Assembly (NCBI GenBank): GCA_028874915.1
Contig: JAPPHA010000122.1
Coordinates: 1-64,000, forward strand
DNA length: 64,000 nt
DNA from: Paracoccaceae bacterium
GTDB taxonomy: Bacteria > Pseudomonadota > Alphaproteobacteria > Rhodobacterales > Rhodobacteraceae
Reading direction: 5' to 3'
The position numbers were made by a program, and so were the translations under genes. A model generated the notes under the pieces. It did not search any database and was not told the origin of the DNA. It saw nothing but the letters and a program-made list of their open reading frames with translations. Positions 1 through 64,000 of the stretch are shown here, one piece after another; position 1 is the first letter of the stretch, and the number at the start of each line of letters is the position of its first letter.

Positions 1-136
1 TTGCCGCGTAGCTTGGCCGCGAAGCCGTCGTCTTCAGGCGACGGAGTGTTCACTCGGATACGTTACCTGTTGGTGGAACACCGGCATCCGGCGACTTTTT
101 CGCGCATTGGAGGCGCGAACGTTTAGGGGAAATGAT

Positions 137-907
137 ATGAAGATACTGGCTTCGAAGACTGCCCTCGTAACTGGCGCAAGCCGTGGCATCGGCGAAGCGA
201 CGGTGCGTGCGCTTGATGCAGCGGGCGCCAGGGTCGTCCTGACGGCGCAGACGGTGAAGGATCTCGAACGAGTCGCTGCCGATCTCCGCAATGACCCGCT
301 CGTCATTCCCCATGGCCTCGCCGAGACGGGTGCAGGGACGCACCTCGCCGAGACCGTCTTGTCCGAGACCGGCGGGGTGGATGTATTGGTCAACAATGCC
401 GGCTTCGCGATCAGAGGAAAGCCGGAAGAACTCACCGAGGCAGATCTGGACAGGATTTTCGCGGTCAATTTCCGCTCGCAACTCATGCTGACGATCGGGC
501 TTGGCCCGGCAATGATCGAACGAGGCGGAGGTTCGATCGTGAATGTTTCTTCCGTGGCCAGCCTGAGGGGACCCGTCAGGAGGATGGCTTATGCGGCCAC
601 CAAGGGCGCAATCGACGCGATGACGCGGGCGCTGGCTGCTGACTGGGGACCGAAGGGCATTCGGGTGAATGGCGTCAATCCGGGAATCGTAAAGACGGCG
701 ATGTTGGAATCGCGGCGGAAAGACATGACAGGTGTGGAGGATGCTTTGGCGGCGCGGGTCGCGCTCGGCCGGCTGGGACATCCGAAGAACGTTGCGGATG
801 TCATCGTGTTCCTGGCTTCGGACGCCGCGAGTTACATCAACGGCGAGTCCATAACGATTGACGGCGGCATGACCCGCGTGATGACGGAACTCAAGGGCAT
901 CAGGTAG
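137..907 (+). CDS. SDR family oxidoreductase
   Basis: Short-chain dehydrogenase/reductase of about 256 residues, a cytoplasmic NAD(P)-dependent oxidoreductase. The N-terminal cofactor motif TGASRGIG, the NNAG motif, the catalytic Ser of VSSVAS and the YAATKGA active-site Tyr/Lys are all present, as is the usual C-terminal stretch ending INGESITIDGG. I chose the ATG at 137 over an upstream in-frame start because AGGGGA lies just before it and the protein then begins with a typical SDR N-terminus. The substrate cannot be told from sequence; the end resembles FabG/glucose-dehydrogenase-like classical SDRs. It stands alone, convergent with the SulP/TRAP operon. Confidence 0.93.
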   Translation: MKILASKTALVTGASRGIGEATVRALDAAGARVVLTAQTVKDLERVAADLRNDPLVIPHGLAETGAGTHLAETVLSETGGVDVLVNNAGFAIRGKPEELTEADLDRIFAVNFRSQLMLTIGLGPAMIERGGGSIVNVSSVASLRGPVRRMAYAATKGAIDAMTRALAADWGPKGIRVNGVNPGIVKTAMLESRRKDMTGVEDALAARVALGRLGHPKNVADVIVFLASDAASYINGESITIDGGMTRVMTELKGIR

Positions 908-1167
908 CCGAGCCTCCAGGCGCGGCTCAAATGCATGAATGGCGATTTTCATTGAGGTGCGTGTCCGAGGCGGCGCCTGGTGACATCGCGCCCTCATGGA
1001 CTCGATCCGGAATCCGGTGTTCCCGGAGAAGATGTTCGATGCCGGTCTCACACGATTCGCCGGAAGTCCGCACAGGAAGTGAAACCGCCGCTGGTTCCGG
1101 GTGACCTGGCTTGCCGGGTCCATGACCGACTCAGGCGACCACGGCCCATACCGTCATCGGTCCTGGC

Positions 1168-3366
1168 TCATGTCTTGACTGCGGTCGAGGCGCTGGCCGT
1201 CAGGATATACTCGTACAGGCTCAGGATAAGATCGGGTTCACTCTTCCCGAGGCGTTCCCGTGCATCTGGGGCCAGAAGGCGCGTTCGGCATTTTGCGTCG
1301 GCAATCGTGGCAGTCGCGGCGGCACCGGACTGAAAAGCGCCAAGAGGTTCGATCACGTCGCCGGGAGAGAACTGAAAAATCCGGGTGCCGGAAGGATCGA
1401 ATTGAGATGCCCGGCCTTCCGTCAACAGTTGGAGACCCTCGCGTGGCGCGTCGAGCGCGACAATCGCCTCGCCTGGCCGATAGGTCCGGGCTTCCGACCA
1501 CGTCCCGAGTTCGTCAACCAGTTTTTCGAACCATGCCTGTCGATCCAAATGGCGTTCAAGGTCATCCACGACGCTGTCCAATAGCCGGCGGCGCATGTCG
1601 TCCTCACGGCCAAGCTCGGACTTCCATTCGCCAAGGATAATGTCCTCGCATCGTTCAATGGCATGGTCTTCGTCGCTCTCTATCGCCAGTCTTTCGCCTA
1701 CCTTTGCCGGGAGTTCCGCCCGGAGCGTTGCCTCGAAACGGTCCGATGCCTTGAAAATGACGACTTTCACGCCTTCGGCGTCCGCAGACCGGATGAACCG
1801 GACGATCGCATTGACCGCAGAAAAATCGAATCCGGAGACATTCTCGAAACCCAGGAGAATGCAGTTCGGCGCAGGATCGATCTTCAGCGATTGCCGAAGC
1901 CGGTCCGCCAGCCTGTAGGCAATTCCAAAAAACAGGTAGCCGCGCAACTGGTAGGCTTGGGCACGGTGACCTTCGGCCAAAAGTATGGCACGGTCCGGCA
2001 CTGCGCGCGTCTTCCTGCTTTGCCTGTCGCGCAAGGTGAACCGGGATTCAACGGCATCCGTCCTGCCCAGGCTGATCACGAAAATCACTCCAGTGACCAG
2101 CATTCCGATTCCGATCCCTTCGAGGAACCCGAGGGTAACGATCGTCACGAATACGACTACGATAATCAGGTAGTCGCTGATCACGAGTTTCCGAAAGCTC
2201 CTGATCAGCCATTCGTCCAGCATTTGCAATCCCAGGAAAAAGAGGACGCCGCCAATCAACGGAACGGGAAAAAGGGTCAGGAGCACATCACCAACCAGCA
2301 GGACAGAACCAAGTGTGACGGCGGTTACGAGGCCCGTCAGTCGCGTCATGGCGCCGAACAGCGTGTTTCGAATGCTGGTAAGCGCGATCAGGCAACCCGG
2401 TGGCGCACCGCCAAATCCGGTTAGAACGTTGGCCCAGCCGGCAGACCGGAACTCCCTGTTCCAGTCAAGATCACAGTTTGCGGCGAGCTCGATTCCGACG
2501 AGATTCATGACCACGCAGATTAGAGTAACGGTCGCCAGAATCAGGAGGTTCGGTATTTGCCCCGCGACGCCTGACCAGTCGATATACGGAAGGTCCGAGA
2601 GACCAAACGGAGGCCACAGCCCGCCGTGGGCCGTGCCGGAAAACAGGAGACCGGCCTCCCGTGCCTCGTCTCCGGATATTCCCAGGACAGCCAGGCCGAC
2701 GTGGTAGGCGATGGCGGCGACAGCGAAAGTCGCCGGAAAGATGAGAAAGCCTTTCACGAGCTTTATCGTGACAAAGAGCCCAAGAGCAAAGCCGATCCCG
2801 ACGACGATCTGGGGCAAGGCACCTGGCTCGGGAATCGTCGGGAAGCCGGCCTGCGTCCATGAAATTCCCAAGAGATCAAGCGCGATGAGGCATGCCAGCC
2901 CCCCTGTTCCGGCGATGAATCCTCCCGAAACGGGGTAAGGAATGAAACGAAGGAAATTCGCCAGTCGGAAATGTCCGATCACGAGGAAGCACAGGCCCGT
3001 AGCCGCGGTGCCGATCAGTGCCACGGCTACGGCTGTCATGAAGAGCGGCATTCCTTCCAGGTCGATTGTGCCCGCGATGACCACGAGCATCATCACGGTT
3101 GGTGCCGGCGCACCCGCCATGGCGCCCGGGAGCCCGCTCGTCAGCGCGACCACGGCCCCGATGACGCAATAACTGAATAGAACGATTCCGGCGCCCACCG
3201 TGAAAAAAGGCGACAGGGGACCGGAAAAAATGGCTGCGGCCATGGATGTGCTGAAGACAAGGATAATTACCGCGGACATCGAGCCGCAAAACAGCGCCGG
3301 GATGACCTTGTTCGAATTCACGTCCTGGCCAAGTTCCCTGGCGAGCGAGATCAGTGTGGCAGGCAT
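1168..3366 (-). CDS. SulP-family anion transporter with STAS and cyclic-nucleotide-binding-like domains
   Basis: Inner-membrane SulP (SLC26-type) transporter, 732 residues. About ten to twelve hydrophobic segments fill residues 25-430, including the SulP-type stretches PYPVSGGFIAGTG and GGAPPGCLIALTSIRNT. A STAS domain follows (about 465-560, with LLGFENVSGFDFSAVNAI), then a region like a cyclic-nucleotide-binding/CAP_ED fold (about 615-725, with FSPGDVIEPLGAF). Such fusions probably transport sulfate, bicarbonate or a dicarboxylate under ligand control, but the substrate is unknown. Its ATG overlaps the stop of the TRAP permease gene by one base (TGATG) with a GGAG ribosome site inside that gene, so the two are translationally coupled. 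Confidence 0.9.
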   Translation of the reverse strand: MPATLISLARELGQDVNSNKVIPALFCGSMSAVIILVFSTSMAAAIFSGPLSPFFTVGAGIVLFSYCVIGAVVALTSGLPGAMAGAPAPTVMMLVVIAGTIDLEGMPLFMTAVAVALIGTAATGLCFLVIGHFRLANFLRFIPYPVSGGFIAGTGGLACLIALDLLGISWTQAGFPTIPEPGALPQIVVGIGFALGLFVTIKLVKGFLIFPATFAVAAIAYHVGLAVLGISGDEAREAGLLFSGTAHGGLWPPFGLSDLPYIDWSGVAGQIPNLLILATVTLICVVMNLVGIELAANCDLDWNREFRSAGWANVLTGFGGAPPGCLIALTSIRNTLFGAMTRLTGLVTAVTLGSVLLVGDVLLTLFPVPLIGGVLFFLGLQMLDEWLIRSFRKLVISDYLIIVVVFVTIVTLGFLEGIGIGMLVTGVIFVISLGRTDAVESRFTLRDRQSRKTRAVPDRAILLAEGHRAQAYQLRGYLFFGIAYRLADRLRQSLKIDPAPNCILLGFENVSGFDFSAVNAIVRFIRSADAEGVKVVIFKASDRFEATLRAELPAKVGERLAIESDEDHAIERCEDIILGEWKSELGREDDMRRRLLDSVVDDLERHLDRQAWFEKLVDELGTWSEARTYRPGEAIVALDAPREGLQLLTEGRASQFDPSGTRIFQFSPGDVIEPLGAFQSGAAATATIADAKCRTRLLAPDARERLGKSEPDLILSLYEYILTASASTAVKT

Positions 3367-5276
3367 CAGCTCCGGGCCTCCCGGTCAGGCCGTTTCGGCT
3401 TCGATCGCAGGAATGCCAACAAAGGATTCAGCAGCCCCACGGCGCAGAGACCCGCACCGGCGGCGGAAATCCCAAAGCTGTCGAGAGGTGGCACCGCAAG
3501 CAGGATGCCGCCGAGAACCAGGCAGGCTCTCGCAAACACCGTTGCGAAGGTAAGCCTTTGTTGACCCGTGAGCCCGAGGGAAACCGCAGCCAGGCCGGCA
3601 AATGTCAGCAAGGAGACGGCCAGGATCTCGAGCGCTTCCCCCCGCATCAGGAGCTGTGGTCGGAAGACAAAGGCAAAGGGCACCAGGTATTTCGGCATTC
3701 CGAGCGCCGCCGCAAGCCAGCCGGTAGTCCAGTAGTTGCTGTGCGCGATGGAAGCGGCGGCATAGGCGGCGAGAGCCACCGGCGGCGTGATCATGGCGGC
3801 GAGGGCCGCATAGAACACGAACAGGTGGGCATCCAGGAGCGCGACACCGAGCTCAACGATCGCGTGGCTGATCAACAATGCCACGAGCACGTATGCAAGG
3901 CTGGAAGGGATGCCCAGCCCGAGAACGATACACGCGAGAAACGAGCAGACGAGAAGCAGCGGGAGGTTACCGGACGACCATTCGATCATCAGCGCGGGGA
4001 GCTTGGTTCCAAGCCCGGTCAAGAGCACGGAACCGGCAATGATTCCGAGTGCGAGGCATGCGATGGCGACGTCGATCAACTCGCGCCCGCTGTCCAGAAG
4101 GGCATCCAGCAGCTTCCGTGGAGTCAGGCGGATGTTCCAGGGAAGGCTGACGGCGATGCAGGACGCCATGGCGATCATCACTGACGTCTGTAACGGGTGG
4201 CGGTTCGCGAGAAGGTAAACCAGGATTCCGAGCGCGCAGAAAAATGTGAGAATGCCTGGATGCAACAGGGCCTTCCCGACCGAAGGCCTGTCCTCGTCGG
4301 TCAGGGTAGGATCCCGTTCTTCAAGGACTTCGGTTCTGGTGATCCTCAGCCAGACCGCAAGGCCGAGTACCAGGAAATAAAGGAGCGCCGGGATGAGGGC
4401 GGCCACGATGATATCCGCATAGGCAACGTCAAGCAGGACGATCATGAAGAAAACCGCGAACCCCATGACCGGGGGCATGATCTGGCCTCCGCTCGAAGCA
4501 GCCGCCTCGATCGCGGCGGCGAGTTCCCGGCGAATTCCCGTGCGTCTCATGAGCGGAATGGTCATGTTTCCGGAAATGTAGACGTTGCCCATCGTGCTTC
4601 CCGAGACCGTGCCGACCATGGCGCTCGACAACACTGCCATGAGCGGAGGGCCGGTGCGCCCGCTGCCGAACAACGCGCGCGACAGCCCGATCACGAAATC
4701 CATCGCACCAACTTGCTGAAGGATTTTGCCGAGTATCAGGAACAGCGCCATGTACTTCAGGCATGCACTGAGCGCAAAACCCAGGATGCCGGAGTCGTTC
4801 AGGTACAGAAACGAGATAATCCGCTCGAGACTGAACCCCCGGTGTCCTCCGAGCCAAACGGGGAGATGTTGACCGAGAAAAAGGTATAGAAGGAATACGC
4901 CGGCTACGACAGCCAGTCCGTATCCAAGGCTGGACTTCACGGCAACCAGGATCAGGTAGATTCCGATGAATCCAATCGTGATGTCGGTCGAGTTGGGGAT
5001 TCCCTCGCGATAGGGAAGTTCCCGCGCATTCAGGATGATATAGCCGAAAACGATGATGCCTAGGAGCAGGTGCAGGCAGTCGAACGCCTTTCCGACTGCC
5101 GTCGGGGACCGGGTGGGAAAGAAGAATGCCGTAACCGCCAGGAGGGCGAGCACGGCGCGCTCGGGCAACGGCGCACCCGGATACCAATAGTTGTAGATGC
5201 CATAGAGCGGGACAGAGAGGAGTAGGGCTTGCCGTACCCACCTTTGCCCCTGTTCCATGCCAGGCCAGGGCTTCAC
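3366..5276 (-). CDS. TRAP transporter fused permease (4TM/12TM, TAXI type)
   Basis: Inner-membrane permease of 636 residues with about 16-18 hydrophobic segments, matching the fused small-plus-large permease of TAXI-type TRAP transporters, which use a sodium or proton gradient to import organic acids bound by a periplasmic protein. Recognisable family stretches are SSAMVGTVSGSTMGNVYISG, AAASSGGQIMPPVMG and the C-terminal ITPPVALAAYAA. It sits 22 bases after the TAXI binding-protein gene and before the SulP gene. The first start is GTG at 5276; an ATG at 5258 is an alternative and neither has a strong ribosome site. The substrate is unknown. Confidence 0.93.
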   Translation of the reverse strand: MKPWPGMEQGQRWVRQALLLSVPLYGIYNYWYPGAPLPERAVLALLAVTAFFFPTRSPTAVGKAFDCLHLLLGIIVFGYIILNARELPYREGIPNSTDITIGFIGIYLILVAVKSSLGYGLAVVAGVFLLYLFLGQHLPVWLGGHRGFSLERIISFLYLNDSGILGFALSACLKYMALFLILGKILQQVGAMDFVIGLSRALFGSGRTGPPLMAVLSSAMVGTVSGSTMGNVYISGNMTIPLMRRTGIRRELAAAIEAAASSGGQIMPPVMGFAVFFMIVLLDVAYADIIVAALIPALLYFLVLGLAVWLRITRTEVLEERDPTLTDEDRPSVGKALLHPGILTFFCALGILVYLLANRHPLQTSVMIAMASCIAVSLPWNIRLTPRKLLDALLDSGRELIDVAIACLALGIIAGSVLLTGLGTKLPALMIEWSSGNLPLLLVCSFLACIVLGLGIPSSLAYVLVALLISHAIVELGVALLDAHLFVFYAALAAMITPPVALAAYAAASIAHSNYWTTGWLAAALGMPKYLVPFAFVFRPQLLMRGEALEILAVSLLTFAGLAAVSLGLTGQQRLTFATVFARACLVLGGILLAVPPLDSFGISAAGAGLCAVGLLNPLLAFLRSKPKRPDREARS

Positions 5277-5298
5277 CGACCCGGCCGGTGTCCTGGCG

Positions 5299-6351
5299 TC
5301 AGTTCCCCGATTCCGACTTCCAGAGGCCTACCTCCTTCCAGTACTGTATCGCGCCCGGATGGTACGGGAAGGGTTCGGATGACGATGTAAAGACATCGGG
5401 GTTTTCCACGGCCGCTCGAACTGCCGGTAGCAACAGGACAATCTGTTCGATGTTTTCGTGCAACGTCTTCACGATTTCATAGGCCGCTTCATCCGGCATG
5501 TCGTCGCGTGCCGCCAGAGCCGACATCGTCAGGCTGGGACCGTAGTTCCGGAAGTCCAGATTTGGGAGCGAACCCGGTTCAAATGCGAAAACCGTGAGTC
5601 CGGCCTTTTCCATTGCTTCCTTGTCTGTCTTGACCCAAACGGCGTCGTGGGCACTCGTATATTCTTCGATAATGGCGGCCAGTTTTGTCCCGACCGTCCA
5701 CGCCAGCGCAGCGTCGACACGCCCTTCGGCGAGGAACCGATACCGGTCTCCGGAAGAAAGCGGTACTTCCTCGACATCATCAATCCACGCGACACCGTTG
5801 CTCCTCCAGAATGGCTCGTGCAATGCAGACGTCCTGAGACTGGAGCCGAGTCCAACGCGCTTGCCCTTGATATCGCCAAAGTTCTCGATCCCGGAATCAG
5901 GTCGTGCGATCAGGTGTCCGATGATGTGAACAAATCCCATCAGCGTACGTATTTCCTGATAGGGAGCTTCACCCGGTTCCAGGTTGCGCCCGTGCCAGGC
6001 ATTTCGCATGGCCGCACCGGTGATGCTGACGATCCCGAGGTTAGCCTCATCACGCCGCAAGAGGCGGGAATTCTCGATGCTTCCACCGGTCACGGCGACT
6101 TCGAAACGTCCTTCGGGAAACTTCTCGGAAAAGAGCTGTTGCATCGCAGTGCCGAGGATGTGCGGAGTCGAACCGGCCGATGCGGTACCGACAGTAAATC
6201 CTTCCAGAGCATTCACCGGTGAAAACATTGCGAGGGAAAGAGAAAATACACAGGCTGCCGGAGCCACCACAGCCCGTGCGCCCAACCGAATCCGGTCGAA
6301 CAAGGCAGACGTTTCCCAACTACAACGATTGTTCAAGCTGTTCGTAAACAT
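5299..6351 (-). CDS. TAXI family TRAP transporter solute-binding protein
   Basis: Periplasmic binding subunit of 350 residues that delivers ligand to the fused permease downstream. The mature part begins around FTVGTASAGSTPHILG, the usual beta-strand and glycine loop of TAXI proteins, and contains SGAEN-like SIENSRLL, IKGKRVGLGSSLRTS and a C-terminal LLPAVRAAVENPD helix. A hydrophobic segment near residues 28-45 (VVAPAACVFSLSLAMF) acts as the export signal, with a longer than usual N-region. The ATG at 6351 is preceded by GGAGAC. It is the first gene of the TAXI-permease-SulP operon; the region upstream would hold the promoter. Confidence 0.92.
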   Translation of the reverse strand: MFTNSLNNRCSWETSALFDRIRLGARAVVAPAACVFSLSLAMFSPVNALEGFTVGTASAGSTPHILGTAMQQLFSEKFPEGRFEVAVTGGSIENSRLLRRDEANLGIVSITGAAMRNAWHGRNLEPGEAPYQEIRTLMGFVHIIGHLIARPDSGIENFGDIKGKRVGLGSSLRTSALHEPFWRSNGVAWIDDVEEVPLSSGDRYRFLAEGRVDAALAWTVGTKLAAIIEEYTSAHDAVWVKTDKEAMEKAGLTVFAFEPGSLPNLDFRNYGPSLTMSALAARDDMPDEAAYEIVKTLHENIEQIVLLLPAVRAAVENPDVFTSSSEPFPYHPGAIQYWKEVGLWKSESGN

Positions 6352-7321
6352 GATTGTCTCCTTGGATTATTGAGGCGCCTCGCCAGAATATTGCCAAAAC
6401 GACCGTCGCATTGGTTTCGATGCGCCGACCCCAAAAGGATTTGAACGCGAATTCGACGAGGCACGAACGCGCGAATCGTGCGGGTTCTCTCCGGTTCGGG
6501 TGTCAGAGTGTCAATGTCTCCTTCCCGGTTAAGGGACTGACTGGAAGCCGATCCCGGTGGGCGCAATTTGGACTGCACCCGCCGCTCATGCAAGCACCGG
6601 AATCGGCAGCCACATGGCGTGTGTGTGGGGTGAGCCTCCGTTGATCTCAGACCTGCATATGTTGCGAGGTTTCCGCCCGATTGGCAGGAACGGAGGGGTC
6701 GTCGAGACTGCGACGCCCCTTGATCTCCGCCAACACCGAATGTTGGTTCACGGGTCGCGGCCGCCCGTGCCGCGGCCCCCACAAGTGATTGCCGGGTCGG
6801 CCGCATGAAGTCTCCCGACATCTGGAAGCGAGTGACGTTGTCCAGTGGCCGTTCGACGGCGGAGGGAAGCGATGGTGGTCGGTTTTGCTGTCACCGGATG
6901 TCGCGGCGCGGGAGTTCCGGTGCGGCGGTCCACGTCGACGTCTTGCGGTGGTTCTGGCCAACGATCTCCGGCAGTTCGCGGCAATGCTCGAGCCCGCGGA
7001 CGGCCAAGTCAGATTCGTCAAGTTGAGCTCAAGACTTTCCAAAAATTCGAAGTCAAGGATCAGGATCGTTGTTAAGGATATCGTCATAGCCGTGCCCGTC
7101 GGGAGGGCGGTCCGTGATGTTCCGTCTCGACCGTTGGACTTCGGGCCGCCGGACCCTGCGAAGGGTTCCCATCAGAATTCCAGGATCGCGAACAACTGTC
7201 ATTCGACCTTGACCTAATACGTGGTCACCACCGTGGGCCAAATTCCGGGCTTCACCGACAGGGGTGACGGTCTTTAGCGTCGAATTTGCCGCCGTACCCG
7301 AGTGGCTACATGGGCATGGCG
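6352..7321. other. Gene-poor region of about 970 bases
   Basis: No open frame here has recognisable motifs or a convincing ribosome site. The plus-strand frame at 6789-7217 reads passably but matches nothing I know. It lies between the start of the TAXI operon and the end of the lipoyl-domain operon, so it should contain the TAXI operon promoter near 6352-6450. It may be decayed coding DNA. Confidence 0.5.
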
Positions 7322-7561
7322 TCAAAGGCTCTCGACCACACAAACGTCCTCCCCGACCAGGGCGACGTCGCCCTCATTCACCAGTAATTCCAACACCGTT
7401 CTGTCGCCCCGGGCCTCGACGTCGTTGGTGACCTTTTCGGTGTTGAGCTCATAGAGGATGTCGCCGGCCTTGAAACGGTTCCCCTCCGCCACTGACCGAC
7501 GCACGATGGTTCCTTCCTCCATGGTCGTTCCGATCCGGGCAAGTTCGAGTCTGACCCTCAT
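7322..7561 (-). CDS. Free-standing lipoyl/biotinyl-domain protein
   Basis: A 79-residue protein that is only a lipoyl (biotinyl-like) domain. It has the usual start ...IGTTMEEGTIV, the attachment-lysine hairpin LNTEKVTNDVEA and the closing VNEGDVALVGEDV. In dehydrogenase complexes this domain swings the acyl group from E1 to the E2 active site. Here no E2 catalytic domain, no subunit-binding domain and no E3 follow, and the frame ends cleanly. Its ATG overlaps the E1 beta stop as ATGA, so it is the last gene of a coupled three-gene operon. It probably serves as a carrier for a complex whose other parts lie elsewhere, or for a non-canonical reaction. Confidence 0.88.
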   Translation of the reverse strand: MRVRLELARIGTTMEEGTIVRRSVAEGNRFKAGDILYELNTEKVTNDVEARGDRTVLELLVNEGDVALVGEDVCVVESL

Positions 7562-8541
7562 GTCGTGAACTCCCGGCCGAGAATTTCGCCTGCGGCCCTG
7601 ACGATTCGCTCCGAGTTCGGCAGGAGCGGTCGTTCAACAGATGGTGCGTACGGCATGGCCGTGTCGGGGACGGTAATTCGTCGCACCGGTGCCTTCAGGC
7701 AGGAGTGGGCCTTGTCGGCCAGGACTGCCGCGATGTGGCTGGCGGCCGAACAGCGATCGCGGGATTCGTCGACAATGATCACCCGTCCTGTTCTTTCCGC
7801 CGACGCCAGAACCGCGTCCATGTCGAGCGGAACCAGGGTCTGCATGTCCAGGACGTCAACGGATACACCGGCCTTCTCCAGGGTTTTCGCAGTCCGCGCG
7901 GTCATCCGTGTCATGGACCCCATGGTAACCAGGCTGAGTTCATGACCTTCCTGCAGTTGATCGGCTTGCCCGAACGGCGTGACATAGTCGCCGTCGGGGA
8001 CCTCTCCGAGCTCGCCACCGCGCCCGCCGGGTTCAAGGTAGACTGTCGGGTTGTCGGACCGGACCGCCGTTTTCATCAATCCCTTGGCGTTTTTCGGGCT
8101 CGAAGGGACGGCAACCTCGATTCCGCCAAGGTTCATGAGGGGCGAAAAGGGCGTGTCAGAGTGTTGGGCTGCGGTCGAACGTCCGCCGCCATAATTGGCA
8201 ATGATGGTGATCGGCAGGGTGACCTGTCCCCCGGTCATCAGGCGGAGTTTCGCCATCTGGTTGGCGATGGCATCAAACCCCGTGTACAGGAAATTCGCGA
8301 ACATCATATGGAGCACAATGCGATAGCCGCAGGCGGAAGCGCCGACAGCCAATCCGGTCATTGCCGCTTCAGAAATCGGCGTGTCGCGCACCCGGTCGGG
8401 TCCGAACCGGTCGAAAAGGCCACGGGTGTCTCCAAAGATGCTGGCCCGTACATCCTCGCCGATCACTATGACCTTGGGGTCCCGTTCCATTTCTTCCGCC
8501 AGAGCCTGATTGACAGCCTGGATGATGCGCATCCTGGGCAT
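7558..8541 (-). CDS. 2-oxoacid dehydrogenase E1 component, beta subunit
   Basis: Transketolase-like beta subunit of a thiamine-diphosphate 2-oxoacid or acetoin-type dehydrogenase, 327 residues. Family motifs include VIGEDV near residue 27, GPDRVRDTPISE with the catalytic-cofactor Glu, an FANFLYTGFDAIANQ stretch, and the C-terminal transketolase domain with LVTMGSMTRM and VDESRDRCS. The ATG at 8541 overlaps the E1 alpha stop (TGATG) and has GGAGG seven bases upstream; a GTG one codon earlier is possible. It pairs with the alpha subunit upstream and the lipoyl protein downstream. Substrate choice (acetoin, pyruvate or branched 2-oxoacid) cannot be read from sequence alone. Confidence 0.94.
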   Translation of the reverse strand: MPRMRIIQAVNQALAEEMERDPKVIVIGEDVRASIFGDTRGLFDRFGPDRVRDTPISEAAMTGLAVGASACGYRIVLHMMFANFLYTGFDAIANQMAKLRLMTGGQVTLPITIIANYGGGRSTAAQHSDTPFSPLMNLGGIEVAVPSSPKNAKGLMKTAVRSDNPTVYLEPGGRGGELGEVPDGDYVTPFGQADQLQEGHELSLVTMGSMTRMTARTAKTLEKAGVSVDVLDMQTLVPLDMDAVLASAERTGRVIIVDESRDRCSAASHIAAVLADKAHSCLKAPVRRITVPDTAMPYAPSVERPLLPNSERIVRAAGEILGREFTT

Positions 8542-9569
8542 CACGCGCCTCCATTCGCGAACATCAGGGGTGCTGCGGTGCCGGGTTCCGGCGGGGTGCC
8601 CGATTCGGCAAAGGCAACACTCTCGCTGACCTCGGCATCGACCTTGGCCGCGATCCTGTCCAACTCGGCCGTTCCGACTTCGGTTCGGTCCTCAAGCCAG
8701 GTCCGAAACCGCATGATCGGATCCCGTTTGCGCCATTCGGCGATCTCGTCCTCCGAGCGGTAGGGTTTGGCAAGAATCATGGCTTCGGCCGAAAAATGGC
8801 CAGAGTAGCGATAGGTGTGGGCTTCGATGAAGACCGGTCCGCACCCGCTTCGCACATGATCCATCGCCGCGGCGCCCGTACGCCAGACTTCGATCACGTC
8901 GTTACCGTCAATTCGCCAGTTCGGCATTCCGAAAGGGGCTGCACGGTCCGCGATGACACCCGCCGTCACCGCTTCGAACGGGGAAAACTCCGAGAAGCCG
9001 TTGTTTTCACAGACGAACAGCACCGGCAGTTTCCAGAGCGCGGCGATGTTCAAACACTCCATGAGTACACCCTGGTTGGCAGCGCCGTCGCCGAAAAAGC
9101 TGACGGAAACCCGGTCAGACCTGTCGAGCTGGCTGGCGAGGGCGGCACCGGTCGCGATGGCGAGGCCGGCCCCGACGATTCCGTTGGCGCCGATAATTCC
9201 CTTGGAAAAGTCGGCGACATGCATGGATCCCCCCATACCCCCGCAAATTCCCTCGGCTTTGCCGTAAATTTCGGCAAACATCACCCGTGCGTCTCCACCC
9301 TTTGCGAGGAAGTGGCCATGTCCTCGATGGGTCGAGGTGATCCGGTCGTTGTCATCGAGATGAGCACAGAGTCCGACGGATACGGCCTCCTGTCCGTCCG
9401 AACAGTGGACCTGGCCTGGCGTTCGACCCAGCTTGACGTCCCTTGCGAGTTGCTCCTCTGCCTTTCGGATCAGCAACATTCGGCGGTACATTTCCAACAA
9501 TGTGCCGGGTTCCGGGAGAAGGTTCGGAAGGGTTGCCATCGTCTCCTTCGCCAACTCAGTTTCCGTCAT
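8541..9569 (-). CDS. 2-oxoacid dehydrogenase E1 component, alpha subunit
   Basis: Alpha subunit, 342 residues, binding thiamine diphosphate. The cofactor motif is complete: GDGAANQG followed about 27 residues later by ENNGFSEF. Other family marks are MYRRMLLIRKAEEQ, HCSDGQEAVSVG, STHRGHGHFLAKG and IEAHTYRYSGH. It resembles acetoin:DCPIP oxidoreductase/pyruvate dehydrogenase alpha chains. An in-frame extension to 9797 exists, but the ATG at 9569 has a perfect GGAGG and gives the normal N-terminus, so I rejected the extension. It is the first gene of the operon and is divergent from the arylsulfotransferase-like gene; the 220 bases between them should hold both promoters. Confidence 0.95.
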   Translation of the reverse strand: MTETELAKETMATLPNLLPEPGTLLEMYRRMLLIRKAEEQLARDVKLGRTPGQVHCSDGQEAVSVGLCAHLDDNDRITSTHRGHGHFLAKGGDARVMFAEIYGKAEGICGGMGGSMHVADFSKGIIGANGIVGAGLAIATGAALASQLDRSDRVSVSFFGDGAANQGVLMECLNIAALWKLPVLFVCENNGFSEFSPFEAVTAGVIADRAAPFGMPNWRIDGNDVIEVWRTGAAAMDHVRSGCGPVFIEAHTYRYSGHFSAEAMILAKPYRSEDEIAEWRKRDPIMRFRTWLEDRTEVGTAELDRIAAKVDAEVSESVAFAESGTPPEPGTAAPLMFANGGA

Positions 9570-9789
9570 TGATACCTCCGGGCACAATGCGATCTGGCCG
9601 TCGGGGCCACTAACAGGAATGACCGGGTGCTTCCACCATTTGCAATGTGTCGGAAACCGCCAACCCGGGCAGGCAGGGCGTTGTCGGCGAATGACCACGA
9701 ACCCGACGCTCGTCGGAGCAATGTAACGGGGCTTCCATCGTCGAAAATGCTGGCACAGGATGGGCCGAGATTCACAGGGGTGCGTGTTC

Positions 9790-11466
9790 ATGAACAAGCT
9801 TGAATTCGTCCTGGCACCGACACTGCGTCACGGATCCCCGGAGGCGCCACTCGTTGCCGAACTCACAGTTCTCTCACGAGGCGCAACCGAGGTTCGGGCA
9901 CGAATCGAGCAGGGTGGCGAAGTCTGGACGTTGAGATTCCCTGCGAGTCGGGCGCCTTATCTGCTCCTCGGGTTTTTCCCCGAGGGCAGTGCGCGGATAA
10001 CCATTCAGATTGCGAACAGCGAAACCGCACTGACATGGGGCCAAACGCTTCGACATGAATTGACGGACGTGCCGACCTCGCCACTCGAGTTCCCGCCGCT
10101 CACGACCCATGTCAGTTGTCCCGAGAGGATGGCCGGCCGGTTTACATTTCTGAGCGTTCGTCGCCGCGCGATCGGACGAACGCCCGATCTGTCGCCGGCA
10201 CAACGCCTTTTTTCGACCGGCTGGGGCCTTTTGGTCGCGATCGACAACCGAGGGCGCATACGGTGGATGCGCAAGCTTCCCAATCGTTCGGCCGGGATCG
10301 AGCTGCTTGCCAATGGACACATCTTCGTTCACGACACGGAATTCTGTTCTCGGGAGATCGATCTTGTCGGCGAAACCGTCCGGGCCTGGTACGCTGCGGA
10401 CCGTCCTCAGGGACCGCTTGAGACGGGCATCCCGGTTCCGGTCCGAAGCCTTCACCACCAGCCGCATCAGATGCCCAACGGCAACTTTCTGGCCCTGTCT
10501 GCCCATGCGAAGCAGGTTGCCGATTGGCCGGCGTCTGTCCACGATCCGGAAGACCACAGGTCTGACAGAGAGATCGTCGGCGACATGGTCGTCGAGTTCA
10601 CTCCTGCTGGAGACGTTGTCTGGCAATGGGACAGCTTCGACCATCTCGATCCCTACCGGATCGGTTACGATGCCCTTGACGCCTACTGGCACGTGCGCGG
10701 TTTTCCGGGGGCGGCGGACTGGACCCACGGCAACGGCGTCACCTACGATCCGAGGGATGACAGCGTGCTGCTGTCCCTGCGGTTGCAGGATTGTGTCCTG
10801 AAGATTGACAGAGGGACCGGTGCGATCAAATGGATCCTCGGGGATCATGCGAACTGGCGAACGGATCTGCGGGCGAAACTTCTCACTCCCGTGGGAGAAC
10901 CGTTTCGTTGGCCTTGGCACATGCACAACCCGCGATTGACATCCGAGGGTACGATCGTGCTGTTTGACAATGGCATATATGGTGCGCGCCCTGGCCAGGA
11001 ACGGTGTCCGTTCCACAAGAGTTTTTCGCGGGGAGTCGAGTATCGGGTCGATGAAGCACGGATGACGGTCGAACAATTGTGGAGTTCGGCTCTGACCGAT
11101 TCGGACGTCAAGGAACGCACCTGGGCGATGGGAGATGCGCACCGGTTCGAGGAGACCGATTCGGCAATGGTGATCCATTCGATTGCGATGCCAAAGGGGC
11201 GAACCGATATCGGAATGGATGAGGATGATCGGACCGTTCGCTATGTGGCGGAATTTCCGTCTTACGCGCGTATCCTGGAATACGACCGGAAGGACATTGC
11301 CAATGTCCTGTTCGACGTTACGGTCAGGGATCCCAACGAACTCGTCCAATGGGAGGTTTTTTCGGGCGTTCGCGTCGACAACCTCTATCCGGATCCCATG
11401 GGCGTCACCTTCGACTTTGGCGATACGCTTGAAAGCGCCCCGGAAACGACACGGATCGCAGAATGA
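9790..11466 (+). CDS. Arylsulfotransferase (ASST)-like beta-propeller protein
   Basis: Protein of 558 residues resembling the arylsulfotransferase family (PF05935), PAPS-independent enzymes that move sulfate between phenols through a histidine intermediate. Propeller-blade signatures with conserved His are visible: HHQPHQMPNGNFLAL, DWTHGNGVTYD, GDHANW and WHMHNPRL...VLFDNG. Known enterobacterial ASSTs are periplasmic with a signal peptide and a disulfide; this one begins MNKLEFVLAP with no signal peptide, which suggests a cytoplasmic location and perhaps a different reaction. The ATG at 9790 is preceded by AGGGG. Its stop overlaps the next gene as ATGA, so it is coupled to the aminotransferase. 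Confidence 0.85.
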   Translation: MNKLEFVLAPTLRHGSPEAPLVAELTVLSRGATEVRARIEQGGEVWTLRFPASRAPYLLLGFFPEGSARITIQIANSETALTWGQTLRHELTDVPTSPLEFPPLTTHVSCPERMAGRFTFLSVRRRAIGRTPDLSPAQRLFSTGWGLLVAIDNRGRIRWMRKLPNRSAGIELLANGHIFVHDTEFCSREIDLVGETVRAWYAADRPQGPLETGIPVPVRSLHHQPHQMPNGNFLALSAHAKQVADWPASVHDPEDHRSDREIVGDMVVEFTPAGDVVWQWDSFDHLDPYRIGYDALDAYWHVRGFPGAADWTHGNGVTYDPRDDSVLLSLRLQDCVLKIDRGTGAIKWILGDHANWRTDLRAKLLTPVGEPFRWPWHMHNPRLTSEGTIVLFDNGIYGARPGQERCPFHKSFSRGVEYRVDEARMTVEQLWSSALTDSDVKERTWAMGDAHRFEETDSAMVIHSIAMPKGRTDIGMDEDDRTVRYVAEFPSYARILEYDRKDIANVLFDVTVRDPNELVQWEVFSGVRVDNLYPDPMGVTFDFGDTLESAPETTRIAE

Positions 11467-12497
11467 CCGATCTCGCCCCGATTCCCGTCCAGTCGATCAT
11501 GGCCGAGGCGCGGGAGCACCAAGCACTCCCCAGGGACCCCAATTGGGCAGCGGGCGCCGCCTATGTCATCAACCGGTTCGATCCCATTGGGCGGGCCGCA
11601 GTCCCCATCACGGACCTTGGATTTCTCCGTGCCGATGCCGTCTATGATGTGGTTTCCGTCAGCCGCGGGCAGTTCTTTCGCCTGCAGGATCATCAGGCCC
11701 GGTTTGCCCGTTCCTGCGCCCGGATGGCCCTGAGAAACCCGTTTTCACCGGAAGCGGAGGCGTCACTTCTGAACGTGCTGGTGGCGAAGACCGGTCTCAA
11801 GGATGCCTATGTCTGGTGGGCGGTCACACGCGGTGCCAACCCGTCGGCAACGGCCGACAGGGTGCATGCGGGCCGGTTCAGGAACCGGTTTTATGCCTTT
11901 GTGGTGCCATATGTCTTCATCAAGGACGACGCCGAGCGGCGGATGGGGATACACTTGCATGTTGCCAGGAAACACATTCGCATTCCGGTGAATGCCGTCG
12001 ATCCGCGGGCCAAGAATTTTTGCTCGCTTGACCTCAGCATGGCGCTGATGGATGCCGGGGAGCGGGGGGCCGATTGGGTCGTGATGACCGACGGAAACGG
12101 GGTCCTGACCGAGGCGCCGGGATCGAACATATTCGTAGTCGCAAACGGTGAGATCCTGACACCGGACGTTGGCTGTCTCGAAGGCATCACGCGAATGACC
12201 GTCAGGGAACTCTGCGCGGAACTCGGGTTGCCAGTGAGAGTCGGAACTGTGACCGTCGAGGCGCTGATGTCAGCCGACGAAGCCTTTCTGACCTCAAGTG
12301 CGGGTGGCATCATCCCGGTCGCCGTTGTGGATGGTTGTCCCCTGTGTCAACGGGCCGGTCCCGTGTCTACACGGCTTCACAATCATTACTGGACGCGGCG
12401 TTGGGCCGGCTGGCATGGCATGCCGGTTGACTATGGGGCAGACGAACTGGGTGCTGTTCGAATACCTGGCGCCGAGAGTCCCCCCGATTCACAATAG
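11463..12497 (+). CDS. Class IV (fold-type IV) aminotransferase
   Basis: PLP enzyme of 344 residues in the branched-chain/D-amino-acid/(R)-amine transaminase family. The likely Schiff-base lysine is in DPRAKNFCSLDL (about residue 185); EAPGSNIF and EGITRMTV are the usual phosphate-binding and glycine turns, and TSSAGGIIPV closes the active site. An N-terminal extension of about 25 residues precedes the first domain. Start overlaps the stop of the ASST-like gene by four bases. The substrate could be an amine or amino acid; the pairing with an ASST-like protein and with the divergent dehydrogenase suggests a shared catabolic role, which is inference. Confidence 0.93.
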   Translation: MTDLAPIPVQSIMAEAREHQALPRDPNWAAGAAYVINRFDPIGRAAVPITDLGFLRADAVYDVVSVSRGQFFRLQDHQARFARSCARMALRNPFSPEAEASLLNVLVAKTGLKDAYVWWAVTRGANPSATADRVHAGRFRNRFYAFVVPYVFIKDDAERRMGIHLHVARKHIRIPVNAVDPRAKNFCSLDLSMALMDAGERGADWVVMTDGNGVLTEAPGSNIFVVANGEILTPDVGCLEGITRMTVRELCAELGLPVRVGTVTVEALMSADEAFLTSSAGGIIPVAVVDGCPLCQRAGPVSTRLHNHYWTRRWAGWHGMPVDYGADELGAVRIPGAESPPDSQ

Positions 12498-12906
12498 AGG
12501 ACCCAAGATCCTTCCTGCCGGGGGCATCTGCTGGATCCAATCTCTGTCGCAACGCCGTTTCCTCGACGCCCCTGTGTCCTGAGCGGTCATCGTGTTGAAC
12601 GGATCAGGTCGGCCGTTCCTTTACCTTGTCGCGCAACACCCCGATCAAAGACGGCGACGTTTCCTGATCGCGCGTCGGCATCGGACCGCACCCGCCTCCG
12701 CCGCACCCGGCCCGGATCTGGGTCTGCCGCCCGGGCTCGGAAATGCGGACGCTTGATCGTGGAAACTGAGAACCGCACCGGTTCCACTCTGGAGAGATCC
12801 TGCCAGTTTCGCTGCGACAGCTGTTTCAGTTCTGCCCGCAACCGTCCCTCGGGCCCGCGGACATCCGTGCACGAGTGGCGAACTTTCGGCAGGGCATGCG
12901 GAGCGG
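12498..12906. other. Intergenic, about 410 bases
   Basis: No supported gene. Short frames here have no motif and no ribosome site. It separates the aminotransferase gene from the 3' end of a broken TPR gene, both of which point into it. Confidence 0.5.
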
Positions 12907-13938
12907 TCAATGCCGCCGCGACACACTGCCTGTCCCGTTCGGGCCATGTAAGTGCAGCCAGGGGCGAACGGAGTGGCCGTTTGAGTCGATACGCTTGATG
13001 ACGATCTCCTCGGACAAGCGATTGTTGATGCTAGCGCGTGCGACCCGCTCCATGTGCCATGACGTTTGACGCCGATCGGGATTCTGCTCCCACAGGAGAG
13101 CTTCCTGCTGTTTCAGGACGCGAGCGCGCTCGGCCATGACCGCCGGATGAGAATGAAGCCATCGAATGAAGGCTATCGCATCCGCCTCCTGGTGCCACAG
13201 ATTGCCGTAATCCGAAGCGTATTCCACGGCTAGGTCGGGTCCGGCCCAGCTCGTGCGATGCCAGATTCCGGTTGGCAGGGGATGCGGGTTGCCGCAGAGG
13301 ACTTCGGCGATGTAGCCGTTCTCCACGAATCCGAATCGAAGGCTGGTCGCGGCTTCTGCGTATTGGCCGCGTCGGAAGAACAGGAGCGCCAACTCGTATC
13401 GATAGGGAGGAAATTCTTCGGCTTCGGTTTCGAAGAAGGACTTCGCCCTATCCAACTGTCCCGCTCTGAGGTACTCCGAACCGATGAAAAAGCGGACCCC
13501 CAGATTGTCGTCGGGATTCCATGCCAGTATCTTCTCCAGGACCGATATGCTGTCCTGGGTGCGGCCCGAACGCAGCCTGGAGAGAGCAACGCCGTGCGCG
13601 GCGCGCAGAAACGGGCGATTCTAAAGATGTTTCCATTTAATGAATTCCTCGAATCCGTCTGGCAGGACTGATACGCCCATCGAAAAACCGCGCTCGTATG
13701 CCTCATGGGCGCGTTTGAATTGGCGTCGGTCGTAAAGCGCGTTGCCAAGATGCGCATGTCCGTCAATGAACCAGGGGTTGCGGGCGACCAGATCCTGCAG
13801 CGCGTCGAATTACCGCTTCGGGCTCAGTGAACCTATGTCACGCTTATCCAGCAGATCGTCGAACTCTTCGACGACATCAAGGTAGCCGGCTGGATAACAG
13901 AATACGGCAACATCTTCGACCATTTCGATAGTGATCAT
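12907..13938 (-). pseudogene. TPR-repeat protein, interrupted by two in-frame stops
   Basis: One reading frame gives continuous TPR-type protein from an ATG at 13938 to a TGA at 12907, broken by TAA at 13812-13810 and TAG at 13623-13621. The readable pieces are FCYPAGYLDVVEEFDDLL, then NPWFIDGHAHLGNALYDRRQ (a TPR helix pair), then after the TAG ALSRLRSG...ILAWNPDDNLG and FFIGSEYLRAGQLDRAKSFF, and a C-terminal domain rich in Trp and His. No frame change is needed, so two point mutations explain the loss. The 3' part from 13455 still forms an open frame of 182 codons but has lost its N-terminus. Likely recent inactivation; sequencing error is the alternative. Confidence 0.8.
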
Positions 13939-14089
13939 CACGTTCACTTCCGTTTTTTCACAAAATCGGAGGACGCCTTATCAGACGACTGCGATGGCGT
14001 CGAAGTCCTTTCGGAAGTTCAACCGGAATCGAGTAACGGCGGGACTTGCATGACCAAGGTGAAGACAACGCACCGCCTTTGACACCTGT

Positions 14090-14530
14090 TCAGGCTGGTG
14101 GCCGCTGGAGCAATTCAACAACGTTCCCGTCGGGGTCGCGTCCATAGGTGAAGATGCCGCCAACAGGCATGGTCAGAGGAGGGCCATGGAAGACCATGCC
14201 CGCTTCGGTCAGACGGTTATATTCGGCGGCGCAGTCGTCTACCTCCAGGCAGATGTGGCTGAATCCCGGTTTCGCGACGGAACGAAGTTGGCACGTTGTT
14301 GCAACATCGGGGAAGTCAAACTGAAAGATCTCAAGCCCGGCGCCGGCAAGTCCGAGGAAGACCAGTCGGCCGCTGCTCCGTTCGAGCCCGAGCCGGGCCG
14401 ACATTTCCGCGGCGTCTTCGCCCCAGGAGAATTCATGGAGGTAGTCGGCAAAAAAGCGCTCGGTATAGAAGGCCACGAGACGGTCAAGATCTCCCGTGGC
14501 CATTCCCACGTGGTGCAGGCCCTTGATCAT
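14090..14530 (-). CDS. VOC family protein (glyoxalase/bleomycin-resistance fold)
   Basis: Protein of 146 residues with the paired beta-alpha-beta-beta-beta modules of the vicinal-oxygen-chelate superfamily. Metal-ligand positions are visible: LHHVGMATGDLDRLVAFY at the start, then FSHICLEVDD in the second module and the terminal YGRDPDGNVVELLQ. Family members are lyases, epimerases or extradiol-type dioxygenases. It is divergent from the MBL-fold gene with only 48 bases between starts, so the two may be co-regulated. Function within the family is not determined. Confidence 0.88.
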   Translation of the reverse strand: MIKGLHHVGMATGDLDRLVAFYTERFFADYLHEFSWGEDAAEMSARLGLERSSGRLVFLGLAGAGLEIFQFDFPDVATTCQLRSVAKPGFSHICLEVDDCAAEYNRLTEAGMVFHGPPLTMPVGGIFTYGRDPDGNVVELLQRPPA

Positions 14531-14578
14531 GTCGACAGAATAGCCGATCAGTTTCGTGCGAACGACAGGGAATGAGAC

Positions 14579-15445
14579 ATGACTGACAGGATAATCCTAC
14601 TCGGCACCAAGGGCGGGCCGCGAATCTCTACCGGATCAAGTTGGCCATCGTCGTCAGTCGTCGAGTTTTCTGGGCGACCCTACATCGTGGACTGCGGCCT
14701 CGGTGTCACGAGACAGTTCGTCGAGGCCGGATACACACTGTCCGATGTTCACACCATCGTCCTGACGCATCTCCACTCGGATCATTGCATTGAACTCGGG
14801 CCCCTCCTGCACACCGTGTGGTGCTCGTCGCCCAAACGCCAAGTTCCCGTCTACGGGCCAGCACCGCTGAAACAAATGGTTGCCAGCTTTCTTGAATCGA
14901 TGGCGTATGACATCGACGTGCGTATGAAAGACGAGAAGCAGTTGGCTCCGCATGACATGTTCAAATGCGTCGAATTCGCCGAAGGGTTCGTGTTCAGGGA
15001 CGAATTCGTCGAGGTGACGGCGTTGCAGGTTGTCCATCCGCCAGTAACCGAAACCTATGCGCTCCGGTTCCGGAGCCAGGACGCGACCGTCGTTTTTTCG
15101 GGCGATACCCGTTATTTTCCGCCCCTGGTCGACTTCTCCAGGGGTGCCGATGTGCTGGTGCATGAAGTCATGCATCATGAAGGTGCAAGGCGAATGTGCG
15201 AACGATTGACGGCCATCAAGCCCGACCTCTGGGCCCACATGATTGCCGCTCATACCGTTGGTGACGATGTTGGCCGAATTGCCAGCGATGCCGGGGTCGG
15301 GCATCTCGTGGTACAGCACTTCACGCCGAGCGACGAACCCGACGTCGGGCCTCCGGAATTTGAAGCCCTGGTGCGCGAGACCTGGAGCGGGCCCCTGACG
15401 ATTGGGACTGACCTTGCGATCATTCCGGTCTCCCATCAACGATGA
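14579..15445 (+). CDS. MBL-fold metallo-hydrolase
   Basis: Metallo-beta-lactamase-fold hydrolase of 288 residues. The metal motif LTHLHSDHCIELG (HxHxDH) is near residue 63, followed by FSGDTR (second metal Asp), VHEVMHHEG and the late His of IAAHTVGDDV and VQHFTPSD. The overall shape is close to the ribonuclease Z/arylsulfatase-like branch (AtsA-type) with a GTKGGPR start. No signal peptide, so cytoplasmic. Because an ASST-like gene lies 3 kb away, a sulfatase-type role is conceivable but not shown. Confidence 0.9.
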   Translation: MTDRIILLGTKGGPRISTGSSWPSSSVVEFSGRPYIVDCGLGVTRQFVEAGYTLSDVHTIVLTHLHSDHCIELGPLLHTVWCSSPKRQVPVYGPAPLKQMVASFLESMAYDIDVRMKDEKQLAPHDMFKCVEFAEGFVFRDEFVEVTALQVVHPPVTETYALRFRSQDATVVFSGDTRYFPPLVDFSRGADVLVHEVMHHEGARRMCERLTAIKPDLWAHMIAAHTVGDDVGRIASDAGVGHLVVQHFTPSDEPDVGPPEFEALVRETWSGPLTIGTDLAIIPVSHQR

Positions 15446-15823
15446 CGATCAGGGGCCTTTTGTCTGGCTGGTTTGCCTCTGCTTCTGGACATTTGCGCCC
15501 CGCCTCCCGAATTCCGGACGCGGCGTCATATATTTTACGGCTGATATCCTCACACAGGAGTGCATATGGCCATTTCCCAATTCGCACCCGGCCGTGGTCG
15601 ATCTTTGGCGAACAGGGTTTGGCAAGTCATGATCGGCGTCAATCTTGACGGGAAAACCCGGTCCGATCGAACATTCTGAATTGACGATTTGACCTCGGCG
15701 GCCCCTTGAAGCCAAGGCGGATGAGCACGCGATGCGACATCCTTGACATGGCGGATTTGGGTAACCGGATGTTCTCGCAAGCCACAGAACGCGACCGATT
15801 GCAGGTCGCCCTGTCTCGCGAAA
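15446..15823. other. Intergenic, about 380 bases
   Basis: Lies between two convergent genes (MBL hydrolase and mtnA). No supported gene and no clear rho-independent terminator; a run GGGGCCTTTT follows the MBL stop but without a convincing stem. Confidence 0.45.
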
Positions 15824-16921
15824 TCAGGCAGAAGCGAATTCCGGGAACAGGCCGGCGAGTCCGGTACCGGACGCTTCGCAGACACCGCGTTCGGTGATCA
15901 GTCCAGTAATCAGCCGCCCGGGGGTTACGTCGAAGGCGGGATTGCTGCCTTCGGTGCCATCCGGCGATACCTGGACGGCTCTGATCGAACCGTCGGGTGT
16001 TCGGCCCGTGACGTGGGTCGTTTCTGAACTGGCCCGTTGTTCGATCGGAATGTTCCGAACCCCATCGTCAACCGTCCAGTCGATCGTCGGTGATGGCAGG
16101 GCCACATAGAAAGGGATGGCGTTGTCATGAGCAGCCAAGGCCTTGAGGTACGTCCCGATCTTGTTGCAGACATCGCCGTTCGCTGTCGTTCGATCTGTCC
16201 CTGTAATGACCATGTCGACGAGGCCGTGCTGCATCAGATGCCCACCGGCGTTGTCGACGATGTAGCTGTGACCGATGCCGTGGCAGCCGAGTTCCCAAGA
16301 CGTCAAGGCCCCCTGGTTTCTTGGACGCGTTTCGTCGACCCAGACATGAATGGGAATGCCGGCATCATGAGCATGGTACATTGGGCTTGTGGCAGTTCCC
16401 CAGTCCACAGTCGCGATCCAGCCGGCATTGCAATGGGTCAGCAGGCGGACGGGTTCACCGTCCGGTTTGTTCATGGCGATTGTCCGGATGACGTCAAGCC
16501 CGTGTCGGCCGATCCGGCGGTTGATCTCGATATCCTCCTCCGCAATGGATTCGGCCAAACGCATGGCAGCCCGTGCGCGTTCTCTGGTTGGAAGGGGCAG
16601 AAGCCGCTTGGTGACCCGATCCAGTGCCCAGCGAAGATTGACGGCAGTCGGACGGGTGTCGAGCAGTGTTGCGCGGGCCCTTTCCAAGGCCTTGTCACTT
16701 GGGTTTTCGCCAACTCTCACTGCCATTCCGTAAGCGGCGGTGGCCCCGATCAGTGGAGCGCCTCGGACCCACATGTCGCGAATGGCTGTGGCGAAAAGAT
16801 CCAGTGAATCCAGCGTGACAACCCGGAATTCGTGCGGGAGCCATCGTTGATCTATGATCCGGACCTGACCGGATTGCGGATCGCGCCAGATGGACCGATA
16901 GTGTTTTCCGTCCACTTTCAT
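15824..16921 (-). CDS. mtnA: S-methyl-5-thioribose-1-phosphate isomerase family protein
   Basis: Isomerase of 365 residues that converts methylthioribose-1-phosphate to methylthioribulose-1-phosphate in methionine salvage. Family motifs are complete: [16 protein letters not shown] near the start, [16 protein letters not shown] with the catalytic Cys, [17 protein letters not shown], and [20 protein letters not shown] with the catalytic Asp. The ATG at 16921 follows GTAGAGGC and gives a normal N-terminus; an upstream in-frame start adds 23 unlikely residues. No other methionine-salvage gene is adjacent; instead an iron alcohol dehydrogenase and an aldehyde dehydrogenase lie upstream on the same strand, so a role with deoxysugar phosphates is also possible. 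Confidence 0.93.
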
Positions 16922-17275
16922 GATGCCTCTACCTGCGGTTGTGGCATGGCTGAGTGTGCCTGTCTGGCCGATCGCAGGCACTGTGAACATTGCGCCTCCT
17001 GCCGGTCATGGCAAGGTGTCGAGTGCCGAACGAACTGTCTTTCATCGGGTTGGTTTGTCGGATCTTCCATTGACGCGCGTCAGAAGCATGATGACATGGG
17101 TTCACTCCGTACGAGAAACTCGGGTCTCCGGTGATGGCGCCCATCGGGGTCGGTTGGGCAAATTGTCGGAATCTCTTGCCTGGACGACTGCTGACGCCGG
17201 CAGAATGCTTGGATCGCTGATTCTCCGGCACACGTCGTGCGGTTTCCATGGATCAGGCCGAGACATTATCGTGAC
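16922..17275. other. Intergenic, about 350 bases
   Basis: Between the iron alcohol dehydrogenase and mtnA, both on the minus strand. No supported gene. The length suggests mtnA has its own promoter. Confidence 0.45.
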
Positions 17276-18391
17276 TCAAAGGGCCGCATTCAACAACCCC
17301 AAGTAGTCGTCCGCCGTAGCCGGACGTGGATTGGTCGCGCTCAGGTGATCTTTTGAGGCCCTTTCCGCAATTCCGGGCAACAGTTCAGGATCAACCCCTA
17401 GGGCCCGGAGATTCACGGGAAGGCCAAGCCCTTCGACAAAGTCGTGCATCCAGTCGTGGAGTTCGAATTCCGCCGAAACGTCCGCTGCGACGCGGATCTT
17501 CGCAAGGGCGCCCGCCGCATGGTCTTGGTTGAAACGGAGAATGTGTGGCAGCAGGATTCCGATCAAGGTCCCATGGTGAAGATGCAGTTCACCCAAGGGC
17601 GTGGCCATCGCATGAGCACCGCCAAGGGCCTTTTGCAGGCACAGGCCGCCCTCAAGGGCCGCCATCATCATCTCCCAGCGAGCCTGCCGGTCAGATCCGT
17701 TCTCGACGGCAATGGGCAGCCATTGGACGGCGCGGGCAATGCAGTCGAGCGCAATGGCACCGGCAGGCGGGTTGACCCACGGGCTCATCGTGGTTTCGAT
17801 CCCATGACTGAGAGCATCGATGCCAGTTGCGGCGGTCAGGCGAGGGGATAGTGAAAGGGTCAGGTCCGGGTCGCAGATCACGACATCGGCCACCATGTTC
17901 AGGTTGACCGCGACAGACTTCGTGCCGTCAAGGAGCGTCATCACGCAGGCGCGCCCGACCTCGGCACCAGTTCCGGCAGCTGTCGGAATGGCAATTTGAG
18001 GTGAGACCCTGCCGATCGTCGAAGAGCCACCGGATGTCACGGCGAAGTCCCCAAGCGCACCGCCATGGCTTGACAGGAGTGCCACGGCCTTTGCCAGATC
18101 GATGGGCGAACCGCCGCCCAGCGCAATAACTCCGTCGCACCCTTTGTCCCGCCAGATGTCCATGCAATCCAGCAGCGATTGCTCGGTCGGGTTCTCGGTC
18201 GTGTCATCATAGACGAAAGGAACGCAGGGTCTTGCGGCGTTCAGCGCTCGTTCAAGGATACCCGCCCCGGACACGCCTTTATCCGTCACAACGAGCGGGC
18301 GCTTGAGTCCGAGCGCCGCGATCTCGGTTCCCAGCGTCGAAATCGCCCCGAAATCGAATACGATTCGAGAGAGATACTGGATTAACGGCAC
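17276..18391 (-). CDS. Iron-containing alcohol dehydrogenase
   Basis: Group III (iron-activated) alcohol dehydrogenase, 371 residues. The dinucleotide motif GGGSPIDLAKA is near residue 92, PTAAGTGAEVG follows, and the metal ligands are visible in DALSHGIET and in LGGAHAMATPLGELHLHHGT. The likely start is a GTG that overlaps the aldehyde dehydrogenase stop by ten bases, so the two form an operon and probably oxidise an alcohol stepwise to its acid. Substrate is unknown. It is distinct from the maleylacetate reductase at 22394, which belongs to the same superfamily. Confidence 0.92.
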   Translation of the reverse strand: MPLIQYLSRIVFDFGAISTLGTEIAALGLKRPLVVTDKGVSGAGILERALNAARPCVPFVYDDTTENPTEQSLLDCMDIWRDKGCDGVIALGGGSPIDLAKAVALLSSHGGALGDFAVTSGGSSTIGRVSPQIAIPTAAGTGAEVGRACVMTLLDGTKSVAVNLNMVADVVICDPDLTLSLSPRLTAATGIDALSHGIETTMSPWVNPPAGAIALDCIARAVQWLPIAVENGSDRQARWEMMMAALEGGLCLQKALGGAHAMATPLGELHLHHGTLIGILLPHILRFNQDHAAGALAKIRVAADVSAEFELHDWMHDFVEGLGLPVNLRALGVDPELLPGIAERASKDHLSATNPRPATADDYLGLLNAAL

Positions 18392-19839
18392 GCGGTTTCG
18401 TCTTCGACGTAGATGTGCTTCGTTTCAAGGAAGTCATTCAAGGCTTCCGTGCCGTGCAATCGGCCGATACCGCTCTCGCGGAGGCCGCCTGTTTCGACCT
18501 CGGCAAGCAGTCGATTGTGGCAGTTGAGCCAGACCGTCCCAAATTTGAGTTTGCGGGACATCCGCAGACCGCGGTCGAAGTCACGCGTGTGAACGGAGGC
18601 AGCGAGACCATAACGTGTGGCGTTGGCCCGGGTCAGGGCGTCAGATTCGGTGTCAAATTTCTCGAGTGAAGCGATTGGCCCGAAGAGTTCGTTCTGGACG
18701 AGGTCGTGCTCAACGTCGTCGATCTCGAACAGGCTCGGCGTGACGAAACAGCCGTCGGAAAGGGCATCGCCACCGTTTGAGCCGCGCAGAATCAGCTTGG
18801 CCTCGTCGCCGGCACGGTCAATCAGGCCAAGAATGCGGTTCTGGTTGTGGCGGTCAATGAGGGGGCCCAACTCGGTATCCGATGCCAGGGAATGGCCTGT
18901 CTTCGTGGCGTCGAAGGACTGAAGCAAGCGTGACCTGAACCGATCATGGATGCTGGCCTGTACCAGAATTCTGCTTATGCAGGTACACATCTGACCATTC
19001 AGCGCCAGCGCACCACGCTTGATCTCGACCAGTGCCCGGTCCTGGTCGGCGTCGGCAAAGACGATTGCCGGGGCCTTGCCTCCCAGTTCAAGGCCGACCG
19101 TTTTGACCGTGTCGGATGCATTGGCCATGATGATCTTGCCGGTTCTTGACGAGCCAGTGAAGGAGATCACGTCGATCTCGGGGTGGCGGGACAACACAGT
19201 TCCGACCTCCGTGCCATGCTCGTTAACCGAGTTGACGATTCCTTTCGGGAGAGTGTCAACTCGGTCGAAACACGCCATCACGGACGCGTTGGTCAGCGGT
19301 GTCTGGGGGGCCGGCTTGATAACCACGCTGCATCCCGCCGCCAGGGCGGGGGCGGCCGACCGGACCAGGAGGGTGACAGGTGCGTTCCAGGGCACGATCA
19401 CTGAAACCACGCCCGAAGGTTCGCGCGTCATGAGGCTCAGCTTTCCCGGCCCACTCTCGAAAGTCCGGCCGAAGACGTTTCGAGCCAAGCCGGCAAAGTA
19501 CCGCGCTTCGCCAATGCCTGCCGCAACTTCGTGGCGCGCCTGACCCAGGATCTTGCCGTTTTCCTGGGCCATGAGGCGCGCAATTTCATCCTTGTTGGTC
19601 TCGAGCGCATCAGCAAACTGGAGCAAGGCCGCGGACCTGGACCTGGGATCAAAGGCCCAGTTGGTGGACTCGAAGGCGGTGCGGGCCGCCACTACGGCCT
19701 GAACCGCAAGTTCAGTCGAACCGTTCGGCGCCGTTCCTAGAACCGATCCGTCATTTGGGTTGACGCTGTCGATGTATCCGTTTTGGGCGTCGCGGACCCA
19801 CTCCCCCGCGATATAGTGATTGCCCTGAATTGTCGGCAT
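18382..19839 (-). CDS. Aldehyde dehydrogenase family protein
   Basis: NAD(P)-dependent aldehyde dehydrogenase of 485 residues. Visible family marks: VSVIVPWNAPVTLL, FTGSSRTGKIIM (cofactor loop), the general-base Glu in LELGGKAPAIVFADAD, the catalytic Cys in NGQMCTC, and the C-terminal NELFGPIASLEKF and GLAASVHTRD. The ATG at 19839 has AGGAAAGG upstream; a longer frame to 19881 is unlikely. It is the first gene of a two-gene operon with the iron alcohol dehydrogenase. Confidence 0.94.
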   Translation of the reverse strand: MPTIQGNHYIAGEWVRDAQNGYIDSVNPNDGSVLGTAPNGSTELAVQAVVAARTAFESTNWAFDPRSRSAALLQFADALETNKDEIARLMAQENGKILGQARHEVAAGIGEARYFAGLARNVFGRTFESGPGKLSLMTREPSGVVSVIVPWNAPVTLLVRSAAPALAAGCSVVIKPAPQTPLTNASVMACFDRVDTLPKGIVNSVNEHGTEVGTVLSRHPEIDVISFTGSSRTGKIIMANASDTVKTVGLELGGKAPAIVFADADQDRALVEIKRGALALNGQMCTCISRILVQASIHDRFRSRLLQSFDATKTGHSLASDTELGPLIDRHNQNRILGLIDRAGDEAKLILRGSNGGDALSDGCFVTPSLFEIDDVEHDLVQNELFGPIASLEKFDTESDALTRANATRYGLAASVHTRDFDRGLRMSRKLKFGTVWLNCHNRLLAEVETGGLRESGIGRLHGTEALNDFLETKHIYVEDETACR

Positions 19840-20289
19840 GTGTTGCCTTTCCTGTTGGGACTTTGAATACTCAAAGGCCATACGGATTCGGTTAGGCCGG
19901 ACTCAGGAGACTACCCGGTTTCGTCAGCGTCAAGCAAACCGTCCCTACCGGCCATGGAACTGAGTAACTGCGGAATTCAGCAGTGCTGTTGCTGACCCGG
20001 CAATCTTGATTGAGACGACCGGCGCATCGTCATCAAGCACCCTTCGACACCAGGTTTCCGCACTCAATGCGGCGCGTTCTCGTCATCAGGAGTGTCGCGG
20101 GCCATCCTTGCCCGTCGGGATGGGCGGGATCAGTGGGCGGAGAACGCGCGATGGACCGGCCGACGACGGTGGTGGACGGTCTCGGGGCGGGCAACTGGTT
20201 TCGCTTCCGGCCGGCACTTCTCCTCCGCAGCGATTGTGAATGCGGCGCTGACGCTTGAAGTCTTGCCGCAGGCGGTGCATGGCGACGCC
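19840..20289. other. Intergenic, about 450 bases
   Basis: Between divergent genes. No supported coding sequence; an in-frame upstream extension of the membrane protein (to 20092) is Arg/Trp-rich and unlike a real N-terminus. Should hold the promoter of the aldehyde dehydrogenase operon. Confidence 0.45.
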
Positions 20290-20682
20290 ATGGACAAGCG
20301 AAACTGGATTGCAAGGCACAAATTCTGGGTGCTCGCGCTGCTGTGGTTGCCGACAGGGGTCGCCCTGCAGGCGGCGGTGCGTTTTCTTCCCGACTCGAAC
20401 GGCCTGCCGGGGGCCGGGATGTGGATGATGGCAGCGATTATGTCGGCGGCGTCCCTGCTCGTGCTGACCATCTGTGGTCTGCCGCTCGCGCTCGGCTGCC
20501 GCCGGCTCTGGCGCGCGGGCTACCGGCGGGCCGCCTGGTGGGCGGGGGTCGCGTTCGGCGCGATGACCGTTGCGGCATCGGTGTTCGCAGGACTGCTCGG
20601 CCCCGTCGCGATCGCCGTCTGTGCGCTTGTATTCAGCGCACCGGTTTGGCTCGCCTGCTGGTGGCTCGCGCGAAACGGGTGA
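20290..20682 (+). CDS. Small hypothetical membrane protein
   Basis: A 130-residue frame starting MDKRNWIARHKFWVLALLW with about four hydrophobic segments (roughly residues 13-30, 40-62, 78-100, 103-125) separated by short Arg-rich loops, as expected for an inner-membrane protein following the positive-inside rule. I do not recognise the family. The local base composition is visibly richer in G+C than its flanks. The opposite strand also carries a long frame, but its translation is Pro/Arg-rich and looks like a shadow. Confidence 0.55.
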   Translation: MDKRNWIARHKFWVLALLWLPTGVALQAAVRFLPDSNGLPGAGMWMMAAIMSAASLLVLTICGLPLALGCRRLWRAGYRRAAWWAGVAFGAMTVAASVFAGLLGPVAIAVCALVFSAPVWLACWWLARNG

Positions 20683-21032
20683 ACGCGGTACGCTGCGGGC
20701 CGGCTTCGCAGCAGGTACTACTGGCGGCATCCGTCCGGTGCCATGGTCATCGAAGGCTGGGCGTGGTGGGAAGGGCAAGACCCCTGTACACGGTCAAGCA
20801 GCGCAATTCGCCGGCTTCGAGGAGTGTGCGAGGCTTGCCGCCGAAGGGCACACGGGCATCGGGCGCAAGAGCAAGGTGTGAACGGGACTTGACCTTGGTT
20901 TTCGAGTGGCGTTGTTCGGGCCAGGTTTCTGCCGACTATGGGCTGTAAAGCCTTCATTGCGTTCGATAAGCGTACCCGATCCGGCCACCTTGTCAGTCCG
21001 ACATCCTGGCGAGATTCCGGTTCCAGATGCCG
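20683..21032. other. Intergenic, about 350 bases
   Basis: Convergent gap between the small membrane protein and the ring-cleavage dioxygenase. Nothing recognisable in any frame. Confidence 0.45.
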
Positions 21033-21920
21033 TCACGGTCTGGGGGCTAGGACGAAGTCAAATGCGACATCCCAGAAATGGTTGCCAGAGAATCCCATCT
21101 GCCGGATCCGGTTGGGGTCGTCGACGCGGTTGAACTGGGCAATCAGACTTTCCTTGACGCCGAAAACCGCGTCCGAGTGAAGATAGGGATCGTCGGGATC
21201 AAAGATATGGGTCGTGATCTCTTCGAACCCGTCTGCTGAAATGATGTAGTGCAGATGGGCCGGTCGAAAGGGATGGCGTCCGAGGTCTTCAAGCAGCTGG
21301 CCGACTGTTCCGTCGGTCGGAATCGAGTAATGTCGCGGACGCACGGCCTTGAACCAGTAGATTCCGTCAGGTCCGGTGCGAAAGACGCCGCGCAAGTTGA
21401 AATCGGGCTGAATGCCCTTTTGTTGAACGTCATAGAAACCTTCGTCATTGGCCTGCCAGACATCAATCTTGGCGCCTTCGACAGGATTCCCGTCCACATC
21501 GAGCACGCGTCCACGCACAACCAGATCCTCGCCCTTTCCATCAAGGCAGATGTTCGACCCCATCGGATATTCCGGCGCGCCGCCGATGTGAAACGGCCCA
21601 AGCACCGTGTTTTCAGTAGCTCCTGTCGGACGGCGGGAATTGATCGCGTCAACAAGCATTGACACTCCGAGAACATCGGACAACAGAATGTACTCTTGAC
21701 GCCAGTCATCACACATGTGGCCGGTTCGGGTGAGAAACTGAATCGCCTGCATCCACTCCTCACGGGTCGGTTCGATTTCCTTGATTGCCGCATGCAGGTG
21801 CCGGGTTATGACCTCCATGACCTGCTTGAGCCGCTCATCCCGGGCGTTCGCATTTCGAGCCGTGACGACTCTGGCGCTGTCGTCTTCGGCAAAATAACCC
21901 GTTTCGTGGTCGTCAATCAT
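21033..21920 (-). CDS. Intradiol ring-cleavage dioxygenase, probably hydroxyquinol 1,2-dioxygenase
   Basis: Non-haem Fe(III) enzyme of 295 residues that splits a catechol-type ring between its two hydroxyls. The N-terminal dimerisation helix domain (about 1-95) precedes the catalytic domain with ENTVLGPFH, the first Tyr ligand in DEGFYDVQ, the second in PRHYSIPTDGT, and both His ligands in HPFRPAHLHYIIS. The next gene upstream on the same strand is a maleylacetate reductase, which uses the product of hydroxyquinol (1,2,4-trihydroxybenzene) cleavage, so hydroxyquinol is the likely substrate; chlorocatechol or catechol are alternatives. Start ATG at 21920 follows GGGAGG. Confidence 0.92.
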   Translation of the reverse strand: MIDDHETGYFAEDDSARVVTARNANARDERLKQVMEVITRHLHAAIKEIEPTREEWMQAIQFLTRTGHMCDDWRQEYILLSDVLGVSMLVDAINSRRPTGATENTVLGPFHIGGAPEYPMGSNICLDGKGEDLVVRGRVLDVDGNPVEGAKIDVWQANDEGFYDVQQKGIQPDFNLRGVFRTGPDGIYWFKAVRPRHYSIPTDGTVGQLLEDLGRHPFRPAHLHYIISADGFEEITTHIFDPDDPYLHSDAVFGVKESLIAQFNRVDDPNRIRQMGFSGNHFWDVAFDFVLAPRP

Positions 21921-22260
21921 CACGTGGCCTCCCTGGATGCGGGTTCCGAATGACCCTGAAGCTGCTCCATGACCCGGCGAATCTTGCTCGCCGGCCCGGT
22001 TGCAATGTCCTCGATGCGCCAGCAGACGTTATGATCCGTCCGGACCAGCATACAGCCGCTGTCGGAGATTTCGCTGTTGCGCAACCTTCCGCTGGGGCGA
22101 ACGGCACAGGGTTGGTGGTGTTCCGGTCAAGCCGATATGAACGGGATCCAAACGTCGTTGCAATCATGGCGATCCCAGATACCTGCGCGTCCCCGACCAA
22201 AACATTGATCAGTTTGGTAGCCCCGTGCCAAACATAGTTGTGCCAGGAGATTCGCTAACC
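21921..22260 (-). pseudogene. Possible decayed gene between dioxygenase and maleylacetate reductase
   Basis: On the minus strand one frame reads WHGATKLINVLVGDAQ...SYRLDRNTTNP, and after a one-base change a second frame reads SDSGCMLVRTDHNVCWRIED...KIRRVMEQLQGH, ending at a TGA that overlaps the dioxygenase start. The two pieces look coding by composition but are in different frames and I cannot name the family. The position inside a hydroxyquinol pathway pair suggests a lost small accessory protein. Weak evidence; it could equally be non-coding. Confidence 0.3.
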
Positions 22261-22393
22261 CCTTTCGCAGTCGTAGGTCCGGACATGCGAATTCCGGGAA
22301 TTCGGATCCACTGTTCGTGGCTAATGTAACTTTGAAGTTCGGGCGGGCGCATTCATCGTTAGCTCGGGTTTGTTGGTCTGCCTTTGACCGGTT

Positions 22394-23455
22394 TCAAGGT
22401 TGCGGAGCATCTCCGCGCCAGGCTCGCTGCAAGAGTCCACGTATTCCGTCCGGATTCACGGCCCGAGGGTTCGGATACGGAAGTCGGGTCGCAAGCCGGG
22501 TCGCGCGATCCAGATCCGTCTCTCGCAGGCCAAGGTCTCGGAGCGCGAGCGGCGCCCCCAGAGACCTGGCGAATTCCCAAAGGCCGATTGCCGGATCATC
22601 GACGCCGAAGATGTCTGATACCGGGGCCAACAACTGGGGTACGGCGACGCTGTTGAATGCGACCGCATGTGGAAGGATGATGGCATGGGTTTCGGCGTGA
22701 GGCAGATCAAAACTCCCTCCGAGCGTGTGGCAGAGCTTGTGGTGAAGCGCCATTCCAACCTCGCCGAGGACAGTCCCGCAGGCCCAGGCGCCGCGTTGCG
22801 TGTCTTCCCGTGTGGCGAGGTCGTCGGGAGCTTCAATCACTCTCGGTAACGCGGACCTGAACGCCGAGACTCCCTGGATCGCCAGCTCGCTTGCAGATTG
22901 CGTCCGGTCAATGGCGTACAGGCCTTCAACGGCGTGGGCGATGGCGTTGAGGGCACTCGTGACCGTCACTGGTATCGGCAAAGTCGCGACGAGTTCCGGG
23001 TCGTATATCACGATGTCGGGACGGACCCGAGGGTGCGTGAGGGTCGTCTTGACCCCGTTCTCGGTCTGGCCGAGGATCGGTGTGCATTCGCTGCCCGCGT
23101 ACGTAGTCGGCAGAACGATCTGGCGAATACCGGTCCTGAGAGCCAACGCTTTTCCGAGCCCGATCGTCGAGCCGCCACCGACCGAAAGTACACAATCGGC
23201 GTCAACGGAACGCAGGTTTTCCAAGGCTTCCTCGGTGATATCGACCGGCGTATGCATTGCGGCCCTGGAGAAGATCCCTGCAGCACCGGCTCCGAGTTTT
23301 TCCGACATTTCAAGTCCCAGGTTGGACCGCCCGGGTGTCGTCAAAACCAGAACGCGGCTGACGCCCATCGACTGAGTGTGAACCCGGATCGAATTTCGGA
23401 GACCGATACCGAAGATGACGGACTGGTTGTCCAAGTGGTCTGATGTCCGGACCAA
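22394..23455 (-). CDS. Maleylacetate reductase
   Basis: Iron-ADH-superfamily enzyme of 353 residues that reduces maleylacetate to 3-oxoadipate in hydroxyquinol and chloroaromatic degradation. It has VSVGGGST as the dinucleotide loop, PTTYAGSECTPILGQTENGVKTT, which is typical of maleylacetate reductases rather than alcohol dehydrogenases, NAIAHAVEGLYA, and HHKLCHTLGGSFDLPHAETHA. The start appears to be TTG at 23455, giving the expected distance to VIFGIG. It lies 470 bases upstream of the intradiol dioxygenase on the same strand. Confidence 0.93.
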   Translation of the reverse strand: MVRTSDHLDNQSVIFGIGLRNSIRVHTQSMGVSRVLVLTTPGRSNLGLEMSEKLGAGAAGIFSRAAMHTPVDITEEALENLRSVDADCVLSVGGGSTIGLGKALALRTGIRQIVLPTTYAGSECTPILGQTENGVKTTLTHPRVRPDIVIYDPELVATLPIPVTVTSALNAIAHAVEGLYAIDRTQSASELAIQGVSAFRSALPRVIEAPDDLATREDTQRGAWACGTVLGEVGMALHHKLCHTLGGSFDLPHAETHAIILPHAVAFNSVAVPQLLAPVSDIFGVDDPAIGLWEFARSLGAPLALRDLGLRETDLDRATRLATRLPYPNPRAVNPDGIRGLLQRAWRGDAPQP

Positions 23456-23689
23456 ATTTGCTCTCCCCTCACGTTCTGAGCAACGAATTCCGCCTGGGCG
23501 ATTGTCGGGAAGCGTTCAGTGGATTCGGCCCTGAACAGTTTGGTAACCTCAGTACCTGCCCGGGCTCGAGCCCGGTTGCCTTGCCAGCGCTGTCTGCATG
23601 GCGATCTGCCGCGGCCAGGAACCGGCCAGAATCGTTAACGGGGAAACCAGTGCCCAAATGACAACGCGAGTCACCGGTTGCCCCTGTCC

Positions 23690-24529
23690 TCAGTCCGGGC
23701 ACGGCGGGCGTTGGTCTTGTGGTAGACTGAGGAATTCCTCGCTGTTCGGACAGAACAGCTGTTCTCCGGCGACACGAAATCCGGCAATGGCAAGTTGGCC
23801 CCTGACAGAAGTGAGCCAGTCGGCAAATTGAAGCGCGGTGTTATGCCGGACATGGTCATGGCGGTCGGGATTGACCAGGATCAAGCCGTAAGGATTGAAG
23901 AGTGGCGGGTCGGCACTGAACAGGATTGTCAGGTTTCCCTTGTTGCCAAAGGACAACCAAGTGCCGCGGTCGGAGAGAGTGTAGCCATCCGTGACCGAAG
24001 CCATGTTGAGGGCGGCCCCCATTCCGCTGCCGATCTCCCGGTACCAGCTGCCGGATGGTTCGACGTCAGCCATTTCCCAGAATTCCTGTTCCCGTTTGTG
24101 GGTCCCGCTGTCGTCACCGCGCGAAATGAAAATAACCTGACCTTCGGCCAATTTTTCGAAGGCGTCTCTGACCGAGGTCGCCAATGAAATCCCGGCCGGA
24201 TCAACGGCGGGACCGACGATCACGAAGTCGTTGTACATGACATCGCGACGGTCGACACCATGACCTCCGGAAACGAAGGCATCTTCGGAGGTACGGTGAT
24301 GTACCATTACAGCATCAGCGTCGCCGTTTTGAGCAATTCTCAAGGCTTGGCCTGTGCCGACGGCGACGACTTGGACATCAATCCCGGTTTCGTCTTTGAG
24401 GATCGGCAACAGATAGTCGTAAAGACCGGAATTCTGCGTCGATGTGGTCGAGGCCAGGGTGAGAGTCCTTTCGGTTGCGACACCCGGGACGGCGCAGAGG
24501 ACCAAGGCCAGGGCAAAACAGAACCGCAT
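23690..24529 (-). CDS. tupA: Tungstate ABC transporter, substrate-binding protein
   Basis: Periplasmic tungstate-binding protein of 279 residues. A signal peptide (MRFCFALALVLCAVPGVA) precedes the TupA signature TLASTTSTQNSGLYDYLLP; further on are VGTGQALRIAQNGDADAVMVHH and ISRGDDSGTHKRE. These fit TupA rather than the molybdate protein ModA. Its ATG overlaps the ATPase stop (TGATG). It is the last gene of a permease-ATPase-binding-protein operon, an unusual order, since the binding protein is normally first. Confidence 0.92.
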   Translation of the reverse strand: MRFCFALALVLCAVPGVATERTLTLASTTSTQNSGLYDYLLPILKDETGIDVQVVAVGTGQALRIAQNGDADAVMVHHRTSEDAFVSGGHGVDRRDVMYNDFVIVGPAVDPAGISLATSVRDAFEKLAEGQVIFISRGDDSGTHKREQEFWEMADVEPSGSWYREIGSGMGAALNMASVTDGYTLSDRGTWLSFGNKGNLTILFSADPPLFNPYGLILVNPDRHDHVRHNTALQFADWLTSVRGQLAIAGFRVAGEQLFCPNSEEFLSLPQDQRPPCPD

Positions 24530-25230
24530 CAATTCGCTCCATTCAGGTAGGTCTGCACGGGCCGGGACTCCGGGGCCGAAAAGAATTTTCCGGTTGGCGC
24601 GGATTCCACAATTTTTCCCTGATCCAGGAACATGACATGGGTTGAACAGTTCCGAACTTGCCGCAGGTCATGGGTTGCCCACAGGATGGCGACGCCCTTT
24701 CCGGCAATTCCGAGAACGATGCTCTCAAGAAGTGCCGTCGAAGCGGGATCGAGATTGGCTGACGGCTCATCCAGAAACAGAATCCTTGGGCTGGTCACGA
24801 TGGCCCGGCCAAGCGCCATTCTCTGGCGTTCCCCGCCGGAGAGAGCTGCAGCCGGATCGTCGGCTCTATCGAGGAGGTGAACCGTCTCCAGAGTTTGCCT
24901 GACGATCTGGCGTCTCTCTTCTCCCCGGACTCCCGCCGCTGCCAGGGGAAAGGCCAGGTTGCCTGCCACTGACCGTTGCATGACCGCCGTATTCTGAAAA
25001 ACGAATCCGCGGTTTCGGCGACCTTGATCGGCGTTGACTCCGTCCCACCGGACGGAACCGGTGGTGGGATCCAGCAACCCGTGACAAAGGCCAAGAAACA
25101 GGGTCTTGCCGGCGCCGTTCGGACCAAGAATGGCAGTGATCGACTCAAACTCGTGGTCGAGGCTCAAGGGGCCGACCCTGCACTTTCCGCCAGCAACGAG
25201 GGAAAGGTCGAGCAATTCAAGCCGCGCCAT
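24529..25230 (-). CDS. tupC: Tungstate ABC transporter, ATP-binding protein
   Basis: Cytoplasmic ATPase of 233 residues. Walker A is GPNGAGKT, the signature LSGGERQRMALGRA, Walker B LFLDEPSANLD and the switch His in WATHDLRQV. There is no molybdate-sensing C-terminal domain. Start and stop overlap the flanking genes by one base each, so all three Tup proteins are translationally coupled. Confidence 0.94.
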   Translation of the reverse strand: MARLELLDLSLVAGGKCRVGPLSLDHEFESITAILGPNGAGKTLFLGLCHGLLDPTTGSVRWDGVNADQGRRNRGFVFQNTAVMQRSVAGNLAFPLAAAGVRGEERRQIVRQTLETVHLLDRADDPAAALSGGERQRMALGRAIVTSPRILFLDEPSANLDPASTALLESIVLGIAGKGVAILWATHDLRQVRNCSTHVMFLDQGKIVESAPTGKFFSAPESRPVQTYLNGAN

Positions 25231-26000
25231 CAGCGGGAGACCTGATATTTCTGACCGAGGTGAAGAATGCCGTGGGTGAGCGCATTAACCAGAAATGCAA
25301 TCGAGATCAGGATGATTCCGAGCGCAAGCGCGAGCTCAAGATTTCCCTTCGATGTCTCAAGGGCGATCGTGGTCGTCATGATCCGGGTCACCCCGTTGAT
25401 GTTTCCGCCGACGATGATGACAGCACCGACCTCGGCAATCGCACGTCCGAATCCGGCGAGAATGGCGGTCGTCACGGCGAATCGCGCGTCCCAGACCAGC
25501 GTGGCCATTCGAAGTCCCGGCCCGGCATCCACGGACCGGATTAGCAGACGGTACTCTCGTTCAAGGGGCAGGATCGCCTCTCGGGTCAGTGCCATGACAA
25601 TGGGAAAGATGAGCACTGACTGGGCAATGATCATGGCTCCGGGCGTAAACAAAAGGCCAAGGTCGCCGAGTGGTCCGGACCGGGACAGCAGCAGATAAAC
25701 CATCAGTCCCACGACCACAGGGGGTAACGCCATCAATGATGTGGCGACAATCACGATCACGCGACGACCTGGGAAACTCCAGATTGCGACTGCGGCACCC
25801 GCGGGAATGGCCAGCGCAGACGCCACCAGGGTGGCGGTCAGGCTGACCCGCAGGGACAGCGTCACGATCATGACGAGATCGGAATCGGCACTGGCAATCA
25901 GCCGCCAGGCCTCCGAGAGTGTCAGCACGGTCAGCCCTTGATGCTGGGAAGCTTCGGGTTCACGGGTCAGGCAAACTACACGGGCCAATGGGGATGGCAA
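25230..26000 (-). CDS. tupB: Tungstate ABC transporter, permease
   Basis: Inner-membrane permease of about 230-256 residues with five or six hydrophobic segments. It carries the EAA-loop-like AEVGAVIIVGGNINGVTRIMTT stretch near residue 195 and the ALPPVVVGLMVYLLLS segment common to TupB/CysT-type permeases. The longest frame starts with TTG at 26000; a GTG at 25928 (then LTLSEAW) gives a more usual N-terminus, so the true start is uncertain. First gene of the operon. Confidence 0.92.
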   Translation of the reverse strand: MPSPLARVVCLTREPEASQHQGLTVLTLSEAWRLIASADSDLVMIVTLSLRVSLTATLVASALAIPAGAAVAIWSFPGRRVIVIVATSLMALPPVVVGLMVYLLLSRSGPLGDLGLLFTPGAMIIAQSVLIFPIVMALTREAILPLEREYRLLIRSVDAGPGLRMATLVWDARFAVTTAILAGFGRAIAEVGAVIIVGGNINGVTRIMTTTIALETSKGNLELALALGIILISIAFLVNALTHGILHLGQKYQVSR

Positions 26001-26205
26001 GGCGAAGGCGACCCGTTGCAGAGCCGAGCAGCATGGAATTCATCGTCTTTGGGATTTCGGGCATGAAAACGTCCGCTTCGCCCACGGTTTGCCCAGACCC
26101 TTGCGCCGGCAGGCGAAGCGGAATGATTGACACCTGGGGACAGCCGTGTAGAAGACGGTGTTCACGTCATCGCTGGACGTGGATCGTCAATCAGGGAATT
26201 GGGCC

Positions 26206-26373
26206 ATGGCCAAGGCCACCACGATCAAGATTCGCCTCAACTCGACGGCGGGGACCGGTCACTTCTACGTGACGAAGAAGAACTCCCGGACGATGACTGA
26301 CAAGATGTCGGTTCGGAAGTACGACCCTGTTGCTCGAAAACACGTCGAGTATCGGGAAGGCAAGATCAAGTAG
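26206..26373 (+). CDS. rpmG: 50S ribosomal protein L33
   Basis: L33 of the large ribosomal subunit, 55 residues, starting [14 protein letters not shown] and containing the family stretch [12 protein letters not shown] and [18 protein letters not shown]. The Cys pairs of zinc-binding L33 are absent, so this is the Cys-less (zinc-free) type usual in alphaproteobacteria. ATG at 26206 has AGGGA upstream; a longer in-frame start at 26158 is rejected. Confidence 0.97.
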
Positions 26374-26580
26374 TCTCCGCTATTCGAGACAGTGCGTCGC
26401 CGGTGACCGGGACGACTCACGAATTCGCACAGGAACATGAGATCAGGCAGTTCGCCGAGTCGGCTTTGGCGCTGCCGAGTCTCGTCGCCGGTGCCAAAGT
26501 GTGATTGGAGCCGAATGCGCCGGTGGCATGCAGTTCGGATCGTCCTGCAAGCCTCGGCCCCGAACTGGGAATACACGTTA

Positions 26581-26620
26581 AACAAAAAGCCAGCGGAGCC
26601 GAAATGTCCTTCGGCTCCGC
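26581..26620 (-). terminator. Rho-independent terminator after the BI-1 gene
   Basis: A perfect 11-base inverted repeat, GCGGAGCCGAA at 26593-26603 and TTCGGCTCCGC at 26610-26620 with a six-base loop. Read on the minus strand, the stem is followed by GGCTTTTTGTT. It lies about 100 bases after the stop of the Bax-inhibitor-1 gene. The rest of 26374-26723 holds no supported gene. Confidence 0.82.
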
Positions 26621-26723
26621 GTCAGTGTCGGTGGCGAGGCGTGTGTCCGGCCTCTTGGTTCGTGTCGTGGCTCTTTCTGATCCGATGCTCCAGACGCGTG
26701 ATCGGACTGGATTGTTTCCCGAC

Positions 26724-27488
26724 CTACTCGCGCTGTCCCAGGAACTGGAGCAGGAACACGAACATGTTGATGAAATCCAGGTACAGCGACAGTGCCCCCA
26801 TGATGGCCGACTTCTCGAGCCATTCGGTGTTCCCGCTTCCGGCCATCTGGAGGTAAGTGTTCTTGATCCTTTGGGTATCGTAGGCGGTGAGCCCGGCAAA
26901 GATGAGGACTCCGAGTACCGAAACTGCAAAGTGCAGCGCAGCCGATGCGACGAAGATGTTGATCAGGGACGCGGCGATGAGGCCGATGACGCCCATGATC
27001 AGGAAGCTACCCCATCCCGAGATGTCACGCTTCGTCGTGTATCCCCAGAGACTCAGCCCGGCGAAGGCGATGGCTGTTACGAAGAAGGTCTGGGCAATCG
27101 ACATGCCCGTATAGACGGCAAATATCGTTGACAGGGACAGGCCGACGAGCCCGGCGAAGAGCCAGAACACCATCTGGGCCGTCGATTGGGCCATTCGGTT
27201 GATCGTGGCGCTGAACAGGAAGACCACAGCCAGGGGTGAGAGCATGATGACCCACCTGAATCCGCTGGCGAACATGAACTGCAGGATTTCCGGGGAGAGG
27301 ATCAGTGTCGGCTGCCCGGAGACAGCACTCTTGAGATCGCTGCCGACCACGTAGGCCACCATTCCCGTGACAATCATTGCAATCGACATGAGCGCATAGA
27401 CGCGGTTCATGTAGGCCCGAAGGCCTTCATCAATCGCGGCCGTGCGGACACCCGCACCAAGTCGGCGGATTGTCTGATTCTCTGCCAT
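26724..27488 (-). CDS. Bax inhibitor-1/YccA family membrane protein
   Basis: Inner-membrane protein of 254 residues with seven predicted segments, belonging to the BI-1/YccA/TMBIM family of putative calcium-leak channels or protease modulators. Family features are the N-terminal AAIDEGLRAYMNRVYALMSIAM, the FVTAIAFAGLSLWGYTTKRD core, ASALINIF-like AASLINIFVAS and the end TAYDTQRIKNTYLQM. The ATG at 27488 begins a normal N-terminus. A strong terminator lies downstream. Single-gene transcript. Confidence 0.94.
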   Translation of the reverse strand: MAENQTIRRLGAGVRTAAIDEGLRAYMNRVYALMSIAMIVTGMVAYVVGSDLKSAVSGQPTLILSPEILQFMFASGFRWVIMLSPLAVVFLFSATINRMAQSTAQMVFWLFAGLVGLSLSTIFAVYTGMSIAQTFFVTAIAFAGLSLWGYTTKRDISGWGSFLIMGVIGLIAASLINIFVASAALHFAVSVLGVLIFAGLTAYDTQRIKNTYLQMAGSGNTEWLEKSAIMGALSLYLDFINMFVFLLQFLGQRE

Positions 27489-27723
27489 TCAGTTTACTCC
27501 CTGATTGTTTCGTCCCGAACGGGAAGCTCCGTCGAGTTTTCACCGGAGAATATGGGCGCAGAACGCGCGAAAATCAAGTCACATCGGTGTGCCGTCCCTT
27601 GGCCTTGGTGTCTGACCGCACACTCCGGATTGCGCACGGGAGGTGCCCTCGGGTCGGGTCAGGTGAACCGGGCTGACGGAACCAAGACACGAGGCCGAAT
27701 CCGAATGGATCCCGGGAATTCGC

Positions 27724-28713
27724 TTACGATCCGGAAACGCTTTCGGGTAGCAGCGTAACGACGACCTTTCCGACGGCCTTTCGCGACCGCAGCAATTCGA
27801 GGGCGTCGTTGGCTTGGTCGATAGGGAACCGGTGGCTGACGTGCGGATGAAGCTGGCCGGCGCTGTACCAATTGAGAAGGGTCGCGAAACTTTCGGCGAT
27901 GGCCGATGGCCAGAGCTTGGCGAATGCTCCCCAATAGAGGCCAATGACGGAAAGGTTCTTGACGAGAAGGATGTTGGCCGGAATCTGGGGAATTTTGCCG
28001 CTGGCGAATCCGAGTGGAACCAGGCGGGCACCGGGTCGGCAGGCTCTGAGTGCGGCGTCGAACTGGTCGCCGCCGACAGGATCGATCACGACATCGGCGC
28101 CACCGAGGGCCTTGACCCGGCTGATGATCTCATCCGGGCCGACAGCGGTGTCGATCAGGTGGTCGGCGCCTGCGCGATCCGCCGCCGCCAGGTGTTCCGA
28201 TCCACGGGCTGCTGCAACGACTTCGGCCCCCATCAGCTTTCCGACTTCCACTGAAGTCATGCCGAGTCCGCCAGCTGCACCAAGGACAAGAAGTCGGTCT
28301 CCCGGCTGCAGCCGGGCACCGTGGCTGAGCGCGATGTGACTTGTGCCATAAACGATCGGGAAGGCAGCGGCGACATGATCCGGCATTTTGTCCGGGACTG
28401 GCAGGCACGCCGCTGCCGGAACCGATACATGTTCTGCCATGCCGCCATAGCCGCAATAGGCAGCCACCCGCTGGCCGCGATCGATTCCGGTGGAGTTTTG
28501 GGCCACGTCTTCAACCGTTCCGCAGATCTCCATCCCAGGTGCGAAGGGAAGATCGGGTCTTTCCTGGTATTGTCCTGACTGCATGAGGAGATCGGCGAAG
28601 TTGACGCTACAGGCATGCACCCGAATTCGGTGGTGTTCGGGTGTGATCGACGGCACCGGGAGATCGTATGGACGGAGCGGTTCGCCGTAACCGCTGACAA
28701 CCATGGCCTGCAT
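27724..28713 (-). CDS. NADPH:quinone oxidoreductase-type MDR protein
   Basis: Medium-chain dehydrogenase/reductase of 329 residues, zeta-crystallin/quinone-reductase type. It has the GroES-like N-terminal domain (HRIRVHACSVNFADLLMQSGQY, PFAPGMEICGTVEDV) and the Rossmann motif VLGAAGGLGMTSVEVGKLMGA; zinc-binding Cys residues are absent. The end FPIDQANDALELLRSRKAVGKVVVTL is typical. ATG at 28713 follows GAGGTGA. Substrate undefined. Confidence 0.92.
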   Translation of the reverse strand: MQAMVVSGYGEPLRPYDLPVPSITPEHHRIRVHACSVNFADLLMQSGQYQERPDLPFAPGMEICGTVEDVAQNSTGIDRGQRVAAYCGYGGMAEHVSVPAAACLPVPDKMPDHVAAAFPIVYGTSHIALSHGARLQPGDRLLVLGAAGGLGMTSVEVGKLMGAEVVAAARGSEHLAAADRAGADHLIDTAVGPDEIISRVKALGGADVVIDPVGGDQFDAALRACRPGARLVPLGFASGKIPQIPANILLVKNLSVIGLYWGAFAKLWPSAIAESFATLLNWYSAGQLHPHVSHRFPIDQANDALELLRSRKAVGKVVVTLLPESVSGS

Positions 28714-29163
28714 CGTTCGTTCACCTCGCTTCGCCTGTCTGACCTTTGCTGTGTTGAAATTCTCCATTTGGCCTTCCCGGCCTAAAACGCAGCCGGCGAA
28801 CGACCGCAACAAATGGCTGATGGGGATGTTTCAATACCGATCCGTTCGCTATTGCCGCATCGACTGGATGAATCTTCGTGACAATCGTTAAGTGCCGACT
28901 TCAAGCCTGTCCATAATGATTCTGGTTGCAATCGGGAATGTTGGCGGAATCGGAGAACCTTGGACACAGGGTCCAGAACGCCATCCCGAGGAAGCTTCGA
29001 GTACGCGGGCATGAGTTTGAAGCAGTGTCGTAAAGACCGATTTCTCGGTGAAATCAACAAGACGGTGATTGCTCATAGGGGCGGTGAATTGGCCGATCGG
29101 GCCTTTTGCAATTCCTTTCAGGATTTCGATTGCACTGGCATGAAAAGCAAGAACCGGAAGACG
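28714..29163. other. Intergenic, about 450 bases
   Basis: Between the quinone oxidoreductase gene and the left edge of the IS5 fragment. No supported gene; no copy of the IS right-end sequence is visible here, so the left end of the element has been lost. Confidence 0.4.
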
Positions 29164-29815
29164 CTCCAGGCGGTATTCACCGGACCGGTGCCGGGACACC
29201 GGTGTCTTCGACCGGATGATGGACCGGTTGCGCGAGGCGGTCCGGCCGGTGGCGGGCCGGGCTCCGGAGCCGACGGCGGCGATCATCGACAGCCAGAGCG
29301 TGAAAGTCACCGAAGTCGGCGGGCCTTGCGGATATGACGCCGGAAAACGGATCAAGGGGCGGAAATGCCACATCGCCGTGGACGATGAAGGCTCGCCGAT
29401 CGTGATCAATGTTCACCCGGCGGATGTCCAGGACCGGGACGGGGCTCCGGCGGTGATCCTGGACCTTCTTGCGGTGACGCCAACGGTCCGCACGCTGTTT
29501 GCGGACGGCGGTTATCAGGGCCCGAAGCTGCGCCGGACGCTGGCGTCACTGGGGGTCTCGGATCTGATCGAGATCGTGGAAAAACCGCGTGACGTCAAAG
29601 CCTTCACCGTTCTCTACCGGCGGTGGGTCGTCGAGAGAACCTTTGCCTGGATGGGCCGGTGCCGGCGCCTTTCGAAGGATTTCGAGCGAACGCTGGCGAG
29701 TTCGATCGCCTGGGCCAAGCTCGCGGCCAGCCGGTTCATGGCCCGGCGGATCGCAAGACAGCAACGGTCTGAAGTCATTGCGTTTTCTGCGGAATGATTT
29801 TTGATTCAGACTCTC
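29164..29815 (+). mobile_element. 5'-truncated IS5-family element
   Basis: The transposase reading starts abruptly near 29164, where family members would already be about 70 residues in, and runs to a stop at 29797. The sequence ATTTTTGATTCAGACTC right after the stop is the plausible right terminal repeat, whose complement GAGTCTGAATCAAAAAT would be expected at a left end, but I find no such left end upstream. The element is therefore a fragment that cannot move on its own. Confidence 0.72.
29216..29797 (+). pseudogene. IS5-family DDE transposase, N-terminally truncated
   Basis: A 193-residue remnant covering the catalytic domain. The first Asp lies in AAIIDSQSVKVTE, followed by GGPCGYDAGKRIKGRKCHIAVD, the second Asp in TLFADGGYQG, and the Glu in RRWVVERTFAWMGRCRRLSKDFE, which is the IS5 (IS427/IS1031-like) arrangement. 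The whole DDE triad survives, but the helix-turn-helix N-terminal third is missing, so the protein should not bind its ends. Confidence 0.85.
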
Positions 29816-30237
29816 ATAGAACTGAAGAACCGGACTTTCGTATGGGGTCGTCAAGCCTTTGCAAGCGAATGGGAACTGATTCCCATGCCTCGTTTGGTAT
29901 CGATGCCCACGACGGTTGCTGACTTGTGTTCTGGCGATCGGAACTGACTGAACGCATTCGATTGGCGGTCCATGTTGCAGCTTGCGTTCAAGTTGGCGTC
30001 CACATACGGGCAAGGCTCCGCGATCCTGTTCAGGTCGTTTCTGATCGATGACGACCGTTTGTAAGCGGCAATCCGGCGGAATGCGAACGCGATGCTGTTG
30101 CAGGGACACCGTCTCCGTTGTCGAGAATTCGGCGTTACCCCGGGCCGACAAAATGTTCTGTGCGGTTTCGGATTGCCGACTCTCTGGGCCGTAGGAGAGA
30201 ATGTAGCGAATGAACGAACGACCAATGGAGACTCGGA
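29816..30237. other. Intergenic, about 420 bases
   Basis: Between the IS5 fragment and the HisN-like gene. No recognisable coding sequence in six frames. Confidence 0.4.
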
Positions 30238-31083
30238 ATGGTACTGAACCAGATACTCGATTCAGATCCAAACATTTCCGGGTTGCTGGAAATTGCCCAC
30301 CAACTCGCGGACACGGCGGGTGAAATCGCTCTACGGTACTTTCGATGCCGGGATGTTGGTCTCGCCAACAAGGATGTGACCGGATTCGATCCGGTCACCC
30401 GGGCCGACAGGGAAATCGAAACCCGACTCCGACAATTGTTGGGAGAACTGCGACCAGACGACGGCATTCTTGCCGAGGAGTTTGAAGCGAAACCGGGTCG
30501 TTCACCCTACACGTGGGTCATTGATCCGATCGACGGAACGCGCAGCTTCATCTCCGGGACACCGGTTTGGGGGATTCTCATTGCGGTCAATGACGGGGGT
30601 TCGATTGTTCTCGGGATGATCGATCAACCCTTCACCGGTGAAAGGTTCTTCGGTTCCGGCGGGAAGGCCTTTCTTACCCACCGCGGCGAGACCACTCCGC
30701 AGTTCACGCGCAGGTGCAGGGGACTCGGAGATGCCGTCCTGTTCACCACTTTTCCGGAAGTTGGCACATCAGTCGAATGTGAGGCCTTCCGCGCGGTCAG
30801 CAGGAGGACCCGGCTGACCCGGTACGGGATGGACTGCTATGCATACGCTCTGCTTGCCGGTGGACACATCGACCTGGTGATCGAGGCTGGCCTGAATGCC
30901 TATGACATCCAGGGTCCGACCGGCGTAATCGAAGCCGCCGGCGGAATTGTCACGGATTGGCGAGGACGGCCCGTTCTTGACGGCGGTCGGGTTCTGGCGG
31001 CGGGCGATGCCAGGGTCCATGCACTCGCCCTCGAAGTTCTTCGCTCCAGTGTCGACGGAGAAAATCAAGGGGGACGTGCGTGA
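30238..31083 (+). CDS. hisN: Inositol monophosphatase-family enzyme, probably histidinol-phosphatase
   Basis: Mg-dependent phosphatase of 281 residues. Metal-binding motifs are complete: the FDPVTRADREIE helix, AEEFEAK (Glu), WVIDPIDGTRSFISG (Asp-Asp) and YDIQGPTGVIEAAGG (last Asp). The TRSFISGTP variant and the WGILIAV stretch resemble the HisN type used for histidinol-phosphate in alphaproteobacteria rather than SuhB. ATG at 30238 is preceded by TGGAG. A general inositol-1-phosphatase is the alternative. Confidence 0.85.
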   Translation: MVLNQILDSDPNISGLLEIAHQLADTAGEIALRYFRCRDVGLANKDVTGFDPVTRADREIETRLRQLLGELRPDDGILAEEFEAKPGRSPYTWVIDPIDGTRSFISGTPVWGILIAVNDGGSIVLGMIDQPFTGERFFGSGGKAFLTHRGETTPQFTRRCRGLGDAVLFTTFPEVGTSVECEAFRAVSRRTRLTRYGMDCYAYALLAGGHIDLVIEAGLNAYDIQGPTGVIEAAGGIVTDWRGRPVLDGGRVLAAGDARVHALALEVLRSSVDGENQGGRA

Positions 31084-31213
31084 GGTCCGATTGCGCGGGA
31101 CTGCGGCGGATCAAGACTTGGTGTCGTCGCATCAGGAAACATTGCCGGGAAGGCATCTGATACGATCGTTGGCCTGACGGTCGACCCGAAAATCTGTACA
31201 GACCGGCGGTAGG

Positions 31214-31546
31214 TCACCGAAGCATGCGTCCGAGCATCGTAACGAAGGTGATGTCGCCCGCCACACGCAACCGACCATTCAAATAGGCGGTCATCGGATC
31301 CAGGGTTCGAGCCAACAATGCGGAACACGTGTCGGAATCAACCCGGAGCGTGCAGTCGGGTTCGCTCCGCGCAGTCGTCGTTGCACTGTCGTCGGCTCCG
31401 TCGGGAAGCGTCGAAACCCGGGCGCCATCACCGTCAATGACGATTCGGCCTTCGTTTTCGATTTCGACGTGAAGGCATCCGGTAAATCCTCCGGACGGAA
31501 GTCTCCTGTTCACTGAGTTCGCCACCCGTGACAGCAATTCGCTCAT
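31214..31546 (-). CDS. SCP2 sterol-carrier-like domain protein
   Basis: A 110-residue protein that fits an SCP2-type lipid-binding domain: a central DCTLRVDSDTCSALLARTLDP and the closing NGRLRVAGDITFVTMLG, equivalent to the KLKIKGD stretch of SCP2 folds. A longer frame runs upstream to 31879, but it overlaps the divergent TPR gene and is not protein-like, so I place the start at ATG 31546. Divergent from the TPR gene. Confidence 0.75.
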   Translation of the reverse strand: MSELLSRVANSVNRRLPSGGFTGCLHVEIENEGRIVIDGDGARVSTLPDGADDSATTTARSEPDCTLRVDSDTCSALLARTLDPMTAYLNGRLRVAGDITFVTMLGRMLR

Positions 31547-31594
31547 CGCAAGCGTCTCCCGGTCCGGCGAACCCGGAGATTCGATTGGTACTCG

Positions 31595-32260
31595 ATGTCG
31601 ATTGCGTCTAGTCTGAACCCAACCATGTTTTCTTCCCGAAATGCTGTGAGTCCCGCCTCGTCCGGGATCCCGCCGGGAGTATTCGGGGTAATCCGAACCC
31701 TCGGGTTTCGGCGATTGGCGGTGATTGTGGCAATTCCCTTGGCACTGGCTGTAATCGATTGTCAATCGGTGCAGGCTGCAGGTCATGGGAAGCTGGACCA
31801 GCTTTTTGAACGTCTCGCGGACCCGGAAGAGCGGGACTGGAAAATCATCGAGCAGGAAATCCGGCGCCTGTGGGCTCAATCGGGGTCACCCACTGCCGAC
31901 CTCCTCCTGAAACGCGGTTCAGAGGCGATGCGGCGCGGCGACTACGATTCCGCATTGGCCCATCTGACGGCACTCGTCGACAGTGCACCGGATTTCGCGG
32001 AAGGCTGGAATCGGAGGGCAACACTTTTCTATCTGACCCAGCGCTTTTCGCTGTCTGTTTCCGATATCGAGCGGACACTGGCTCTCGAGCCCCGGCATTT
32101 CGGCGCCATGTCCGGCCTGGCGACGATCTTCATTCGCCTGGGGCGCCCGGAACAAGCGCTCGCGGTCTACGAGCATCTTTTGACCATTCACCCGCATCAG
32201 CCCAGTATTCACGAAGCCATTAGGCGGCTTCGTGAACAGGTCGAAGGAACAGGGATCTAG
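31595..32260 (+). CDS. TPR-repeat protein with N-terminal signal or anchor
   Basis: A 221-residue exported or membrane-anchored TPR protein. A hydrophobic stretch (LAVIVAIPLALAVIDC, about residues 41-56) is followed by VQAAGH, a plausible signal-peptidase site; the Cys might be a lipoprotein site, though the lipobox is poor. Three TPR units follow: ADLLLKRGSEAMRRGDYDSA, AEGWNRRATLFYLTQRFSLS and FGAMSGLATIFIRLGRPEQA. ATG at 31625 is an alternative start. It ends 23 bases before the helicase gene and may be co-transcribed with it. Confidence 0.85.
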   Translation: MSIASSLNPTMFSSRNAVSPASSGIPPGVFGVIRTLGFRRLAVIVAIPLALAVIDCQSVQAAGHGKLDQLFERLADPEERDWKIIEQEIRRLWAQSGSPTADLLLKRGSEAMRRGDYDSALAHLTALVDSAPDFAEGWNRRATLFYLTQRFSLSVSDIERTLALEPRHFGAMSGLATIFIRLGRPEQALAVYEHLLTIHPHQPSIHEAIRRLREQVEGTGI

Positions 32261-32283
32261 GTGCGTTTCCCGCATCTGTGAAC

Positions 32284-35200
32284 ATGTCTCGACCATCGTC
32301 ACGCACGGTTGCGGTTCTGGGACCGACAAATACGGGCAAGACCCACTATGCCCTCGAACGGATGCTTGGTTTCCGGACCGGTGTCTTCGGCTTGCCCCTG
32401 CGTCTGCTCGCCCGGGAAATCTACGACCGCATCGTTGAAATGCGAGGGCCGTCCGTGGTTGCCCTTGTAACCGGCGAAGAGACCATCATTCCGCCCCGGG
32501 TCCAGTACTGGGTCGCCACCACCGAAGCGATGCCCCGCAACACCGGCGCTGACTTTCTGGCAGTTGATGAAATCCAGCTATGTTCGGACCCGGAACGTGG
32601 CCATGTCTTCACGGATCGTTTGCTCAATGCGCGAGGCCACCGGGAGACACTCTTTCTTGGATCCGGGACCATGCGTTCCGCGATTTCTGAATTGGTGCCT
32701 GAAGCGAGTTTCCTGTATCGGGAACGGCTGTCGACCTTGAGCTATTCCGGACGACGCAAGATCTCGCGGATGCGCCCGCGATCAGCCATCGTCGGTTTCT
32801 CGGTCGAGGACATCTACGACATTGCCGAACGCGTCCGACAACGGCGGGGAGGGGCAGCCGTCGTCATGGGTGCCCTCAGTCCTCGGACCCGAAACGCCCA
32901 GGTTGCCATGTACCAGAACGGCGAAGTCGACTGCCTTGTTGCTACCGATGCCATCGGCATGGGGCTCAACCTGGACATCGACCACGTCGCCTTTGCCGGA
33001 TTGTCCAAGTTCGACGGTCGCCGGATCCGAAACCTGATGCCAAATGAACTGGCCCAGATTGCCGGACGCGCCGGTCGCTTCCGGGACAGTGGCACTTTCG
33101 GAGTTACCGGCGGCGCGCCACCCATAGAGCCTGAGGTCGCGGCGGCCATCGAAGACAGTCGGTTTTCCCGGATTCGCCATCTGGAATGGCGAAACAGCCA
33201 GTTGCGGTTTTCCTCTGTTGGCGAACTGATCCAATCGCTGGAGATGCCACCGGAGCACCCGGCCCTGAGGCGGACACGGGAACAGGACGATGTACGGACG
33301 CTGAAGGCCCTCATTGCGTCGCCGGAAGCGGCCGATCTTTCGATTGCCGGTGATGATGTCAGGCTTCTCTGGGAAGTCTGCCAGGTCCCGGATTTCCGTC
33401 AGCTGTCGCTACATGAACATGTGTCGCTCGTCCTTGACATTTTTCGTCACCTTGGATCGGCGGCCCGGATTCCCGAAGACTGGCTTGCGCCCAGGGTCGC
33501 GGTTCTCGACAAGACTGCCGGGGACATTGATGCTCTTGCCCGGCGGCTTGCCTTTGTGCGGACATGGACATACGTAGTCCAACGCAAGGGCTGGGTGGAA
33601 AACGAGGACCACTGGCGCGGCCTGACCCGTCAGCTCGAGGACAGGTTGTCGGATGCCCTGCATCTCGCTTTGGCACAACGCTTTGTCGACCGCCGTGCGT
33701 CCATTCTCATTCGCCGCTTGGAACAAAAGGATCAGTTGATGGCGCACATAGGGGACGAGGGCGAAGTCACCGTTGACGGTCAACATCTGGGCCGTCTCGA
33801 GGGATTCCGGTTCCTGCCTGACGACAAGGCTCCAGAGCATTCCCTCAAGACTCTACGACGTGCCGCCGACAGGGCTCTCGGTATGGAATACTCCCGACGG
33901 GCAAGCCGGTGCTACAACGCCGGCAATCCGGAATTCGGCATTTCCCGGACTGGGGAGATCACATGGGAAGGGTCGGTAATTGGACGGCTCGCGGCGGGTG
34001 ATGATGTCCTGTCGCCCAAGGTGCAGGCATTGGTTGATGACGCCGCCGGTCCCAAGGTGGCGGAATCCGTCAAGACTCGCCTTCAGGCGTACGTAAATGG
34101 CCACTTTGCAGAAGTCTTTGCGCCGCTGGTCAGTCTCCGGGATGATGAATCCGTTACCGGAATCGCCCGCGGCGTCGGGCATCGGCTCGTCGAGTCACTT
34201 GGGGTCCTGCCACGGTCACTGATTGCCGAAGAGATTCGCGGGATGGATCAGGAGCAGCGCAAGTTGATCCGCAAACACGGGGTCAGAATTGGTCAACGTA
34301 CGATCTTCGTCCACTCGCTTCTGAAACCGGCACCGACGCGGCTCAGGGTTCTCACCTGGGCGCTCCGAAACGATGTTGAGGTGAAACCTGAACCTCCGAC
34401 GCCTGGCCGCGTCACTATCGATGTGAACCCGGATCTTCCGCGGGCCTATTATGCTTGGGCCGGATTTCGCATCGAGGGACGACACGCGCTTCGCGTGGAC
34501 ATGTGGGAACGGATGATGGATCTGGTCCGGGATGCGGATGCCGTCAACGGTTTCGAAGCCACGCCTGACATGTTGTCGATAACCGGGCTGACTCATGCCG
34601 GCTTTGCCGAGGTGATGGAGTCCTGTGGCTATACGGTTGAACGGGGATCCCGTCCTCGTGTCCGACCGACCGATTCTGATACCATTGTTCCACCGGCGGC
34701 CGGGTCCGGTAGCCCGGATGATGCCGCGCCAGGTGCCGTTTCGGATGTCGTATCCGATGATTCAGACAGATCAGAAGAGACTCCGGTTTCCCCACCCGGG
34801 GAGAATGTGACGTCGGAAACTGCCCGAGAATCCGACGCCGTTGACGAGATCGTGTCGGAGCTGCCTGAATCGTCCCCGGCCGCGGAAACGGCTGCGGAAA
34901 AGACTTCGGAAAAGACTGCGGAAAAGACTGCGGAAACGACCGCAGAAACGACCGCAGAAACGACCGCAGAAACGACCGCAGAAACGACCGCAGAAGCAGT
35001 TTCAGCCTCGGCCGCTGGCGTAGAAACGGAGATTCCTGTTTCTGAGTCGGACGAAGTCGAAACCCGGACAGATGCCGATTCCGGAGACGGGGACGAGCGC
35101 CGCGCCACCACCAGTGATTCTGACGGAATTCAGACACGATTCGATGGCAAGAGTTCGCCCGACGAACCTGAAACCTTTTATGTGTTCCGAAAACTGCGTC

Positions 35201-35526
35201 GCCGGCCGAACCGGGTGGATCGCCAGAGCACCCGGGGTGCATCAGAACACGGAAGAATTCGTTCCGCACGATCATCTGCAAAGCAATCGGGCAATCGGCC
35301 CGCGCAGCGGCCATCTCGTCCGGCGAAATTACGAAGGCCAACAGGGACGTCGAAGTCGGGCCACAGAATCGTGGCGAAAGATCCGGGATCGGATGACACG
35401 AATCCACCCAGGCCACCAAAGGTTGCGAAAACGCGGGAAGTCTCGGGCGGGCCAAAGCCGGATCCCACAGGTCCGTTTGCGGTGCTTGCCGCCCTGCGAG
35501 ACGAACTGGCAGGACGATCCGATTGA
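32284..35526 (+). CDS. SUV3-like ATP-dependent RNA helicase with low-complexity tail
   Basis: Superfamily 2 helicase of 1080 residues, related to mitochondrial SUV3 of the RNA degradosome. Walker A is LGPTNTGKTHYA, then TGEETI, DEIQLCSDPERGH as the DExH box, LGSGT, and the C-terminal domain with ATDAIGMGLNLDIDHVAF and QIAGRAGRF. Residues about 300-780 hold the SUV3 C-terminal helical region. From about residue 800 the protein is acidic and repetitive, with AETT repeats, then a basic Arg/Lys-rich end probably contacting RNA. ATG at 32284; a GTG two codons earlier is possible. Followed with overlap by the S4 gene, as in other alphaproteobacteria. Confidence 0.93.
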   Translation: MSRPSSRTVAVLGPTNTGKTHYALERMLGFRTGVFGLPLRLLAREIYDRIVEMRGPSVVALVTGEETIIPPRVQYWVATTEAMPRNTGADFLAVDEIQLCSDPERGHVFTDRLLNARGHRETLFLGSGTMRSAISELVPEASFLYRERLSTLSYSGRRKISRMRPRSAIVGFSVEDIYDIAERVRQRRGGAAVVMGALSPRTRNAQVAMYQNGEVDCLVATDAIGMGLNLDIDHVAFAGLSKFDGRRIRNLMPNELAQIAGRAGRFRDSGTFGVTGGAPPIEPEVAAAIEDSRFSRIRHLEWRNSQLRFSSVGELIQSLEMPPEHPALRRTREQDDVRTLKALIASPEAADLSIAGDDVRLLWEVCQVPDFRQLSLHEHVSLVLDIFRHLGSAARIPEDWLAPRVAVLDKTAGDIDALARRLAFVRTWTYVVQRKGWVENEDHWRGLTRQLEDRLSDALHLALAQRFVDRRASILIRRLEQKDQLMAHIGDEGEVTVDGQHLGRLEGFRFLPDDKAPEHSLKTLRRAADRALGMEYSRRASRCYNAGNPEFGISRTGEITWEGSVIGRLAAGDDVLSPKVQALVDDAAGPKVAESVKTRLQAYVNGHFAEVFAPLVSLRDDESVTGIARGVGHRLVESLGVLPRSLIAEEIRGMDQEQRKLIRKHGVRIGQRTIFVHSLLKPAPTRLRVLTWALRNDVEVKPEPPTPGRVTIDVNPDLPRAYYAWAGFRIEGRHALRVDMWERMMDLVRDADAVNGFEATPDMLSITGLTHAGFAEVMESCGYTVERGSRPRVRPTDSDTIVPPAAGSGSPDDAAPGAVSDVVSDDSDRSEETPVSPPGENVTSETARESDAVDEIVSELPESSPAAETAAEKTSEKTAEKTAETTAETTAETTAETTAETTAEAVSASAAGVETEIPVSESDEVETRTDADSGDGDERRATTSDSDGIQTRFDGKSSPDEPETFYVFRKLRRRPNRVDRQSTRGASEHGRIRSARSSAKQSGNRPAQRPSRPAKLRRPTGTSKSGHRIVAKDPGSDDTNPPRPPKVAKTREVSGGPKPDPTGPFAVLAALRDELAGRSD
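34882..35001 (+). repeat. 12-bp tandem repeat inside the helicase gene
   Basis: Ten tandem 12-base units of consensus GCRGAAACGACC, encoding Ala-Glu-Thr-Thr or Ala-Glu-Lys-Thr. Units one to five are diverged (GCGGAAACGGCT, GCGGAAAAGACT and so on) while units six to nine are identical, a pattern of recent copy-number change by slippage. It encodes the acidic linker of the helicase tail and keeps the frame whatever the copy number. Confidence 0.95.
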
Positions 35527-35831
35527 CGACAGGGACGGGAGAGTCCATCCGGGTCGACCTCTGGCTCTGGTATGCCCGAGTCTTCAAGACCCGCACACGA
35601 TGCGCTCTTCAAGTGAGTGCTGGAAAGGTTCGGGTTGGTGGGACGCGAATTCAAAAGCCGTCTCATCGAGTTGTTCCAGGCGACGTTCTTACGGTCGTTG
35701 CCGGTCGCGATGTCCGCGTCCTTGAGGTTTTGGCCCTTGGATCGAGACGTGGGCCGGCTGTTGAATCCCGCACACTCTATCGCGAGATTCCTGCCCGACC
35801 ATCTCCCGGTACGGAGGTCACGTCGAACTGA
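35523..35831 (+). CDS. S4-domain RNA-binding protein (Hsp15/HslR-like)
   Basis: A 102-residue S4 domain protein: IRVDLWLWYARVFKTRT, the RNA-binding loop VSAGKVRVGGTRIQKPSHRV and PGDVLTV are the family core. In E. coli the relative HslR binds stalled 50S subunits carrying peptidyl-tRNA. The start is TTG at 35523, overlapping the helicase TGA, so translation is coupled. Position between helicase and fdxA is the common alphaproteobacterial order. Confidence 0.9.
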   Translation: MTTGTGESIRVDLWLWYARVFKTRTRCALQVSAGKVRVGGTRIQKPSHRVVPGDVLTVVAGRDVRVLEVLALGSRRGPAVESRTLYREIPARPSPGTEVTSN

Positions 35832-35954
35832 AACTGGCGTTTCGGTATGGATGCGCGGACGATTTGCCCTTGAAAATCACTGGTGTCTTGCATAACTTGG
35901 AACGGTGGGCCGAGGCCCGTCTTCATTCCCGATATGACGATCTCGCGAGCGACC

Positions 35955-36293
35955 ATGACGTATGTCGTCACTGACAACTGTATTGCCTGCAAGCACACTG
36001 ACTGCGTGGAAGTCTGTCCGGTCGACTGCTTCTACGAGGGCGAAAACATGTTGGTCATCCATCCTGATGAGTGCATCGACTGTGGAGTCTGTGAGCCGGA
36101 ATGTCCGGTTGACGCGATCCTGCCGGACACCGAGCCAGGAATGGAGAAGTGGGTTGAGTTCAACCGGGAATACTCGGAACTCTGGCCAGTGATCATTACG
36201 AAACGAGACAAGCTCCCCAATGCCGAGGATCATGACGGCGAGGACGGGAAACTCGAGAAGTACTTTTCGCCGAATCCGGGGGAGGGCGGATGA
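35955..36293 (+). CDS. fdxA: 7Fe ferredoxin
   Basis: A 112-residue electron carrier with one [3Fe-4S] and one [4Fe-4S] cluster. The N-terminal Cys pattern [18 protein letters not shown] and the second [12 protein letters not shown] are intact, and the tail with [14 protein letters not shown]-like sequence is the usual FdxA extension. ATG at 35955 restores the standard start MTYVVTDNC; the upstream frame is rejected. Confidence 0.97.
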
Positions 36294-36600
36294 CCGACCG
36301 TACCGAAACGAGGTCACCGATCCGATGTCACTCGGCGTTCGTGGTGCCTTGGGTCCGGGGGACGGGTGTCAGCGAACCGTTCGGTTTTGTGCCGTAGACG
36401 GAAACGAGAGGCTGCACCGTAAACGGAAGACCAATTGAGACCATGTTCCGGATCGACGCCGTGAGAAATTCGGGCCTCGCAGCCGGGTTCCGGCGCGTAC
36501 GATGATTGGTCGGCACAGAACCGTACATCCCGGATTCGGCCGGGGGCCGGGTTGCCCGCGCATGGTGGCCCAGGTGGCACAGTAACGTGAAAGGCAAACC
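36294..36600. other. Intergenic, about 300 bases
   Basis: Between fdxA and carD. No supported gene; presumably contains a carD promoter. I could not identify a clear -35/-10 pair. Confidence 0.4.
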
Positions 36601-37113
36601 ATGGCACCGGCCAGAAGAAGACTCCCCTTCAAGACGAATCAGTTTGTCGTCTATCCCGCCCATGGCGTCGGGAAGATCAAGGACGTCGAGACGCTTGATC
36701 TTTACGGAAGCGAGACAGAGGTCTTTGTGATCTACTTCGAGAAGGACAAGATGACGCTTCAGGTGCCGGTCGCGAAAGCGCAGAGCAACGGAATGCGTCA
36801 GCTGTCGTCCGAGGATCAGATCACGAACGCCCTGAAGATCCTTAAAGGGAAACCGAGAATCAAACGCGCCATGTGGTCGCGGAGAGCCCAGGAATACGAT
36901 CAGAAGATCAACTCAGGGGATCTGATCGCGATCACCGAAGTCGTCCGCGACCTGCATCGCAATGATGAACAGCGTGAACAGTCCTATTCCGAACGCCAAC
37001 TGTACGAAGCGGCACTCGGGCGCCTTTCGCGGGAAGTCGCCATCGTCGAAGGACTTGAAGAGACGGCTGCGCTCGGAAAAATCGACACCATCCTTTCGTC
37101 ACGGGCAACGTAA
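36601..37113 (+). CDS. carD: CarD-family transcriptional regulator
   Basis: RNA-polymerase-binding regulator of 170 residues. The N-terminal CarD/TRCF polymerase-interaction domain is seen in FKTNQFVVYPAHGVGKIKDVE and ...FEKDKMTLQVPVAKA, followed by the helical DNA-contacting domain with AMWSRRAQEYDQKINSGDL and SYSERQLYEAALGRLSREVA. CarD stabilises open complexes at rRNA and other promoters. The fdxA-carD order is typical of alphaproteobacteria. Confidence 0.95.
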   Translation: MAPARRRLPFKTNQFVVYPAHGVGKIKDVETLDLYGSETEVFVIYFEKDKMTLQVPVAKAQSNGMRQLSSEDQITNALKILKGKPRIKRAMWSRRAQEYDQKINSGDLIAITEVVRDLHRNDEQREQSYSERQLYEAALGRLSREVAIVEGLEETAALGKIDTILSSRAT

Positions 37114-37617
37114 CGGAGGAATTGGTTCGAATCTTCGCCGGTTTGGTAGTTTTCGGAGTTCCGGCAACGCTATCTGATCGTGAGCCACCATCGGTAGACT
37201 CCGTGTACGGGGCGAAAGCGTGCGAATTTCGAACTGATCCTCCACGGACCGTCCCGGCCATCGGAAGCCGACGAAGTGTATTGTGGGTGGTGCCCGCCAA
37301 CCGTGCGTTTCGGATTGCGGAAACCGGGCTCGACAATTTGTCGGGGGCCTGGCTTGTCGGCCTATGTGAGGAGCAATCTGCCAGCGGGCGGTCGATGTGT
37401 TCCGGAAGAATCCGGTCACGGCAGTTGCGTGCAGGTCTGAAAATCGCGGCGACCGTGTCAGGCTCGTTCGGCAAAACTCCGAATTCCACGTCGTCGCGGC
37501 GTTCGGCGCGATGTCACACACATTCGGGATCGTGGTTGTCCGAGGCTTGGCTTCGGCCTTTCGAAGGCTCGAACCATGGCGGCCGGCAAACAGTTTCCGT
37601 CTTGGGTTCCATATACG
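37114..37617. other. Intergenic, about 500 bases
   Basis: Between the convergent carD and cobS genes. Open frames exist on both strands but none shows motifs, and their translations are Arg/Ser-rich like shadows. No clear terminator. Confidence 0.4.
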
Positions 37618-38403
37618 TTACCGACAGAGTGCAACCGCGACCGCCAGCGCCGCGAACTCCGCGAACTGCTGGCTGGCTCCCAGAACGTCGCCGGTTTGGC
37701 CGCCGACCCGCACCCGAGCGAGCCAGCAGATCGGTATGGCGGCAACGATGGCGGCAATGAACACTGAAAATCCCGCCAGCGGGCCCAGCGTCAGGGCGCA
37801 GATCCCGAGCGTGATGGCGGTTGACAACAGGACCGTGCCGCCGGGGGGGCGGCCGACCGACGCCGAAAGACCGTCCGATCGGGCATTGGGCAGCGCCGCC
37901 ATGGCAAGGATCATCGGCAGCCGGCTCGCGGCACCGATTGCAATCAGGATCATGGTCAAAGACCCCGAATACAGTTCGGCGACTGCCGACCACCGCCCGA
38001 TCAAAACCAGCATGAGGGCCAGCGCTCCGAAGACACCAATGCGGCTGTCCTGCATGATCGACAAGCGTGACTCTGGTGATGAGCCACCGGCCAGCCCATC
38101 CACGCAATCCGCCAACCCGTCTTCGTGCAGGGCTCCTGTCAGCAAGACAAGAAGCCCGATCACGAGGACGGCGCCCAAGGCGGAATTGAATCCAAAGGCA
38201 CTGAACATAGTTCCGGCAATGCCTGCGAGACAACCGATCAGGCCACCGACGATCGGCCAAATCCATGCGCTTGCCGCAACGCCGCGGTAATCGGGGATGG
38301 CAACGCCGGGAATCGGAATCACGGTCAGAATTCCGGCGGCTGCAAGTAGTGAATCCCGGTCGAATTCAATCGACTCGAATCTGAGTTTCAGCCATTCCTG
38401 CAT
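37618..38403 (-). CDS. cobS: Adenosylcobinamide-GDP ribazoletransferase (cobalamin synthase)
   Basis: Inner-membrane enzyme of 261 residues joining adenosylcobinamide-GDP and alpha-ribazole, the last-but-one step of cobalamin assembly. The signature TGALHEDGLADCVDGLAGG and IMQDSRIGVFG are intact, with six to seven hydrophobic segments. The ATG at 38403 gives a normal start (MQEWLKLRFESIEF); longer frames upstream overlap the divergent cobT leader. Divergent from cobT with about 80 bases between. Confidence 0.95.
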   Translation of the reverse strand: MQEWLKLRFESIEFDRDSLLAAAGILTVIPIPGVAIPDYRGVAASAWIWPIVGGLIGCLAGIAGTMFSAFGFNSALGAVLVIGLLVLLTGALHEDGLADCVDGLAGGSSPESRLSIMQDSRIGVFGALALMLVLIGRWSAVAELYSGSLTMILIAIGAASRLPMILAMAALPNARSDGLSASVGRPPGGTVLLSTAITLGICALTLGPLAGFSVFIAAIVAAIPICWLARVRVGGQTGDVLGASQQFAEFAALAVAVALCR

Positions 38404-38482
38404 TGGCAACTCGTGACATGTGGACCGGGATGCAGAATCTAGGTTGCACGAATCGTCGTTCGAGAACAATTGCCGGAGAACC

Positions 38483-39538
38483 ATGATGAAGCAGCACTTT
38501 GAATCCGTTGCGGCATTCCGGCAGGTTCTGGAGACAATTCAGGGCCCGGACTCTTCAGCCATGCGCGAGGCCGAGGAACGCAATGGGCAACTTACAAAAC
38601 CGTACCGCGCACTCGGCCGACTGGATGAGATTGCCGTCTGGTATTCAGCCTGGCAACGGACACCCGTCCCGTCAGTATCCTTTCCTTGGGTCACCGTATT
38701 TGCAGGCAATCACGGCGTGGCCCGGCGAGGGGTCTCTGCCTATCCGTCTGAGGTCACCGCTCAGATGGTAGAGAATTTTCGGCAGGGTGGGGCCGCGATC
38801 AACCAGATCTGCCAGGCGGTCGGTGCCAGGTTCCAGGTCGTGGCCCTGGACCTTGACCGGCCCACGGCGGACTTCACCGTCGAGCCGGCGATGTCCGAAG
38901 CCGAATTCACGGCTGCATTGACGATCGGTTGGGATTCGTTCGAGCCTGCCTGCGATACACTTGTCGTTGGAGAGATGGGGATCGGCAATACGACCGCGGC
39001 CTCCGCAGTCGCGGCCGGGCTCTTCGGAGGACCTCCGAGTCGCTGGGTGGGCTCCGGAACCGGTGTCGATGCGGTGGGTCTGGACGTGAAAAGGCAGGTC
39101 GTCGAGGACGGGCTCCGAATGCACAGGTCTGTCTTCGGGGATCCGCTGGAAATCGCACGGTGCCTTGGCGGTCGTGAGTTTGCAGCCATGATCGGCGCGA
39201 TCTTGCGAGCGCGCGTGGAATCGGTTCCGGTTCTTCTCGACGGTTTTATTTGTACGGCTGCCGCAGCGGTTCTCGAACGGGCGAAACCGGGCGCGCTAGA
39301 TCATTGCCTTGCCGGACATCTCTCTGCGGAACGAGCGCATGGACGGATTCTCGAAGCCATCGGAAAGAAACCACTCCTGTCGTTGGACATGCGGCTCGGC
39401 GAGGCAACGGGAGGCGCGCTGGCAATTCCCATCGTGCGGGCTGCCCTGCAGTGTCAGTCAGGAATGTCGACATTTGCCGATGCGGCGGTCTCCGGGAGAG
39501 ATGATGCTGGCGATGATTCCGGATCGGGTTCCAGGTGA
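38483..39538 (+). CDS. cobT: Nicotinate-nucleotide--dimethylbenzimidazole phosphoribosyltransferase
   Basis: Makes alpha-ribazole phosphate for the lower ligand of cobalamin. About 351 residues with FAGNHGVARRGVSAYP near residue 72, VGEMGIGNTTAASAV, VGSGTGVDAVGLDVK and LDGFICTAAA, all hallmarks of CobT/CobU-type transferases. The ATG at 38483 (or 38486) follows CCGGAGAA. Together with cobS it supplies the nucleotide loop of B12. Confidence 0.95.
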   Translation: MMKQHFESVAAFRQVLETIQGPDSSAMREAEERNGQLTKPYRALGRLDEIAVWYSAWQRTPVPSVSFPWVTVFAGNHGVARRGVSAYPSEVTAQMVENFRQGGAAINQICQAVGARFQVVALDLDRPTADFTVEPAMSEAEFTAALTIGWDSFEPACDTLVVGEMGIGNTTAASAVAAGLFGGPPSRWVGSGTGVDAVGLDVKRQVVEDGLRMHRSVFGDPLEIARCLGGREFAAMIGAILRARVESVPVLLDGFICTAAAAVLERAKPGALDHCLAGHLSAERAHGRILEAIGKKPLLSLDMRLGEATGGALAIPIVRAALQCQSGMSTFADAAVSGRDDAGDDSGSGSR

Positions 39539-39674
39539 TTGGAAAGAACGCGGTCTCGGTCGAAGACTCGGCTTAAGGCACAAGGCGGAAATAGCAGTCT
39601 TGGTGCGCCAGACGTTTTGGAGGTGCCGGGAGCGCAGGTCTTGGCGAGGTCGGAATACGGCGGTCACTGTTTCT

Positions 39675-39748
39675 TGGAGGCGACGACCGGGATCGAACCG
39701 GTGTCTTCGGATTTGCAATCCGCTGCGTAACCACTCCGCCACGTCGCC
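39675..39748 (-). tRNA. tRNA-Cys (GCA)
   Basis: A 74-base cloverleaf on the minus strand: acceptor GGCGACG pairing with CGTCGCC, anticodon loop ATTGCAAAT (anticodon GCA), a TTCGATCCC T-loop and an encoded TCCA end at the 39675 side. The gene lies just after cobT. Confidence 0.95.
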
Positions 39749-40543
39749 ATCCCCGACGGCGAAATCCGTATCTGACGGGAGACCCGAAGGCAAGAACCCG
39801 AGATTCGATCGATGGTCCGGATTTGTGATCGGAACCATAGAGCAAGCCGGCGATGCGAGCCCTGTAACGTGGGTGCTTTCCCGTGAGTACAGAAATTGCT
39901 TTGGGAATTGTCTTTCCGTCGGCGCCTTGAATTTTCGGTTTGGCCCATTCGATCCGTTGTACTGGCCGGTGTTGCCGCGCGTCCGACGGAGCACCAACAG
40001 CTTGGCGGTAGCTCTCTGCGATGCGACTGAAGGCAACGGCAGGACGAATCGTCAATGGAGGAGCGATCAAGTCACCCCACCGCCACCACGCCGTTCTCCG
40101 GTGAGAATCTCTCTCGCCTGCTGTGCTTCACTGCCCGCGCCACCGGCACACCACGGCCTGACGTATTCCTTTGCTCGCCGCGCCATGGGCCGAAGTGCGC
40201 CGCCTCTTTCAGTTGGTTTGCGGGATTCCACTTCCTGAGACCGCCATTGAATTCCCGGCGGCACCAGAGATTGGACTTGGGTGTTCAGAATACGGCGCAC
40301 GTGGCGGTCCAGCCAGTCGGAACATGAGAAGGGTGGTCGCCGGGTGTTCAGGGGACAAGGTCGCCATTTTCGCGCCGTGAACTGAGGGATCGGCGCACGT
40401 TTGCGATCAGGATACCGTGCGACGTTGCTGCATGTCTCTCAATTCGGCTCGTCAACCATGCTAGAAACAGGTGAATTCGATGTCCGATGCCGAACGGGCT
40501 CAGACCATCGGCACGGGTAACTGCAAATGCACGGTTTCGGCCT
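39749..40543. other. Gene-poor region of about 800 bases
   Basis: Between tRNA-Cys and the YdjM-like gene. Overlapping frames on both strands are shadow-like and none carries a motif. The tRNA promoter should lie just above 39749. Confidence 0.45.
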
Positions 40544-41110
40544 TCAGCGAATTGCGAAAGCAACGACAAGGGCGATCTGAGGGGCACCGCAAAGGAGTAC
40601 AAGGGCCCGCCCCGGAATCGAACGGAACCGCCGAACGAGCACGATCATCAGGACGAGGCAGAGACCGGCCTCGACGACACTGACGATGTTTCCGTAACGG
40701 GAACTGTCCCAATAGCTGATCGGACTCTCGAAGACCCAATCCGTGGCCGGCCAGAAATGCTGGCGGGCGTCGTCATTGTGCAGTGGCAGATCGGTGACGA
40801 TGTGCAAGATCCCGCTTCCTCCGAGGGCTGACAGCCAGGGCCGGGCCAGCATCATGCCGGCCGCAAGAAGACCGCCCCAGAGAAACAGTGAGTTGTCGAT
40901 CCGAAAAACGTTTTGCCATTCTTCCGAGAAATACTGGGTCCCGAACACGTGGTCACCGCTGTTGCCGAGGATGAAAAGGCTGTATCCAGCCATGGCATAG
41001 AGTGACAGGTCCGGGAGCAGCCCGCCGAGAATGGCTCCGGTGTTGATCCGGAATTCTGCCGGTTTGCCGAAGGCTGTAACCGCGATCAAAAGGTGGGTCG
41101 GTGTATTCAT
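40544..41110 (-). CDS. YdjM-like (PF04307) membrane protein, putative metal-dependent hydrolase
   Basis: An inner-membrane protein of 188 residues beginning MNTPTHLLIAVTAFG and GAILGGLLPDLSLYAMAGY, the His and PD-containing pattern of the YdjM/LexA-regulated membrane family, with SGILHIVTDLPLHNDDARQHFWP carrying further conserved His and Asp. Four hydrophobic segments. Function unknown; sometimes annotated as metal-dependent hydrolase. Divergent from cobQ with 49 bases between. Confidence 0.82.
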   Translation of the reverse strand: MNTPTHLLIAVTAFGKPAEFRINTGAILGGLLPDLSLYAMAGYSLFILGNSGDHVFGTQYFSEEWQNVFRIDNSLFLWGGLLAAGMMLARPWLSALGGSGILHIVTDLPLHNDDARQHFWPATDWVFESPISYWDSSRYGNIVSVVEAGLCLVLMIVLVRRFRSIPGRALVLLCGAPQIALVVAFAIR

Positions 41111-41159
41111 TGCATTCGGTCATGTCCTGTCTCAGACATCCGCCTATACGGAATTAGCC

Positions 41160-42674
41160 ATGTCCGCGTCCATCATGATCCAGGGGACAGGCTCAAGCGT
41201 GGGAAAGTCGTTGATCGCGGCGGGACTTTGCCGATGTCTCAGAGACCGTGGATACCGAGTTCGACCTTTCAAACCGCAAAACATGTCCAATAATGCTGCC
41301 GTTACTATCGATGGCGGCGAGATCGGTCGTGCCCAGGCCCTGCAGGCCATGGCGTGCGGCATCGAACCGGACAGTCGGATGAATCCGGTTCTCCTCAAGC
41401 CGGAGACGGATGCCGGTGCGCAGGTCGTTCTGAACGGGAAACGGCTGACGACGGTCGAAGCCCGTGACTATGCAAGGCTCAAGCCACAGTTGATGCCCCC
41501 TATCCTTGACGATTTCCGGTCGCTTCGCAGGGAAGCGGATTTCGTGATCATCGAAGGGGCGGGCAGTCCTGCGGAAACCAATCTCCGGGCTGGCGACATT
41601 GCCAACATGGGATTTGCTGAAGCCGCTGATATTCCTGTGATTCTCACCGGTGACATCGACCGGGGCGGCGTCATTGCCCAGGTGGTCGGAACGCATAGTG
41701 TTTTGGCACCTGCCGACCGGGAACGCATTCGCGGATTCGTAATCAACAAGTTCCGGGGAGAGTTGGAATTGTTCGCAGAGGGCGTCTCCGACATTGCGGG
41801 ACGGACCGGTTGGTTTCCATTGGGGATTCTACCCTGGTTTTCGGCGGCGTCCCGGTTGCCGGCGGAAGACTCGGCTTCGCTTCAATCCGGTCGAGACTTT
41901 GACGCGCCTCAAGCGCTCAGCCGCGCAACCGGTTCGGGGCCGGATCCGAGCCGGGAAAAGGTAGGCAAGCCTTTGACGATTGCCGTGCCTATGCTCTCGC
42001 GGATGGCCAACTTTGACGATCTCGATCCGCTGCACCTCGAGTCCCGGGTTTCTCTGGAATTCGTCAGGCCCGGTCGACCGATTCCGGCGGAAACTGATCT
42101 GGTTCTTCTTACGGGGACCAAATCGACGCGTGGCGATCTGCAGTTCCTGCGTTCCGAGGGCTGGGATATCGATGTCCTGGCGCACCACCGGAGAGGCGGT
42201 CATGTGCTCGGAATCTGTGGCGGCTATCAGATGCTCGGAACCCGGATTGACGACGGGGAGGGCATTGAGGGACCGCCCGGTTCATCACCCGGGTTGGGGC
42301 TTCTGGACGTCGTTACGGACATGAAACCAGACAAAACTCTCAGGCGCGTGAACGGCAGGGACCGGAACACAGGTGCGTCATTCCGTGGCTACGAAATTCA
42401 CATTGGCCTGACCGCCGGCGTCGACTGCGATCGACCCTGGCTCGACATCGAGGGTCGGCCGGAGGGGAGCCAATCGCGCGATGGCCGCGTCATGGGTTGC
42501 TACGTGCATGGGTTGTTCACGTCCGACACGTTCCGTCGGGCCTTTCTCGATCGGCTTGGCGTCGGTTCGAGGGCGATCTCCTACCGCCAAGTAGTCGAAT
42601 CGACACTGGACGCGCTGGGACGGCACGTCGAATCCAATCTCGACGTCGACCGGATTCTCGAGATCGCCCGATGA
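41160..42674 (+). CDS. cobQ: Cobyric acid synthase
   Basis: Glutamine-dependent amidotransferase of 504 residues that amidates adenosylcobyrinic acid diamide at four carboxylates. The dethiobiotin-synthetase-like ATPase domain starts IMIQGTGSSVGKS and has RPFKPQNMSNNAAVT; the glutaminase domain has the nucleophile Cys in GHVLGICGGYQMLG and the His in GCYVHGLFTSD. ATG at 41160; a frame extending to 41031 overlaps the divergent gene and is rejected. Confidence 0.96.
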   Translation: MSASIMIQGTGSSVGKSLIAAGLCRCLRDRGYRVRPFKPQNMSNNAAVTIDGGEIGRAQALQAMACGIEPDSRMNPVLLKPETDAGAQVVLNGKRLTTVEARDYARLKPQLMPPILDDFRSLRREADFVIIEGAGSPAETNLRAGDIANMGFAEAADIPVILTGDIDRGGVIAQVVGTHSVLAPADRERIRGFVINKFRGELELFAEGVSDIAGRTGWFPLGILPWFSAASRLPAEDSASLQSGRDFDAPQALSRATGSGPDPSREKVGKPLTIAVPMLSRMANFDDLDPLHLESRVSLEFVRPGRPIPAETDLVLLTGTKSTRGDLQFLRSEGWDIDVLAHHRRGGHVLGICGGYQMLGTRIDDGEGIEGPPGSSPGLGLLDVVTDMKPDKTLRRVNGRDRNTGASFRGYEIHIGLTAGVDCDRPWLDIEGRPEGSQSRDGRVMGCYVHGLFTSDTFRRAFLDRLGVGSRAISYRQVVESTLDALGRHVESNLDVDRILEIAR

Positions 42675-42810
42675 CGGGCTGCCGTCTGGGACGGACAGTC
42701 GGACCGCAACCAAAATGGCATGGGAGACGGTCCCGGTGGGAAAGTGTCGTCGTCACCGTAACGACTGGGTCGGCCGGCGTTCCTGCAACCGACGCGGTCG
42801 CGGTTCAGAC

Positions 42811-44151
42811 CTATCCGGGATCCGACGCTGGTTCGGCCTGGGCAGGGTCGGTTCCAAGATTCAGATGGGCCATGGTAAGGAGGCCCATTTCGAACAGGAC
42901 TGTATAGGCTGCGACAAACACATCGCGCGTGGCAGTCAGCAAATTGGCACGGGCGTTGCGGACCTCCTGTTCCGCATTCAGGACATCGAGTGTCGAACGC
43001 GCTCCCAGGCTCTGCTCCTCGCGAACGCCTTCCAGAGCCAGCTGTGCAGACTCAACCTGCTGTTCGATGGCATCAACCGAGGCATTCGCGACGATCCAGT
43101 TCGAATAGGCGATGCGGATCGATTGACGCGTCACAGCTCCCGCGAGCTGGAGTTCATGGCGCCGCTGGGCAAGCACGGCGTTGGCCCGCTGGCGTTGGCT
43201 CCGGGACTTGCCGCTGTCGAATAGCGTCGCCCGACCTGTGAGACCCGCTGACAGTCGGCTACTGGTCGAGTCTCTCGTCGACTGCCTGCGAAGTGTGTGG
43301 GAAATATCTGCTGAGAGGGTAGGGATCCAGTTGCCCCGCATCTGGTTGGCGGTCGCCGACGCCGCTTCCATATTGAGCAAGGCTTCAAGAACTCTGGGAT
43401 GCCGCTCCATGGCAACGGCTTCCGCTGCCGCCACGTCAGGGGGCAGTTCGGGGGGCGGAGGCGGAGAAACCAGATCTTGGGGTTCGGAGCCGATGACGCT
43501 CCGGTAGATTTCCCGGGACCTCAGCAGGGCTCCGCGCCTAATTTCAAGTTCTGCTCGCGCCGCCGACAGCCGCGCCTGCGTCTGGCTGACATCGGTTCTG
43601 GACAGGAGGCCAATCTCGAATCGATCGTTCGAAGCCCGGAGTTCTTCGGTGAGGACGTCGACATTGCTGGCAGCCAACGTGACGAGTTGCTGGTCCCGAA
43701 GAACGTTCACGAAGGCGGTCACCGCGTCGAGAAGGACCGCCTGCTCGGCGGCCAACAGTCTTTGCTCGCTAGAAAGAGCCGTCTGTTGCATGGCTTGAAG
43801 GGCATATCTCGACTGCCCGCCATCGAAAATGATCTGGTTCATGGCGAGCCTGAGCGAGAGGTCCCGCTCCGTCGAATCGTCTGTGTCGAAGTCCCTTGCC
43901 AGGGACGCGTTGGCAGTGGCGGAAATCTGCGGGAGGGCCGAAGCTGTCGTTTCACTGACTGCGGCATTGGCCGCATCAAGTACTGACTGGCCGATCCGGA
44001 TCCGCGGATTGGTCTGATAGGCTTGGATCAGGGCATCCGCGAGTGTCGTGGCTTCACCCGGAACCGCAAGGGAAACTGCCAGAACAAGACACGAAACACC
44101 GATTCTGGCCTTTTTGATTTTCTTTTTTTTAATCAATGTCGTGCAGTTCAT
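42811..44151 (-). CDS. tolC: TolC-family outer membrane efflux protein
   Basis: Outer-membrane channel of 446 residues for type I secretion or RND/MFS efflux. A signal peptide (KKARIGVSCLVLAVSLAVPGEA) is preceded by an unusual Lys run coded by an A-rich tract. The mature start TLADALIQAYQTNPRI and two repeats of coiled-coil halves, with RDQQLVTLAASNVDVLTEELRAS and EEQSLGARSTLDVLNAEQEVRNA, are typical. The ATG is three bases after the pcm stop, with GAAGGGG at the end of pcm as ribosome site, so the genes are coupled. Confidence 0.94.
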   Translation of the reverse strand: MNCTTLIKKKKIKKARIGVSCLVLAVSLAVPGEATTLADALIQAYQTNPRIRIGQSVLDAANAAVSETTASALPQISATANASLARDFDTDDSTERDLSLRLAMNQIIFDGGQSRYALQAMQQTALSSEQRLLAAEQAVLLDAVTAFVNVLRDQQLVTLAASNVDVLTEELRASNDRFEIGLLSRTDVSQTQARLSAARAELEIRRGALLRSREIYRSVIGSEPQDLVSPPPPPELPPDVAAAEAVAMERHPRVLEALLNMEAASATANQMRGNWIPTLSADISHTLRRQSTRDSTSSRLSAGLTGRATLFDSGKSRSQRQRANAVLAQRRHELQLAGAVTRQSIRIAYSNWIVANASVDAIEQQVESAQLALEGVREEQSLGARSTLDVLNAEQEVRNARANLLTATRDVFVAAYTVLFEMGLLTMAHLNLGTDPAQAEPASDPG

Positions 44152-44154
44152 TCA

Positions 44155-44850
44155 TCAACCCCTTCGGATGGATGCCGGCTCGGATGCCCAGATTTCGTCG
44201 AAGGAACGTGTCCGTTGAAATCCCGGCAAGACCGGGGCGCCTGAATCGAATACGCGGCGCCAGTGAATTGTCTTGCCGATTTTCTTGCCGAAACGGCAAC
44301 AGCAAACGCCGCCGTTCGACACGAGAGACACAATTCGACCGCTGTCCTTCAATTGATCGCCGATCCGGACAGGTAGCTGTTCGATGGCTCCTTCGACGAC
44401 AATGACATCATATGGGCCGTGGCGAGCATCGCCTTCGGCGAGAGGGGCATGCGTGACAATCGCGTTGTAGACATCGTGGCGGATGAGTAGGGTCTCGGCT
44501 TCGACCGCAATCTCCTTGATTTCCTCGACGGCGACGACGGCTTCGGCCAGTCGGGCGATGACGGCCGCAGAATACCCGTAGCCACAACCAAGATCGAGGA
44601 CCAGCTCGTCCGGCTGGATGTCCACGGCGTCAAGCATCTTCGCGAAGGACCGCGCATCCAGAATCACCCTGCGAGAAAAGTCGTCGATCGGGATCTGGTT
44701 ATCGGCGTAGGCGACGGATCGCATTCCCTGCGGAATCAACGCTTCCTTCGGAACGGCCAGAAACGCCTGGATGACCGGGAACTTCGTGACGTCTGCCGGC
44801 CGGATCTGGCTGTCGACCATAGTCGTCCGAGCGTGTTCGAAGTCCTGCAT
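44155..44850 (-). CDS. pcm: Protein-L-isoaspartate O-methyltransferase-family protein
   Basis: SAM-dependent methyltransferase of about 231 residues. N-terminal TTMVDSQIRPADVTKFPVIQAFLAVP and the SAM motifs LVLDLGCGYGYSAAVIARL, VAVEEI and YDVIVVEGAIEQLP identify the Pcm-like family found before tolC in alphaproteobacteria; this branch is shorter and differs from the canonical isoaspartyl repair enzyme in its substrate loop. ATG at 44850 is preferred; an upstream in-frame ATG at 44889 is possible. Confidence 0.88.
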   Translation of the reverse strand: MQDFEHARTTMVDSQIRPADVTKFPVIQAFLAVPKEALIPQGMRSVAYADNQIPIDDFSRRVILDARSFAKMLDAVDIQPDELVLDLGCGYGYSAAVIARLAEAVVAVEEIKEIAVEAETLLIRHDVYNAIVTHAPLAEGDARHGPYDVIVVEGAIEQLPVRIGDQLKDSGRIVSLVSNGGVCCCRFGKKIGKTIHWRRVFDSGAPVLPGFQRTRSFDEIWASEPASIRRG

Positions 44851-45314
44851 ATGATCGGTCCCGAGCCGCAGAATTACTCCCACTGTCATCGTGTCACGCA
44901 ATTCCTGCGGAGGCAAGAAAGAGCACCCAATGAGCGCCCATTGAGCACCCAGAATTAACTCCCGATCATCGGTTCCGAAAATTCCGACGTCGGGATGCTG
45001 TGCCTGGTCGGCCTCGCTGTGCCGGCACGCCAGGGCCGTGCTTGAAAGTCATTCGCCCATTGCCGAAACTGTGGACGGAGGATTCGATCTCGACGACTTG
45101 ACCGGAGTCCCGGGATCGCGCCTGTTCGCGTTGACGGGTCGCACGGCCGCGACTCGTATTCAGAAAGGGATCGTTGCGGGAACGGCAACCGCGAACTCGC
45201 GCCGGCCGACCGTATTTTGTAAGTGGGGTTCAGGCTGCAATCATTCGGCAACCGATCGGATTCGGGATTCGCAGCCGTCAGTGCAATTCCGGAGGCGGAA
45301 GAGGGTGAAAACCG
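44851..45314. other. Intergenic, about 460 bases
   Basis: Between divergent pcm and the HD-domain gene. No supported gene; contains the pcm-tolC promoter region. Confidence 0.4.
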
Positions 45315-45956
45315 ATGGAACACGTCAAATTTGTCAGGATGAAAGATGGCGATCGAGACGACTATCAGTTCCTGGCCGCTCACGAATCGGAATTCATCAG
45401 AGGAACTGCCGACCGTTTGCTGCGGGCCATGAAGGATCTCGACGAGACCCTTTCGGGATACAAGGTCACGCGGCTGGAACATTCAGTGCAAACGGCAACG
45501 CGGGCTTGGAGAGACGGTGCCGACGTGGACTGGGTCGTGTCGGCGCTTCTCCATGACATTGGTGACATCTTCGCGCCCTGCAACCACGATGAATATGCCG
45601 CCACAATCCTCAAGCCCTATGTCCGGGAACAGTGCCGCTGGGTGGTTGAGAAGCATGGCGACTTCCAGTTGGTTTATTTTGGTCACCATGTCGGCGCCGA
45701 TGCCAACAAACGGGAACGGCATCGGGGGCATCGATATTTCCGAGACTGCGAACAGTTCTGCGAACGTTGGGACCAGGCGAGTTTCGATCCCGATTACCCG
45801 AGTCTGCCCCTGGATTTCTTTGAACCGATGGTTCGGGAAGTCTTCGCAAGGACACCGCATGACCCGGCGGTGCTTGGCGCCGATGACAAGCCTCTGGTGG
45901 ATCCGGGAGCGGCGGCCGGACGAGTTGGCTTCGCGTCGAGGGTCTCGTCCGACTGA
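45315..45956 (+). CDS. HD-domain protein, PhnZ/TmpB-like
   Basis: A 213-residue HD-fold protein. It has TRLEHSVQTATRAW, the metal pair in SALLHDIGDIF, EKHGDFQLVYFGHHVG, and the late CERWDQASFDPDYP...FFEPMV motif. The arrangement resembles PhnZ and TmpB, mixed-valence diiron oxygenases that cleave organophosphonates, more than ordinary HD phosphohydrolases. No PhnY-type 2-oxoglutarate oxygenase is adjacent, so the substrate is open; plain phosphohydrolase activity is the alternative. Ribosome site near GGAGGCGGAAGAGG upstream. Confidence 0.78.
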   Translation: MEHVKFVRMKDGDRDDYQFLAAHESEFIRGTADRLLRAMKDLDETLSGYKVTRLEHSVQTATRAWRDGADVDWVVSALLHDIGDIFAPCNHDEYAATILKPYVREQCRWVVEKHGDFQLVYFGHHVGADANKRERHRGHRYFRDCEQFCERWDQASFDPDYPSLPLDFFEPMVREVFARTPHDPAVLGADDKPLVDPGAAAGRVGFASRVSSD

Positions 45957-46199
45957 ACGCACAAAGTTCCGGCCACGGTTTCGAATTCTAACGCGCGCTC
46001 CGGATCGACCGCGGAAATCGTTGACTCGTGCAGTCGCCGCCATTCCGTCGGAGAATTGGCGACCTGCGGCAACGGGGGGCTGCGAGACCGATAGGCCTGT
46101 GCATGGTCGCGGCGAGGTTGCGGCGGGTTCGGCTTTTCCTTCGGCAGCCGGATGCGTATGTAGCGGCGAATTTGACGACGGGGTGGTGGGTAGGCGCTG

Positions 46200-48941
46200 A
46201 TGTCGATGCAGAAGACCTTCGATTTCCAGACTTGCGAAAGGGCGATCGATGATCGCTGGGAACGTGCGAAGGCGTTCCGGGCCGGAGCCAATGCCAGGGA
46301 AGGCGCCGACAGCTATTGCATCATGATTCCGCCGCCCAATGTGACGGGAAACCTTCACATGGGCCACGCATTCAACAACACCCTCCAGGACATCCTGGTT
46401 CGGTGGCACCGGATGCGCGGATTTGACACCCTCTGGCAGCCCGGTCAGGACCATGCCGGGATTGCAACGCAGATGGTTGTCGAACGGCAACTCGCAGACT
46501 CGGGATTGCCCGGCCGCCGCGATATGGGTCGTGCCGCTTTCCTCGACAAGATCTGGGAATGGAAGGAAGCGTCCGGCGGCACAATCGTCAACCAACTCAA
46601 ACGGCTTGGCGCTTCATGTGACTGGGACCGCAACCGCTTTACCATGGACACCTCGTTTCATGATGCGGTGCTCCGGGTCTTCGTCGCCCTGTACAAGAAG
46701 GGTCTGATCTACCGGGGCAAGCGGTTGGTCAACTGGGACCCCCATTTCGAAACGGCCATTTCGGATCTCGAAGTCGTTCCGGTGGAACAGACGGGCAAAC
46801 TTTGGCGGTTCCGGTATGCATTGGCCGACGGCGTCACCTACCGGCACCCGGTGGTGTTCGATGCGGATGGATCCCCGGCCGGATTTGAGACCAGGGACTA
46901 TGTCGTTGTCGCGACGACCCGTCCCGAGACCATGCTGGGTGATACAGGGGTCGCCGTCCACCCAGAAGATGGGCGTTACCGCGAACTGGTTGGGCGAATG
47001 GTTGTCCTTCCGCTGACCGGACGCAGGGTTCCCATCGTTGCCGATTCCTATGCCGACCCGACGAAGGGAACGGGTGCCGTCAAGATGACTCCGGCGCATG
47101 ACTTCAACGACTTCGAGGTTGCGAAGCGGACCGGTCTCCGGTCCGTCAATGTCATGGACACCAAGGCAGCGATGGCTCTCGTCGGCAATGCCGACTTCCT
47201 CGAAGGCTGCGCACCGCCTGCGGAAACAATGCGGCTCCACGGGCTCGACCGCATGGACGCGCGAAAGCGGGTCGTTGACCTTGCCGGGGATCAGGGCTGG
47301 CTGGATGGGGTCGACGACGACGTCCATGTCGTGCCTCACGGCGACCGGTCGGGCGTACCGGTTGAACCCTATTTGACCGACCAGTGGTTCGTCGATGCCG
47401 CCAAGCTGGCCGGGCCGGCAATGGACGCTGTTCACTCGGGCCGGACGCGCATCCTTCCCGAGCAGCATGAGAAGGCGTATTTCCGTTGGCTCGAGGATAT
47501 CGAACCTTGGTGCATTTCACGGCAATTGTGGTGGGGCCATCAGATTCCAGTCTGGTATGACGAGGATGGCAACGCCTACTGCGAGAACACCGAGGCGGAA
47601 GCGTTGGTTGCGGCCGGTGGACGGCCGCTGATCCGCGACGAAGACGTTCTCGACACCTGGTTCAGTTCCGCCCTCTGGCCCTTCGGCACACTCGGATGGC
47701 CAGAAGAGACATCGGAACTCGCCCGTTATTACCCGACGGATGTTCTCGTCACAGGCTTCGACATCATTTTCTTCTGGGTGGCCCGGATGATGATGATGGG
47801 TCTCAATCAGATGGACGAGGCTCCGTTCCATACGGTCTATGTCCATGCGCTCGTCCGGGATGAGAAGGGCAAGAAGATGTCCAAGTCCCTCGGCAATGTC
47901 ATCGATCCAATCGAACTGATCGACGCATATGGTGCCGATGCCGTCCGGTTCACCCTGACCTCGATGGCTGCCATGGGCCGGGACTTGAAGCTCTCCCGTG
48001 GACGGGTCCAGGGATACAGGAACTTCGGAACCAAGCTCTGGAACGCAGCCCGCTTTGCGGGGCTGAACGGTTGCCAGCCGCGGCCGGACTTCAATCCGGC
48101 CACACCCCAAAGACCCATCAACCGATGGATTATCGGCGAGACGGCAAGGGTCCGCGCGACGGTGGACGCCGCACTCTCCGAATACCGCTTCAACGATGCC
48201 GCCAATGCCCTCTATGCCCATGTCTGGGGTCGGGTCTGCGACTGGTACGTCGAGTTTTCCAAGCCATTGTTCCAGGGTGAAGACAAAGAGTCGGCGGAAG
48301 AGACTCGGGCGACAATGGGATGGGTCATCGATCAATGCCTGATTCTGTTGCATCCCTTCATGCCCTTCATAACCGAACAGCTCTGGGGCGATGTCGCCGA
48401 ACGGTCGACAATGCTGGTCCACACGGACTGGCCGGAATACGACGTTTGCGACCTGGCCGTCGACGTGGCGGACCGCGAAATGAACTGGGTGATCAGACTC
48501 ATTGAACAGATCCGATCCGTCCGAGTCCAGCTACGGGTCCCGGCCGGTGCAACTGTCCCGCTTTCCTGCCTTCAGCTGTCCGCCGATGCCCGGACCGCTC
48601 TGGAAACCAATTCGGCAATCGTCTGCCGTCTCGCACGAACGGGCGAGGTTTCCCGGCGGGAAAGCGCCCCCGCGGGCGCTGTCACGATCCCTGTCGACGG
48701 AGGCGTTTTTCTGCTCGAGCTTGACGGAATCGTCGATACTGTTGCCGAACGGGAACGGTTGCTCAAGGCCTGTTCCGGCATTGACGGCGAGATCGGAAAG
48801 ATCCGATCGAGACTTGCGAACGACAGGTTCATCGCCAATGCGCCAGACCATGTCGTGGACGAGCAGCATGCACGGCTGGAGACCCTGGCAGAGGAACTGT
48901 CGAAACTGAAGTCCGCGATCGATCAGATCCCGGCTGCGTAG
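46200..48941 (+). CDS. valS: Valyl-tRNA synthetase
   Basis: Class I aminoacyl-tRNA synthetase of 913 residues. HIGH-type [15 protein letters not shown] is at about residues 43-57 and the KMSKS loop in [11 protein letters not shown] near 560; the CP1 editing domain lies between ([18 protein letters not shown]). The C-terminal coiled-coil tRNA-binding arm is present (about 850-913). Length and order are normal. The start is ATG at 46200. Confidence 0.98.
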
Positions 48942-49034
48942 TCCCATTTCTAGGGAGGGGTGAGTCGAATCTGGCGACGCGACCGCGGTCGCTGATTTTG
49001 CTCGGGCACTCATCACACGGAGGTCAGAAGTCGG

Positions 49035-50159
49035 ATGCCGAGGTTCACGAATCTGGTCAAGGGATTGCCGGCCACCGTTCCGTTTGTTGGGCCCGAAGCC
49101 CAGGAACGCGTCCGAAACCGGCGGTTCCGCGCCAGGGTCGGAGCCAACGAAAGTGTATTCGGGCCGTCACCGAAAGCGCTCATGGCCATGCAGAAAGCCG
49201 CAGCTGGCGCCTGGATGTATGGGGATCCGGAAAACCACGATCTCCGGAATGCGCTGGCGGACCGGCACGGTGTCGATGTCGAAAACGTTGTGGTCGGCGA
49301 GGGGATTGATGGCCTCCTCGGGTACTTGGTCCGGATGCTTGTGGAACCGGGAGACAGGGTGGTGACTTCGCTCGGCGCCTATCCAACCTTCAACTTCCAT
49401 GTTTCGGGTTTTGGAGGTGCCTTGGTCACGGTGCCCTACCGGGACGATCACGAGGACATTCAGGAGCTCGTCGCGAAAGCCGGGGAAACCGGTGCGAAAC
49501 TGGTCTATCTCGCCAACCCCGACAATCCCATGGGAACCTTTCATCCGGCCGATATCGTGGCCGCGGCCCTTGAAAGGATTCCGGATGGCTGTCTTCTGGT
49601 TCTGGATGAGGCCTATATCGACTGTGCGCCCGAACCCGGACCGGCCATCAACACGGGCGATTCAAGGGTTGTCCGGATGCGGACGTTTTCCAAGGTTCAT
49701 GGCATGGCAGGCGCACGAGTCGGCTATGCCATCGGCCATGCCGAACTGATCGGTGCATTCGACAAGATCCGCAATCATTTCGGAATGTGCCGAATTTCCC
49801 AGGCTGGCGCACTTGCGTCTCTTGGGGACCCGGACCATCTTTCGGACGTTGTTGCCAGGATTGATCGGGCCCGGCGTCGGATCGCCGCGATTGCCAATGA
49901 AAATGGGCTTTCAGCCATTCCGTCCGCGGCCAATTTCGTGGCCGTCGACTGCGGAGCGGACGGGGCCTTCGCGCGGCGTGTTCTGGAGAGTCTGATCAAG
50001 AGAGACGTGTTTGTCCGTATGCCCCTTGTTGCACCGCAGGACCGCTGTATCCGGGTTTCGGCGGGAACGAACGCCGACCTTGACCTTTTTGCTGAAGTCT
50101 TGCCGCACGCGCTGAGTGATGCCAGGAACCCCCAATCCACAGTGAATCGGCCAGTCTGA
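49035..50159 (+). CDS. HisC-like aminotransferase (fold type I)
   Basis: PLP aminotransferase of 374 residues of the histidinol-phosphate aminotransferase family. Start GLPATVPFVGPE and ARVGANESVFGPSP are HisC-like, LANPDNPMGT binds the cofactor ring, DEAYID carries the Asp contact, and TFSKVHGMAGARVGYAIG holds the Schiff-base Lys. The second-substrate end RMPLVAPQDRCIRVSAGT is present. It is not in a his operon, so it may serve histidinol phosphate or an aromatic or other amino acid. Follows valS by about 90 bases. Confidence 0.9.
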   Translation: MPRFTNLVKGLPATVPFVGPEAQERVRNRRFRARVGANESVFGPSPKALMAMQKAAAGAWMYGDPENHDLRNALADRHGVDVENVVVGEGIDGLLGYLVRMLVEPGDRVVTSLGAYPTFNFHVSGFGGALVTVPYRDDHEDIQELVAKAGETGAKLVYLANPDNPMGTFHPADIVAAALERIPDGCLLVLDEAYIDCAPEPGPAINTGDSRVVRMRTFSKVHGMAGARVGYAIGHAELIGAFDKIRNHFGMCRISQAGALASLGDPDHLSDVVARIDRARRRIAAIANENGLSAIPSAANFVAVDCGADGAFARRVLESLIKRDVFVRMPLVAPQDRCIRVSAGTNADLDLFAEVLPHALSDARNPQSTVNRPV

Positions 50160-51504
50160 TAATTCGTTTATTGGTCTATTTCGACAGCATCGAACCTTGC
50201 CCGTCACCACCGCCACGGCGACATTTGCCATGCCGTAGCCAATGTCGTTTTGCATCAGACTGATGCAGTTTCCCTTGCGGCATCAGGTTTTCGTACGCAG
50301 CAAACTTCGATCTTTCGTCGCAACCCAAAGGATAATCGGATTTCCATGCTGCCATCCCGCGATCCGGATGTTCGGGAAAAATGGTCTACAGTGGGTGTTG
50401 GACTAAGGCCAAGAAAATGATGTGACCTTGCGAAACCGTGCAATCTGTAGGAACCACTTGGGAGTACCGGAAGAGCACAAATAATGGGCCGAACTCCTTC
50501 ACGTGAACCCGCAGTCGGGGGTGGGAACCTAACGTACGGACTATCGGAGAACTCAGACGAAACGCGTGGCCCGCCGCTGCCAATGGGCCCGTCAATGCCA
50601 TCTTGTCTCTAATCGCTGCCTTCATCTTATTTGAGTCCGTCCACAAGATGTCTAGACTTCAATTCATTCGTCTGGTTCCTGGAATTGTAATCGTTGAAGT
50701 CGCAATGTTTGCTACAATTGCCCTTCGTCCGGATCTGTATGACTTCGGGTTCGGGCCAAGGTGCTTGACGGGTGCTTGGGCACGCCGATGCACAATCGAT
50801 CTCGAATGCTCCCACCGGCCGACGATTCCCATCTTTGACGTTATGCCGGCCAACTGCCGATTTTGCTCTTGCGACAGGGCCGCCGCCGTGCGGGGGTGGT
50901 TGCTGCTTGGGAAGGAAACCTTGCCCGGAACTGTCCCAGAACGACCAAATGAAACACGCGCAAGGAACGTAGGAAAAACCGCCCGGCTCATGACGGAATA
51001 GTCCGAGCCCCTACGCAATGAATTCGACGCCCCGTCACCGGCGCAGTCATAGGAGTTACCGGTGCCGACTACGGCTTGGCATCGATCCAAAATCATTGAT
51101 TTAGTGCCATAATTTTCTCGGGAAATTGCCGCAGTTACGCTGGCCGCACACAAGCGCCCGCAGAATCTAGTCTGTCACAGGGTCGGCAAAGCTATTCAGC
51201 TGGATCCCATTTGCCAGGCAAAATACGTCGTGCTGCGGGTCAAGGGCCAGGGACTCGCCCTTGCCCTCCGGGACGTGGCCGACTGGCTGATCGCCGTCGC
51301 TTGTGCTGCGTTGGCGAACCAGACGGAATTCGATTCGGACCGTCCACGGAATGTCGGCACGGCATGAACGATAGAACGGGCACAAAAATCGCTGAATCCA
51401 CTTTGCAGCAGGTGGGAAATCCACAGGTTCGCGAATACAATTCCAATCATGAAATGAAGAAGGCCGCAGCCAGACTCCGGGATTTCCGTTGGTTCCCGGT
51501 CTTG
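50160..51504. other. Gene-poor, more A+T-rich region of about 1.3 kb
   Basis: Between the HisC-like gene and the metallophosphoesterase. Frames such as 50603-51001 (+) and 51196-51450 (-) have short hydrophobic beginnings but no family motif and no ribosome site. The drop in G+C and loss of coding sense mark the edge of the accessory block to the right. Confidence 0.45.
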
Positions 51505-52284
51505 TCATGCGTAGCGGACACAGTGGATCGTGACTTGGGCCGGACGCCCGAGGATCACGGCGAATTCCCCCTCGCCTGTTGTTCGCTCTTCGCGGCGGTC
51601 CCGCAGGGCACCGTGAACCGCCGTTGTTGTGAAATGTCCCCCCGATACTGTAACGAAAGCAGTGCCTGCACGCCGGACGGTGCTGTTCAGATGCACATGT
51701 CCGCTCACCACGAGTGGGACATTTCCATGGGTCTTGATTGCCCTGAGAAACGGCCCTGCCTCCGCAAGACACGTCGCGTCGACCGTTAGCTCGAGAGGCA
51801 GCACCGTATGGTGCATTACCACGATCACTGGCCGGTCAGAAAACGTCCAGAGTTGTCGCCGAAACCAGTTCATCCGCTGCGGACATAGATGTCCGACATC
51901 GACACTATGGTCATCCGGTGAACGCCCGCCGCCGTTCGTGTCCAGCAGGATTACGCCGTAGTCGCCAATTCGGTCGGAAAACTGCGCGTAGCCGCCCGGC
52001 AGACAGTCGGCACCGAATACCTTGGCAATGCCCTGCCGGCAATCGTGATTGCCGAGGCCGAGCCAAAGGGGACAATGCAACCGATCCAGCGCGACTTTTG
52101 CGATCCGGTATCCATTCACGTTTCGGCGATGCGTGATATCGCCATTAACGATTACAAGATCGGCGTCGTCGTAGTCGGCATTGATTGCCTCCACCGCAGC
52201 GTCGAGGCGGTTTGACGAGTTGATCCCCAGGAATTCATCGCAATCGTGATGGATGTGCAGATCGCTTAAGACAACCAGTTTCAT
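51505..52284 (-). CDS. Calcineurin-like metallophosphoesterase
   Basis: Dimetal phosphoesterase of 259 residues (CpdA/YfcE-like class III branch). The five metal motifs are present: LSDLHIHHD at the start, VNGDIT, LGNHDC, MMHHTVLP-like VVMHHTVLP and SGHVHLN. No signal peptide. A much longer open frame reaches 53025 in the same frame, but its extra part lies inside the antiporter gene and is not protein-like; ATG 52284 with GAAGAAAG upstream is the real start. Last gene of the seven-gene cluster. Confidence 0.9.
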   Translation of the reverse strand: MKLVVLSDLHIHHDCDEFLGINSSNRLDAAVEAINADYDDADLVIVNGDITHRRNVNGYRIAKVALDRLHCPLWLGLGNHDCRQGIAKVFGADCLPGGYAQFSDRIGDYGVILLDTNGGGRSPDDHSVDVGHLCPQRMNWFRRQLWTFSDRPVIVVMHHTVLPLELTVDATCLAEAGPFLRAIKTHGNVPLVVSGHVHLNSTVRRAGTAFVTVSGGHFTTTAVHGALRDRREERTTGEGEFAVILGRPAQVTIHCVRYA

Positions 52285-52349
52285 GCTCAGTCTTTCTTCG
52301 AAGGCAGTCAGACAGGTCTTCTCGTCCCGCCGAGGCCAAGAGGCGGGGC

Positions 52350-53546
52350 TCATATGTTTTTCAGGGAGGTCAAGGATGCCATACCCTTGAGGAACACTTC
52401 CGTCATCATGGCGGTCACGATTGATGTCATAATGAGAACAATGAAGAAGTCCTGTCCGATCAGGCCTTCGGTGAAGAAAATACTTGCCAGGACAATCCCC
52501 GGACCACCGCGCGTGTTCATTGCCACGGCATAGCCAAAGGCAAGCCCCAAGTGCCTGAGCCGCTGCGCGATACAGGCAAAGACGCTCGCTATTTTGACAA
52601 CCGATGTAAACGTCAGGAATATGACAAACATAACCGGGTCGAATTGCAGATGCGTGGTCAGGGACAATCCGACCAAGACGAAATAGAGTGTGCCAATCTG
52701 TTTCGTGGCCTGTTCCAGGCCCTCCCGCTTTACAAGCCAGCTCCATCCCCGTTCGCCAAAATAGAGCCCTGCAAACATGCCGGTGAGCAGGGGACCAACA
52801 TCCAAAGTGATCCCGGCGAGAACCAAGAACCCGAAGCCGGGAAGAAGCCAAACCTCCTGTCCAGGCGGCCGCAATGCACGCACCCGGAACAGGCCGACAA
52901 ACAATAGAAGAAACCCTGCGATATGGGCGACGTGGCTCGCGATCTGTGGCACCCACCCTTCCGCTGCGGTGGCAAGTGCTATGAAGATCGAGGTGGCCAC
53001 GTAGACGATCAGGTCGCCGATACAACTTGCCAAGAGAATGTTCCGAGACAACCGCGTGTTGAGGAGATCGAGCGATTGAAAGATCTTCGTCAGAAACGGA
53101 AGCGATGTCACAAAGGTACAGAGCGACACGATCAGTGTCGCCTCGAGCGTGTTTCTTGCGCCGATGTCGAAGACTTCATGCGTTTGCGGAAACAGGGACA
53201 AGGTCGCAATCATCACGCATGATGCGGCAAAGGAGACCCCGGCACCCACCACAAGGCGGAACACAATGCCGATGTCCTGGCTCCGCATGTTCTCGAACGG
53301 AATACACGCGCCCGCCGTGGCCATCAGTACGACAAGCGTCGCGTCCCTGACGGGGTCAACGAGGGATTCCCCGAAGACAAGGGCTCTACCCGAACCCAGA
53401 GTGTAGAACCTCTGCAAGCCTTCAATGGCACCACCTACCAGATAGCCACAGACGATGGCTGTCACGATGACCTGCAGATTAAACCGCCGGTGTACGACTT
53501 CAACGCAGAGCAGCGCGACCAGCATGACAACGATAAAGGCAAACAT
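52350..53546 (-). CDS. Cation:proton antiporter (CPA2-type)
   Basis: Integral membrane protein of 398 residues with eleven to twelve hydrophobic segments and the Na/H-exchanger fold: IVCGYLVGGAIEG, the discontinuous-helix-like GILASCIGD equivalent (LLASCIGDLIVYVATS), GLSLTTHLQFDP and the C-terminal AMNTRGGPGIVLASIFF, which is typical of CPA2 exchangers. No RCK/TrkA domain. Sits between the IMPase and the phosphoesterase with gaps of 61 and 65 bases. Possibly drives export or maintains counter-ions; ion unknown. Confidence 0.88.
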   Translation of the reverse strand: MFAFIVVMLVALLCVEVVHRRFNLQVIVTAIVCGYLVGGAIEGLQRFYTLGSGRALVFGESLVDPVRDATLVVLMATAGACIPFENMRSQDIGIVFRLVVGAGVSFAASCVMIATLSLFPQTHEVFDIGARNTLEATLIVSLCTFVTSLPFLTKIFQSLDLLNTRLSRNILLASCIGDLIVYVATSIFIALATAAEGWVPQIASHVAHIAGFLLLFVGLFRVRALRPPGQEVWLLPGFGFLVLAGITLDVGPLLTGMFAGLYFGERGWSWLVKREGLEQATKQIGTLYFVLVGLSLTTHLQFDPVMFVIFLTFTSVVKIASVFACIAQRLRHLGLAFGYAVAMNTRGGPGIVLASIFFTEGLIGQDFFIVLIMTSIVTAMMTEVFLKGMASLTSLKNI

Positions 53547-53607
53547 TGTAATTTAGGTGCTGCCTTTCCATCGCTCCAGAACGACGCGGCCGTTGACCTG
53601 AAACGTG

Positions 53608-54429
53608 TCAATCAGCCAAAACGTCCGCAATCTCGGTGAGCAGTGTTTCGGCGTAGCAGGCAGCGCCGACGACAAACCGACGATCCTCGCCCTCCCTCGA
53701 GAACCGGGCAACCGTCCCGCCCAGCGCCGGGACCAAGGCACGGGCTGCCGACAGGTCCGTGAACTCTCCGTCGTACGAGACGATGCCACCGAATTTGCCG
53801 TTCAGAACCTTGATTGTCTCGATAACCGGCGACCAGGTGGCCATTAGCCGCTTTGCCCGGCTTTCGACCCTGTCGCGGACTCGGCGGGCCGTCGGATCGT
53901 CCCGAACGGCGTATCCCTGCGTCCAGCCGATCGTTGCCGAACTTAGCGGCCTGTAGGGCCGGAGCGGCGGCAGTTCGACGTCATCGAAGTGGATCGGACC
54001 GGCCTGCGTACCGTACACGATTTCGTCCTGGTGGGCGTCATGCAGGATCGCCGCCACCGGTTCGTCCTCAAAGCAAAGGGTTACTATGATGCCGTACAGC
54101 GGAATACCGGTGACATAGTTGTGGGTACCGTCGAGGGGGTCGACGATCCAACACCAGTCAGAGCTTTCGCCGGTCCGGCCAACCTCTTCGGAATGGATGT
54201 TATGCGTCGGATCAATGGCGGCGATGCCGTCAAGAATGATCTTCTCGCAGGCGAGATCGACATCGGTCACGATATCGCCATGGGCTTTGTCTGTCAGATC
54301 GAGATCTGACTTGAATCGCGTCCGGGCCAAGGCTCCAGCTTGTCGCACAGTGGCCAGAAGGCTTTCGATATATTTTTGTGCCTCGGCTTCGGGATACAGG
54401 AGATGGTTCGTGGCGGTCGTGTTGTTCAT
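53608..54429 (-). CDS. Inositol monophosphatase-family phosphatase
   Basis: Li-sensitive-type Mg phosphatase of 273 residues. Motifs: GDIVTDVDLACEK, HSEEVG (Glu), WIVDPLDGTHNYVTGIP (Asp pair) and the final Asp in EFTDLSAARALV, replacing the usual WDxAAG. The set could be IMPase, fructose-bisphosphatase-like or PAP/adenosine-bisphosphate phosphatase. ATG at 54429 gives four bases between the MFS stop and this start; a longer frame begins inside the MFS gene. Confidence 0.9.
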   Translation of the reverse strand: MNNTTATNHLLYPEAEAQKYIESLLATVRQAGALARTRFKSDLDLTDKAHGDIVTDVDLACEKIILDGIAAIDPTHNIHSEEVGRTGESSDWCWIVDPLDGTHNYVTGIPLYGIIVTLCFEDEPVAAILHDAHQDEIVYGTQAGPIHFDDVELPPLRPYRPLSSATIGWTQGYAVRDDPTARRVRDRVESRAKRLMATWSPVIETIKVLNGKFGGIVSYDGEFTDLSAARALVPALGGTVARFSREGEDRRFVVGAACYAETLLTEIADVLAD

Positions 54430-54433
54430 TGCG

Positions 54434-55684
54434 CTACTCTTCTTTGAATTCGCTCTCGACAATTGCTGCCCCATCAAAAGGGACGAGCTTCGTCCGATGG
54501 CGCCACATCACGAAGATGGCGACAGAAAGAATGACGACTGGGACATAAAAGAACGTGACCAGCGACGCCGCCATGAGCACCGCGCCAACAAAGGCCCCCA
54601 AGGCAATGCTGATATGCAGAACGGAATTACTGACTGTCAGCATCAGATCACTGATGTCCTTCGAAGTCTTGGCAATCAGGGCCTGCAGCGGCGGCGTACT
54701 CATCCACGAGACACCTCCCCAAATCATCATGGTTACAAGGACGCCCGGGAAGCTCGTGACTAGGAAGGGTGCCGCGGCAAGAATTGCTGCGTGCGCGACA
54801 AAAGCGAGCGTGATGGTCCGCAATTCTCCCAAACGATCCGAGACGAATCCGCCGACCTGTGCCCCGGCCATGCAGCAGCACCCGAACAATATCATCGCAA
54901 TCGTAAGTTCTGATGCCGTGTAGCCCAGGCTCCCGCGCAGGATGCTTGGCAAAAAACTGAACGGGATCGCATAGGCCAGCATCCAAAGCAGGATGCCGGC
55001 CTGACCGATGAAGTGATCCGCCTTGAGCGCACGGATAGCCGAAAACTGCATCGACTTAGGCGGCGTTCCAACCTGGGAAACGCCCGGCCAAACTGTCCAG
55101 ATCGCGAGTGCGCACAGAATCCCTCCGGCCCCGATCAACTGAAATGCCAGCTCCCAACCTCCGACGTCAGCAATCATGATGCTCAGCGGCACCCCGCAGA
55201 CGAGCGCACCGCCAAACCCGGCCGCGATATAGCCCAGCACGCCTCCGCTTTGCTCCGCCGACACGAGTTTGACAGCCACACTCATGGTCGTCCCTGCAAA
55301 GGCAGCCGAAGCAGCCGCTAGAACCATCCGCAGGATCGACATTGTGACCGCATCATCGGCCAGGGCTGAGGCAAGGCTCGACGCAGCGATCACCCCCATC
55401 AATAGCGTGAGCATGAAACGCGGTGACATCCAGCGCACACCGATCAGAACCACGGGACCCACGATTGCAAAAGCAACGGAATAAAGTGAGATGACGACAC
55501 TCAGCTCAGTCGGATGAATACCGAAGCTCGACGCGATGTTCGGCAAGATCCCGACGATTGACATTTCGGCCCAACCGACGATGAAGATTCCGACAAGCAG
55601 GATGTGAACGACAATGGGATAGACCCGCTGGGCGCGAAGTCCGGATGCGGTCGCGGGAAGGGGAGTTTGGCATACGCTCTTCAC
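54434..55684 (-). CDS. MFS transporter (DHA1-type efflux)
   Basis: Twelve-segment major-facilitator protein of 416 residues. Motif A-like FVSDRLGELRTITLAF between segments and the N-terminal LVGIFIVGWAEMSIVGILPNIASSFGI are typical of the AraJ/NepI sugar- or nucleoside-efflux branch of DHA1. Start is GTG at 55684, ten bases after the histidine-phosphatase stop. It is likely the exporter of whatever the cluster makes or modifies, or an importer of its substrate. Confidence 0.9.
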   Translation of the reverse strand: MKSVCQTPLPATASGLRAQRVYPIVVHILLVGIFIVGWAEMSIVGILPNIASSFGIHPTELSVVISLYSVAFAIVGPVVLIGVRWMSPRFMLTLLMGVIAASSLASALADDAVTMSILRMVLAAASAAFAGTTMSVAVKLVSAEQSGGVLGYIAAGFGGALVCGVPLSIMIADVGGWELAFQLIGAGGILCALAIWTVWPGVSQVGTPPKSMQFSAIRALKADHFIGQAGILLWMLAYAIPFSFLPSILRGSLGYTASELTIAMILFGCCCMAGAQVGGFVSDRLGELRTITLAFVAHAAILAAAPFLVTSFPGVLVTMMIWGGVSWMSTPPLQALIAKTSKDISDLMLTVSNSVLHISIALGAFVGAVLMAASLVTFFYVPVVILSVAIFVMWRHRTKLVPFDGAAIVESEFKEE

Positions 55685-55694
55685 TGTTTGTCTT

Positions 55695-56246
55695 TCAGTA
55701 AGTCAAAAGGTTCGGCGGGACATGCGTGTGGGTTCCTATCTCCCTAACGTCCCATGTCCCGTTCCATTGCAGGCTAGTAACGCTGCAATTGGCGACCTTG
55801 ATTTCCAGATCTGGTGCATTGAGGACCGTCCGTAGGAGACACTTTATGAAGCCGTTATGTGTCACGGCGACCACGCTCCACCCTGCTCCCAAGTACTTGT
55901 CCTCAAGCCACTTCATCGTGTCGTGGATTCCGCGCAAGTAGGTGAGATAGCGCTCCGTCAGCGGCCGGTTCGACCTCGTGCCATCCTCCGAGCCAATATG
56001 GAATTCGGCCTCGCGCAACGCTTCGCAAATTTCGACGGGCGACAACTCCGCACCACCCAAGTACTGTACCGTCTGGCACGCACGGCGCAGTGGGCTGCTC
56101 AGTACGACATCTCCTTTGATCTTTGCAGCCGGCAGGTATCGACACTGATTGTGTCCCAGTGGCGACAGTTCTGCATTGTTAGAGCGGTCTGTGCCTTTCT
56201 GCCAATGGGATTGACCGTGGCGGATCATGAATATTGTAGCCGCCAT
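55695..56246 (-). CDS. Histidine phosphatase family protein
   Basis: Branch-1 histidine phosphatase (phosphoglycerate-mutase-like) of 183 residues. The phospho-accepting His is in FMIRHGQSHWQKG, the second Arg in SSPLRRACQTVQYLG, and the late His in VVAVTHNGFIKCLL. No signal peptide, so acts in the cytoplasm on a soluble phosphomonoester. ATG at 56246 is preceded by GGAGGG. Co-transcribed with the MFS gene. Confidence 0.9.
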   Translation of the reverse strand: MAATIFMIRHGQSHWQKGTDRSNNAELSPLGHNQCRYLPAAKIKGDVVLSSPLRRACQTVQYLGGAELSPVEICEALREAEFHIGSEDGTRSNRPLTERYLTYLRGIHDTMKWLEDKYLGAGWSVVAVTHNGFIKCLLRTVLNAPDLEIKVANCSVTSLQWNGTWDVREIGTHTHVPPNLLTY

Positions 56247-56512
56247 GGTCTGAACCCTCCCCGGCCAACTCTCCGTCCGGGAGATTTGAACCGTAGGACA
56301 ATTGTGATGGGATCGTGACCCAGCCCGGGAAAGAACCATCGTTCGAACCTGCCAAGGTGCATCGCCGCGTCGTATGTCGACTCCGACGGAGCGCTGACCT
56401 GAGCGATCCGTTCCGGACCCGCCACCAATTTCGGGCGTTCGTAAGACCGGTAGGTCAACTTTCTCCGAGTTTCGCCGTCATGAAACTCCAGCAACTCGCT
56501 CACCCGATTCAT
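56225..56512 (-). CDS. Possible small protein, unknown
   Basis: A 95-codon frame with an ATG start overlapping the histidine-phosphatase start by 22 bases. It begins MNRVSELLEFHDGETRRKL and is fairly basic, with no recognised motif. The 354 bases between the CYTH-like gene and the phosphatase would otherwise be empty. Could be real and coupled, or a chance frame; the absence of a clear ribosome site argues for caution. Confidence 0.25.
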   Translation of the reverse strand: MNRVSELLEFHDGETRRKLTYRSYERPKLVAGPERIAQVSAPSESTYDAAMHLGRFERWFFPGLGHDPITIVLRFKSPGRRVGRGGFRPWRLQYS

Positions 56513-56600
56513 AGGAATGATTGCGCAATCCAGCCGACACCTGACGGAATTGCATACGGACGGAAAACTGGTTCGACCCTTGCTTTGGCTGCCAAGGTGA

Positions 56601-57419
56601 TCAACCTACCATGTCCAACACCGCGGCTGCCCGCTGGTACTTGATCATCTTGGTCACACGCGAACCAAAGCGCTCAACAAGGCTGTTCGTGAGGTAATCG
56701 ATCACCTCCACCACTCGGGGATCGCGTGCAACCTCGTCGGAGATCCGCGGGTAGATTGCAATCTCGACTTCGGCCACGGGAACGTATTCGGGATTGCCAA
56801 TTCCCTCGCGAAGGCTCCGTACCTGGGCACGGTCTATGCTGCAGCGCAGGCTATCCATCTCGTCGAGCCAGACGTAGAACGTGTAGCGCAAATCGTCGAG
56901 CAGCAGGGCGGGGTAGAGGCTCGTCGGGCAAATTCCCGTCTCCCTCTCAAGATGGTTCCCCGGATGGTCAATGTCGGTGCGGGCCATCAGCGAACGGACA
57001 ATGCTGACTGCCCTGTCGCCGGACGGGTCCCGCTGGATCGCGCGTTTTTCCTCGCCGTCGAAAACATGGCGGTTGTCGCGCCGCACACCGTATTTGTCCT
57101 CCTTGCCCTTGAAGGCACAGAAAGCGTGCGTGATCTTGTTGCACGATGTCCTGAGAAGGGCGCCGGTCGGCAGAATATCCAGACCCGCAGTATCATAGTA
57201 GATCGCGGTATTCAGCGGGGGGTTTTCGCGGGCATCGGATTTTTCCACGATTTGCGCACCGCGAACGCTATTGCCGACCGCCGCCTTTTCGTCATCGAGC
57301 CAAGAGTAGTAGGACGCATTGCTGACATGGTCCATTTCCACCTTTCGGGCGAGTTGAAAAAAGACCGTTCTATGCCCGGATTTTTCGTAGATCTTGCCCT
57401 CGGGCATTTTGGTAATCAC
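56601..57419 (-). CDS. CYTH-like (triphosphate tunnel) domain protein
   Basis: About 272 residues with features of the CYTH/VTC-type tunnel fold that hydrolyses or polymerises triphosphates: AIYYDTAGLDILPTGALLRT equals the N-terminal YFDT...L...LR strand pair, CAFKGKEDKYGVRRDNR resembles the KG...R.E strand, and VPVAEVEIAIYP the acidic EIE strand, with a Lys near the end in KMIKYQRA. No signal peptide. The frame opens at 57476 inside the cupin gene, but GTG 57419 has GGAG upstream and is preferred. Substrate could be a nucleoside triphosphate, polyphosphate or an unusual phosphorylated compound. The match is by pattern only. Confidence 0.6.
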   Translation of the reverse strand: MITKMPEGKIYEKSGHRTVFFQLARKVEMDHVSNASYYSWLDDEKAAVGNSVRGAQIVEKSDARENPPLNTAIYYDTAGLDILPTGALLRTSCNKITHAFCAFKGKEDKYGVRRDNRHVFDGEEKRAIQRDPSGDRAVSIVRSLMARTDIDHPGNHLERETGICPTSLYPALLLDDLRYTFYVWLDEMDSLRCSIDRAQVRSLREGIGNPEYVPVAEVEIAIYPRISDEVARDPRVVEVIDYLTNSLVERFGSRVTKMIKYQRAAAVLDMVG

Positions 57420-57438
57420 AATTTTTTCTCCGATCCTG

Positions 57439-58212
57439 TCAGGTGGTTTCTGGATATGTGCACGATGCATGCTCAAGAATGTGCGACCGCAGAAAACGCA
57501 GACGTTCCGAAAGGTTGTCTGGTGAAAAAAAAGAGTTTTGAACGCGCAGCTCAGTCTTGGGATAGACAGAGTTGTATACGGTCGAATGACTTCGCAGGCG
57601 CGGGCTCCGCAGGACTAACGTTGAGACCGTGTGTTGCTCTGGTAGACAGATGCGATGGATCGTGTCGAAGCTCAGATAGTAGGTCCGATCTTGGTCAGTC
57701 ATTTGATATTTGCATATTTTCAGTCGCACATCGCCCAGATGCTTGTAAAAATTGGCGATATCCTTGTTTTCGGGGCAATAGGAGTAGGCGCGATAGAGTC
57801 GCGCATTCGGACAGTCTTCTACCGTGCGTTCGAAGACCTCACTGCGCAACGCACCGCACAAGACTTTCGACCAGAAGCTGAAGCGGTGGTCATGGATCAA
57901 CTCATCCTGAATTTCGCCGACCGTATAGGGCGGGCGCCACAGGTGCAGAGTTAAACGTGCATGGTCCGGATTTCCATCATCGAACAGCACGATCTTGTCG
58001 AAATGATTTACATGCCGATAGGATCTCGAAGAAACGACTGCAAGTGACTCGTCATTCCCGACGATTTCCTCGATTAAACCGCAAAAATTTTCCTGGCTCC
58101 CGATTCGCTCGACAAAACCCGCATTCTCGTTTGAGTTCGTATCTGGAGCGAACTTCAGTTGGACGATTCCGGCTTCTATTTCTGCGAGAGGATTCTTGGT
58201 TTGAAATGACAT
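57439..58212 (-). CDS. Cupin-fold protein, possible thiol/non-haem iron dioxygenase
   Basis: A 257-residue protein with a cupin-like core: LTLHLWRPP, then IHDHRFSFWSKVLCGALRSEVFE, which fits the metal-binding HxH...G motif of cupins, and a late FDTIHRI...TVSTLVLRSP that could give the third His. The pattern is nearest to cysteine-dioxygenase-like and AurF-independent small oxygenases, but I cannot assign it. SD AGGAG stands before ATG 58212. It is the first gene of the cluster and, with the CYTH gene, has lower G+C than the backbone. Confidence 0.6.
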   Translation of the reverse strand: MSFQTKNPLAEIEAGIVQLKFAPDTNSNENAGFVERIGSQENFCGLIEEIVGNDESLAVVSSRSYRHVNHFDKIVLFDDGNPDHARLTLHLWRPPYTVGEIQDELIHDHRFSFWSKVLCGALRSEVFERTVEDCPNARLYRAYSYCPENKDIANFYKHLGDVRLKICKYQMTDQDRTYYLSFDTIHRICLPEQHTVSTLVLRSPRLRSHSTVYNSVYPKTELRVQNSFFSPDNLSERLRFLRSHILEHASCTYPETT

Positions 58213-58899
58213 TTTGAGACTCCTGAATTGTTTTGGGGTGATTCGTTAATGATCTCTCCGGCGATCACGCTCGATACCGGAAGTTCGATCGCCGGCGGCT
58301 CTTCGGAACTCTTTATTCGGTATGTGTATCGGGCATTCATAATCTCCGACTTTAACCGACACTTTTTTTGGAATCGCCAAAGCGGTGCGGTCATGACCGA
58401 GCAGAATTGGCGAACCCATTCGGCCTTAGCGAGGACTCGTTCCGACCCCGGTGGATACGAAACGACGAACAATCGAGTGTCCTCGAATCGTTTAGTGTTG
58501 GCGGTCGGGAAATCTCTCCGTTCTTTGTTTTTGTACATGGTTGCCCGTGATCACGGAGATTCCGAACGCTTCGAAGTGGTGCATCACGCTCTCCGAAAAC
58601 CCGTCCGACTGCGGTGTCCAAGCTGTCCGATTGGGTCACTGATTGGAATGTCAGGGATAACATGTCTTTCTACTGCAACCCGTCAACTTAAACTCTAAGG
58701 ATCTACGATTCCGCCAGAACAGCGTCGGGCAGTGAATCGTCTAACCTGTTCCCGAATGCCTGACGTAAGGTAGCGTTTCAGGCAAATTAGAAATCATAAC
58801 GATGCATTAGGAGGAATGTTTGCAACTTTCCCTAATAATCCGCGAAAGACATTGCATTGACAGTTGAGGAACGTCCATTCCAGTACCGTCCTGGGCGTG
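58213..58899. other. A+T-rich region without clear genes
   Basis: Upstream of the cupin gene. Frames on both strands (58228-58698 plus, 58176-58538 minus) overlap each other and carry no motif. A short palindrome GCCTGA...TCAGGC lies at about 58758-58783. The cluster promoter should be near 58213-58300. Probable junction with older sequence to the right. Confidence 0.45.
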
Positions 58900-59571
58900 G
58901 CTGTCCTCGGCAACGGTTGAAGACCGCGGCCGAGACGGTTTTCTTTGTGCGACCTCTCGTTAATGCACTGCTTTCGAGCAAAGTGCCGTGATATGGGGGG
59001 AGGTGCTGCAAGGGGTTCCGGGAAAGAGATGGTGGAACAAGTGATAGCAGTTGTTGCAGGGGAAGAGCAGCCACCTTAGCGCCAATGGCAGAACGGCGTT
59101 CCGAGCCGTGTGGAGGCTGTCGGTGCCGCTCCAAAGGCTTGCGCGATCGACGCAGTCGGGTGCAGTAGTTGATCGCCGGAAACAGCCAGAACCTTGGCAA
59201 GAGGAAAAGGATGGCCGCAGGCCCCGGATCCGCCACCGCCCAGCAGCAGACCGCGGACAGGATGGTTGGATTCAGCGCCGCGGTGATCTTTCCAAATGCT
59301 TCGTTGTTCGCGGGGTCACGCGAATGTAGCATGGGAACATTCGTGCACGATGTTGTTGAGGCCCCGCAGCCGGGTGGCGATGAATGCCGCAACAATTGCG
59401 GCGGCGGCGAAGCTTGCGCCGATCTCGGAGTTGGCAAACTGTGCCTAACGCCAACGTGAGGGTGACCAGTAGGAGGTAAGAGGCGAGGATCAACCCCGCC
59501 CTGGCACGGGAATGCCGGGGAAGCCCCCTGAAGCGGGGCAGGAATTTTCTTCTGATGGTTTTGCCGGACAT
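58900..59571 (-). pseudogene. Fatty acid desaturase, frameshifted and internally deleted
   Basis: Membrane di-iron desaturase read from three frames. ATG 59571 opens MSGKTIRRKFLPRF, the next frame gives SFAAAAIVAAFIATRLRG and the first His box in NNIVHECSHATF (59345-59331), a further frame gives RDPANNEAFGKITAALNPTIL and ILFLLPRFWLFPAINY, and the first frame returns with the third box HLFHHLFPG (59043-59029). At least three frameshifts are needed and the HHxxH middle box is missing, so the gene is dead. Divergent from the LysR gene. Confidence 0.85.
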
Positions 59572-59671
59572 GCTTGCCTCCACGCCGTTGGAAGAAGGTG
59601 ACCGGCAAGTCGATTGGACTGGATTTCCGTTCAGTGGCATTGAATTTCGGAAGTGGACTTTAGGGACCCTG

Positions 59672-60580
59672 ATGAAATACCTTTCCTACAAGCTTCTCGA
59701 CGCGCTGTCCGCCGTGGTCCGGAACGGTTCCTTCGCTGCTGCGGCCGAGCATCTGGGCGTTTCCCAGTCCGCGGTGTCTCAGCGGGTGAAACTGCTCGAG
59801 GAGCGTGCCGGAACTCCCCTCGTCCTGCGGGGGCGACCCTGCGGCGCCACGCAGGCCGGGGCGCTGCTCTGTCGGCATCTCGACGACGTCAGGCTGTTGG
59901 AGCACGATCTCCTCACAGATCTTCCGCATGTGGACGTGGCGGTGTCCGAGCGGCCGGTGACGGTACGTCTGGCCGTAAACTCGGACAGCCTCGCGAGCTG
60001 GTTTCCAGAGGTTGTGTGCCGAGCGGGCAGCGAACTGGGCCTGCGGCTGGCGATTGTGCGCGACGACCAGGAGCACACGGTCGAGATGCTCAGGTCCGGA
60101 GAGGCCATGGCTGCAGTGACCACGGAGGGCGCACGCATCAACGGATTCCGCAAGACCACTCTCGGTACGCTCGACTTCCTTGCTGTCTGCGCGCCGCAGT
60201 TTTATTCCGAGCATTTTGTGGTTGGCGTAACGTCGGAGGCATTGTCGCGGGCGCCCTGCCTCGTGTTCGACAGCAAGGACCGCCTGCTGCATGGTTGGGC
60301 GCGTGCTCTGCTCGGCCGGCAGGTCCAGTTGCCGGGTCACTGGCTTCCGGACTTGCACGGCCAGATCCGCGCTCTCACCGCAGGCGGTGGATGGGGGATG
60401 ATGCCGAAGCATCTCATCTCCGGGGAGCTGGATGCCGGGAGGCTGCGTGAACTGGTGCAGGGAAGGCCGTTTCCTGTCCCGCTCTACTGGCAGTACAGCA
60501 CCAATTCGGGAAGGGTTCTGCGGGATCTTGCGGGAATCGTGAGGCGCACGGCGCACGACATGCTCCAGACAACCGAATAG
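59672..60580 (+). CDS. LysR-family regulator, ArgP/IciA-like
   Basis: Transcription factor of 302 residues. The winged HTH LLDALSAVVRNGSFAAAAEHLGVSQSAVSQRVKLLEER-type N-terminus (residues 5-45) and a LysR effector domain follow. The stretch MKYLSYKLLDALSAV and VRLAVNSDSLASWFPEV are typical of ArgP, which senses lysine or arginine and normally faces an exporter gene argO/lysE. Here the divergent gene is instead a broken desaturase, so its target is open. ATG 59672; the longer frame from 59555 is rejected. Confidence 0.92.
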   Translation: MKYLSYKLLDALSAVVRNGSFAAAAEHLGVSQSAVSQRVKLLEERAGTPLVLRGRPCGATQAGALLCRHLDDVRLLEHDLLTDLPHVDVAVSERPVTVRLAVNSDSLASWFPEVVCRAGSELGLRLAIVRDDQEHTVEMLRSGEAMAAVTTEGARINGFRKTTLGTLDFLAVCAPQFYSEHFVVGVTSEALSRAPCLVFDSKDRLLHGWARALLGRQVQLPGHWLPDLHGQIRALTAGGGWGMMPKHLISGELDAGRLRELVQGRPFPVPLYWQYSTNSGRVLRDLAGIVRRTAHDMLQTTE

Positions 60581-61062
60581 CGCCCGCCTGAAACTCCGTC
60601 TGACCTGGAATGGGAAGGAAAAACCGAAAGGGAGAAAACTCCGGCGTCAATGGAGTCATATTCCGCATTGCCTCACCCAGTTTGTCGCGCCGCAGAAGTG
60701 GACTTTTCCATACCCAGATTAACCTTGCGCCATTGACGTCTGTGGCTGGGACCTTGTCTCTGGACATGCCATTCACCGTCTGTCAGAAACTCAATCCCTG
60801 TACTGTCTACCAGCAGTTTCAACGGTCCGCCGGTAAGCGTTCCGCCAGGCTGTGGTGGGTCAGCCGGCTATTCGAAGCCGTTCCGGTGGCTTCTTGGTTC
60901 TTGGTATGCGTCACGTCTGTTGGTGCGGCCATGCGGGTCCAGCCTTCCCCACGAAGGTTGGGGGAGAGAGCGCGGCTCGTCGTTGGTTGGCAGGAGAATG
61001 ACCCGCCAAGGTGACTGGGAGGCGATAGCCGGAGAATCGGCCGCGGCGAGCTTCTCACCGCT
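60581..61062. other. Intergenic, about 480 bases
   Basis: Between LysR and the DUF1801 gene, which point towards each other. No clear gene. A short frame at 61000-61070 reads MTRQGDWEAIAGES, faintly like the start of an IS66 accessory protein; too short to call. Confidence 0.35.
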
Positions 61063-61500
61063 TCAATGATGGGGCATTGCTCCCTGCAGTGGGAACTTCT
61101 TGCGGCGGTGATAGGTAAGCGCCAGGGAAATGCAGTGTTTCAACGGGGCAATCGGGAGGTCGGCGGACTTGTGCAAGACGATCGCACGGTTGCCCTCAAA
61201 CTTGAGCGTGTCGGGGTAGAGCTCTTTGAACGTACCCACCAACTTGGTCCCGCAGTGGAAAAACAGCCTGTGCTCGTCCGGTCGCGATGCCTTCCAGCCC
61301 AGCCGTATGGTGCTGCCGGTTTTCGTCACGTAGCTCGGCTCCCCCCATTTTAGGGTTTCCTCCACTTCCCCGACCTCGGCCAGCGCTGCCGCGGTATCCA
61401 ACACAAGCTGGCGCAGTCGGATGGTCCGCTTGCGGATTTCTGGAGGGTAGGTCTCAAAGACAGCGGATACTCCCGTGCCGGTGTCTGGAGTTGATGGCAT
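61063..61500 (-). CDS. DUF1801 domain-containing protein
   Basis: A 145-residue cytoplasmic protein of the DUF1801 (YdhG/YjbR-like) fold. The stretch PPEIRKRTIRLRQLVLDTAA, VEETLKWGEPSYVTKTGSTIRLGW and RLFFHCGTKLVGTFKELYPD are family hallmarks. Function unknown. Confidence 0.85.
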   Translation of the reverse strand: MPSTPDTGTGVSAVFETYPPEIRKRTIRLRQLVLDTAAALAEVGEVEETLKWGEPSYVTKTGSTIRLGWKASRPDEHRLFFHCGTKLVGTFKELYPDTLKFEGNRAIVLHKSADLPIAPLKHCISLALTYHRRKKFPLQGAMPHH

Positions 61501-61634
61501 GGCTACGGCTTACCTCACGTCATTGTAGGTGTCAGGATGGCCCACCTGGTCATAGCCAGCGAATCTATCGGCCAGCGCACCCGAGCGATCATCGACATCG
61601 AATCGAGGCCTCGCAAGGGGTTTGATAACACGAC

Positions 61635-62394
61635 TTGACCTGCGCTATCGTGGAGCGAATGGCGGTCCTGGACGATGATGTTTCCGTAAGCACGACGTCG
61701 GACGAGAACGGTGCCGGGATTCGGTCTCCGCCCGGATCGACACCGGCGGTCGCGCCGTGCGATTTCAAATCCCTGTATGAACAGCAGCGGGCGCGGGCGG
61801 ATTCGGCTGAAGCGCATTGCAAAGAGTTGCGCCAGGCGGAGGTATTCGCCCTTAACCATGCCGGCTATTGGAAGTGGCATTTCAAGTCCTGCAGGCGCTG
61901 GCTGAGCGAGGCCGAGGAGAAAGCGAAGGAAATCCGCAGCGCGGCACGCGACAAACCCTCGTTGCGGGCGCAGGCGGCGCGCCTGGGGGCAATTCTTTCC
62001 GAATTGGCGCACGTTCGAGTGAGGCCGCGACGATTTTGAGAAAGCGGCCGCGCGCCTGTTTGCCGACGCCGAAGCGGAGCTGGCCCCCTGCCAGACACCG
62101 CGCGAAGGCAAGGTTCTGCGCTCCCTGGTGATCCATTGCGAGGGAGGTCTTCGTCGACAAGCCGCACGTGCCCCCAACGAAATATTTACCGAGAAAATCA
62201 TGCGCGATTCGGCAATCGGACGAGGGCTGAGCTTCGGTTCCGACAGCGAGGACAGAGCCAGATTCACCGCGATCCTGTACTCCGTCCTGAGCACTCTCTC
62301 AACGAACGGCATTGACGTCCTGCGTTGGCTGGAAGCATGGTTGACGTCCTGCGCCGAAAACGGCCGCCAGCCGCCGGACGACCTGTCGCCCTGA
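61635..62394 (+). pseudogene. IS66-like transposase, decayed
   Basis: Two frames in different phase. The first (61635-62039) gives the coiled N-terminus with EQQRARADSAEAHCKELRQAE and SCRRWLSEAEEKAKEIR, and the second (62128-62394) gives the C-terminal GRGLSFGSDSEDRARFTAILYSV and NGIDVLRWLEAW...PPDDLSP, which is the end typical of this transposase group. The catalytic middle, including DNNRAER, is missing or unreadable. A dead element. Confidence 0.78.
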
Positions 62395-62442
62395 CTGCGT
62401 TGTCGATGAGCGGGGGACGCCTGTGAAAGTTCACGGCCCGAA

Positions 62443-63318
62443 ATGACCGGTGCGATCCAGTGCCGCTATTACGGCTGTGACTTCTCCGTTGAAGAAATGG
62501 CGCTGCTGCGCGCCCTGATCGCCACCGAGCCGCAGTCCAACCGCGCCGCGTTGTCGAGAGAGTTCTGCCGGCGCATGGGCTGGCTCAAACCCGATGGCGG
62601 CCTCAAGGACGTGATGGCCCGGATCACCATGCTCGCCACGCACCAAGACGGTGTGATTGCTCCGCCGCCCCCGAGAGGGCGGCGCAACCCGCCTTGCCCG
62701 ATCGTCTTCTGACCCGACACCAAACCGCCGCTGGACCCGGCCCCCACAACCGTCGACGAGGTCCGCCCGCTGAAGATGCGCCCCGTCGTTCGCAAGACGC
62801 GCGGGCAGGCTTTTGAGCGAGTTCGTCGCCCGCTACCACTATCTCGGATACAAGACCCTGGTCGGCACCTAGATGCGTTACGCCGTCCACCGACCAAAAC
62901 GGTTGGCCGCTCGCCAATGCTCGGTTTCTCTACCGCCGCTTGGAAACTCGCCCGCGATGAATTCATCGGATGGTCTCCGGAAGTCCGGGAGCGGAACCTG
63001 TGTCGCGTGATCGATAATTCCTGCTTCCCGATCATGCCCTGGACCCGGATTCCGAATCTGGCCTCCCACATCCTCTCGACCGTGCGCAGCCAACTGCTGC
63101 AAGACTGTTACATGCAATACAGGGTGATACCTGTCCTGATGGAAACCTTCGTCGAGACCCTGCGCTTCTCCGGTGCCGTCTGCCGGGCATAGGCCTGGCT
63201 ACGCGTCGGGGCTACCTAGGGGCACGGTCGTTACGATCGGGAAGCGCTACGACACCCCTGCAAGGACGTCTGGCTCCGGCCTCTCAGAAAGGATTGGTGG
63301 CGCGCCCTCAATCACTGA
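62443..63318 (+). pseudogene. DUF4338 (DruA-like) gene, decayed
   Basis: Reads as a DUF4338 protein when frames are joined: CRYYGCDFSVEEMALLRALI, LSREFCRRMGWLKPDGGLKD, ITMLATHQDGVI, then EFVARYHYLGYKTL, LGFSTAAWKLARDEFIGWSP, IPNLASHIL and KDVWLRPLRKDW. Lesions are stops at 62710, 62870, 63190 and 63217 and frameshifts near 62805 and 62890-62915. The family includes the DruA protein of Druantia defence, but this copy lies next to an IS66-like remnant, so it was probably an IS-borne accessory gene. Confidence 0.85.
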
Positions 63319-63398
63319 AAGCCCGGTCTGTCGCGGGATGTACCGGTCTGTAAAAGGATTTAGACGTGCTTCGCACGATGAGAACCAGACCGCGAACT

Positions 63399-63917
63399 CT
63401 ATGTGTTCTTCCATGTTTGACTCCAGTGCTCGATGAGTCCGTGCAACTGCCAAAAATAGGTGCTCCGGGGTGATTCCCAACTCATTATGATTGACTCACT
63501 GAACATGCCGGCCGCGGCGGAGTGCAGAAATCCGTGCAAGCCCCACTCGAGAAACCTCCCCAACTCATCATGCGTGCCGAAATTCGCGATGTCCTGGAGG
63601 AGCAGTTCTTCACGCGCACGACTCTGATTCCACCCCAACATTCCCATCTTGAAGCCTGCCGGAATTGATGTCCAAGGCGCAATGGTCGTTCCGTCTGGTC
63701 GTTCAGATTCGGGCAAGGAATCCACCCACCCCATGAATCGATCAATGTAGCCTCCGTGCCAGACTAGGAATTCCTCGCCTGAACCCGGTGTAGGTTCGAC
63801 CCTTCCCGGAAGCCACGGAACGATAGCGCGACCTCCATCAGCAGGATTGCCTTCTCGTGTGTGCCAGTGCACATGCTCCTCGATCATCTCTTCGGGGATG
63901 TTGGCGATGTTTGGCAT
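63399..63917 (-). CDS. Small tyrosinase-like protein
   Basis: A 172-residue protein with the spacing of a type-3 copper (tyrosinase/haemocyanin) core: HVHWH at residues 15-19, EEFLVWHGGYIDRF with His54 as the CuA-like FLxWHR motif, LEWGLHGFLH with His128 and His132, and ESPRSTYFWQLHGLIEHW with His159, equivalent to the SPxDPxFWLHH CuB motif. The middle CuA His (about nine before His54) is not evident, and the protein is shorter than usual tyrosinases. ATG 63917 has AGGAGGAGA upstream, a strong site. Enzyme activity is uncertain; a copper-binding or structural role is possible. Confidence 0.7.
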   Translation of the reverse strand: MPNIANIPEEMIEEHVHWHTREGNPADGGRAIVPWLPGRVEPTPGSGEEFLVWHGGYIDRFMGWVDSLPESERPDGTTIAPWTSIPAGFKMGMLGWNQSRAREELLLQDIANFGTHDELGRFLEWGLHGFLHSAAAGMFSESIIMSWESPRSTYFWQLHGLIEHWSQTWKNT

Positions 63918-64000
63918 TTTCTCTCCTCCTGGTGACATTTCGAGACGTGAGAACTTGCTTCCCAGCGTCGGCTCGCTTCATGGCAAGTGTGTGGTGTGGT
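63918..64000. other. Right edge
   Basis: Upstream of the tyrosinase-like gene; would carry its promoter. No partial gene recognised. Confidence 0.4.

Follow-up and report, generated by a model that had tools for sequence, protein, structure and literature searches.

A compact gene cluster of a Paracoccaceae bacterium carries sequence homologues of the three nucleocidin fluorination genes

In a 64,000-nucleotide stretch of DNA from a Paracoccaceae bacterium (hereafter the window), a cluster of seven genes includes three, ORF1, ORF2 and ORF3, whose sequences are homologous to the nucleocidin genes orf(-3), orf2 and orf3 of Streptomyces calvus. Knockouts in S. calvus and S. virens established that the latter genes are required for fluorination, i.e. 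the 4'-fluorination of adenosine, and not for sulfamylation (PMC10946740). As the three genes are related to those of nucleocidin fluorination, a bacterium far from Streptomyces, and certain insect-dwelling relatives, may therefore carry a small kit for making a fluoronucleoside. From the analysis as a whole, the cluster is probably a small biosynthetic operon, gained by horizontal transfer and centred on this trio, whose window copies would also fluorinate; its most likely product is an exported adenine nucleoside, 4'-fluorinated or otherwise modified at C4'.

A preliminary description of the cluster had rightly recognised a functional unit working on phosphorylated small molecules, plus export, and had named a nucleoside among the options. 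It did not know the combination as a described pathway; ORF1/ORF2/ORF3 correspond, however, to the orf(-3)/orf2/orf3 described for nucleocidin (PMC10946740).

Results

Layout of the cluster

The seven ORFs lie on one strand in the order initially given (Table 1), and recomputing the gaps gave the same lengths: 10 bases between ORF3 and ORF4, 4 between ORF4 and ORF5, 61 between ORF5 and ORF6, 65 between ORF6 and ORF7. ORF3, the histidine phosphatase, is the next gene after ORF2, as next to orf2 elsewhere, at 354 bases; this gap may break the transcript in two. Shuffled sequences contained promoter-like sites just as often. ORF2 probably starts at the GTG at 57419, behind a purine-rich site and 19 bases after ORF1; the longer alternative, which begins at the annotated TTG at 57476, runs into ORF1. 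None of the seven reading frames is interrupted, and the family motifs are preserved. The G+C content of ORF1 is 49.6% versus 59% for the window, and the codon usage of ORF2 to ORF7 is near that of the flanking genes.

Table 1. Genes of the cluster, with their positions in the window
Gene	Coordinates	Strand	Assignment
ORF1	57439..58212	(-)	three-histidine cupin, cysteine/thiol dioxygenase fold; nucleocidin Orf(-3) homologue
ORF2	56601..57419	(-)	altered triphosphate-tunnel (CYTH/TTM) protein; nucleocidin Orf2 homologue
ORF3	55695..56246	(-)	histidine phosphatase; nucleocidin Orf3 homologue
ORF4	54434..55684	(-)	MFS (DHA1-like) exporter
ORF5	53608..54429	(-)	inositol-monophosphatase-family phosphatase
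ORF6	52350..53546	(-)	cation/proton antiporter
ORF7	51505..52284	(-)	calcineurin-like phosphoesterase, near SpdA/CpdA (cyclic-nucleotide phosphodiesterases)

The core proteins

No Pfam or NCBIfam family exceeds the cut-off for ORF1. Its AlphaFold model (pLDDT 90) falls in the thiol-dioxygenase cupin fold, the top PDB match being the cysteine dioxygenase 4qm9 (Z 12.4, rmsd 2.8, 149 residues), so that the initial label "cupin" was correct; with this fold and a predicted three-histidine metal site, ORF1 has the features of a cysteine/thiol dioxygenase. It is 43% identical to S. calvus Orf(-3), itself a cupin of the cysteine dioxygenase fold with named active-site residues Tyr73, Trp100, His115, His117 and His200. 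All five are retained in ORF1 (Tyr65, Trp92, His107, His109 and His186), and these positions are invariant across ten relatives.

ORF2, 61-62% identical to S. calvus Orf2, likewise gives nothing above cut-off in Pfam or NCBIfam. Because its AlphaFold model (pLDDT 88) has the triphosphate-tunnel fold, matching YgiF (5a60; Z 16.8, rmsd 3.0, 194 residues), BH2851 (Z 16.4), ThTPase (Z 13) and VTC4 (Z 12.3), "CYTH-like" was an apt label; a profile comparison of ORF2 and genuine CYTH proteins fell short of significance, hence the link to CYTH rests on structure. The N-terminal ExExK motif of CYTH hydrolases and cyclases is not kept: the position of this strand (residues 41-45) reads QxAxK in 9 of 9 relatives, in a register set by the structural alignment of 37..291 to 0..203 of YgiF and not by a sequence profile. 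On this model ORF2 appears devoid of the ExE metal pair that hydrolytic tunnel enzymes possess.

ORF3 is a member of His_Phos_1 (E 4.9e-22), only about 34% identical to S. calvus Orf3, and its Arg/His/Arg/Glu/His positions are invariant in ten relatives. Among 72,556 plasmid records, it matched only the three that also hold ORF1 and ORF2.

The accompanying genes

Pfam backs the family labels proposed for ORF3 to ORF7. ORF4 (MFS_1, E 7.5e-31) resembles Cmx/CmrA and AraJ; no similarity was detected to the MFS genes of other trio clusters, so that we only infer its role in export. ORF5 (Inositol_P, E 2.8e-33) is HisN-like, under the cut-off, and might act in a late dephosphorylation step. ORF7 (Metallophos, E 1.8e-15) scores 138 bits with the SpdA model, whose cut-off is 400, and would also take part in the pathway. 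ORF6 (Na_H_Exchanger, E 3.9e-14) is related to the antiporters of the nucleocidin, Kitasatospora griseola, S. cinnamoneus and WM4235 clusters (L005-L008; BLAST E 1e-21 to 1e-11); in the nucleocidin and sister clusters this antiporter adjoins orf2. We propose that ORF6 guards against fluoride stress or a change of pH.

Comparison with the nucleocidin cluster

The reference loci (L007/L048) were confirmed as the nucleocidin cluster through their sulfamylation genes. When the proteins of the nucleocidin, S. cinnamoneus and Hahella clusters were compared with the window, only the trio and the antiporter matched, plus a generic SDR. The window thus shares with S. calvus and S. virens a homologous cupin with identical active-site residues, a triphosphate-tunnel protein and a histidine phosphatase as neighbours, and a related antiporter. 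It differs by its trio, contiguous on one strand, by the additional IMPase, SpdA-like phosphoesterase and unrelated MFS, and by the lack of glucosylation, PNP, APRT and PenA/B/C-like genes as well as of those for sulfamylation: a tblastn search of the 64 kb with the L007/L048 proteins (radical SAM, sulfotransferases, rubrerythrin, amidinotransferase and others) found none of the latter.

Distribution and conservation of the trio

A neighbourhood search with ORF1 and ORF2 as baits had been suggested, and this choice proved right. The relatives were found by scanning with an ORF2 profile; a single-sequence scan returned none. ORF1 and an ORF3-type phosphatase adjoin ORF2 in all 13 genomes found with ORF2, hence the cluster is more than a chance assembly. 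The refuting condition set beforehand, that the genes stay together in no other genome, is thus contradicted for these three genes and, in Streptomyces, for the antiporter. The other clusters hold nothing that corresponds specifically to the IMPase, to this particular MFS or to the calcineurin-like enzyme, which have been added locally. The trio is rare, present in 1 of 385 genomes of the same class and 3 of 393 Streptomyces, and the source genome is the sole carrier found in its class and family. It stays together in Streptomyces/Kitasatospora, Pantoea/Erwinia and Hahella, and in a 1.1 Mb symbiont-like genome, on a 6.9 kb contig (L027) whose only other genes are an NDK-like one and one for replication. 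The gene trees of the trio are concordant, and in the relatives the trio is under purifying selection. No cluster was found in the phages and viral contigs searched.

The clusters of K. griseola, S. cinnamoneus and Streptomyces sp. WM4235 (L005, L006, L008) have, like the window, the trio, an antiporter and an MFS; they add PenA/B/C-like, Nudix, HAD, PNP and DUF190 genes, which the window lacks. Those of Pantoea/Erwinia, Hahella and L027 resemble the window by the adjacency of ORF1 and ORF2 with ORF3 close, and Hahella also by a metallophosphoesterase, whereas NDK-like and TauE/TSUP genes take the place of the IMPase and antiporter. In the literature examined we found no description of either set, nor any sign that the Pantoea cluster matches a known Pantoea antibiotic cluster.

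Fluoride context

Families tied to fluoride handling recur beside the trio. DUF190 adjoins it in Streptomyces-type clusters, and DUF190 relatives sit between two crcB genes in the three plasmid cases out of three; a TauE/TSUP gene stands beside it in other carriers; and Na+/H+ antiporters, also found next to the trio, rank second in frequency among the fluoride-riboswitch classes (PMC11139923). The TSUP lead is weak, since the TSUP protein of the crcB operon and those of Pantoea and Hahella are not BLAST relatives and have only the family name in common. With Streptomyces queries, neither crcB nor DUF190 found a match in the window, and no fluoride riboswitch reached the gathering score near the cluster.

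Discussion

We propose the following scheme for the cluster. Its substrate would be a cellular adenine nucleotide. ORF1, as a three-histidine iron cupin, would use oxygen to activate C4' of the ribose, where fluoride would be captured, while ORF2 would bind the 5'-(tri)phosphate and process it jointly with the phosphatase ORF3. ORF5 and ORF7 might complete the dephosphorylation, ORF4 export the nucleoside, and ORF6 keep the pH and ion balance of the cell under fluoride. That adenine-handling genes (PNP, APRT, PenA/B/C-like) belong to the Streptomyces trio clusters is consistent with such a substrate. Counting against the scheme are the negative searches for a fluoride riboswitch near the cluster and, with Streptomyces queries, for crcB and DUF190 in the window, the low identity of ORF3 to Orf3, the possible break of the transcript, and a supply of fluoride that is doubtful for Pantoea and the insect symbionts.

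The trio might instead oxidise an adenine nucleotide at C4' or elsewhere and, in this organism, install a hydroxyl or another halide in place of fluorine, or cause an elimination; the nucleoside product would then carry no fluorine. We regard this as unlikely, though as the strongest of the alternatives: the individual roles of the Orfs in fluorination are putative, the identity between ORF1 and Orf(-3) is modest, no crcB match appeared in the window with the Streptomyces queries, and the other carriers mostly live where fluoride is low. Against it stand the complete retention of the named active-site residues and the recurrence of fluoride-linked DUF190, TSUP and antiporter families. A reversed use, in which the trio degrades or detoxifies fluorinated or otherwise modified nucleosides from the environment, has very little in its favour: fluoride release would also suit such neighbours, and C-F bonds can be cleaved by a cysteine dioxygenase that was engineered, but Orf(-3), Orf2 and Orf3 are needed in Streptomyces for forming the bond, not removing it, and the dedicated exporters suggest a product.

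The stepwise removal of phosphates from an inositol phosphate or nucleotide for salvage or detoxification, or the activation of an exported phosphorylated precursor, both initially proposed, would fit a row of genes with two transporters and four families of hydrolase/phosphatase type. This is nevertheless improbable: what is conserved is the cupin, the tunnel protein and the phosphatase rather than the phosphatases collectively, ORF2 seems to lack the metal pair for hydrolysis, and the known pathway with the same core yields a fluoronucleoside. Inositol phosphate dephosphorylation or salvage is thus not the best reading, because the ORF1/ORF2/ORF3 combination is known and required for 4'-fluorination. 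It is scarcely to be expected, either, that a recently acquired cluster lies silent or decaying in its host and makes no product. The single carrier in the class and family, the long intergenic gap and the low G+C of ORF1 would agree with this; the seven open frames with intact motifs and the codon usage of ORF2-ORF7 speak against it.

Among other systems, the pentostatin/ara-A and related purine clusters (pen, ade, cof) have HisG-, SDR- and SAICAR-synthetase-like types that recur in Streptomyces trio clusters; the window cluster has none of them, and the host genome gave a single SAICAR-synthetase match, 31% identical to a PenC-like query. An identity with pentostatin/ara-A was set aside, PenA/B/C-like genes being in the Streptomyces loci and absent from the window; besides, PenF has been characterised and is reported to be a 5'-nucleotidase from a different family. 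The SAM-dependent fluorinase FlA of S. cattleya also fluorinates an adenosine unit, as proposed for the trio, but its fold and chemistry are unrelated. FlA is missing from nucleocidin producers, and no member of its family occurs among the seven proteins in Pfam/NCBIfam searches.

Very few natural products contain fluorine, the making of fluorinated nucleosides being among life's rarest chemistries, and the mechanism of nucleocidin fluorination is a long-standing question. The knockout study identified three needed genes without assigning what each does (PMC10946740). The constant core across distant lineages is ORF1, ORF2 and ORF3, down to the four-gene set on the 6.9 kb contig, so the clusters supply diverse versions of each enzyme for assay and the question of the 4'-C-F bond becomes a direct problem of reconstitution. 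More tentatively, the trio might constitute a portable second biological C-F machinery, an iron cupin acting on a nucleotide, working outside Actinomycetota: in the source proteobacterium, in Pantoea/Erwinia, in Hahella and on the dedicated, plasmid-like 6.9 kb contig of a reduced genome of insect-symbiont type. Organofluorine producers are accordingly to be expected among Proteobacteria and insect symbionts, where a symbiont 4'-fluoronucleoside would be a weapon or a host-protecting compound, and the trio would serve as a genome-mining signature for fluorometabolites.

Relation to the nucleocidin fluorination genes

The window holds a new and compact cluster variant, in another phylum, with the fluorination trio of nucleocidin as its core. 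Streptomyces calvus, the nucleocidin producer, is among the carriers of the trio, and a knockout study found orf(-3), orf2 and orf3 necessary for fluorination, not for sulfamylation: the genes were deleted in S. calvus and S. virens, the deletions were complemented, and de-fluoro products were still made (PMC10946740). Complementation of orf2 succeeded only with orf3 alongside, a result that the authors explain by genetic linkage or by a functional co-dependence of the two genes (PMC10946740). Orf(-3) has a cysteine-dioxygenase fold with His115, His117, His200, Tyr73 and Trp100, Orf2 a triphosphate-tunnel fold, and Orf3 is a histidine phosphatase (PMC10946740). These five residues sit at exactly the same positions in one protein of the S. 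calvus locus L007 (Table), which is therefore Orf(-3); ORF1 of the window has 5/5 of them. As the L007 contig also encodes a radical SAM protein, sulfotransferases, a rubrerythrin, a gyrase-like protein, APRT and PNP, it corresponds to the nucleocidin cluster. When the cluster proteins of nucleocidin, S. cinnamoneus and Hahella were compared with the 64 kb window, they matched only the trio and the antiporter, plus a generic SDR at 152-691. The sulfamylation genes are present in the nucleocidin cluster but absent from the window, so that the window does not hold the nucleocidin cluster itself. The homology of ORF1-ORF3 to the nucleocidin trio is secure, and we consider it reasonably likely that the window's copy catalyses C-F bond formation.

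Families and folds

All seven ORFs of the preliminary description were confirmed, on the minus strand, as were its gap sizes; the starts were checked too. The Pfam families are His_Phos_1 (ORF3), MFS_1 (ORF4), Inositol_P (ORF5), Na_H_Exchanger (ORF6) and Metallophos (ORF7), and the roles of ORF4, ORF5 and ORF7 are putative, assigned by family alone. The Pfam search gave no family above cut-off for ORF1 and ORF2, and no CYTH gene detectable anywhere in the host genome. The AlphaFold model of ORF1 (pLDDT 90) has the cupin fold of thiol dioxygenases (Z 12.4 to 4qm9, 12.1 to mercaptosuccinate dioxygenase); that of ORF2 (pLDDT 88) has the triphosphate-tunnel fold (Z 16.8 to YgiF, with rmsd 3.0 over 194 residues, and 12.3 to VTC4). 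On the first strand of ORF2, with the register taken from the structural alignment, QxAxK appears to replace the ExExK of hydrolytic tunnel enzymes in 9/9 relatives; basic residues are kept, as is the second acidic pair.

Proposed mechanism

A cellular adenine nucleotide as substrate would make scaffold-building enzymes unnecessary. A tunnel protein of triphosphate-binding fold together with a phosphatase suggests that the modification takes place while the substrate is phosphorylated. Of the encoded proteins only the cupin stands out as a candidate for oxygen-dependent chemistry at C4'. In the same producers one route, with the glucosylated 4',5'-didehydro compound as precursor, was excluded. 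From these points we infer the following roles and order: ORF1 would drive an oxidative activation at C4', where fluoride would be captured, ORF2 and ORF3 would deal with the phosphate, and the product would be exported last.

Fluoride-linked neighbours

The ORF3 homologue of S. cinnamoneus is overlapped at its end by a DUF190 gene (11575 vs 11578); in Streptomyces sp. WM4235 one DUF190 match begins where the ORF2 homologue ends and a second adjoins the phosphatase. Plasmid relatives of that DUF190 are flanked by two crcB fluoride-channel genes in 3/3 cases, one set being followed by a TSUP transporter. A TauE/TSUP-type gene, not closely related to the latter, is present in the Pantoea and Hahella clusters. 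ORF6 belongs to the Na+/H+ antiporters, which rank second in frequency among the classes under fluoride riboswitches (PMC11139923); a search for such a riboswitch near the cluster found none.

Distribution of the trio

ORF2 has no relative among 60 related genomes, and in the host's class its sole match (1/385 genomes) is the window's own copy. It occurs in 3/393 genomes of Streptomyces, 4/178 of the Pantoea family, 1/396 of the Kitasatospora phylum and 1/369 of the Hahella class; ORF1 occurs in 1/184 genomes of the host's family. The profile scan retrieved ORF2 relatives of 47-61% identity in Kitasatospora griseola, S. cinnamoneus, S. calvus, WM4235 and a Streptomyces MAG on the Actinomycetota side, and in Erwinia piriflorinigrans, Pantoea rodasii, Pantoea sp. 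Nvir, Hahella sp. and Candidatus Pantoea carbekii; others are plasmid-borne, in Pantoea alfalfae and Erwiniaceae PD-1. In all 13 ORF2-carrying genomes ORF1 lies on the same contig, a short distance away, and an ORF3-subfamily phosphatase adjoins them (13/13). Among 72,556 plasmid records ORF3 matched just three, the same ones with ORF1 and ORF2. The three trees are concordant, the window being nearest to Streptomyces, then Hahella, then Erwiniaceae, with weak support for its placement in the ORF1 tree; this agreement suggests that the trio travels as a unit.

The trio clusters of K. griseola, S. cinnamoneus and WM4235 are devoid of sulfamylation genes and contain coformycin/pentostatin-like genes, which suggests that undescribed fluoro-nucleosides are paired there with an adenosine deaminase inhibitor.

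The trio is under purifying selection in Erwiniaceae, symbiont-like lineages included; pN/pS lies at roughly 0.07-0.5, and synonymous sites are almost saturated. A minimal form, L027, is an entire contig of 6.9 kb (6905 bases; 22.5% G+C) that also carries a CopA-like antisense RNA. It belongs to a strongly reduced, AT-rich Erwiniaceae genome whose size (1.1 Mb), composition and nearest relatives point to an insect symbiont.

Table. Coordinates of features in the window and in related loci
Locus	Position	Content	Remark
L007, S. calvus	5025-5828	Orf(-3)	
L027, plasmid-like contig (G832:C7)	1276-4111	ORF1, ORF2, NDK-like gene, ORF3, replication protein	nothing else; all frames open
L014, Ca. Pantoea carbekii pBMSBPS4	3719-4545	ORF2 homologue in two frames	ORF1 and phosphatase still open
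L012, Pantoea sp. Nvir	3306-6766	IMPase, Nudix, DegT-type aminotransferase, Gfo/Idh oxidoreductase (families judged from sequence)	opposite strand, adjoin trio; look like an amino-sugar pathway
L028, Streptomyces MAG (G425:C151)	5248-9063	second, divergent ORF2-like gene	adjoins MFS, leucine-rich-repeat protein, APRT-like gene
L006, S. cinnamoneus	12541-13410	leucine-rich-repeat gene	after trio
L013, Hahella	15454-16371	leucine-rich-repeat gene	after trio
L043, S. calvus (G423:C2)	8896-9618	distant ORF1 paralogue	no ORF2 nearby; adjoins Nudix gene
Window	56247-56600	354-base ORF2-ORF3 gap	
Window	56225-56512	95-codon open frame, minus strand	in the ORF2-ORF3 gap; matches no known family; perhaps what is left of a lost gene
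Window	58213-59550	upstream of ORF1, no clear gene	low G+C near 58-59 kb
Window	~59678-60580	ArgP/LysG-type LysR regulator, plus strand	adjoins the low-G+C stretch
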